Origin: a virus
Direction: 5' to 3' (one strand)
DNA: 31,610 nt
Virus record (IMG/VR): IMGVR_UViG_3300025886_000100
Span: 1 to 31,610 of that record
Below, piece by piece: positions 1 through 31,610 of this stretch; the stretch's first letter is position 1; every line of letters begins with the position of its first letter. The translations under genes were made by a program, and so were the position numbers. Below the pieces are notes generated by a model that did not search any database, was not told the DNA's origin, and worked only from the letters and a program-made list of their open reading frames with translations.

Positions 1-3000
1 AGGTTCACCGTTTATTGTGGTGGGCATGTATATGTTATAGTATTGCTGCTGCTGCTGCTTGACAACAACTTTAAAACTATACCACCCTAAGTCGTTAGCT
101 TCATTAACTCCAGCTATTGTTAGCTGAGTTAAAGTTGTACCACCGTCAATGGTTAAAGTATCACCTAATTCATAACCCATACCTGAGTTATTTATGTTAA
201 CACTTGTTATTTGCCCACCAGAAGGGCCAGCGATTATTGGAGTCGCAACTATGTCAACAGTTAGTCCAGAGCCAGAACCTAGTGTATTTGTTGTAGTAAC
301 ATTTTTTGAAGTTTTATAACCAGCATTAAGATTTGAAACAAAACTATCAAAACTATTAACACTACCCAGTAAAGTGTATAAACCTGGATAACCTTGTAGT
401 CCAGGAATTGATTTAGGTATAGTAGAGTTCCAAAGCATTTTTAAACTATTACCAATCCAGTTTACTATATTACTTGAGCTAGAAGTAACTAGCCCGCTAA
501 CTTCACTTCTTTTAAAATACCTAGAAAAGAAAGTATCTCCACTAAATATACTGTTATCTGCTACATCTGTAGAAAACACAGGTGGAGCTAGTATAACATC
601 TGATTGTCTACCATATTTATCTGATAACACAACACCAACTTGATATATCCTGTTTTGTTTCAAAGTGTGATTAGGATATTCTATACCTGACTTTTCAGAA
701 AACTTTTGTTGCACCGTATATTTTCTACTAATACCAACACTATAATCTAAAAATTCAGGAGAAGTATGTCTATTAACAAAGTTACCATATATTATTCTGT
801 TTCCTGAGACCTCTTGTCCTAAAGCTCTTATAGGTACTTTATCAGATGCTCTTGTAGCTTCTGATGTTGGTAGCACTTTAAAAGGTTTATCGCCTTCCCA
901 TTTATACGTATAACTAGTATCAGTATTTCCTACGATAGATGGATCATCAACTGAAATGCTTTTTAAAACTAATAAGTTTGTTGAAGCAGAATCTTCATAT
1001 ACTATATCTATTTGTTTTATTTTTAAAACATTATTTATTTGACCTACTTGAAGTACGTTGTTATTAACAACTGGCATAGGTATATTTACATTTATCTTGT
1101 TAATAGAGTTTTCGTATAAAAAATTAGTAGTGCCTAAACCTACTCTATTAATATCACTATTAGGCGCTGCTTCAGCTTGAGAAAAACTAGAGCTAGATTC
1201 TCCCGCGGCTTGAAAACCGGCATAAACATCGTCATAAAGATAAAAACCTTCTTGTTTTGGTTTAAATAACGATTGAGTAAAAGGAGATATTAAAGAAGTT
1301 TCATTACTATCGTATATAAACCTATATGCTAATCTACAAAACTTTTCTTCAAAAAACGTTTCATTTCCACCAAACTCTTCTTCATAATAGGGATTTTCAA
1401 AAGAAAAACTTAATTGAGGAACAGCACTTCCTCCTGGAAAACCAACTATGTCGAAAATGGGCCATTGCCACTCTTTAACAGGTTTACCTTCTTTGTCAAT
1501 TTTTCTAATACTTAATGCTAAGTAACCACTTTGGGTAAATGGATTACCCGCACCTCCAAATGTAGTAGGTCCATCACTTCCAAATATTTGATCTATAATA
1601 TAGTCATTTCCATCTTCTAACATTGCTGGCCAACTTACTTTCATGCCTGGCTGTAAGTAATTACAAAACCATCTTCTATAGTAGTAATCAAATTTAGCAG
1701 AACTTCCAAAATCATTACCAACGCCATAAGCATTTGGGCCCGCGGTTAAGTTACCGACAGCACCTGTGCTTATCATTACTAATCTAGATCCAATTGACTC
1801 TTGATAATCAGCAGCATCTTGATCTGTTGGAGCTGCATTATTAGGCCACATAGAAGGCACAGGAAGATTATGAAAAGAACTAACACCTGCTAAACTTTGA
1901 CTTTGTAAAAAATCACCTTGTAACGGCGATCCATCTGTTTGGGCATAATTAATAAAAGGAAATCTATAAGTAGGTTTTAACCACTTTTCAGTAACGCTTA
2001 CAGCATTTTGCTCTATTAACTTTATAGTGGCAGTACCACTCCATGGTTGTTGAACTCCAGCATCTATATAATGAAAAGGTATATTGCTTATAAACTTTAA
2101 TGGATCAGGTGGATTATAATTAGGCTGATCAGTAGAATTCCAAGGATTTACAAACCAAAGCGGCTCGGTTAAACCTATACCAGCTATTGTTGATAAACTA
2201 GGATCGTCTTGAATAAATGGTTGGAAAAGGTATTTTTTTATCTCATTTTGATAAGGATATGTAAGTTCTGGATTAACCGGGTCTGGATAATTAGGATCTT
2301 CAACAGTGGAAATTAATTCAAACTTTAAGCCAGGATGCAATTTCATAGTAGGTGTTCCACTAGTTATAGTGCATGTGCTTTCAAAAAGCATTTGAGGATA
2401 ATTTGTAGGAGTAGTAATTCCTGCCCAACTTGTTGTTGTTGTTGCAACAGTTACTGTTATAGTTTCTTCACTATAAACAGTGGGTGTTTCAAAAGGATAA
2501 TACTTAGCAACAGAAACATTTTCTTCTATAGTATAATAAGGATTTGCATTATTTGAAGGATTTGCAGTAGCTAACTCTATATTTATCTGTCTTGGTTGGT
2601 TTCTGTTATCAGTCCAAAACAGTAAGTCTTCTATTATATTTATACCAAATATAGGATGTGTTTTAGACAAATTTAAAAAACTACCCGCAACTAAAGATAC
2701 TTGATTACCAGTTGTTATGTCATAAACAACTATAGAACAATGAGCATTTTTTGGAGCTTGATTGCTTAAGTTATCATCAGAAGCATCCACATAGTTAGTA
2801 AAAAAAGCAAATACTCTATTTTTTCCAGGTTCTTCTTTAACGCCTATTAATTCAACACCAACATCGTTGCTGCTTATACCAAAATTTGGTAAAAGTTTAT
2901 TTCCTAATATATTTTCTAAAGCACCTACATCTGCGCCTTCTGAAGTACTAACCGTTACGTTTACCGCATCTCTATATTCCCCTGCCGGCAATATTCTTGC

Positions 3001-3054
3001 GTCAAGGTCTTTATTCATTTTAGACTTTATAAAAGTATTCCTTACTTCTGCCAT
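1..3054 (-). CDS. Giant virion protein, tail/muzzle-like (3'-truncated by the window edge)
   Basis: The frame is open from ATG at 3054-3052 to base 1, giving at least 1018 residues with no stop, so the C-terminus lies outside the window. The protein starts MAEVRNTFIKSKMNKDLDAR and soon has LPAGEYRDAVN. I recall this MNKDLD...GEYRDA N-terminus from very large structural proteins of marine phages, and possibly from crAss-type muzzle or stabilisation proteins; that link is memory, not a search result. The rest is rich in Asn, Pro, Tyr and Trp with long beta-like stretches, as in extended virion proteins. Near residue 980 is a GMGYELGDTLTI module shared with three other genes here, followed by a short polyglutamine run. 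It lies 2 bases after the stop of the 405-aa connector-like gene, so it probably belongs to the tail. Virion role is likely; the exact part is not established. Confidence 0.8.
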   Translation of the reverse strand, partial: MAEVRNTFIKSKMNKDLDARILPAGEYRDAVNVTVSTSEGADVGALENILGNKLLPNFGISSNDVGVELIGVKEEPGKNRVFAFFTNYVDASDDNLSNQAPKNAHCSIVVYDITTGNQVSLVAGSFLNLSKTHPIFGINIIEDLLFWTDNRNQPRQINIELATANPSNNANPYYTIEENVSVAKYYPFETPTVYSEETITVTVATTTTSWAGITTPTNYPQMLFESTCTITSGTPTMKLHPGLKFELISTVEDPNYPDPVNPELTYPYQNEIKKYLFQPFIQDDPSLSTIAGIGLTEPLWFVNPWNSTDQPNYNPPDPLKFISNIPFHYIDAGVQQPWSGTATIKLIEQNAVSVTEKWLKPTYRFPFINYAQTDGSPLQGDFLQSQSLAGVSSFHNLPVPSMWPNNAAPTDQDAADYQESIGSRLVMISTGAVGNLTAGPNAYGVGNDFGSSAKFDYYYRRWFCNYLQPGMKVSWPAMLEDGNDYIIDQIFGSDGPTTFGGAGNPFTQSGYLALSIRKIDKEGKPVKEWQWPIFDIVGFPGGSAVPQLSFSFENPYYEEEFGGNETFFEEKFCRLAYRFIYDSNETSLISPFTQSLFKPKQEGFYLYDDVYAGFQAAGESSSSFSQAEAAPNSDINRVGLGTTNFLYENSINKINVNIPMPVVNNNVLQVGQINNVLKIKQIDIVYEDSASTNLLVLKSISVDDPSIVGNTDTSYTYKWEGDKPFKVLPTSEATRASDKVPIRALGQEVSGNRIIYGNFVNRHTSPEFLDYSVGISRKYTVQQKFSEKSGIEYPNHTLKQNRIYQVGVVLSDKYGRQSDVILAPPVFSTDVADNSIFSGDTFFSRYFKRSEVSGLVTSSSSNIVNWIGNSLKMLWNSTIPKSIPGLQGYPGLYTLLGSVNSFDSFVSNLNAGYKTSKNVTTTNTLGSGSGLTVDIVATPIIAGPSGGQITSVNINNSGMGYELGDTLTIDGGTTLTQLTIAGVNEANDLGWYSFKVVVKQQQQQYYNIYMPTTINGEP
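44..59 (-). repeat. Short CAG triplet run encoding polyglutamine
   Basis: The plus strand shows CTG repeated four times within TTGCTGCTGCTGCTGCTT. On the coding strand this gives KQQQQQYY near the end of the visible part of the giant virion protein. It is a small in-frame microsatellite; a length change would add or remove glutamines without a frameshift. Confidence 0.7.
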
Positions 3055-3056
3055 TA

Positions 3057-4274
3057 TTAATGTTTAATCCATTTAGATTTACCTCTCATTACTTGAGTAA
3101 ATTCTTCAAGTTTAATATTACTTAATCTTATTTTAGCATTTCTTAGTTTGGCTGATCTTTCTTTTTTGTATCTTTGCACAACGTACTCTGGAAAATTAGC
3201 CTTAGTAGATAATATACTGTACATTATATGTGTATATAAAGCATCCTCAGCTAGTTTAGGAACATGAGTATCTTCATCGTATGCTAAACCATCAGATACG
3301 TATTCTAAGATGATTAATTGATTAGCTAGGTCACTGCTAAAAGCTAGAACTCCTCTTCTTTCATCTATAGTAAACCATCCATTTTTTTGTGAAACTTCTG
3401 GATCTAAACCAAATCTTTGGCCATAAGCCATTTTCCACCAACCCCAATTATAAACATCTGCATCGGTAAAATTATTAACATCTAGTTGACCATTTAAAGC
3501 TGTTTGATCAGCATTTCTCCACCTGTCATTAGTTAAAGACTGAGTCGATTGAGCAAGGTTACCATAAATATCTTGCATTGGTAATCCGTTATTATCTTGA
3601 AGTGGTACTTGACTTGGGTTACTTGTTAAAGTAGTTGGATATATTATATGCTTAACACCTAAACCATCTATCCATGATAGCTGAACATAGTTTACATAGT
3701 CTTGTGGTAATACCAGTGAAAGACTAGGTGGTATAGTTAATTCTTGTGATTTAACACTTCTTAAAGTGTCATAGCTAAACTCTTGTAAACCTCTTTTAGC
3801 GTGAAATATAACTTCAGATCTTTTAACTCTAGGTATAATTTTATCAACACCTACATAAGCGACCATAAAGTTATTAACTATATCTTTTATATTTACATAT
3901 TGATAACTTTTATAATTATCCCAAAGAGATGGATTTGTTAATTTTACAGTTAGTATAGCGTTAGTAGGGATAGGTGTTATCACACCAGTACTAGGATCTG
4001 CAGTAGAAGTTAAAGTTAAAATCTGAGTTTGAACACCATCTACTATGGTTGTGGCAAGTGATTGAGTTATGTAGTATGGAGATAAAGTTGGGTGTTGCTC
4101 TACGTTATTTATAAATACTTTGTAATTGTTAAAAGAAGTTGCTGTTGCAGCAGCATCCCATATAAGTGGGGTCATTACACTAGGCCAAGTTAAAGCATTA
4201 GAGTTAGTACCATCAGGTGTATACGACTGGCTACCCGTGTAGTATTGAGAAGAGTTTTGTTTTATTAGTCCCAT
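3057..4274 (-). CDS. Head-tail connector-like virion protein, 405 aa
   Basis: The ATG start gives MGLIKQNSSQYYTG. The first ~130 residues look like a beta-rich display domain (TSFNNYKVFINNVEQHP). A more conserved-looking core follows: YQYVNIKDIVNNFMVAYVG, RVKRSEVIFHAKRGLQEFS and LPQDYVNYVQLSWIDGLG. The C-terminus is helical and basic (VVQRYKKERSAKLRNAKIRL). The core pattern (DIVNNFMVAYVG, AKRGLQEFSYDT) matches proteins I recall next to portal and capsid genes in marine phage contigs. It lies 3 bases after the 361-aa protein and directly before the giant tail-like gene, the place where ring or adaptor proteins sit. No enzymatic motif is visible. Structural role is likely; connector is inferred from position. 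Confidence 0.75.
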   Translation of the reverse strand: MGLIKQNSSQYYTGSQSYTPDGTNSNALTWPSVMTPLIWDAAATATSFNNYKVFINNVEQHPTLSPYYITQSLATTIVDGVQTQILTLTSTADPSTGVITPIPTNAILTVKLTNPSLWDNYKSYQYVNIKDIVNNFMVAYVGVDKIIPRVKRSEVIFHAKRGLQEFSYDTLRSVKSQELTIPPSLSLVLPQDYVNYVQLSWIDGLGVKHIIYPTTLTSNPSQVPLQDNNGLPMQDIYGNLAQSTQSLTNDRWRNADQTALNGQLDVNNFTDADVYNWGWWKMAYGQRFGLDPEVSQKNGWFTIDERRGVLAFSSDLANQLIILEYVSDGLAYDEDTHVPKLAEDALYTHIMYSILSTKANFPEYVVQRYKKERSAKLRNAKIRLSNIKLEEFTQVMRGKSKWIKH

Positions 4275-4277
4275 TTA

Positions 4278-5363
4278 TTATCTTTTATTATTATTTTCTT
4301 CTTGAGCAAGTTCTTGTGATGCAGCTTGTATTATGCTTGGGTCTCTTATTACAACACCAGCATATTTTAGTATTTCTAATATAACTTCATTTTGTTGGCT
4401 ATCACTTATTTCAAAATCAACAGATCCTTCAGATGGAACAACCGCTACGAAGTTAGATGCTTGTAATGTAAAAACTGTAACGCCACTAGAACTTCCAGCA
4501 AAAGAATTATTACCATCACCTAGCGTTATTTGATCACCTATATTAAATCCGCTTCCTCCACTTGTTATAGTAAAAGATTTAAGTGGTCCTTTTCCAGTGT
4601 TAGGATCTATATCTACAGTAAAATCAGCAGAAGCACCTGTTCCGCCTGTTGGTGTGACTTGTACAAAAGAAGTTATATCAGTATTTGGAATAGTAGAACT
4701 TCCGCTAGCTATTGAACAATTTACTAAATTATTTTGCCCACCAGTAGTTGTATTAAATAAGTCTTGATTTGTTTTAAGAACGCCAGTGAAAGTTATTGGA
4801 GGATTTGGGTCATAGATATATTGACCTAGTGAACCTACTGTAAAACCCCATCTAGGGTCTTTAGGTTTTCTAATATAGTTAAATGTAACATCTGTTTTAT
4901 CAGAAGCTAATTCGCTTGGAAATACAGTTAGTTTATCTTTTTGATATTTAGCAACAGGAAAATTGTTTGTTGGTTGCAATAATGGAGATAATTTCATTTC
5001 GTTATAATCTCTATTGCTTAAAATTTCTATAGGTGGTGAATTAACACCTTTATTCCATGAAGCAGATCCAAACCTGTGTAATCCAGTTGGTTGAGTATAA
5101 ACGTTGTTTGTTTGAGCAGACGCACTTTCTATTTCTTCAAATACTTGAAACTCTTGCAAGATGTGATCAACTCTAGATGCAAATTCAACATCTGTTTTAG
5201 GCATTCGTAAATACTGGTTATAGTCCTCAAAGAACTTTTCAAATATCTCTAACTGTACTTGAGTAGCTATTTTATTAAACTCATCAGGGGTTAAATAACC
5301 TCTTTGCTCTTTGTTTAATATACTTAATACCGTTGTATATACCGTGTTTACGTTTATTGCCAT
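4278..5363 (-). CDS. Head-tail connector-like virion protein with an inserted beta-module, 361 aa
   Basis: I place the start at ATG 5363-5361 (MAINVNTVYTTVL). An ATG 13 codons upstream would place MVLSPPFFFKNIK on top of a transcription-terminator hairpin and is rejected. The N-terminal ~100 residues are helical (RGYLTPDEFNKIATQVQLEI, FEKFFEDYNQYLR). The middle carries FNYIRKPKDPRWGF. After it comes an apparent insert (GGTGASADFTVDID then GGSGFNIGDQITLG) of the module also seen in the genes at 1-3054, 6250-6903 and 16631-17197. The C-terminus is helical again (NEVILEILKYAGVVIRDPSI). The helical frame with a beta insert and its position between head proteins and the giant tail protein suggest a connector or ring component; this is inference. 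Confidence 0.75.
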   Translation of the reverse strand: MAINVNTVYTTVLSILNKEQRGYLTPDEFNKIATQVQLEIFEKFFEDYNQYLRMPKTDVEFASRVDHILQEFQVFEEIESASAQTNNVYTQPTGLHRFGSASWNKGVNSPPIEILSNRDYNEMKLSPLLQPTNNFPVAKYQKDKLTVFPSELASDKTDVTFNYIRKPKDPRWGFTVGSLGQYIYDPNPPITFTGVLKTNQDLFNTTTGGQNNLVNCSIASGSSTIPNTDITSFVQVTPTGGTGASADFTVDIDPNTGKGPLKSFTITSGGSGFNIGDQITLGDGNNSFAGSSSGVTVFTLQASNFVAVVPSEGSVDFEISDSQQNEVILEILKYAGVVIRDPSIIQAASQELAQEENNNKR

Positions 5364-5375
5364 TTTAATATTTTT

Positions 5376-5406
5376 AAAAAAAAAGGGTGGCGATAAAACC
5401 ACCCTT
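5376..5406 (-). terminator. Rho-independent terminator-like hairpin before the 361-aa gene
   Basis: On the minus strand an 8-bp perfect stem (AAGGGTGG/CCACCCTT) encloses an 8-base loop and runs into nine U residues. It starts 15 bases after the stop of the 255-aa gene and ends 12 bases before the next ATG, leaving no room for a separate promoter between them. Confidence 0.85.
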
Positions 5407-5421
5407 ATTTATAATCACTTG

Positions 5422-6189
5422 TTATTTAAGTTTTTTATCTATAGATTTATAGACTTCAACTCCTTCATCTGTTTTAAACCACGAAGCCATAGCTGAATAA
5501 GGGTTTTCGTCAAAAGGTACTGTCATTAACTTACGGCCATTAGCAGCCCATTTAAATGTTTTTTGATCAGCATCTAACTTTATTACATTGGCTTCTACAG
5601 CTTTGATTGCAAAATTTCTTAATTCTACATTTTCATCTTCAGCTAGATCTAATAATAAAGCTGGATTTTGCTTAGCAAATAATAATAAGTCTCTTTTTAA
5701 CTCTTTAGAACTCATCGAAGATACAGAAGAGCCTTTTTCAACTCTTAATATAGCTTCTGCTTTATCTACATCCATGTCATAAGCCATATTTAAAGCTGCT
5801 ATTTCTAGTTCTAAAATATCAAATTGATCTTCAGCTTCTACAACTTCGTCATATTCTTTAAATATAACACCATTGTGAGGATGCTTTTCTAAAAACTCTT
5901 GTAAATTTCTTTTTTCTTTTGGTATTGATAAATGACCTTTTTGAAAAACAATATGTTTTAAAGTAACAGATCCTTTCTGCTCATCAACAAAAACTGATTG
6001 ATGATTAGAAGCATATCTTAATTCTCTTTCATAACCTATACTCTTGTCAAACCAAACTAATGGGTATCTAGCAGAATGTCTAGATGGTAAAGTATAAGTT
6101 AAAGGTTCACCTTTTATTAGATAGTAATTTCTATCTTTGTATTCCCAAGTATTTTTTACTTCAGGATTTTTCTTTTCTTTTGTTTCCAT
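5422..6189 (-). CDS. Conserved-looking phage protein, 255 aa, head region
   Basis: The ATG start gives METKEKKNPEVKNTWEYKD. A small beta-rich N-terminal part (YYLIKGEPLTYTLPSRHSAR, VDEQKGSVTLKHIVF) is followed by a mainly helical part. That part contains MSSKELKRDLLLFAKQNPAL, LAEDENVELRNFAIKAVEA and KWAANGRKLMTVPFDENPYS, and ends DEGVEVYKSIDKKL. I recall this C-terminal signature from uncharacterised proteins in structural regions of large marine phages. No catalytic motif or membrane segment is visible. It stands alone between two hairpin terminators, which suggests its level is set separately from its neighbours. Function unknown; a minor head or assembly protein is plausible from position only. 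Confidence 0.75.
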   Translation of the reverse strand: METKEKKNPEVKNTWEYKDRNYYLIKGEPLTYTLPSRHSARYPLVWFDKSIGYERELRYASNHQSVFVDEQKGSVTLKHIVFQKGHLSIPKEKRNLQEFLEKHPHNGVIFKEYDEVVEAEDQFDILELEIAALNMAYDMDVDKAEAILRVEKGSSVSSMSSKELKRDLLLFAKQNPALLLDLAEDENVELRNFAIKAVEANVIKLDADQKTFKWAANGRKLMTVPFDENPYSAMASWFKTDEGVEVYKSIDKKLK

Positions 6190-6208
6190 AATATAATATA
6201 ATATAATA
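6190..6208 (-). repeat. TTATA pentanucleotide leader abutting a start codon
   Basis: On the minus strand TTATA is repeated three times and merges with the start codon as TTATG. No Shine-Dalgarno motif is present, so this A/T-only run is the ribosome-landing region of the 255-aa gene. Similar leaders precede several other genes here. Confidence 0.6.
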
Positions 6209-6211
6209 ATT

Positions 6212-6237
6212 AAAAAAGATCCTGCCGAAGCAGGACC
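6212..6237 (-). terminator. Rho-independent terminator with a UUCG tetraloop
   Basis: On the minus strand GGTCCTGC and GCAGGATC form an 8-bp stem with one G-U pair around the very stable loop UUCG, followed by six U residues. It begins 12 bases after the stop of the 217-aa gene and ends 22 bases before the ATG of the 255-aa gene. Confidence 0.92.
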
Positions 6238-6249
6238 TTATATTTTAGT

Positions 6250-6903
6250 TTAAGATAAAACTACAGAAATGCATTCTGCATTACTTGTAAATTTAACTTC
6301 TGGCTGTGAATTTTCAGCACCAGCAGCTTTGATAATAGCAGCAGCAACATCAGCTTGTAAAGCGGCTTTAGTTGTTGCAGGCGCGTTGTCCACGGTTATT
6401 GTATACTTAGTTACTTCACCACTACCACTTGTTGGTGTAGCAAAATTATTTTCCAATATTTGTATATCACACGCAGTAGCACTAACACCACTCACACATG
6501 CTACGTTATTTATTGGAATTAAAGCGTACTCGTTAGTTGCAGATCCTTCAATAGCAATAAGCATTGCAGATGTTATTTCAAATACTATATCAGCATCAAA
6601 ACTAGTTACTCCAGTTGCAGCAGCTTTTGAAGCTAATGTAACAGTATCACCTACTTTGTATCCTTCACCTATATTTGAAGAAGCGGTTATCGCAAGAACA
6701 AATGTACCACCAGTAAGTGTTACACTAAACTCTGCACCAGTTCCATTTCCGCTAGTTGTTGTAGCTCCAGAGGCAACTGCAGTTCCAGCGACTCTAGATC
6801 CACCACCTGTGTATCCGGCACCTTGCGTTCCAACACTGATAGCGGAACCAACAAAACTTCTAGCAGCATTAATCGCTAAAGGTACTTTTATAAAATTACT
6901 CAT
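6250..6903 (-). CDS. Small beta-rich head protein with GxGY-GD module, 217 aa
   Basis: The ATG start gives MSNFIKVPLAINAARSFVGS. The protein is rich in Ala, Gly, Ser, Thr and Val, typical of beta-structured virion proteins. Residues ~45-95 carry a module (GTGAEFSVTLTGG then GEGYKVGDTVTLA) that recurs in the genes at 1-3054, 4278-5363 and 16631-17197. The N-terminus (M-x-N-x-I-K-x-P) resembles that of the gene just upstream (MPNMIKLPI), so the two may share a docking segment. It lies two genes after the major capsid gene and ends at a strong terminator. A head-decoration or minor capsid role is inferred; no homologue is named. Confidence 0.7.
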   Translation of the reverse strand: MSNFIKVPLAINAARSFVGSAISVGTQGAGYTGGGSRVAGTAVASGATTTSGNGTGAEFSVTLTGGTFVLAITASSNIGEGYKVGDTVTLASKAAATGVTSFDADIVFEITSAMLIAIEGSATNEYALIPINNVACVSGVSATACDIQILENNFATPTSGSGEVTKYTITVDNAPATTKAALQADVAAAIIKAAGAENSQPEVKFTSNAECISVVLS

Positions 6904-6915
6904 AATTTATAATTT

Positions 6916-7314
6916 TTAAACGGTTGAGGAATAAGGTTCTTCAGCTTTGATCTGAACATCCACAACTTGGTAGTCTGTAATAGTAGAAACTGTAGCGTCT
7001 CTAGCGCCTATCAATTCAAATTCAGGTACTGAACTTGGGTTTTGATTAGCACTTTTAATCAAGTCTTTAAGATTTTCTATATCTTGATCAGTAATAACAG
7101 CTGAAGTGCCATTAGTATAATCTATAGATGCTCTTAAATACAAAGGAGCAGTATCACTAGCAGCGGCTAACTTAGCATAATGTACGTGAATAACATCTGC
7201 TGGTGAACCTGCCTTACTTACTGCGTAGACATCTTCTGCGTTAAGGCATGTAAACCTTGGTTGAAGAGCCGTAGGTCCCGAACTAATTATCGGGAGTTTA
7301 ATCATATTTGGCAT
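6916..7314 (-). CDS. Small virion protein after the capsid gene, 132 aa
   Basis: The ATG start gives MPNMIKLPIISSGPTALQPR. This is a small mixed alpha/beta protein with DAEDVYAVS-like and TDYQVVDVQIKAEEPY stretches and no membrane segment or enzyme motif. The N-terminal M-x-N-x-I-K-x-P pattern is shared with the next gene. It begins 27 bases after the capsid gene's hairpin and ends 12 bases before the 217-aa gene, so the two form a small transcription unit. The place right after the capsid gene is typical of capsid decoration or stabilising proteins; that assignment rests on position. Confidence 0.65.
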   Translation of the reverse strand: MPNMIKLPIISSGPTALQPRFTCLNAEDVYAVSKAGSPADVIHVHYAKLAAASDTAPLYLRASIDYTNGTSAVITDQDIENLKDLIKSANQNPSSVPEFELIGARDATVSTITDYQVVDVQIKAEEPYSSTV

Positions 7315-7341
7315 AATTTTTATTATTTAAAGATTAATAAA

Positions 7342-7364
7342 GAGAGTGACAAAAAGCCACTCTC
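7342..7364 (-). terminator. Hairpin after the major capsid gene
   Basis: On the minus strand GAGAGTG and CACTCTC form a 7-bp perfect stem around a 9-base loop containing five U residues, followed by the weak tract UUUAUUAAU. It begins 12 bases after the capsid stop. It is either a weak, leaky terminator or an mRNA 3'-end stabiliser. Confidence 0.65.
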
Positions 7365-7376
7365 ATTATAAAATTA

Positions 7377-8900
7377 TTAAGCTCCTTTAAACAATACAAA
7401 ATTGTTTGCAGCTTGTGTTACTAAACATCTTTCAGATAAGAAACTTACAGTCATCGCATCTAAAGTGTCAGTATAAGCACCACCTACAGAACCTGTGATC
7501 CAAGACTTCATTCTTCGATCTTCAGTTTCAGAAGCTCTATATCTTACATGTAGAAATGGACGTCTAATATTAGATCCTAACATTTGATCGTATACTGTAG
7601 TTGTTCCAGCAGGAATCATTACACCATCAATCTCTTTAGATAATCCTCTAGTAGTAGCATCATTTAAGTATTTCCAATCAGTTTTATAGAAATCATAAGA
7701 ACCTCTTCTAAAACCTGAAAATCCAAAGTTTAAAGCCATATCACCATCGTTATCAAATAAACCATAAGAAGCAGCTTGAGTAGAAGCAAATCCACCATTA
7801 ACAGCAGCAATCATATCATCAAAATCAAGAGCAGTAGCTCTAGATAAAAATAGCATATTTTCTTCAATAGCACCTTGCTTGTCTAAGTTTTTAAGAATTT
7901 CATCAAAATCACCTAAAGCACCTGAACCAGGAGCAGCAGCTCCAGCAAAACCAGAGTATACATTACCTCTTGCTTCAATAGCAGCGAATAAACCTTCAGT
8001 ACCTTTAGCAAATTGTGTAGTGTCTGCAGCACTTGGGTCTCCAGCTCCACCAAATTCGTAAGAAACAGTAGAAGCATTTATAGCCGCAGGATTCATAAAT
8101 TCACCTTCAACCATAGCCATTTCTAAGTAATCTTCAAATCTTAATCTAGTTTCAGACTCAGACTTTAAATACCATAAGTATCCAGATTGTCCATCTTCAG
8201 TAGCAACTTCTACCCAACCAATTTGAGCAGCGTCAGAACCACTAATCTTGAAATTATCTTTTATTATTATTGGAGAATTTTGGTATTGAGTAAAAGAAGG
8301 CTCAATAGATCCTTGCATTCCTGTAGTACCTTTTCCAAATTCAGAACCATAAACAAATAAGTTTACATTTCCAGCTTCACCTGATGTAAGACCAGCAGAA
8401 GCTACTGGAGTACCTCCAACAGTTCCATAAACTGATATGTCAAGAATATTTCTTGTTCCTCCTGTTACATTCTGAACTAAACCTTTAAGTGTTACTAATC
8501 CAGTAGCATTATCAGACAAAAGAATTGTTTGACCTATTCTTACAGCACAATTAGGACTTCCAGCAGCAGCGTTAGTAGTCATATCTACAGTTACTCTAAC
8601 ATTAGCTTGACCATTGATAGCATCTGTAGCTTGCGCTGTTTTGTAAGCTATGTGTAATCTATTTTGTTCAGACCAAATTACTTGATCAGATGTCATAGGC
8701 ATTTCAGCGCCTACCATTCTCAAGAAACCACCTAATGTTCGGTTTCCGTATCTTTCTACTTCCGCTTCGTAAAGCTCAGGTAGATATTGTTGTGCAAAGC
8801 TCCCTCCAGCTCCATCAAAAGTTAAATAATTATCTCTTAATGTCATTCTTTTTTGTGAAGGAACTAAACTTGCGGGGAATGCCCCACCAGATAAACTCAT
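7377..8900 (-). CDS. Major capsid protein
   Basis: The 507-aa product starts MSLSGGAFPASLVPSQKRMT, with an N-terminal arm followed by YLPELYEAEVERYGNRTLGG. Capsid-like features include the long acidic helix region LRFEDYLEMAMVEGEFMNPA and RATALDFDDMIAAVNGG. Near the end are IRRPFLHVRYRASETEDRRM and LDAMTVSFLSERCLVTQAAN, typical of the final strands of an HK97-type fold. The order portal, scaffold-like protein, this gene and then small head proteins is the standard head module, and the length is close to crAss-type capsid proteins (~500 aa). A private hairpin follows the gene, as expected for the most abundant virion protein. The leader AAAAAATAAAACT has no Shine-Dalgarno. The fold is inferred, since no structure or alignment was run. 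Confidence 0.88.
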   Translation of the reverse strand: MSLSGGAFPASLVPSQKRMTLRDNYLTFDGAGGSFAQQYLPELYEAEVERYGNRTLGGFLRMVGAEMPMTSDQVIWSEQNRLHIAYKTAQATDAINGQANVRVTVDMTTNAAAGSPNCAVRIGQTILLSDNATGLVTLKGLVQNVTGGTRNILDISVYGTVGGTPVASAGLTSGEAGNVNLFVYGSEFGKGTTGMQGSIEPSFTQYQNSPIIIKDNFKISGSDAAQIGWVEVATEDGQSGYLWYLKSESETRLRFEDYLEMAMVEGEFMNPAAINASTVSYEFGGAGDPSAADTTQFAKGTEGLFAAIEARGNVYSGFAGAAAPGSGALGDFDEILKNLDKQGAIEENMLFLSRATALDFDDMIAAVNGGFASTQAASYGLFDNDGDMALNFGFSGFRRGSYDFYKTDWKYLNDATTRGLSKEIDGVMIPAGTTTVYDQMLGSNIRRPFLHVRYRASETEDRRMKSWITGSVGGAYTDTLDAMTVSFLSERCLVTQAANNFVLFKGA

Positions 8901-8918
8901 AGTTTTATTTTTTAGTTA

Positions 8919-10058
8919 TTATTGTTTTTTACTTTTAAATTTCAACTTAGAACTATCAACGCCATTAACAGCAGTTACTTTTAATCCATTGACAAAAATA
9001 TCTCCATTGGCTTGTGGCCTACTTTCTGTATTTATGTTTTTAGATTTAGCCATTACATCTTTAACAGCATCGGCTTTACCTTGCTCATAAAAATGATTAG
9101 CAATAGTATCTACGTTTTCAGCAGCGTAAATAGCTTTGTGATAACCTACAGTATCAACAACTTCACCCTCATTGTTTAAGAACTTCTTAACAAATGTATT
9201 TAAGTTAGACTGTTTTTCTGCAACATCATTAACATTTGACACTTTATATCTAAATTTTTTTTCTCCTAAATTAAAATCAAAACCTTTGAAGTCATTAGTG
9301 AAAAGATTATTAGTTTCATTTTTAAATGATTTATGATGCTGTTCTGCTATTTGTTGTTCTTTGTTGTATCTATTGAAAAAATCCATAGCTTTTTGTTGTT
9401 CCTGAGTAACGCCCGGTCTCAACTTGATCTCGTCGTAATATTTACTCTTGGTTTCTTCCAAAAAGTTTTTGGCTTTTGCAATTTCTTCTTTTAGAGCAAG
9501 TTTCTTTTTTCTTATATCTCGCTCTTCTTCCACTTCTTCGTCCCAGGTAAAATTATCTTCTAGCATGAAGTTAATTTCCTCTGAATCTAAATGTGGTTTA
9601 GTTCTTTTGTAATATTCATTAAGTAAAGCATCATCTGCTAGTTTAGAGTAATCAGCATTTAATCTGACATAGTCTTCTACATTACCACCGGTTTCCTCCA
9701 TAAAAGTTACTAGTTTTTCGATGTTCTCAGGTAATTGTTTTCCAATAACCTTTTCATCTCTTACAGCTTCTTTTAGTTCCTTAGTAGTTTCTTTTACCTC
9801 TTCTTTTATTTCTTCTATAATAGGTGTTTCTACTTCTTCTTTGGCGGCTCGTATTTCTTCAACCACTTCTTTGCCACTTGTCTCGTCTTTCTTTTCTTTG
9901 ACAACAGCATTGCTATCATCTGTTTCTTGTGTTTGAACGGTATCTTCTTGTTTTTTACTTAAATCAACTTTAATAGTTTCTTGTATTTTTTTACTTAATT
10001 TTTTTGGTTTTTTGACTTTAAGAGGTGCCTTCTCTTTATCCTGAATTGTTTCTGACAT
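8919..10058 (-). CDS. Capsid assembly scaffold-like protein, 379 aa
   Basis: The ATG start gives MSETIQDKEKAPLKVKKPKK. Residues 1-~115 are low-complexity Lys/Glu-rich sequence, followed by long charged helices (VEEERDIRKKKLALKEEIAK, RYNKEQQIAEQHHKSFKNET) and a short beta-like tail (NGDIFVNGLKVTAVNGVDS). High charge, high helix content, no globular enzyme motif and a position between portal and capsid genes are the marks of phage scaffolding proteins. Such proteins line the procapsid and are lost at maturation. No protease is recognisable in or beside it. The gap from the portal gene is 24 bases and includes a TTATA leader. The function is inferred from composition and synteny. Confidence 0.75.
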   Translation of the reverse strand: MSETIQDKEKAPLKVKKPKKLSKKIQETIKVDLSKKQEDTVQTQETDDSNAVVKEKKDETSGKEVVEEIRAAKEEVETPIIEEIKEEVKETTKELKEAVRDEKVIGKQLPENIEKLVTFMEETGGNVEDYVRLNADYSKLADDALLNEYYKRTKPHLDSEEINFMLEDNFTWDEEVEEERDIRKKKLALKEEIAKAKNFLEETKSKYYDEIKLRPGVTQEQQKAMDFFNRYNKEQQIAEQHHKSFKNETNNLFTNDFKGFDFNLGEKKFRYKVSNVNDVAEKQSNLNTFVKKFLNNEGEVVDTVGYHKAIYAAENVDTIANHFYEQGKADAVKDVMAKSKNINTESRPQANGDIFVNGLKVTAVNGVDSSKLKFKSKKQ

Positions 10059-10072
10059 AATATAATATAATA
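10059..10072 (-). repeat. TTATA pentanucleotide leader before the scaffold gene
   Basis: On the minus strand TTATATTATATTATG runs into the start codon, the same design as at 6190-6208. No Shine-Dalgarno sequence is seen. Confidence 0.55.
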
Positions 10073-10082
10073 ATTGTTATTG

Positions 10083-12503
10083 TTACATAGGCATCTCAGC
10101 ACTATCTCCAGTGTTTAGAGTATTCTCTACTTGTGGACTTTCAAAATCAATAGGAGCTAGATCTTTTTTTCTTTGATCTATCATAGCGCTTTGCTGTGTT
10201 CCTTCTAATCTTGTTCTATTATCTTTACGATCTTCAATCATTTTCTCTTTATTAGACCCTTGTCTAACATCCATTTCTTTTAATTGAATATCAAAACCAT
10301 ACTTCATTTGAAGTAATTGTTTATCTATTTCAGCTTTTTGTTGCATTTTGTTAATTTCAAACTGTGACTTAGCTTGTTCTATTTTTACCTCAGTCTCAGC
10401 TAATGCTTGTTGTTTTTGCATTTCTGCTAAAGTAGCTTTTTCAGCTGTTTGAGCATTTGCTTGAGCTTGAGCTTGTATATTAGCTTGTTGTTTTCTTTGA
10501 TCGTCAGCTTGCTTCCTTTTTCTTCTTTCTTTAAGCATTTGATTAGCAAGCTTTATATTGCTAACTTCTCTAAGATCTATAGCATCTTCTAAGTTTATGG
10601 CTTGAGTTTTTAAAGCTATTTGTATGTTTTGCTCTAATACTGCTTTTTCTTCTTCATCGGGCATTAAATTTAGAAATATACCAAAATCATGTATGTTTAA
10701 TTCTGATAATTCATCTAATGTTGAAACATTATATCTTGATATGCTTTGCTCTAAAGCTGTTCTAGTAAAAGGAAACTGTAATGAATCTGATATTCTTAAA
10801 GCAATATTTTCACAAGTTCTTGATGTTAAATACAACATTGCTTGTAACAAATGTCTTGTTGCAGTATTTGAGTTAGCAGCAGCTAATTTCTGTAAACCTA
10901 CTAAAGCATTTTTATCAGGAGTACTTCCATCTCTTGCTTCGTTAAGTCCGGTCACATCTCTTATCATCTGTAAGTAGTACTGATAAGTTTGTATTAAGCT
11001 TTGTATTTTAGCACCACCAGATCCAGTCTGTAGTTCTTGTATTGGGACTTTACCTCTATTTAAATCACCATCTTGAGTTAAACTTCTACCTACTACAGAT
11101 CCAGTTTGAAAATACATATTCAAAGCTTCTGCTGGATTATAATTAGTACCATTACCTAAATCAACTTCTGCTAAACCATCCATGTCTAAAAACACACCAT
11201 CTGGAACTACCCTAGATAATACTTGTTGTATTTTAAGATGAGTTAATTGAATCATATCAGCAAAACCAGTTATTCTATTAACTAGTGAATCTATACGCCC
11301 TTTATACATTCTAGGCGCACATATATTGTAATTCATTTTTGCCTTAGTTGTATCTGCTATAGGTCTAGTTATATTTTCAGATAACCCCCATTTTAACATC
11401 ATAGGGTGACCTAGTATCTTAGCTCCACTATATAAAGTTTCTATAGTTCTAGAAACTCTTTCAAAGCCATCATTGGGAGGTGGATTAAATGTGTCTTGTT
11501 TTTCTAACGCTTTTTCTAAGCCAGTAGATGTTTCTTTAATTTTAAAAACCTGGTCCGAGTAAGTTTTATATTCAAAATAAATCACTTGAACAGTCTGTTG
11601 ATCGCTTCTTCCGCTCCAGTTTCTTAAATATTCTGTATTTCCAGGATACTTTTGTATTTGTATCATTTCTTCATCTGTAAGATTAGGAAATTGCATTTTT
11701 AAATCTGGTAAACTTATAGCTTTTACTTCACCTACATAGTATAAGTCTTCAAAATTAGGGTCTTCAGTGTAAGAATAAACTAAACTGGCTGGATCTACGT
11801 AATCTACTACAACGCCTTCAGCTCTATTCCAATTTGTTTTTACAGCTCCAATACCTAACACTGTCAAGTCTTCACAAAATCTTCTTTTAGTTAGTTCGTA
11901 TTTATTTTTATTTAATACGTCATTTATTACTTCTTCTTCTGCTATTTCTACAGATTGCTTGTAGTCTAACTGGAGATGTAATTTTATTTCTTCTTCAGAT
12001 TCTAATTGTAGTCTTTTATATTGTGGGGAAGTTAAATCTAAACCTGTGGCTTGATTTATTTGTTGCATTAGCTCTCTTTCTTGAACATCTCTTAATAAAT
12101 CTTCTGCATATTTTGTTCTAGCTTTTGTAGAAAATGGATCTACTGCAAATGCTTTTACTTCATAGTTTCTTTGAGACATTCCGTTTACAACTATATCAAC
12201 AAATTTAGATATTACAGGAACTGGTTTCCAGTCTAAATTAAGATAAGACAAGTCACCATTAATAGCTAATTCATCTTTGTATTTCTGAACACTTTGCTCG
12301 CCTCTAGCGTATAATCTTAAATTATGGTAGTTAGTAAAATTAGTAGCGTATCCATTTAAATTAGCTCCACTTCTATAGTTTCTAAACCATTCACCTTCTA
12401 TAGCTCTACCAACAGCAAGACCATATTCTAAAGTAGCTTTCTCAGCATCAGGCACTACCTGACTTGGAAACGAACTATTGTTATCGTAAGTAATTTGATT
12501 CAT
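10083..12503 (-). CDS. Portal protein
   Basis: The 806-aa product directly follows the terminase gene (4-base gap) and starts MNQITYDNNSSFPSQVVPDA. Portal-like features include an N-terminal clip and wing region with EEVINDVLNKNKYELTKRRF, VVDYVDPASLVYSYTEDPNF and YYVGEVKAISLPDLKMQFPN. A central helical part has RDVTGLNEARDGSTPDKNAL. From about residue 660 to the end lies a long Gln/Ala/Lys-rich coiled-coil barrel (QANIQAQAQANAQTAEKATL). The portal is the dodecameric ring at one capsid vertex through which DNA passes; it docks the terminase and the connector. About 800 residues is long for a portal but matches crAss-like portals as I remember them. Identification rests on order, length and architecture. 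Confidence 0.88.
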   Translation of the reverse strand: MNQITYDNNSSFPSQVVPDAEKATLEYGLAVGRAIEGEWFRNYRSGANLNGYATNFTNYHNLRLYARGEQSVQKYKDELAINGDLSYLNLDWKPVPVISKFVDIVVNGMSQRNYEVKAFAVDPFSTKARTKYAEDLLRDVQERELMQQINQATGLDLTSPQYKRLQLESEEEIKLHLQLDYKQSVEIAEEEVINDVLNKNKYELTKRRFCEDLTVLGIGAVKTNWNRAEGVVVDYVDPASLVYSYTEDPNFEDLYYVGEVKAISLPDLKMQFPNLTDEEMIQIQKYPGNTEYLRNWSGRSDQQTVQVIYFEYKTYSDQVFKIKETSTGLEKALEKQDTFNPPPNDGFERVSRTIETLYSGAKILGHPMMLKWGLSENITRPIADTTKAKMNYNICAPRMYKGRIDSLVNRITGFADMIQLTHLKIQQVLSRVVPDGVFLDMDGLAEVDLGNGTNYNPAEALNMYFQTGSVVGRSLTQDGDLNRGKVPIQELQTGSGGAKIQSLIQTYQYYLQMIRDVTGLNEARDGSTPDKNALVGLQKLAAANSNTATRHLLQAMLYLTSRTCENIALRISDSLQFPFTRTALEQSISRYNVSTLDELSELNIHDFGIFLNLMPDEEEKAVLEQNIQIALKTQAINLEDAIDLREVSNIKLANQMLKERRKRKQADDQRKQQANIQAQAQANAQTAEKATLAEMQKQQALAETEVKIEQAKSQFEINKMQQKAEIDKQLLQMKYGFDIQLKEMDVRQGSNKEKMIEDRKDNRTRLEGTQQSAMIDQRKKDLAPIDFESPQVENTLNTGDSAEMPM

Positions 12504-12507
12504 TTAT

Positions 12508-14733
12508 TTATTTTATTATTTTTGAAATTACCCCATCATTACTGTATTTTTTAATACCTAATTTTATAGGTTGATATTTTTTCTCAGGATTTGGCCTGTA
12601 TCTATTTTTATTACACGCCATTATAGCTAAACCAGAACTTATTGTAGCATCGTGCTTTGTTCTATTATTAATATTAAAAACACCCCAATCTTCTAATGTT
12701 TTTTGATGATACATATCTCCAAAACCTTCTTTTGTAATACCTACATATTCCTCTATATAAGACTCTATAGCAGCCGCGTGAGCTTGTTTAATGTCTTCGC
12801 TTGAATTAGGTATTCCACCAATTTCTTTTTCTGTCGTAGACAGCTTGTTCCAAATTTTATCTGGTCTATTCATTGAAAAACCTCTATATCCTCTACGCTT
12901 GAAATAATACAACAACCTTGGCTTATTGTTTTCAGCTAATATAGGCATACCATAAAATAAGCAAGCCATTAGTACATCTTCAAAGAATATTTCAGCAGTT
13001 TGAGGTCTAGCTATATATTCTAAGAAAAAATGATTAGGTGGAGCATCTTCCATAGAAAACTTAGTTAATCCATGTAAAGATCCATTAGAGCCTTTGCCAT
13101 CAACAGTACCGCTAATGTCGTAACTATCACAGCCAAAAGCTCCAATATGGTCGTTGCCTGGATATTTAGTTCCATTTTTTAATATTATTCTATTTTGCAA
13201 ATTAATAGGTGGTACCCATGATATTTTAAACCTTCCATTTTTGTTAGGATAAAACTCTACTTTAGTATCTTTAATACCTCTAACCCACTGAAAACTACCT
13301 ACAGTTACATTAGTTGAATTATTAATTTCTAAATTATAATCTATTTGCTCATATATTTTAGTTAAATTAAATAAACTTTGTTTTGACTCATCTCTAAAAG
13401 CATGCATTTCAGTTCTTGGAAACTGACGATAATATTCATTTAAACTATCTTGATCATTTTTTAAGCCTTCAACTTCGTTATTCCAGTGCTCGATAACGCC
13501 TGTTGTAATTTCAACACCGTCGACTCCTTTGACTGGATTTTCTTTTCTAATGAAAACAGGTGATCCGTGAGAATCCATGAATCCTTCGTAGTTCCATTCC
13601 ATAGGGATGAACAAAGAATAGAGTCCAGAAGAAGTTTGTCCGTTACGATTTCGTTTTGTAACGTCTGAATTATAGTATAACTTTTTGAAGTTGTTTCCAC
13701 CTTTATCTAAAGAATTTGAAGTTGAGCCCATCATACACTTTCCTACGATCCTTGATCCTAGCCTTAATGTAGTTTTTGTAACTCTCCAGTTATTTAATAT
13801 ATTATCAGGTCTTTCCCATTTACCACTTTCATCGTGAGCTAACAACTTTAGCTTTTCACCATCATAAGAGTTGTCACCAGTATTTTTCCAGTCAATAGTT
13901 GTATCAAGTCCGTCTAGTTCTCTTAGTTGCTCATTGCTCTCAAGCTTCCTTCTAGTAAGCTTTGAAGCTGGAACTCTGTATGCAAGTTCTGTTTTAGGAC
14001 GATCCATACCGTCCTGGATTGGTTTGAAGAAAAACGGATAGTTAACGGATATTGGTACGACTTTATCTGTGAACATTTTTTTAGCATCTGATCCAGATTT
14101 AGAGAGTATACCAAATCTGGCGTCGCTAGATATTGTTGCTTGGTTAACAAGTTCTGCCGAGGACATAAATGAAAATCCAGATCGTCTGTTTTTAAGATAG
14201 CACATCCCGTAACATCTGTTATCTGCCTTGCATGCTTCCCAAAATATAAAGAATAATCTATTTGCTTCTCTATAATCTGGTGCTCCAACATCGATTTTTG
14301 ACCATTGCAAGTACATGTAATGAGTACCAGTAATATATACAGGACTGCCGTTATTGAAGAAATGAAAACCTTCTTCTCTACGCTTAAATTCTTCGTCAAT
14401 ATAGTCATACCACTTTTCTTTAAATTCAGATGGATATTCTTCCCAGTCAAATCTACTTTTAATTCTACTTAATTCTTTTGGATACTCTTGTCTCTCCCAG
14501 CGTTGATCCGCTTTTTTTTCAGCTCGTTTAAACGGTTCATTTGCTGTTGGTAAAGCAATCCTGAGATTCTGTATTTCAATGATTTGTCCAATTTGTCCAG
14601 TTTTACTTATTACTATAAAATCATAATCAGAGTTATAACCATACTCCCATTTTTTTAAACGATTTTGTTTCTTTAATATCTTAGGGTTAATTAAATCTTT
14701 AACCTCTTTCCAGAGTGCTTGTTCATAGCTCAC
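12508..14733 (-). CDS. terL: Terminase large subunit (DNA-packaging ATPase and nuclease)
   Basis: The 741-aa product has both expected domains. In the ATPase domain, CYLKNRRSGFS at ~178-187 is a Walker-A-like site of the large-terminase type, KLLAHDESG at ~297-304 is Walker B with D301 and catalytic E302, and KCMMGSTSNS at ~332-341 is the coupling motif. In the RNase-H-like nuclease domain, acidic residues fit D536 (FGCDSYD), E601 (LAENNKP) and D695 (KHDATISSGLA). It powers DNA translocation through the portal and cuts the concatemer. The start codon is GTG at 14733-14731 inside a GTGA overlap with the preceding gene's TGA; the nearby ATG is in another frame. Length and motif spacing recall crAss-like terminases. 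The shorter minus-strand frames inside it at 13461-13700 and 13923-14450 are shadows. Confidence 0.95.
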   Translation of the reverse strand: MSYEQALWKEVKDLINPKILKKQNRLKKWEYGYNSDYDFIVISKTGQIGQIIEIQNLRIALPTANEPFKRAEKKADQRWERQEYPKELSRIKSRFDWEEYPSEFKEKWYDYIDEEFKRREEGFHFFNNGSPVYITGTHYMYLQWSKIDVGAPDYREANRLFFIFWEACKADNRCYGMCYLKNRRSGFSFMSSAELVNQATISSDARFGILSKSGSDAKKMFTDKVVPISVNYPFFFKPIQDGMDRPKTELAYRVPASKLTRRKLESNEQLRELDGLDTTIDWKNTGDNSYDGEKLKLLAHDESGKWERPDNILNNWRVTKTTLRLGSRIVGKCMMGSTSNSLDKGGNNFKKLYYNSDVTKRNRNGQTSSGLYSLFIPMEWNYEGFMDSHGSPVFIRKENPVKGVDGVEITTGVIEHWNNEVEGLKNDQDSLNEYYRQFPRTEMHAFRDESKQSLFNLTKIYEQIDYNLEINNSTNVTVGSFQWVRGIKDTKVEFYPNKNGRFKISWVPPINLQNRIILKNGTKYPGNDHIGAFGCDSYDISGTVDGKGSNGSLHGLTKFSMEDAPPNHFFLEYIARPQTAEIFFEDVLMACLFYGMPILAENNKPRLLYYFKRRGYRGFSMNRPDKIWNKLSTTEKEIGGIPNSSEDIKQAHAAAIESYIEEYVGITKEGFGDMYHQKTLEDWGVFNINNRTKHDATISSGLAIMACNKNRYRPNPEKKYQPIKLGIKKYSNDGVISKIIK

Positions 14734-15005
14734 TTACTTCTCCCTTCTGCAAAACCTTTAAAAGTTTTTTGTTCTTTAACTTCTTTAGGTTTTTCATTTA
14801 GCATATCTTCCTCTTCTTGTATTTTAGTAAGTATTTCAAAAGCATCCATTATAGCTAGTTTTTTGGTAGCGGCAGCATTCTTTAATCTATCAGCGCTTAC
14901 ATCGTCGTCTGAGTCAACAATCTTTTCTTTTGCTACCTTAATAAGCTCTTCAATTGCTTTTTGCCCAGCTTGGATTATTTTCTTTTTCGTTTCCTTGGTA
15001 TTCAT
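14730..15005 (-). CDS. Candidate terminase small subunit, 91 aa
   Basis: The ATG start gives MNTKETKKKIIQAGQKAIEE. The protein is short, highly charged and helical: KAIEELIKVAKEKIV, then SADRLKNAAATKKLAIMDAF and EILTKIQEEEDML, with a basic tail FKGFAEGRSK. It lies just upstream of the large terminase with a GTGA overlap, the usual place for TerS, which binds DNA and regulates the large subunit. No clear helix-turn-helix is provable by eye. Its start lies 56 bases inside the 3' end of the preceding double GroES-like gene in another frame, an unusually deep overlap for this region. The role is inferred from position, size and helical content; a different small assembly protein is possible. Confidence 0.6.
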   Translation of the reverse strand: MNTKETKKKIIQAGQKAIEELIKVAKEKIVDSDDDVSADRLKNAAATKKLAIMDAFEILTKIQEEEDMLNEKPKEVKEQKTFKGFAEGRSK

Positions 15006-15543
15006 GCGTTAAAGCTATATCATTTGATTTCATACAATAAAGTCGTTCACCATCTATTATAAACTCAAATTCAGAGTTTGGGGTGAACGTAATAAGTGTT
15101 CCAGGTGTTATTCCTAAAGCTTCTAAGGGCTTATTAGTATATTTTACTATACCAACATTAGGTTGTTCTTTTCTATTCTCTATAATGCTTTTGTTTTTTA
15201 TTGGCTTTATAAAGCAATAATCTAAGTGTGGTTTTAGATTATACATATAGATTTGTTCAGCAGTGCAAAAATATAAATTATTTTTAAAATAAGTTCCACT
15301 ATTTTTTTCAACACCTTTAGCGTCATAATATCTTCTTAAGATATTGTGATGAATATAGACTTCATCACCAATATTTATTTTTGTTTTATAAGCAGCTGGA
15401 GTCGAAACTACAACTGCTTTTTTGCTTACAAAAATATGATTTTCTATACTTGAATTAATAATTAATTCTTTATCATCAACCTTTTTAATATTTTCATATC
15501 TTTTATCTAATGGTTTAATGATAAAATGGTATAAACTTTTCAT
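14950..15543 (-). CDS. Protein with two tandem GroES-like halves, 197 aa
   Basis: Each half reads like the small beta-barrel of co-chaperonins. Half 1 (~1-102) has FIIKPLDKRYENIK, then KAVVVSTPA, INIGDEVYIHHN and LYFCTAEQIYMY. Half 2 (~107-182) has YCFIKPIKNKS, PNVGIVKYTN, GITPGTLITFTPNSEFEF and LYCMKSNDIALTHE. These follow the GroES order: opening R/K-P strand, G-x-V strand, 'hGDxV' strand, and a final 'hhhhxxxDIhhh' strand. The Gly-Gly-Ile/Leu mobile loop that binds GroEL is not evident in either half, so the protein may keep the fold without being a lid. A genuine-looking groES sits separately at 21596-21856. I recall similar proteins annotated as GroES in marine phage contigs. It starts in a TAATG overlap and lies just upstream of the terminase genes. 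Confidence 0.7.
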   Translation of the reverse strand: MKSLYHFIIKPLDKRYENIKKVDDKELIINSSIENHIFVSKKAVVVSTPAAYKTKINIGDEVYIHHNILRRYYDAKGVEKNSGTYFKNNLYFCTAEQIYMYNLKPHLDYCFIKPIKNKSIIENRKEQPNVGIVKYTNKPLEALGITPGTLITFTPNSEFEFIIDGERLYCMKSNDIALTHEYQGNEKENNPSWAKSN

Positions 15544-15767
15544 TAATATTTAAGATCGTATTCTACAGAAACAGCCATATTAGAATTAAACTTTTTCCAA
15601 GGAAGAACTTCATTATTTTTTTTTATAAAAATATTATAAGAATTATCTTTACCTTCAAAAAGAATATCACTAATTATGTGACCACCATAAACCTCTTGAC
15701 CTGTAGAGTAATGCATAGCTTCATTTTTATAATCAGCACCTATACTAATCTTTCTTATCTTCGACAT
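15543..15767 (-). CDS. Small conserved-looking protein, 74 aa, unknown function
   Basis: I choose ATG 15767-15765, giving MSKIRKISIGADYKNEAMHY; an ATG 11 codons upstream would deepen the overlap with the preceding gene from 23 to 56 bases. The body is beta-rich: TGQEVYGGHIISDILF, NSYNIFIKKNNEVLPWKKFN and a final VSVEYDLKY. The pattern (ISIGxDYKN, HYxxGQEVxGG, VLPWKKFNSNMxVSVEY) matches small unannotated proteins I recall from marine phage genomes. No signal, membrane segment or enzyme motif is seen. It ends in a TAATG overlap with the double GroES-like gene, suggesting coupled translation. Function unknown. Confidence 0.75.
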   Translation of the reverse strand: MSKIRKISIGADYKNEAMHYSTGQEVYGGHIISDILFEGKDNSYNIFIKKNNEVLPWKKFNSNMAVSVEYDLKY

Positions 15768-15990
15768 CTTTTTCAACACTTGTATATTCTCCAGTCTCAA
15801 GATCTACATTTATAGGTCCATAGCTTGATTCTAATACTTCTTTATAATCTCTTATATCTTTGTTTACAACAGCTATTTCGTGAAGTAGTCCATGTTTTTG
15901 AGTTTCTATTAAACCTATTTCATTAACTAACTTACTAAGATTTTTTTGTTGCTCTTTTATAAGCTTTAATTCTTCTTCTTTAATTTTCAT
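15745..15990 (-). CDS. Coiled-coil small protein, 81 aa, tandem paralogue 2
   Basis: The ATG start gives MKIKEEELKLIKEQQKNLSK. Residues ~3-55 are a continuous heptad-like helix (LIKEQQKNLSKLVNEIGLIE). They are followed by the motif LESSYGPINVDLETGEYTSV and a charged tail. The C-terminal motif aligns with LEKKYGSVNINITTGEISEI in the gene directly upstream, so the two are tandem paralogues of nearly the same length that have diverged in the helix. The leader is an ATTAA repeat. I recall the Y-G-x-[IV]-N-[IV]-x-x-x-T-G-E ending from small proteins of marine phages but know no function. Confidence 0.75.
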   Translation of the reverse strand: MKIKEEELKLIKEQQKNLSKLVNEIGLIETQKHGLLHEIAVVNKDIRDYKEVLESSYGPINVDLETGEYTSVEKDVEDKKD

Positions 15991-16006
15991 TTTATTTAAT
16001 TTAATT
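15991..16006 (-). repeat. ATTAA pentanucleotide leader before a start codon
   Basis: On the minus strand AATTAAATTAAATAAAATG shows a 5-base period running into the start codon of the 81-aa gene. It overlaps the last codons of the preceding paralogue. No Shine-Dalgarno is seen. Confidence 0.55.
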
Positions 16007-16240
16007 TTCTATTTCTGAAATTTCGCCTGTAGTTATGTTTATATTAACACTTCCATACTTTTTTTCTAACATATCTCTAATGTCAGCTTGCTCAGATCTA
16101 GCTGTTTTAAGTAAATCTACATATTCAAGTTTAGTTATTTCCATTTGACCTATTTCTTGAGTTATGTTAGTTACTCTATTTGTAACTTCAGAAACTTCTT
16201 TTAATTCTTTTTTAGTTACTTTTTTTGCTTTTGTTTTCAT
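16001..16240 (-). CDS. Coiled-coil small protein, 79 aa, tandem paralogue 1
   Basis: The ATG start gives MKTKAKKVTKKELKEVSEVT. A basic N-terminus leads into a long helix (NRVTNITQEIGQMEITKLEY) and then LEKKYGSVNINITTGEISEI near the end. The same order, length and final motif occur in the next gene (15745-15990), which marks a tandem duplication. The helix probably dimerises; the C-terminal motif looks like a short beta hairpin. The leader is ATCAA repeated three times before ATG. Function unknown; no DNA-binding or membrane motif is visible. Confidence 0.75.
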   Translation of the reverse strand: MKTKAKKVTKKELKEVSEVTNRVTNITQEIGQMEITKLEYVDLLKTARSEQADIRDMLEKKYGSVNINITTGEISEIEN

Positions 16241-16256
16241 TTGATTTGATTTGATT
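16241..16256 (-). repeat. ATCAA pentanucleotide leader abutting a start codon
   Basis: On the minus strand ATCAAATCAAATCAAATG is three copies of ATCAA directly before ATG, with further related copies upstream to about 16275. The repeat unit differs from the TTATA and ATTAA leaders, but the 5-base period and position are the same. Confidence 0.65.
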
Positions 16257-16286
16257 TTATTGATTTGATTTTTTGTTAATTAGATT

Positions 16287-16628
16287 TTATATACACATGC
16301 CAGCGTCTGTGCATTCTCCATTTGCACCTAGTTCATACCAAACTTTCATTGCATATTGGTCTAGATATTGAGAATAATAACCTGGCTCTGGAAATGCTGT
16401 TCCTGCTGCATTAGTATATACAAACGACCCTACAGCTGGTGTAACTGGTTGAGGTGGAAATTCCGTAGTAAAAAATTGTCCGTTATTTTCATCTTCACAC
16501 GCGTCGAATTCTGTATTTCTTTTAGTTGTTGAAGTATCAAAGGCAGTATAATCCCCACCTCCGCCTTCACTTTTTTGACCGGGTAAATTACTTATTTTAG
16601 AGGTAGTTAACCCCATGCCCATACTCAT
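16287..16628 (-). CDS. Hypothetical protein, 113 aa
   Basis: The ATG start gives MSMGMGLTTSKISNLPGQKS, followed by a glycine stretch (SEGGGGDYTAF). The second half looks like a small soluble domain (AVGSFVYTNAAGTAFPEPGY, YLDQYAMKVWYELGANGECT) with three cysteines, two of them in the last eight residues (CTDAGMCI). That pair could bind a metal or form a disulfide; this is speculation. It starts 2 bases after the 188-aa beta-module gene, so the two are probably made together. I do not recognise the family. Confidence 0.65.
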   Translation of the reverse strand: MSMGMGLTTSKISNLPGQKSEGGGGDYTAFDTSTTKRNTEFDACEDENNGQFFTTEFPPQPVTPAVGSFVYTNAAGTAFPEPGYYSQYLDQYAMKVWYELGANGECTDAGMCI

Positions 16629-16630
16629 TG

Positions 16631-17197
16631 TTAAAATAAAGCTAAAACATCTCCTATAGCAGATATACCACTTTTAACTTGTTTTGCTAGCACTGGCAAA
16701 AAAGAACCTGCAGTTACACCTTTAAAAACTATAGTTTCTTTACCACCTTCTGTAACAATACCAATATCACTAGCTACACCTACGTATAAGCAGCATCCTC
16801 TCATCTCAGTGTTTGGAATATCAATATTGTTAACAGTTGCAGCAAATCCTATTCCACCTGCTGGAGTAACAGAAGCTTGAGTTAAAGCGTCATTTACAGT
16901 ATAACCTTCACCGTAAGGTTTGTTTGCAGTACCGCTATCAGTTAGTTCATATGAAGTAATTACGCCTGCGTTAACTTTTAATACTTTTACTTTAGCAGCA
17001 GAAACTCCCGCTCCAGCACTTAATGTAATAACATCACCAACCGTGTATCCACTTCCAAAATTAGTAACAGTTAAACCAGAATTAAAACCTGGGTTGTCCA
17101 TTTGTGAAGTATAATTTATGGCACCAACTACTATTTTAACAGCATCATGAGCAAAAACTCTAGGTTCAGCGGCTTGATTTCCATTTAATCCTTTCAT
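16631..17197 (-). CDS. Beta-module virion-type protein, 188 aa
   Basis: The ATG start gives MKGLNGNQAAEPRVFAHDAV. Two copies of the window's shared module are visible: FGSGYTVGDVITLSAGAG at ~48-65 and YGEGYTVNDALTQASVTPAG at ~95-114, each next to Gly/Ala-rich strands. The C-terminal part has GCCLYVGVASDIGIVTEGG and IVFKGVTAGSFLPVLAKQV. The same module occurs in head and tail proteins at 1-3054, 4278-5363 and 6250-6903, which suggests this is also a virion protein although it lies in the small-gene region far from them. Its overall build resembles the 217-aa head protein. The exact role is unknown. Confidence 0.7.
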   Translation of the reverse strand: MKGLNGNQAAEPRVFAHDAVKIVVGAINYTSQMDNPGFNSGLTVTNFGSGYTVGDVITLSAGAGVSAAKVKVLKVNAGVITSYELTDSGTANKPYGEGYTVNDALTQASVTPAGGIGFAATVNNIDIPNTEMRGCCLYVGVASDIGIVTEGGKETIVFKGVTAGSFLPVLAKQVKSGISAIGDVLALF

Positions 17198-17213
17198 TAT
17201 TTATTTATTTATT
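17198..17213 (-). repeat. AATA tetranucleotide leader before a start codon
   Basis: On the minus strand AAATAAATAAATAAATAATG is a 4-base-period run that also encodes the last codons and stop of the holin-like gene. It leads into the ATG of the 188-aa gene. No Shine-Dalgarno is present. Confidence 0.5.
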
Positions 17214-17650
17214 TTTGTTATTTTTTCAGCACCACGACTTCCGAAGTATGCTACATAAACTGTTACCAGTAATGTTTTTAATAAGTTTATCCAAGCATCA
17301 TCTACTTCAAATTGTAAATGAAAAGAATCTACAGCCATCATAAAAACAGCTGATGCAGTTAGAAATACCAAAGCTAGTGGTCTAGTGTTTTTACTTAACC
17401 AGGAGTCAGACTTCATATCTGCTCTCCATCTACTAGATACCTCTTTCATCTCAGCTATGTCTTGCTCTATAAGTTTCATAGCCTGCTCTTTATCAACTGC
17501 CTTAATCTTATTATCACTTGTTATAAGATTTTTTACTACGCCTAGTGTGCCTTGATTAGGTAGCACGTCTCCAAGAGCTTGTAATACCTTAGGAGCTTTA
17601 CTTGATAAAAAGGCTCCTATTTTTGTTTCTTTAAAAGTTTTCTTTTCCAT
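17201..17650 (-). CDS. Holin candidate, GTA 3TM-holin-like, 149 aa
   Basis: The N-terminal half is soluble (LGDVLPNQGTLGVVKNLITS, EQAMKLIEQDIAEMKEVSSR). A signature I associate with the 3TM holin family of gene-transfer agents and phages follows: RWRADMKSDSWLSKNTRP at ~74-91. Two clear hydrophobic segments come next, ~91-108 (PLALVFLTASAVFMMAV) and ~119-137 (WINLLKTLLVTVYVAYFG), with a basic end. Holins open the inner membrane and release the endolysin. It lies about 2.5 kb downstream of the amidase, not beside it, and a second small membrane protein sits next to the amidase, so which of the two acts as the holin is open. It starts in a TAATG overlap with the 221-aa gene. Confidence 0.72.
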   Translation of the reverse strand: MEKKTFKETKIGAFLSSKAPKVLQALGDVLPNQGTLGVVKNLITSDNKIKAVDKEQAMKLIEQDIAEMKEVSSRWRADMKSDSWLSKNTRPLALVFLTASAVFMMAVDSFHLQFEVDDAWINLLKTLLVTVYVAYFGSRGAEKITKINK

Positions 17651-18315
17651 TAAAATGAAGCTTTAATAACCCTGTTAACTGTAGGTTTTGCAGTGTTTTT
17701 GTTTTCTTTCTTTTTGTTTAAATTAGACATTGGTCCTCCATATATTATTTTACCAGCTTTTTTATTAAGATAATCAGCTTCTAATTGAGTCATTTGTCTT
17801 GACATTGGATCTTCACCACCCCTTAAAGTGCTTCCAACTGTAGAACTTATTTGAGTCCCGTACATTACACCATCTCCAGCTTTATAACCGTGAGTTTGTG
17901 CAAGACCATCTAAGTATGAGTAATCTATTACTGGCTCTGGAGGTGAAACTGGTTTAGTGTTTTCAACAACTCTATTAGAGACATTAGTTGTAACCTTAGG
18001 TTTCGATTGTTTTATAGCTTCAGCTTGAAATTCTGGAAAACTTAAGTTGCCGTAAGTATTCATGTCACGGTTCTCGTAAGCTTGCTCCATGGAAACTTTA
18101 GGTTTATTAGCAAAGGGAATTATAGTTTTAACTTCTTTGGTTTCTTCATTATAGCCAGTAGCTGTTGGTGTTTTAGTTACAGTAACTTTAGTATCTTCAC
18201 CACCTTCGCTTCCATAGTATTTAGTTTTTAAAGTTATAGGAGATATTAAACCTTTTTTCTGCATAGGAGAATAAGAGCACTTTTTCTTACCTATAGGAGA
18301 CATTTTAAAAGCCAT
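17650..18315 (-). CDS. Hypothetical proline/lysine-rich protein, 221 aa
   Basis: The ATG start gives MAFKMSPIGKKKCSYSPMQK. The N-terminus is basic, and most of the rest looks poorly structured (TKTPTATGYNEETKEVKTII, NRVVENTKPVSPPEPVIDYS). One more ordered stretch is FPEFQAEAIKQSKPK, and the tail is basic (LNKKKENKNTAKPTVNRVI). The MAFK start is shared with the metallopeptidase-like gene nearby (MAFKLKAP), which may be a chance or a common N-terminal tag. Both ends use TAATG overlaps with neighbours. No domain is recognised; a flexible virion or DNA-associated protein is possible. Confidence 0.7.
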   Translation of the reverse strand: MAFKMSPIGKKKCSYSPMQKKGLISPITLKTKYYGSEGGEDTKVTVTKTPTATGYNEETKEVKTIIPFANKPKVSMEQAYENRDMNTYGNLSFPEFQAEAIKQSKPKVTTNVSNRVVENTKPVSPPEPVIDYSYLDGLAQTHGYKAGDGVMYGTQISSTVGSTLRGGEDPMSRQMTQLEADYLNKKAGKIIYGGPMSNLNKKKENKNTAKPTVNRVIKASF

Positions 18316-18581
18316 TACCCTTTACTTCTTGATCCAGCAATTCTATTTACAACGTGCATTAATTTTTTCTTTTCAAATTTTGCTTCTTTTTTGTAACCAT
18401 GTTTAGCATCATAAACAGCGTTAGCAGCATAATCTCTAGCTATACGAGCATCTGTTTTATGAATAGGGCCTTTTTTCATTGTTGCAGCTCTATTGTCTAC
18501 TGGATCTTCATTGAGTAAATTCTTTTCTTCTTGTTTGCTAGATTCCATTCTAACGGGTGCAGGTTTTTTGTAATTTGGCAT
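18315..18581 (-). CDS. Small basic helical protein, 88 aa
   Basis: I choose ATG 18581-18579, giving MPNYKKPAPVRMESSKQEEK, 10 bases after the preceding stop; an upstream ATG would put 30 extra residues over the preceding gene. The C-terminal half is helical and basic (DARIARDYAANAVYDAKHGY, FEKKKLMHVVNRIAGSRSKG). It could bind nucleic acid or a charged protein surface, but no motif proves this. It is coupled by TAATG to the 221-aa gene. Family not recognised. Confidence 0.7.
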   Translation of the reverse strand: MPNYKKPAPVRMESSKQEEKNLLNEDPVDNRAATMKKGPIHKTDARIARDYAANAVYDAKHGYKKEAKFEKKKLMHVVNRIAGSRSKG

Positions 18582-18591
18582 AATATTTGTT

Positions 18592-18960
18592 TTATTTTTG
18601 TTTATTTTCTTTTGAGTAAGCTTCTTTCTCCCAAGGAAATATTTTAGATCCTTCGGCAATCCACTTACCATTGTATTTTATTTTTCCGTCTTTACGTGGG
18701 TATTTTTTACCATTCCACATAACATACTTATCGTTATAATCTAATCCTTTTTTACCATTAGATTTTTCAAATTTTTTAAACTGTTCGACATGAACTTCTT
18801 CATGACTTATAATTTCTTTAAGTTGTTCAGGATTTTTAACTTTGTTATTAACAGTTATAGTGCCATTATTATTAGCTCTACCTAAAACGCCTTCTTCCTC
18901 GTCTACATGATAAACCGGAGTTATACTAATATTGTAGGGTGCTTTTAATTTAAACGCCAT
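18592..18960 (-). CDS. Minimal HExxH metallopeptidase-like protein, 122 aa
   Basis: The ATG start gives MAFKLKAPYNISITPVYHVD. A helix at ~45-62 contains ISHEEVHVEQF, an HExxH site (H53, E54, H57) followed by Gln at +3, as in HExxHxxQ peptidase families such as DUF4157-type domains. The C-terminus has FPWEKEAYSKE, where E111 or E113 before Ala-Tyr could be the third zinc ligand, as in gluzincin 'ExEA' motifs. A short strand upstream (GTITVNNK) fits the edge strand of such folds. The protein is very small for a protease, so it may be a pared-down enzyme or a zinc-binding non-enzyme. Neighbours are tiny phage proteins and holin candidates; it could act in head maturation, lysis or host-protein cleavage. 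Activity is unproven. Confidence 0.7.
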   Translation of the reverse strand: MAFKLKAPYNISITPVYHVDEEEGVLGRANNNGTITVNNKVKNPEQLKEIISHEEVHVEQFKKFEKSNGKKGLDYNDKYVMWNGKKYPRKDGKIKYNGKWIAEGSKIFPWEKEAYSKENKQK

Positions 18961-19151
18961 TACTTTCTTTTACAACCAAAATTGTTTGCGTAATTAGCCA
19001 TTTTAACAACTGCTGGTTTGTATTTTTTAGTATTTTTCATTATTTTACTAGCAGCTGCACACGTAGATTTACCTGGCATATTTTTTTCTACCCATTTAGT
19101 AAATTTACCTTCGTTTTTTTCTTTTATTTCTGGAAAGTCTTTTTTAGCCAT
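18960..19151 (-). CDS. Tiny basic protein, 63 aa
   Basis: The ATG start gives MAKKDFPEIKEKNEGKFTKW. It has a compact helical pattern (KFTKWVEKNMPGKSTCAAAS, PAVVKMANYANNFGCKRK), two cysteines and many lysines. I recall proteins with the signature GKFTxWVxKNMPGKxTCxAA in marine phage genomes, always unannotated. It begins 8 bases inside the end of the preceding 51-aa gene and ends in TAATG with the metallopeptidase-like gene. Function unknown. Confidence 0.75.
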   Translation of the reverse strand: MAKKDFPEIKEKNEGKFTKWVEKNMPGKSTCAAASKIMKNTKKYKPAVVKMANYANNFGCKRK

Positions 19152-19299
19152 TTTCTTTGTTATTATATGGAAAATAATTGTTTAATATGTTTTGTCTATT
19201 TTTACAACCACAACCACCCGGGATCATGTCTGCCATTTTTTTTATACCTGAAGCTTTTGTAAACCTGGCTATTGTATCTCCTAATCCTTTATCTTTCAT
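19144..19299 (-). CDS. Tiny protein with GCGC motif, 51 aa
   Basis: I choose ATG 19299-19297, giving MKDKGLGDTIARFTKASGIK, 10 bases after the preceding stop. The longer frame from 19362 would begin MVKEVELLEKDGVV inside the DUF6321-like gene and is rejected. The body reads IKKMADMIPGGCGCKNRQNI then LNNYFPYN. The GLGDTIxxxTKAxGIKK...CGCxxR...LN..FPY pattern is one I recall from small proteins of cyanophages and other marine phages. The C-x-C pair may bind a metal. Function unknown. Confidence 0.75.
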   Translation of the reverse strand: MKDKGLGDTIARFTKASGIKKMADMIPGGCGCKNRQNILNNYFPYNNKENG

Positions 19300-19309
19300 A
19301 ATATTTGAT

Positions 19310-19570
19310 TTAAAATCGTGAACAACACCATCTTTTTCTAGCAGCTCTACCTCTTTCACCATCCCAGCTTTTTGATCTACTACAAAATGCTTTTTGTCTT
19401 TTGTAAGCTTTAGTGCCTACTTTAACATCACACTTGGTTACGGCTGTCTTTAATTTGCTGCCAGGGTTTTTCTTTCTATATTCTTTAACACCTTTAGCAG
19501 TCATACCTGCACCTTCTTTTGTGCTTCTAAAATTACGCCCTTTACCTTTTGTAGTTTTTCTTATTGCCAT
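19310..19570 (-). CDS. DUF6321-like small basic protein, 86 aa
   Basis: The ATG start gives MAIRKTTKGKGRNFRSTKEG. The core TKEGAGMTAKGVKEYRKKNP (~17-36), KLKTAVTKCDVKVGTKAYKR and AFCSRSKSWDGERGRAARKR match the pattern I know as DUF6321: GAGMTAxGVxxYRxxNPGSKLxTAVT...RRKSFCARSxGW.GERGxAARxRW. The function of that family is unknown; its many Arg and Lys residues fit nucleic-acid or capsid-interior binding. Relatives, as I remember them, end at about RKRWNC, while this one continues WCCSRF, so the 3' end may be slightly altered. It starts in TAATG with the 42-aa gene. Confidence 0.82.
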   Translation of the reverse strand: MAIRKTTKGKGRNFRSTKEGAGMTAKGVKEYRKKNPGSKLKTAVTKCDVKVGTKAYKRQKAFCSRSKSWDGERGRAARKRWCCSRF

Positions 19571-19698
19571 TATTTTTTCTTTTTTCCTTTAACAGGCACA
19601 CAGTTAGGTACTTTTTTACCGCCTTTTTTCTTCATACCTATAGCTTCATAACCTTTCCAGCAAGGATTTTTCTTTTTTGATTTTCTTTTAGTTGCCAT
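19570..19698 (-). CDS. Very small Lys-rich protein, 42 aa
   Basis: The ATG at 19698-19696 gives MATKRKSKKKNPCWKGYEAI, and the protein ends after PNCVPVKGKKKKK-like sequence (actual end VPVKGKKKK). The centre is GYEAIGMKKKGGKKVPNCVP. G-Y-E-x-x-G-M-K-x-K...K-x-V-P-N-C-V-P is a signature I recall from tiny proteins and protein tails in marine phages and some giant viruses. Its TAA overlaps the ATG of the DUF6321-like gene (TAATG). That overlap, the frame and the recognisable signature support a real gene despite its size. Function unknown; the charge suggests nucleic-acid contact. Confidence 0.72.
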   Translation of the reverse strand: MATKRKSKKKNPCWKGYEAIGMKKKGGKKVPNCVPVKGKKKK

Positions 19699-19701
19699 GA
19701 T

Positions 19702-20109
19702 TTATATTTTTCTACCTTTTTTATCCACCTTAACCTCTTTTACTATAACTCTAGTACTAGGCTTTTTATTCTGCAGCTCTTCTAATTGTCTGTTTAGTTC
19801 TTCTAATTTACCATCGGCCTCCGTACCATCTTTAATCATACTAGCTGTTATACTAACTTCTTCTTTTAGTATGTCTTGAGTTTGTTCAAGCATCTCTACT
19901 TGATCTTTCAACTGCATAATCATTTTTTCATTCCACTCTTCTTTTAGTTCATACTCTAAACGAGTGACTTCTACTGGTGGTAAAGTTTTAGCTTCTGCTA
20001 TGTCTTCTTGTAAAGTATAATACACACCTACTATTGTTGTAGTAAACATTATTATCCCAATTACAGTTTTTATATCAATTTTAAACTCAGTGTTTTCAGA
20101 TATTTTCAT
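19702..20109 (-). CDS. Spanin-like membrane-anchored coiled-coil protein, 135 aa
   Basis: I choose ATG 20109-20107, giving MKISENTEFKIDIKTVIGII, which overlaps the endolysin gene by 14 bases. A longer frame would put 28 extra residues over that gene. One membrane segment spans ~13-33 (IKTVIGIIMFTTTIVGVYYT), followed by a long charged coiled coil at ~48-115 (EYELKEEWNEKMIMQLKDQV, LEELNRQLEELQNKK) and a basic tail. A single N-terminal anchor plus periplasmic coiled coil, directly after the endolysin, is the layout of inner-membrane spanins, which help disrupt the outer membrane of diderm hosts. No outer-membrane spanin lipoprotein is obvious, so either it works differently or the partner is elsewhere. 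Confidence 0.65.
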   Translation of the reverse strand: MKISENTEFKIDIKTVIGIIMFTTTIVGVYYTLQEDIAEAKTLPPVEVTRLEYELKEEWNEKMIMQLKDQVEMLEQTQDILKEEVSITASMIKDGTEADGKLEELNRQLEELQNKKPSTRVIVKEVKVDKKGRKI

Positions 20110-20509
20110 ATTCTTTCGTCGCGTCAAATGATGGGCACGCTTTATTAGCAAACTCATTATGTGAATAAATAGTAGCAAGCGGGTACATAGCAATTAATGT
20201 TTTAAGCACGTGTAACAAGCTTTCTTTTTGTACTTCTGTTCTAGTATCTTTTGGCGTCTTACCGTCAGCTTCTACACCTCCGCAATAACAAATTCCTATA
20301 GAATTACGATTGTGCCCTTTGCAATGAGCGCCTGTTTTATCTATATCTCTACCTTTTTTAATAGTACCGTCGAGTTCTATATAAAAATGGTAGCCTATAT
20401 CTGTCCAGCCTCTACCTTCAGTATGCCACTTTTTAATAGTTTCTACAGGTATATCTTGACCTTCTCTAGTAGCAGAACAATGTATTATAATTTCATTTAT
20501 ACTTCTCAT
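20096..20509 (-). CDS. Endolysin: N-acetylmuramoyl-L-alanine amidase, T7 lysozyme type
   Basis: The 137-aa product matches the amidase_2/T7 lysozyme family over its full length. It opens INEIIIHCSAT with zinc ligand H10. GYHFYIELDGTI carries Y40, equivalent to T7 Tyr46. AHCKGHNRNSIGICYCGG follows the family's 'GAHxxGxNxxxIGI' pattern. SHNEFANKACPSFD gives ligands H117 and C125 and K123, equivalent to T7 Lys128. It cleaves the bond between muramic acid and the stem peptide to lyse the cell. No signal peptide is present, so release would need a holin. It overlaps the small membrane-protein gene upstream (ATGA) and the spanin-like gene downstream, forming a lysis cassette. In T7 the homologue also inhibits phage RNA polymerase; nothing here shows that. 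Confidence 0.94.
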   Translation of the reverse strand: MRSINEIIIHCSATREGQDIPVETIKKWHTEGRGWTDIGYHFYIELDGTIKKGRDIDKTGAHCKGHNRNSIGICYCGGVEADGKTPKDTRTEVQKESLLHVLKTLIAMYPLATIYSHNEFANKACPSFDATKEYENI

Positions 20510-20658
20510 TTCTTTTTCTTATGTAGTAGTGACCACTTATGTACAGTATAACCTATTGTTAAGCTAAGCAGTAATATTTCTAACATTGGCTCAACCCAGT
20601 TTAAAGTGGCTAAAGCAAATGAAGAAGCATTTAGCAAATACAACTTCAAATCTTCCAT
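20506..20658 (-). CDS. Small membrane protein, holin candidate beside the endolysin, 50 aa
   Basis: I choose ATG 20658-20656, giving MEDLKLYLLNASSFALATLN, 5 bases after the stop of the 55-aa gene; the 16-residue upstream extension would overlap that gene. A long hydrophobic stretch (~22-40, WVEPMLEILLLSLTIGYTVH) is flanked by a weaker one (~6-20), and the end is strongly basic (KWSLLHKKKK). Size, one or two membrane segments, basic tail and ATGA coupling to the amidase are typical of small class II/III holins such as T7 17.5. It competes with the 3TM-holin-like gene at 17201-17650 for that role; one could be an antiholin. Confidence 0.65.
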   Translation of the reverse strand: MEDLKLYLLNASSFALATLNWVEPMLEILLLSLTIGYTVHKWSLLHKKKK

Positions 20659-20663
20659 GTTTA

Positions 20664-20831
20664 CTATTTGTTCGCGTTTAACACTGGGTTTCCTTTGTAC
20701 TCGCAATTGTCAATTTTTAATGTAGTTTTAATGGTCATGTCTTTAGAGACCATTTTTCTTTCACCTACAGGCTTTATAGCTTTACTAATGTCTATACCTG
20801 CTGATTTTTGTTTTTCTCCGTAACTTGGCAT
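20664..20831 (-). CDS. Tiny hypothetical protein, 55 aa
   Basis: ATG at 20831-20829 gives MPSYGEKQKSAGIDISKAIK, with stop TAG at 20666-20664. The sequence continues PVGERKMVSKDMTIKTTLKI and ends DNCEYKGNPVLNANK. It fills a gap that would otherwise be empty between the 106-aa gene and the lysis cassette, with 11 bases upstream and 5 bases downstream, which supports it being real. It has no recognised domain or membrane segment. Confidence 0.6.
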   Translation of the reverse strand: MPSYGEKQKSAGIDISKAIKPVGERKMVSKDMTIKTTLKIDNCEYKGNPVLNANK

Positions 20832-20842
20832 AATTATTTATT

Positions 20843-21163
20843 TTAAAATTGTTCAAAATCTTCTTTCTGCACACCTGGTACACCGTTATAATTGGGATCC
20901 ATTTTTTTAATTGGATCATCCATGTATTTAGCTATTGAACCAAATTTAGCAGTCATAGTTCCCTGTGATGCTGGTATTTTGTTTGGATCTAGTGGATAAC
21001 TAGAATTAATAGCCATCATGTCATTAACCGATCTATTGGGTACGCCTGCTCTATTTGGCATAGCTTCTGCATACTCTATTTGTCCAGTTATAGGGTTAAC
21101 TCTAGGTTGAGGAGGAGTGTTTTCTACAATACCCATATTAATAGGCGTTTCATATTTATTCAT
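20843..21163 (-). CDS. Hypothetical protein, 106 aa
   Basis: The ATG start gives MNKYETPINMGIVENTPPQP. The sequence is Pro/Asn-rich with little predicted structure (VNPITGQIEYAEAMPNRAGV, SSYPLDPNKIPASQGTM) and ends in an acidic stretch (GVQKEDFEQF). It starts 1 base after the winged-helix-like gene's stop, in the same transcription unit as the chaperonin genes. No family is recognised. Such unstructured small proteins often bind other virion or assembly proteins, but nothing here proves it. Confidence 0.65.
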   Translation of the reverse strand: MNKYETPINMGIVENTPPQPRVNPITGQIEYAEAMPNRAGVPNRSVNDMMAINSSYPLDPNKIPASQGTMTAKFGSIAKYMDDPIKKMDPNYNGVPGVQKEDFEQF

Positions 21164-21164
21164 A

Positions 21165-21599
21165 TCATCTTGTTTTATCTTTATTAACGTAGTCTATAGA
21201 TTTAGTAATTACCTTAAAGCTATATCTATTACTTTTTTCTAATTTAGTTGTAGGCATGTCTTCTTCGCCTAGCATAATACGGTACATGCGACTTATCAGC
21301 TGTTTGCACTTGAAGGAAACTTTATATATGTGATATTTTTGAGTGGTGTGGTTTCTTTTCCGCCACACTGTAATCCACCCTTGTTTCAATAATCTGTTCC
21401 AGCGCCTGTTATCCCAGCTGAATGAGTACGTACCTTTTATAAAATCATCTTTAGTAAACATATCTATAGCATCAAGATATATTAATAGTTCTAAATCTGC
21501 ATCATTTAAATTATTAGTTTTGCAAGCCCACTTACGTATTATTCTATAATGTTTAAGCAAACCTAGTTCTTTTAAATCGCTAGAACTTAACTTTCTCAT
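21165..21599 (-). CDS. Winged-helix-like protein, 144 aa, next to groES
   Basis: The ATG start gives MRKLSSSDLKELGLLKHYRI. Helices (LNDADLELLIYLDAIDMFTK) lead into SWDNRRWNRLLKQGWITVWR, then HTTQKYHIYKVSFKCKQLIS and RMYRIMLGEEDMP. The 'hLxxGWIxxxRKR...YxIYKVSxKCKxLI' pattern resembles the recognition helix, wing and following helix of MarR/phage-type winged-helix proteins. I recall very similar proteins in marine phage contigs, so it is a conserved gene. It may regulate late genes or bind DNA in packaging; no target site can be named. Its ATG overlaps the groES stop (ATGA), so it is translated together with the chaperonins. Confidence 0.65.
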   Translation of the reverse strand: MRKLSSSDLKELGLLKHYRIIRKWACKTNNLNDADLELLIYLDAIDMFTKDDFIKGTYSFSWDNRRWNRLLKQGWITVWRKRNHTTQKYHIYKVSFKCKQLISRMYRIMLGEEDMPTTKLEKSNRYSFKVITKSIDYVNKDKTR

Positions 21600-21856
21600 A
21601 ATATAATAACTACATCAAACTCTTTAATAACCTTATATTCTTCTTTGTTTATTTCAATATTAAATCCAGCTGCTTTATCATAATAAACTTCGTCACCTTT
21701 TTTTAACACCGATACATCAGAGCCAGGTTCTATAACCTTAGCTCTTCTATATCTAACATCTTCTCTCTGCTTTTCAGCTAAGATTAATCCACCTTTTGTA
21801 GTTACATCAGTTTCCTTGACTGGATCTATAACTATAAATTTACCTACTGCTTTCAT
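21596..21856 (-). CDS. groES: Co-chaperonin GroES
   Basis: The 86-aa product is slightly shorter than typical bacterial GroES (~95). It starts MKAVGKFIVIDPVKET. The mobile loop that contacts GroEL is at ~15-32 with the binding tripeptide region GGLIL (22-26). The barrel strands VRYRRAKVIEPGSDV and LKKGDEVYYDKAAG follow, and the end YKVIKEFDVVIIL corresponds to the final strand after the 'DI' motif. The roof hairpin is reduced, which explains the length. It acts as the heptameric lid of the GroEL cage. The ATG overlaps the groEL stop (ATGA), so it follows groEL, opposite to the bacterial groES-groEL order. The intact mobile loop contrasts with the double GroES-like protein at 14950-15543. Confidence 0.93.
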   Translation of the reverse strand: MKAVGKFIVIDPVKETDVTTKGGLILAEKQREDVRYRRAKVIEPGSDVSVLKKGDEVYYDKAAGFNIEINKEEYKVIKEFDVVIIL

Positions 21857-23400
21857 GCTCTAATGTTGTTAATAACACAATCAGTAGATAATATTGTTGT
21901 GGCTACTGAGGCTGCGTTCATTAGTGCACTTTTAGTAACTAGCAAAGGATCTATAATTCCGGCTTTTACCATATCAACCGTATTTCCTGTAACCACGTCT
22001 AATCCCGTGCCTTTTACTTCTGGTGTTTTATAATCTTCAACGCCAGCATTTTTAAGTATCAATTTATAAGGCTCTTTAATAGCACAGTAAAGTACTTCTT
22101 CGCCTATTGACATTGGTTTTAATTGCTGTGCAGCGTTTAATAAAGCTATACCACCTCCTGGCACTATACCTTCTTTGATCGCAGCTTTTGTAGCGCAAAT
22201 AGCATCTTCAACTCTATCTCTTTTTTCTTTTAATTCTAACTCTGAATTAGCACCAACTTTAACAGTTGCAACTTTTGCTTTTAATTTAGCTAATCGTTTT
22301 TCTAGTCTAACTATTATATTAGAATTTTTAGTTTCTTTAACTTGCTTTTCTAACAATTTAACAATGTCTTTAACATCTTCATTACTAGATAAATCAACTT
22401 GCATGATAGTATCTTCATGGTTTGTAACAGCCTTTAAACAGGTCCCTAGGTGTTCTGGATTTATAATATCCATATCATCGCCTAAGTCTTCATTAATAAG
22501 TGTAGCACCAGTAACCGCGCATAAATCATTTAGAGTATCCTTTTTACTAATACCATAAACCGGTGCATCTACAATGTTGACCTTTATGTTTCCTTTTACT
22601 TTATTCATCGAAAGTGCTGAAACAACTTGTGGGTCAACATCTGCTATTATAAGCAAACTCTTACCTGTCTTTATTACATGTTCAAGAACTGATTGAATTT
22701 TTCGAACATTGGGTATTACTGACTCTACAATTAGAATCAACGGATTTTCAAGTTCAGCCGTGCCCTTTTCTTTGTTGGTAATAAAGTGGTTATTTTTAAG
22801 AGGCTGATCATACTGGACGCCTTCTATTAATTCAACTACTGTTTCAGGTTGTTCATTTGTTTCCATCATAACAATACCTGTTTCGTCCACTAATGCAAAT
22901 GCCTCACCTATAACTCTCCCAAGCTTTTTATCGTTATTGGCTGATATTGTAGCCACTTGGTTAATTTTTTTACCTTTTACTTTCTTTGCTGTCTTTTCTA
23001 AATAAGCTATAACTTTTTTAACACCTGAGTTAATACCTTCTTTTAATTCTCTTGAAGTATCTAGTTCACTATGTTTGTAAGCTTCATCTAAAATAGCTTT
23101 TGCTAATACTGTAGCTGTAGTTGTACCATCACCAGCATCTGATACTGTTCTTTGCGCTGCTTGCTTTATTAACGTAGCTCCAATATTTTCTAAAGAATCT
23201 TGTAATGTAACTGCATTAGCTACTGTTACTCCATCTTTTGTTATTTGTGGTGTCCCATTGCTATCCTCTAGTATAACACATTTACCACTTGCTCCTAAGG
23301 TTGATCCCACTGCGTTAGTAAGTTTTTCTACCCCAGTTAATATCTGACTTCTGGCACTATCACCAAAAGCCAGATTTTTAACTAACTTTAATTCTTGCAT
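21853..23400 (-). CDS. groEL: Chaperonin GroEL (Hsp60), phage-encoded
   Basis: The 515-aa product aligns by eye with GroEL over its full length. In the equatorial domain, ITKDGVTVA carries D56 (E. coli D52), DGTTTATVLA carries D91 (E. coli D87), and RDRVEDAICATKAAIKEGIV carries D399 (E. coli D398). GGGIALL and ASVATTILSTDCVI follow. The intermediate and apical regions include ATISANND and the hydrophobic LILIVESVIPNVRKIQSVLE substrate-binding area. Two differences stand out: the nucleotide-loop GPKG of bacteria reads GASG (36-39), and the C-terminus ends CVINNIRA with no Gly-Gly-Met tail. It folds proteins in an ATP-driven cage, probably virion proteins. Phage GroELs are known from giant Pseudomonas phages and virioplankton. 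An ATTAA leader precedes it. No heat-shock-type promoter or operator is visible. Confidence 0.97.
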   Translation of the reverse strand: MQELKLVKNLAFGDSARSQILTGVEKLTNAVGSTLGASGKCVILEDSNGTPQITKDGVTVANAVTLQDSLENIGATLIKQAAQRTVSDAGDGTTTATVLAKAILDEAYKHSELDTSRELKEGINSGVKKVIAYLEKTAKKVKGKKINQVATISANNDKKLGRVIGEAFALVDETGIVMMETNEQPETVVELIEGVQYDQPLKNNHFITNKEKGTAELENPLILIVESVIPNVRKIQSVLEHVIKTGKSLLIIADVDPQVVSALSMNKVKGNIKVNIVDAPVYGISKKDTLNDLCAVTGATLINEDLGDDMDIINPEHLGTCLKAVTNHEDTIMQVDLSSNEDVKDIVKLLEKQVKETKNSNIIVRLEKRLAKLKAKVATVKVGANSELELKEKRDRVEDAICATKAAIKEGIVPGGGIALLNAAQQLKPMSIGEEVLYCAIKEPYKLILKNAGVEDYKTPEVKGTGLDVVTGNTVDMVKAGIIDPLLVTKSALMNAASVATTILSTDCVINNIRA

Positions 23401-23415
23401 TTAATTTAATTTAAT
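23401..23415 (-). repeat. ATTAA pentanucleotide leader before groEL
   Basis: On the minus strand ATTAAATTAAATTAAATG is three copies of ATTAA running into the groEL start codon. No Shine-Dalgarno is present. Equivalent 5-base-period leaders precede several structural and small genes here. Confidence 0.65.
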
Positions 23416-23434
23416 ATAATTGATTTTGAATATT

Positions 23435-23725
23435 TTACTCGAAGGTTTTAACTACTTTCGGTCCTTTGGTAAACTCTAGCTTTTTAGCATAATGTTCAAT
23501 AGAAGCATCTATTGCTTGTTCTGCTCCAGCTAATGTTTCTCTTCTGGTAACATCGATCCAGTCATCTGAGTCGATAGATTTATATTCGGTTTGTAAAAAT
23601 CCATTAGGTAATTGAACTATTCTCCAATTTTTCTTCTGTGAGATATGTTTCCAGTACTTAATGGTATCTTCTGTTGGTTGTGGTGCACTAGACCACGTAT
23701 TGGTGCGGGTATATAAAAACGTCAT
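23435..23725 (-). CDS. Small conserved-looking protein upstream of groEL, 96 aa
   Basis: The ATG start gives MTFLYTRTNTWSSAPQPTED. The body has ISQKKNWRIVQLPNGFLQTE, DDWIDVTRRETLAGAEQAID and a final FTKGPKVVKTFE. The pattern NWRIVQLPNGFxQTE...WxDVTRRETLxxAExAI is one I recall from unannotated marine phage proteins. It looks like a small beta-sheet plus helix domain. It is the first gene after the only longer intergenic gap of this part and lies 34 bases before groEL, so it may be the leader gene of the chaperonin unit. Function unknown. Confidence 0.72.
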   Translation of the reverse strand: MTFLYTRTNTWSSAPQPTEDTIKYWKHISQKKNWRIVQLPNGFLQTEYKSIDSDDWIDVTRRETLAGAEQAIDASIEHYAKKLEFTKGPKVVKTFE

Positions 23726-23793
23726 TTTTTTTTGGTTTTAAGTTAAACGTTGGTTATTTATATTATCACTTGATAATTCGGTTATTTAATTTT
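23726..23793 (-). promoter_or_regulatory. Junction with inverted repeat flanked by direct repeats
   Basis: This 68-base gap separates the adhesin genes from the chaperonin/lysis genes. It holds a perfect inverted repeat, ATTATC-ACTT-GATAAT at 23762-23777, flanked by two copies of GGTTATTTA at 23752-23760 and 23780-23788. There is no U-tract, so it is not a standard terminator. An operator or promoter region is plausible. No convincing -35/-10 or Bacteroidota TAnnTTTG box is visible. Confidence 0.35.
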
Positions 23794-25677
23794 TTATTTT
23801 TCTTTTTCAAAGAAGTGTAAACAAACGCCGTATGAAGATGTTTGTTCCGCGCCTTTTAAAGCAGTACCTAGCGCTTCCGCTCCAACAGCTATATAAGAAT
23901 TAATTAATAGACCAAGGAATGAGTTTACGAATAATTTATCATTACCAAGAGCATTGGCGAAATCTTCTTTCGATTTTTCAAATGAAACAAATATTACTAA
24001 AGGCGTGCCAGCAGCAATGTTTGCCTGGGTAAATGCTCCGTTGTTAAAGGGCATTTCATTTACCGCATTTTGTGTCCCGCTCCCGGCAGTTTGTGTTCCC
24101 GATAGAATTAAAGTACCCGTACCTGGTGATGCTATAGTTCCTTCATATACATTTACTGAAATGCCTGCACCTCCATTAAGCCTAAAAAAATCTACAGTAT
24201 TTATAGTACAATCGTCTTCAACTACGGTTTGCCTAATATAAGTAACACCAAGTGCACCTTCTTCAGAACCTACGCTACTTTCACCTTCATATATAGTCAT
24301 AGAGTGAAAACCATCTTTTCCACCACCTGATGTTCCGCTATTTGCTGAAGTTAACCTTCCTTGAGCGTCTACCGTTATATTAGCATTAGTGTAAGAGCCT
24401 GCACTAACTGCAGTGTTGTCTAAACTAACTGTTGTTTGATAAGTTGTCGGTGGTCCACCACCTGCAGTAGCTATTTCAGTAGTAATACCTGTTCCACCCA
24501 CTATATCTAAAGTATCACCATTAGCTATTGTTTGAGTCCCCCCACTGTCAGCATCTGCTATCCAGCTAGTCATTCCAGATGTTGGAGTTGCTATCCAGGA
24601 AAATTCTCCTGCACCGTTTGATTCAAGTATTTGATTAGCTACATTAGGCAGTTTGTTAGGAAAATATAGTTTATAACTATCACCTGCAGTAGCCGTATCA
24701 GGACCTACTAAAGACACAAAGTTAGTGTCTGACTTGTCATACCAAGTTAATTGACTTGGTAAACCATTGTTACCCATTAGCTCTGCCCAACCTTCGATCG
24801 TAACTACTTTAGTTGCTAAAGAATTTTGTTTTATTACAGAATTATCAAGATCTGTTGTTGTGTCCCAAACTGGTATTCTACCTATTGTACCTGTTCCACC
24901 AACTGTTCCGCCACCAACGTCATAATTAGTTGATCCTATAGTTATAGTTGTTAGAGCATTTCCACCAGATCCTGGATTAGCTACTACGTTTGTACTGGTT
25001 GGTGTAGTTATAAAATTTAAGTTTCCACTTGCGTCAGACTCTAATATTCTTCCACCTGCTACTGGAGTAACTGTAGTAAGTAATTCTGGTAAAATTAATT
25101 TATAAGAATTAACTTCGTCTGATGGTGGAGGTCCTTCTATGTCAACAAAATTATTATTACTACTACTATACCACCTTACGTTTGATTCTTTATTAGTACC
25201 TGCTGATTTTATTTGAAGATCATATAAAACACTTACTGAACCTGCACTTTCTCTAGTTATAGGTGAATCACCTAGTGTTGTTGCATTAGTCCAATATGGT
25301 ACTTTATTTGCAGTTCCGCTTCCACCAACAGTACCACCTGCTACAGCGTAGTTAACTGATCCTATAGTTATGGATGATAAAGTGCCTGTTGTGCTTCCAG
25401 GATTAGCTACAACTGTAGTTCCACTGCTTTTTAATACTAGATTAGCATCAAGAATACCACTTTCAAACCAATACTCAACAACTGTAGTTCCGCTATTGGT
25501 AGTATCTACTAAACCTACTGTAAGACCTTTATATCTAAAATTTGATGTTACTTCGCTTAAAGCAAGTGTTCTAGCAGCTGCAATTCCAGAACCTTCAAAA
25601 GGACCATACTTAACATCTACCGGAGATACTGTGGTTATTAGTACGCTACTCGCTAATTCTATTCCTGTTAATGCCAT
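23794..25677 (-). CDS. Tail fibre/adhesin protein A2 with internal duplication, 627 aa
   Basis: The N-terminal ~85 residues (VDVKYGPFEGSGIAAARTLA, RYKGLTVGLVDTT, VVEYWFESG) closely match the N-terminus of the 741-aa protein at 27939-30164 and probably anchor both to the same virion site. Residues ~88-229 and ~230-367 are two copies of one domain (VVANPG...ITIGSxNY...GGTVGG...SYKLxxP...ILES...TPTS). Then comes the phage-fibre repeat GSYTNANITVDAQGRLTSAN (~428-447) and a distinct C-terminal domain from ~455 (GFHSMTIYEGESSVGSEEGA, then SVNVYEGTIASPGTGTLILS), probably the receptor-binding tip. It is the last gene of the adhesin block. A role in host recognition is inferred from architecture; the receptor is unknown. 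Confidence 0.78.
   Translation of the reverse strand: MALTGIELASSVLITTVSPVDVKYGPFEGSGIAAARTLALSEVTSNFRYKGLTVGLVDTTNSGTTVVEYWFESGILDANLVLKSSGTTVVANPGSTTGTLSSITIGSVNYAVAGGTVGGSGTANKVPYWTNATTLGDSPITRESAGSVSVLYDLQIKSAGTNKESNVRWYSSSNNNFVDIEGPPPSDEVNSYKLILPELLTTVTPVAGGRILESDASGNLNFITTPTSTNVVANPGSGGNALTTITIGSTNYDVGGGTVGGTGTIGRIPVWDTTTDLDNSVIKQNSLATKVVTIEGWAELMGNNGLPSQLTWYDKSDTNFVSLVGPDTATAGDSYKLYFPNKLPNVANQILESNGAGEFSWIATPTSGMTSWIADADSGGTQTIANGDTLDIVGGTGITTEIATAGGGPPTTYQTTVSLDNTAVSAGSYTNANITVDAQGRLTSANSGTSGGGKDGFHSMTIYEGESSVGSEEGALGVTYIRQTVVEDDCTINTVDFFRLNGGAGISVNVYEGTIASPGTGTLILSGTQTAGSGTQNAVNEMPFNNGAFTQANIAAGTPLVIFVSFEKSKEDFANALGNDKLFVNSFLGLLINSYIAVGAEALGTALKGAEQTSSYGVCLHFFEKEK
24577..24990 (-). 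repeat. Second copy of the internal fibre domain
   Basis: This segment encodes residues ~230-367 of the 627-aa adhesin. It shares with the first copy the landmarks VVANPG, TITIGSTNY, GGTVGGTG, DSYKLYFP, ILES and TPTS in the same order and spacing. Confidence 0.75.
24991..25416 (-). repeat. First copy of the internal fibre domain
   Basis: This segment encodes residues ~88-229 of the 627-aa adhesin, with landmarks VVANPG, SITIGSVNY, GGTVGGSG, NSYKLILP, ILES and TPTS. The two copies are also recognisably similar at the DNA level near CCTATAGTTAT. Confidence 0.75.
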
Positions 25678-25679
25678 TT

Positions 25680-27767
25680 TTAATTATTTCTTAATTGTAG
25701 TGGTGAAACTGTAGATTGCTGCACACTTGTTGATATATGCATTCTATATTGTATGTTTGACCAAGGGCCTCCATTTCTTGAGATATTTACTGTTACTACC
25801 GGATCAAAAAGATTTGTTATTACATTCTGATTTAAAATGTCTAAAAAATACCGTGTTTTAACTGGAAACTGACTGTTGTTAGCTAAAAAAGGGTAAGCTA
25901 CAACAGTAAAAACAGCTGCTGGAGTATAATTAAGCACGTTTAAAGTACCATTTGAAGGAACTAAATTTTCAACAACAGCATAACCTCCTGGTATTGCTAA
26001 GTTTCCTTCTATCATTAATACCGCGTTACTTGAAGTTGGCTTAGTACTACTATAAAAATAATACCAAGGATAAACTGAGGATATAGATGTAGAATTAGAG
26101 TTATATGACGCAAGTGCAGCTATTGGATCATTTACTGTTGCAGCATTTGGAACTGCAGGTGTTCTAGTATCAAGCGCGCCTGTAGAATCTTTGTTAGGAT
26201 CTCCTTCTAACCATCCAGTGTTAGAATTAAAAGTATCTGAAGCTGTCTGTGTAGTAGTAGGTATACTTGTAGTAAATGATTCACTAGCTGTCCTCGTGTT
26301 TGTAGTATTTGGTGTGTTATTATTTGCAAACCCAAATTGACTCGGTAAATTACCAGTTGTTCCTGAGGTAGCTGTTCCCATTGATGGGGTAGATGAACCA
26401 TTTCTGTTTGTTATTATAGTACCATCAATTCCACCAGAATCTTGTTTTGTAAAAGTTGTACTGGTATTCACAGTTACTGATTGACCTGGCTGATAATAAG
26501 TTTGTGAAGGTGACGTTGTTTTAGTTATTGTAAAAAGCGGCCTTTTGTATGTTGGTAGTAAAGTAGGAAACAATAATTTATTAAACAATTCAGTAAAAGT
26601 TAAAGTTGATAAAGATGCAGCAGTTTCACTATTTGAAATACCTCCTACTGCTTGAGCATTTGTAGTAGGACTTATTTGAGTATCAAATATAGTATTTAAA
26701 GTTACAATGTTACTTCCAGGAGATGTTTCAGCTGCTATTAAACCACCACCATTTAAATCTGTAGGTATTTGTAAACCTTCTAAAGCTGTAGTTAAAGTTG
26801 TTAAACCAATTGGTGTTCCTGGATTGTTTGGATCGTCACTATAATCAAATGATTCAACCTCAATAGAACCTCCTGAACCACCGCCTAGTGCAATACACCA
26901 AGTAGCTGACGTTGTAATACTACCTGATGAAGATGTTACAGCAATTACTATAGCACCTGTGCCAGCTACATAGCTAGAAACAGTACCTAATATTAAATTT
27001 GATCCAGATGTTAATCTTATGCTTTGGCCTTGTGTATATGATAGATTTGTACCTATCGTTAAGCTAATTGTTTGTGTGGTTACTGGAACCACAATAGTTT
27101 GTGTTGTACAATCTGCGTATTTATCTCCTCCGGTTCCAACACCTGTATCTCCTATATATCGCCAACCTCTAGCATATAAAGTAGGCATTGTACCACCATT
27201 TTGATTTTTTAAAAAAGTTATTGCATCTGAAGATAAAAGCAACAAACCTTGATCATAATTCCAAACCCAACCAACTTCACCATTTATAGTAGCAGCATCA
27301 GTAGCTTGAAGCTGCGTGTATGTTGTTCCTACTAAATAATATATTTCTATAGTATAATAAGGTACTGGAATACCATTGACAGGCACACTAGAAGGATTTA
27401 TCCAATTATTTTTCCTATCACTACTTCTATCAGCTGGATTGTCATAAGAAACATATGTAGTGTCATTACCATTAGTAGCTTGTGTCAACTCATGATAAAG
27501 AGGTACTTGCGAAGCGGGTTGAAAATAATTATTAGACACTATATTATACAGTGCTCCACCGCTAGAAGTTAGTGTTACTAAGTTTGCTATAGATGTAGGA
27601 GGATTAGCAGTTACAGTATTATATTCTAAAAATATTCTATCTTTAGTTATTTTAGGACTGTTTTCAAGTACAGATTCATACCACTGAAAATTAGTGTTGG
27701 CATCAATTACATTAGCTGCTTGTACCTTAAACGTTAACTTACTTACCGCATCACTTGTAAAACCCAT
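25680..27767 (-). CDS. Tail fibre/adhesin protein B2, 695 aa
   Basis: The ATG start gives MGFTSDAVSKLTFKVQAANV. Residues 1-~380 are unique, with several small beta domains (YYTIEIYYLVGTTYTQLQAT, GWRYIGDTGV, SYTQGQSIRLTSGSNLILGT). From ~383 to the end it is a paralogue of the C-terminal two thirds of the 477-aa protein at 30168-31601. Shared landmarks are TAASLSTLTFTELFNKLLFP, PTYKRPLFTI, KQDSGGIDGTI, SSVYPWYYFY and a final YRMHISTSVQQSTVSPLQLR. This suggests a common Ig-like or beta-sandwich head-group with a different N-terminal part. It starts in TAATG with the 55-aa gene and ends 2 bases before adhesin A2. A virion surface role is inferred. Confidence 0.75.
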   Translation of the reverse strand: MGFTSDAVSKLTFKVQAANVIDANTNFQWYESVLENSPKITKDRIFLEYNTVTANPPTSIANLVTLTSSGGALYNIVSNNYFQPASQVPLYHELTQATNGNDTTYVSYDNPADRSSDRKNNWINPSSVPVNGIPVPYYTIEIYYLVGTTYTQLQATDAATINGEVGWVWNYDQGLLLLSSDAITFLKNQNGGTMPTLYARGWRYIGDTGVGTGGDKYADCTTQTIVVPVTTQTISLTIGTNLSYTQGQSIRLTSGSNLILGTVSSYVAGTGAIVIAVTSSSGSITTSATWCIALGGGSGGSIEVESFDYSDDPNNPGTPIGLTTLTTALEGLQIPTDLNGGGLIAAETSPGSNIVTLNTIFDTQISPTTNAQAVGGISNSETAASLSTLTFTELFNKLLFPTLLPTYKRPLFTITKTTSPSQTYYQPGQSVTVNTSTTFTKQDSGGIDGTIITNRNGSSTPSMGTATSGTTGNLPSQFGFANNNTPNTTNTRTASESFTTSIPTTTQTASDTFNSNTGWLEGDPNKDSTGALDTRTPAVPNAATVNDPIAALASYNSNSTSISSVYPWYYFYSSTKPTSSNAVLMIEGNLAIPGGYAVVENLVPSNGTLNVLNYTPAAVFTVVAYPFLANNSQFPVKTRYFLDILNQNVITNLFDPVVTVNISRNGGPWSNIQYRMHISTSVQQSTVSPLQLRNN

Positions 27768-27934
27768 TATCCGTCTATTAAAGCTTGATTATATGTTGCT
27801 ATTATTTTATTAATATCAGAAAACCTTAACTGATAATTGTTTACGACGGTATCATTTACTTTGATGCTTAGATCGCATTTTTCATCTGGTATATTAACCT
27901 TTAAAGTTACTTTGTTTTTAAAAATATCTTCCAT
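27767..27934 (-). CDS. Tiny protein between adhesin genes, 55 aa
   Basis: ATG 27934-27932 gives MEDIFKNKVTLKVNIPDEKC, then DLSIKVNDTVVNNYQLRFSD and INKIIATYNQALIDG. It fits exactly between two adhesin genes: 4 bases after the stop of A1, and its TAA overlaps the ATG of B2 (TAATG). The build is a short beta sheet with a C-terminal helix. It could be a fibre assembly factor or small virion subunit; I do not recognise it. The tight fit and full use of the gap support a real gene. Confidence 0.65.
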   Translation of the reverse strand: MEDIFKNKVTLKVNIPDEKCDLSIKVNDTVVNNYQLRFSDINKIIATYNQALIDG

Positions 27935-27938
27935 TTGT

Positions 27939-30164
27939 TTAAAAATTTAAAGCGCATGTAATACTATTTATTTTTATATTTGGTTCTAAGTATTGTATCT
28001 CTACAAATATACCTATGTCTGCTGAGAAGCTTCCAAATGTAGCTTGTACTGAGTTACCACTAGAAGTAGATGCTCTAATAGTAGCACTATGAGTATCTAT
28101 ACCACTTCCTCCATCATTAAAAGCACCTGGACTCCAATATCTATTTGGGTTTGAAGGAGTACTGTTCCAGTTATGTAAGTTTAAAGGAACAGCAGTATTA
28201 GCACCAAAGCTAGCTCCACTATTGGATGCAACTCTTCTTATATATATTTTAATATCTTGATTATTTAAAGCATCATTAATATTACTATTACCAGTTCCCC
28301 AATTTGAACCAGTAAATGTTAAACTAAATGACGCAAAAGGAAATCCTGTACTAGCACCGTTGCCAAACTGCCTATGGTATACACTAGGCTTATTGAAAGT
28401 GCTAAAATTTGTATTTTGACTAGGTAAGTATCCAGTTGAAAAATCTAATTGTGTATTACCATTGCTTAAATCAAATGTATTAGCAGAAATTAGTTCTGCT
28501 CCATTATTACTAAACCCATCCACTATTTGGCAAGCATCTTGAAAATCACTATTAGTAGCAGCGTTTGGTTTTGTACCAAATTCTAAAGTTGATAAAGCTG
28601 TTTGAGAGTTCCAATTATTGTAGTTAGCTGTTAAACTAGCTTTACTAAGTCTTTTAGATTCGTTATTGAAATATTCAGTTAAATCTGAAGGATTTGTTCC
28701 TCCAGGTGTTAATATTAATACGTCTAAATTATTAGCACTAGCTCTGGTAGCATCATTCCAAGGATCTGATATTGTAAGTGTAGAACCACCAGCTGCACCT
28801 CTATAAGTATACGCATTAGATTGTATGGTAAAATCATCGTAGTCATACTTTATGGCTATTTTGTCCCAATTATCATTCCATCCACTAACATTTCCATTTG
28901 TTGGACTCCATGCTTTATCGCTAACACCAAGCGTGTTCATACCTGATAGAGCAGTAAATGCTAAGTTATTAGCAGCGCTGCCGTTTTTACCTTGAGTATT
29001 TCCGTTTATGCCTTGTATAAATTTAGAACTTATACCAAATTTAGAACCAGCAGTCAAGTATTTAACACCACTTAAATATGAATAAATTTGAGTTGATTGT
29101 GGTGCTGTAGGACCAAAAGTAACACTAGTCGTGTCTGGGCTAGTTGGATCTGCATCGGCAAAAACATCAGCAAAACTATACGTTATAGCAGTTTTTGGAG
29201 TACCTGGATTTGTACCTGGCTCTGGTAGAACTTGGTCTGGCGTAAAAATTATTTCAGCAGAAAATTTACCTCCTACCCTAGGCACTGAATTTAATATATC
29301 TTCTATTTTAATTTTAATATTTAATTTAGCTTGGTATTGTGTTGGATCTCCATAAGGATCTACTATAGCCGCATAGTTAGAAACTGTCACTTCTATTTGA
29401 TTTTGTCCAAATGTAGTATTTCCATCTAAAACCCCAGTGGTCTCATTACGGAGTAGTGTCACACCATCAGCATCATAAACTTTAACTTGAACTTTACAAC
29501 CAGTAGCGGTTGGTGCTCCTACCGGACTAAACCCTAGTATATATACATTGCTTCCAGGTTTAAACTGTAGTTCTGTTGCAGAGCTAAGTAAATAAGCTGA
29601 TCGTTCAAGTCCAGTCCAACCACCTGTATCAAAATTACCATTAGTAGAAGGATCACTGATTCTTAATGTTTTTCTAAGTGAAGCAATTGGATCAGCTACA
29701 ATAGCACCGGTTTGATTAAAATATGGCGGATATGTAGGTGATGCAGGTGGTGGAAAAAATATGTTTACTTGATCAGCATCATTAGGATCTTCTTGAGCAA
29801 ATACTCTTAAATCATTAGGATCATAATTAACAAAGTTAAATTTTTCATAAGCGCCTGTAAGTTGAGAAGGTGTGCCAGTAGGTCCTGTTTGATTTAAAAC
29901 TATTATATCGCCTCCGCCTCCAGAACTTTTTTCAACAAGGTTTGTTATGTCCACTCCACCATAGAACCAATATTCTACTACAGGATCAGGCGCAGAGCCT
30001 AGAATAATACCAACAGTTAGTCCTTCATATCTATTACCTAATGAAACAGTAGAATCTATTAACGTTCTAGCTGCTGTTATATCCGCAGCGACATATGGAC
30101 CGTATCTCACATCTAGTGGCGCATTTGTTGCTACGAATATATTATCTGGTAACTGTATCGCCAT
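27939..30164 (-). CDS. Tail fibre/adhesin protein A1, 741 aa
   Basis: The ATG start gives MAIQLPDNIFVATNAPLDVR. The N-terminal ~80 residues (PLDVRYGPYVAADITAARTL, NRYEGLTVGIILG, VVEYWFYGG) are paralogous to those of the 627-aa adhesin and probably form the virion-binding part. The rest is unrelated to it: a beta-sandwich stretch with KVQVKVYDADGVTLLRN and KLNIKIKIEDILNSVPRVGG, then a long Asn/Ser/Thr-rich region (SFADVFADADPTSPDTTSV, NFSTFNKPSVYHRQFGNGAS), and a final IGIFVEIQYLEPNIKINSIT. The pattern of one conserved anchor with exchanged distal domains is typical of phage fibres. It lies 3 bases after B1. Confidence 0.75.
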   Translation of the reverse strand: MAIQLPDNIFVATNAPLDVRYGPYVAADITAARTLIDSTVSLGNRYEGLTVGIILGSAPDPVVEYWFYGGVDITNLVEKSSGGGGDIIVLNQTGPTGTPSQLTGAYEKFNFVNYDPNDLRVFAQEDPNDADQVNIFFPPPASPTYPPYFNQTGAIVADPIASLRKTLRISDPSTNGNFDTGGWTGLERSAYLLSSATELQFKPGSNVYILGFSPVGAPTATGCKVQVKVYDADGVTLLRNETTGVLDGNTTFGQNQIEVTVSNYAAIVDPYGDPTQYQAKLNIKIKIEDILNSVPRVGGKFSAEIIFTPDQVLPEPGTNPGTPKTAITYSFADVFADADPTSPDTTSVTFGPTAPQSTQIYSYLSGVKYLTAGSKFGISSKFIQGINGNTQGKNGSAANNLAFTALSGMNTLGVSDKAWSPTNGNVSGWNDNWDKIAIKYDYDDFTIQSNAYTYRGAAGGSTLTISDPWNDATRASANNLDVLILTPGGTNPSDLTEYFNNESKRLSKASLTANYNNWNSQTALSTLEFGTKPNAATNSDFQDACQIVDGFSNNGAELISANTFDLSNGNTQLDFSTGYLPSQNTNFSTFNKPSVYHRQFGNGASTGFPFASFSLTFTGSNWGTGNSNINDALNNQDIKIYIRRVASNSGASFGANTAVPLNLHNWNSTPSNPNRYWSPGAFNDGGSGIDTHSATIRASTSSGNSVQATFGSFSADIGIFVEIQYLEPNIKINSITCALNF

Positions 30165-30167
30165 GCT

Positions 30168-31601
30168 TTAAGAATTTTTTAGTTGTACTGTTGCTTGTGT
30201 AGCTGATTTTAAAGCTATGTATATTTTATAATCAAGAGCCCAAATACCAGTATCGATATTTACCGTGAGAGGTTGAGAAAATAAGTTTGCGTTAGGATCA
30301 CTTCCTCCACTGGGAGAAGGATCTTGAAATACTGTACCGCCAATGTCTCCTTGAGCAGTTACATTTTCAAACCATTTAGTTTTTGTGGTATTAACATATG
30401 GATGAGCAAACCACATCCACTCGCCACCTGATGTAGCATTAAAATTTACTGTAATTGTGTTATTTGACAATGCTAATACTTTATTATACCCTAAACCAGA
30501 CCCTGCTTCTATAGCTGTTTCAATAGCATTTATAGAAGGTGTGTAACCAGTACTTGCAAAATCAATACCTCCACTACTCACTTTAGATACTCCCCAATAA
30601 TAAGGGTATATAGCATTAAACGATGCAGTTGAATTTAATGTATCTCCTTGAACAGGATTTCCAGATAAGTTACCTGCACTGTCTTGCAGCTGAGCACCAG
30701 TCAATGATTTAGCAGTTGCTGCATATGTTATTGTATTAACAGCAGCTGTATATGAATTAGATATTGTAAAAGTATCACTATATGTTCCAGTTTGCCTCAC
30801 CTGAGGATTATTAGGGTTAGGGTTGGAGTTTGGAAACTGTGGAGGTAAATCAGCTAAAGTTGTAGGTGTTATTGATATAGGAGTTAAACTAGCTGATGGA
30901 GTATTTCTACTTAATGTCATAGTTCCTTCAAATCCACCTGAGTCTTTGTTTACAAAATTTAATGTTAAATTATTAGTTACTAAAGCACCTACTTCTTTGT
31001 AGGAATTTATAGAACTAGTAAGTGAAAAAGTTGGCTGAACATAAGTAGGTGGTACAGTTGGAAAAAATATTTTATCTAGTAAATCTACTATATCGTTGCC
31101 TTTTAACGTGCTTGCTGCTGTACCTGCTTGTATAGAACCCACATCTTCAACTGTTAAAGTCGAATCTGCCACTACTGTATTATATGAACCAGCTATATCA
31201 GCTTGTGTAGAATCTGTAGTGTCTTCAGTTACTGTGTATATTTTTCCAGCAAAATTTAAAACTTTAGTAGGATCAACCGTTGTATTAGCGTCTTTAACAG
31301 ATATACTTCCTCCGCCACCTCCACCGTCAACATACTCTAATCCAGTCTCAGCTTGATTAACAGCTATTACTTGACCTGCTGTTCCAAAGCCATTTAATCC
31401 AGTTAATTGTATTTTAAAGTCTCCATCAAGAGAAACAGGCTCAATAGTTTCTATCTTAGACTTAACATACTTCATTAAAACTTCTAAATCAGTAGTTTTA
31501 GTCTTAAAATTAGGATCATTACTTTGTGAGTCTGATAATATTATCTCATCTTTATTAGCTAATGGATCTTTCTTAAAAGGGTATGTTGTTATTATTGGCA
31601 T
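30168..31601 (-). CDS. Tail fibre/adhesin protein B1, 477 aa
   Basis: The ATG start gives MPIITTYPFKKDPLANKDEI. The N-terminus (EIILSDSQSNDPNFKTKTTD, then LNGFGTAGQVIAVNQAETGL) resembles the attachment segment of phage fibre proteins, followed by a glycine hinge (DGGGGGGSISVKD). From ~155 it is paralogous to the end of the 695-aa protein, sharing TAASTLKGNDIVDLLDKIFF, PTYVQPTFSL, NKDSGGFEGTM, NAIYPYYWGVSK and a final YKIYIALKSATQATVQLKNS. AGAAGG sits 3 bases before the ATG and could be a Shine-Dalgarno, unusual in this window, but it may simply be coding sequence of an upstream gene beyond the edge. Host attachment is inferred. Confidence 0.75.
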   Translation of the reverse strand: MPIITTYPFKKDPLANKDEIILSDSQSNDPNFKTKTTDLEVLMKYVKSKIETIEPVSLDGDFKIQLTGLNGFGTAGQVIAVNQAETGLEYVDGGGGGGSISVKDANTTVDPTKVLNFAGKIYTVTEDTTDSTQADIAGSYNTVVADSTLTVEDVGSIQAGTAASTLKGNDIVDLLDKIFFPTVPPTYVQPTFSLTSSINSYKEVGALVTNNLTLNFVNKDSGGFEGTMTLSRNTPSASLTPISITPTTLADLPPQFPNSNPNPNNPQVRQTGTYSDTFTISNSYTAAVNTITYAATAKSLTGAQLQDSAGNLSGNPVQGDTLNSTASFNAIYPYYWGVSKVSSGGIDFASTGYTPSINAIETAIEAGSGLGYNKVLALSNNTITVNFNATSGGEWMWFAHPYVNTTKTKWFENVTAQGDIGGTVFQDPSPSGGSDPNANLFSQPLTVNIDTGIWALDYKIYIALKSATQATVQLKNS

Positions 31602-31610
31602 TTACCTTCT

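Follow-up and report, generated by a model that had tools for sequence, protein, structure and literature searches.

A border-straddling plug and socket as a proposed fibre connector in a Crassvirales-like podovirus

Background

The window, that is, the whole stretch of DNA analysed here, is one complete IMG/VR virus record of 31,610 bases, and it encodes two pairs of large fibre-type proteins, B1 with A1 and B2 with A2, in which the C-terminal part of B and the N-terminal part of the A encoded next to it are shared between the pairs. In our assessment it is probable that the B C-terminus is a socket and the A N-terminus a plug, through which a proximal fibre segment is coupled, end to end, to a distal one. 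We further propose, with a confidence poised midway between doubt and acceptance, that socket and plug, straddling a gene border, make up a previously unrecognised and chainable fibre connector, whose partly distinct pairs would allow two fibres to be built without cross-talk and which would have moved between phages to lengthen fibres or to swap distal adhesins. The pair recurs where neighbouring genes meet in dozens of uncultured viruses, which gives it the look of a general device for building and lengthening fibres. No description of such a plug-socket domain pair was found in open-licence papers.

The fibre genes of uncultured phages are often annotated merely as hypothetical. A rule based on plug and socket is readable from sequence and predicts the genes that belong to one fibre, their order, and the point where the receptor-facing part starts; it yields a testable prediction on pairing specificity within one particle. 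The block formed by socket and plug also offers a concrete route by which a second adhesin could be added, or the distal one swapped, in a single event.

The fibre locus and its genomic setting

All genes called in the window lie on the minus strand. The genome is podovirus-like: a large terminase, a P22-type portal and a capsid protein were recognised by PHROG matches, and a crAss-type muzzle protein is encoded as well (Pfam PF25731, E 2e-8). The muzzle, portal, large terminase and capsid genes lie in a late block, a feature of Crassvirales-like podoviruses. For the portal, identities of 41-49% link it to Flavobacterium and Maribacter phages and to a Manatee Spring podovirus, and no whole-genome DNA match to the window was found among phages. 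A second IMG/VR contig, 3300025849_000164, is 100% identical across the overlap and reaches further upstream of B1; since it prolongs the locus in that direction, B1 is complete and is preceded by a gene of 339 aa. The five genes of the locus are, in gene order:

30168-31601, minus strand: B1, 477 aa, first
27939-30164, minus strand: A1, 741 aa, second
27767-27934, minus strand: 55-aa gene, third, between A1 and B2
25680-27767, minus strand: B2, 695 aa, fourth
23794-25677, minus strand: A2, 627 aa, fifth

Adjoining the fibre block, at 21596-23400, the phage has its own genes for GroES (86 aa) and GroEL (515 aa), which overlap by a few bases and are present too in the relatives MW202828 and Panino. 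Elsewhere in the window, two small neighbouring genes at 15745-16240, of 81 and 79 aa, are tandem copies that have diverged to about 28% identity. Translations also revealed an SGxGYxxGDxITL-like motif in at least three, probably four, otherwise unlike proteins (1-3054, 4278-5402, 6250-6903 and 16631-17197).

Regions shared by the two gene pairs

By blastp, B1 and B2 are 27% identical over 438 columns in the C-terminal part of each (E 3e-16), and A1 and A2 are 44% identical over 102 columns at the extreme N-terminus (E 3e-18), while the four B-versus-A comparisons gave at most 20 bits and no similarity. An earlier note on this DNA had inferred this sharing by eye, and the alignments bear it out; the outcome that it named as refuting, shared segments no more alike than generic fibre repeats, did not arise, the real scores being far above the maxima of 500 shuffles each (68.2 bits against 25.0 for B1/B2, 75.5 against 26.6 for A1/A2). 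Its picture of two B-A pairs with shared and non-shared halves, of fibre or adhesin character and with two distal bodies, is likewise supported. Where it spoke of a duplicated two-gene cassette, the similarity is real, but the repeated unit is a contiguous block across the gene border and not the gene pair: about 385 residues of B1 and 103 of A1 match about 401 of B2 and 104 of A2, in the order B C-terminus, stop, 2-3 nt, start, A N-terminus at both sites. The B N-terminal domains and the A bodies gave no similarity between the window copies by blastp, and direct nucleotide alignment of the two blocks left no signal. The domains are arranged as follows:

31323..31601, minus strand: N-terminal domain of B1, residues 1-93; probably docks the first fibre
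30171..31325, minus strand: B1 C-terminal putative socket, residues 93-477; blastp to B2, profile E 7e-122
30164..30170, minus strand: border between B1 and A1 (stop, 3 nt, start), lying within the contiguous socket-plug block
29910..30164, minus strand: A1 N-terminal putative plug, residues 1-85; 44% to A2, profile of 15 relatives
27942..29894, minus strand: A1 distal body, residues 91-741; homologues in L004-L009 and in Vibrio and Shewanella phages
27132..27767, minus strand: N-terminal domain of B2, residues 1-212; probably docks the second fibre; phrog_33494 E 2e-21
25683..26885, minus strand: B2 C-terminal putative socket, residues 295-695; blastp to B1, profile E 2e-113
25677..25682, minus strand: border between B2 and A2 (stop, 2 nt, start), lying within the second socket-plug block
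25414..25677, minus strand: A2 N-terminal putative plug, residues 1-88; blastp to A1, profile E 1e-27
23797..25413, minus strand: A2 distal body, which includes an internal duplication plus a widespread fibre motif

Pfam gave no match above cut-off for B1, A1, B2 or A2, and no T4gp10-like anchor domain. A weak resemblance of the plug to UPF0728 was not used (15.6 bits against a cut-off of 27 for A2; one relative at E 5e-4).

Homologues of the individual parts are scattered among other phages, designated here by L numbers. The B1 N-domain recurs in a one-piece fibre of L004 and in the first fibre gene of L034, L035, L043, L045, L049 and L050. The A1 body is 68% identical to its counterpart in L004, 30-34% to those in L005-L009 and 24-27% to Vibrio and Shewanella phage proteins, and the B2 N-domain, 79% identical in L004 and 47% in L005 and L007, is present in Shewanella and Vibrio phages too. 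The A2 body appears from its sequence to hold an internal duplication (approximately residues 84-235 and 236-370), for which an A2 self-blastp gave no separate report; at residues 416-452, a match of about 36 aa links it by tblastn to a structural protein of S-CBS2 and a tail fiber protein of Pam2. The 55-aa gene is 81% identical in L004 and has weak homologues in L005, L006 and L009.

Linkage of plug and socket in other viruses

IMG/VR was searched with the A N-domain, and the gene upstream of each hit was tested against a profile of the B C-domain. The socket was present in the gene directly upstream in 97 of 104 plug occurrences. Of the seven exceptions, four come from tandem A-A arrangements, in which they are the second A (two contigs, each fetched twice), and one is crAss002. 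Removal of identical pairs left 75 junctions, 47 of them below 75% similarity, in which the socket ends 0-15 residues before the C-terminus, the plug stands at the true N-terminus and the stop-to-start distance is mostly -4 to 40 nt. The B-then-A tandem order, in which fibre proteins would be encoded in the order of their assembly, holds for the window and for all 75 non-redundant junctions; L027 and L030 carry two B-A pairs each.

For the reverse direction we scanned with a DNA motif taken from the socket only; the motif was drawn from plug-found sockets, and the resulting rate applies to that subfamily. All 53 loci retrieved lay in sockets, and a plug followed directly downstream in 45 of the 48 with enough downstream DNA. 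Fifteen of the contigs were already known from the plug side; among the new ones the plug came next in 31 of 34. The three exceptions belong to one family, a free-standing 375-aa socket found in L143, L154, L157 and L160, of which the three with enough downstream DNA have no plug next. No confirmed relative of the plug was found in bacterial genomes.

One socket gene is followed by two tandem plug genes at L024:5413-9482 and L025:8001-12033, where two distal proteins possibly share or compete for one socket.

Seven proteins, which we call relay proteins, carry a plug at the N-terminus and a socket at the C-terminus, and in at least six of them (L034, L035, L042, L055, L060 and L070) the next gene again starts with a plug. 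Judging by this domain order, relay proteins would be the middle segments of three-part chains, and they are the strongest reason to read plug and socket as a connector and not as two separate functions. Several A and B partner proteins contain collagen-like GXY runs, the longest of 236 triplets, as trimeric rods would lead one to expect, and in some relay proteins collagen-like shafts lie between plug and socket.

A sister phage and a fibre module that cuts across the gene pairs

L004, assembled from the same metagenome as contig 3300025849_000164, has flanks of 77-80% DNA identity to the window on both sides, with the socket and plug parts absent or replaced; neither a plug nor a socket was found in it. 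Its counterpart of B1 and A1 is a single gene of 814 aa in which the B1 N-domain is fused directly to the A1 body. Similarity to A1 restarts at 'NQTGPTGTP', just past the GGGG linker, and similarity to B1 fades past B1's own Gly-rich stretch. The B2 homologue of L004 has the same N-domain, then a different and short C-terminal region, and is followed by unrelated genes. The plug is also absent from the distant A1-body homologues of L005-L009, and since none of these homologues in L004-L009 bears it, the plug on the A1 body looks derived, an argument from parsimony and not proof; as a counterpoint, several other phages combine the B1 N-domain with a socket. At L004:9399-9863 there is also a stand-alone gene of 154 aa that by eye resembles a tailspike intramolecular chaperone of the Peptidase S74 type.

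The order A1 body, small gene, B2 N-domain is kept in the Vibrio phages HNL01 and VCPH, where genes of 55 and 49 aa, respectively, occupy the equivalent place (by position only), and the genes for the A1 body and the B2 N-domain are direct neighbours in Shewanella phage 1/4. L009 has two fusions of the B2 N-domain to A1-type bodies; its region L009:4762-15167 contains A1-type bodies and B2-type N-domains, three of each, and these two proteins combine both kinds. The small gene had been taken as a spacer between two cassettes, a role that does not fit its membership in a syntenic Vibrio phage module that cuts across the B-A units. The occurrences in Vibrio and Shewanella phages and the fusions in L009 thus show fibre parts passing between phages that are only distantly related; in the window, the A1 body/B2 N-domain module has had the socket-plug block superimposed on it.

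These exchanges bear on the best-surviving alternative, which we nevertheless consider unlikely: that the socket-plug block is a recombination module only, its border a good crossover site and its two domains, inherited as one DNA segment, never touching. The exchange points between the window and L004 do fall at Gly-rich linkers, and A1 bodies and B2 N-domains have clearly been shuffled in L009. Socket and plug distance matrices are congruent (r 0.72 over 71 pairs; permuted maximum 0.13), as linkage alone, the adjacency of both on one DNA segment, would also predict. Crossover by itself, however, does not account for relay proteins that bear plug and socket at opposite ends and are followed by another plug-first gene. 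Moreover, the block has been retained even in pairs that share only 22-30% identity, outside the range of DNA-level homology, so that selection on protein function is the simpler reason for its persistence.

Pairing and origin of the two window copies

A stricter control than the distance matrices is to compare pairings inside one genome. Within genomes that have two junctions, cognate pairing was better than swapped pairing in six of nine, tied in one and worse in two, and it won strongly in L030, L060 and L070. The first pair of the window behaves as cognate (0.56, against 0.00 swapped); for the second the cognate pairing does not win (0.05 against 0.28). With six wins in nine and a second window pair that does not behave as cognate, distinct pairing specificities of the plug-socket pairs are suggested, not established. 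Two receptor specificities in the window phage are possible.

The B1 socket is 43% identical to the sockets of L021 and L045 and 30% to that of B2. The A1 plug is 57% identical to the L034 plug and 46% to the A2 plug, and the A2 plug is 55% identical to that of L047. Since the window copies resemble those of other phages more than each other, recent local duplication of a B-A pair, as the earlier note had it, is unsupported, and separate acquisition or old paralogy is more likely.

The same comparison weighs against a decidedly improbable reading in which the A N-domain is a virion anchor and a duplication of the B-A pair within this phage was followed by exchange of the distal parts. Phage fibre N-terminal domains are usually virion anchors, and the 44% identity between the window plugs would suit a duplication; yet a virion anchor need not trail a socket gene (97 of 104) or sit in the middle segment of a chain. 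The A N-domain, described before as such an anchor, is more likely to attach A to B than to the virion.

Predicted structure of the socket

The protein modelled was a natural relay protein of L034 (441 aa), from 24 sequences. Its socket part was predicted to be beta-rich and to form beta-sandwich domains (pLDDT 85-98), and its plug part was of low confidence as a monomer (pLDDT about 50). Carried over by homology from this model, the fold of the window B1 and B2 sockets would be one of tandem beta-sandwich domains. A model of the A1 body was discarded (pLDDT 43). A fold search of the PDB with the L034 socket returned nothing beyond generic sandwiches of the immunoglobulin-like or pilin kind, all at poor TM scores; structural relatives were present among viral tail proteins, including one of the crAss-like phage cr11_1.

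The idea that the B C-domain serves as a cap for folding or trimerisation, or else as a receptor-binding tip, the plug a separate oligomerisation domain and their adjacency a matter of synthesis order, accords with the trimerisation of fibres by C-terminal beta-rich domains, which is common, with structural matches to tail and baseplate proteins of varied role and with the free-standing socket family, but it leaves unexplained both the plug that follows the socket in 45 of 48 loci and the joint absence of plug and socket from the sister phage, and we regard it as very improbable.

Proposed assembly of the fibres

On the preferred reading, a connector of plug and socket, the window would encode two fibres, each a proximal B and a distal A joined end to end. 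The N-terminal domain of B, which differs between B1 and B2, would dock to the virion or collar; the tandem beta-sandwich domains at the B C-terminus would form the socket; the first ~85 residues of A would be the plug fitting the socket encoded directly upstream; and the remainder of A would be the outer body that meets the cell. The physical docking of socket and plug, the trimeric state, virion docking by the B N-domain and receptor binding by the A body are features that we infer. Because plug and socket straddle the gene border, a single recombination bringing in the socket-stop-start-plug block could turn a one-piece fibre into a two-piece one or add an extra segment, and repeated use of the block would produce chains.

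Comparison with known systems

Tentaclins were rejected as counterparts, as they have N-terminal lectin and C-terminal anchor Ig domains (PMC10743442). The family phrog_33494, which has no assigned function, covers the N-domain of B2 (residues 1-212) and nothing else of that protein.

In the long tail fibres of T4, proteins are joined end to end, and gp34, the proximal one, contacts the distal half-fibre through its C-terminal end (PMC5537660). The likeness to the T4 fibre (gp34-gp35-gp36-gp37) would lie in several proteins placed end to end, with relay proteins as the putative middle segments. The systems differ in that T4 has a monomeric knee protein, gp35, whereas the window type would reuse one homologous plug-socket pair at successive joints, in two fibres and in many genomes. 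Nor was a sequence relation found in the PDB, where the socket and plug profiles retrieved nothing at E up to 1, including no gp34-gp37 homology.

Among crassviruses, phicrAss001 has a trimeric gp22 that docks N-terminally and to which additional fibre proteins are bound (PMC10172136). The window has a related podovirus architecture, with a muzzle protein matching PF25731; in the phicrAss001 region 11000-50000 neither plug nor socket was found. The large protein gp19 of crAss002, encoded downstream of the capsid genes, has an N-terminal plug at residues 26-86, at E 3e-10 when the profile was built from just the two window plugs and at E 2e-26 with a larger profile that included the gp19 sequence itself. 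Its neighbour gp18, socket-like by eye, was rejected at E 0.55-0.66 against the socket profile, no better than decoys.

In the branched receptor-binding systems of Klebsiella and Escherichia phages, with their T4gp10-like anchors, conserved docking modules reportedly link proteins whose distal parts are swapped freely, and dedicated anchor domains near the N-terminus are said to give rise to branches. Unlike these, the linkage proposed for the window runs from C-terminus to N-terminus and would build linear chains.
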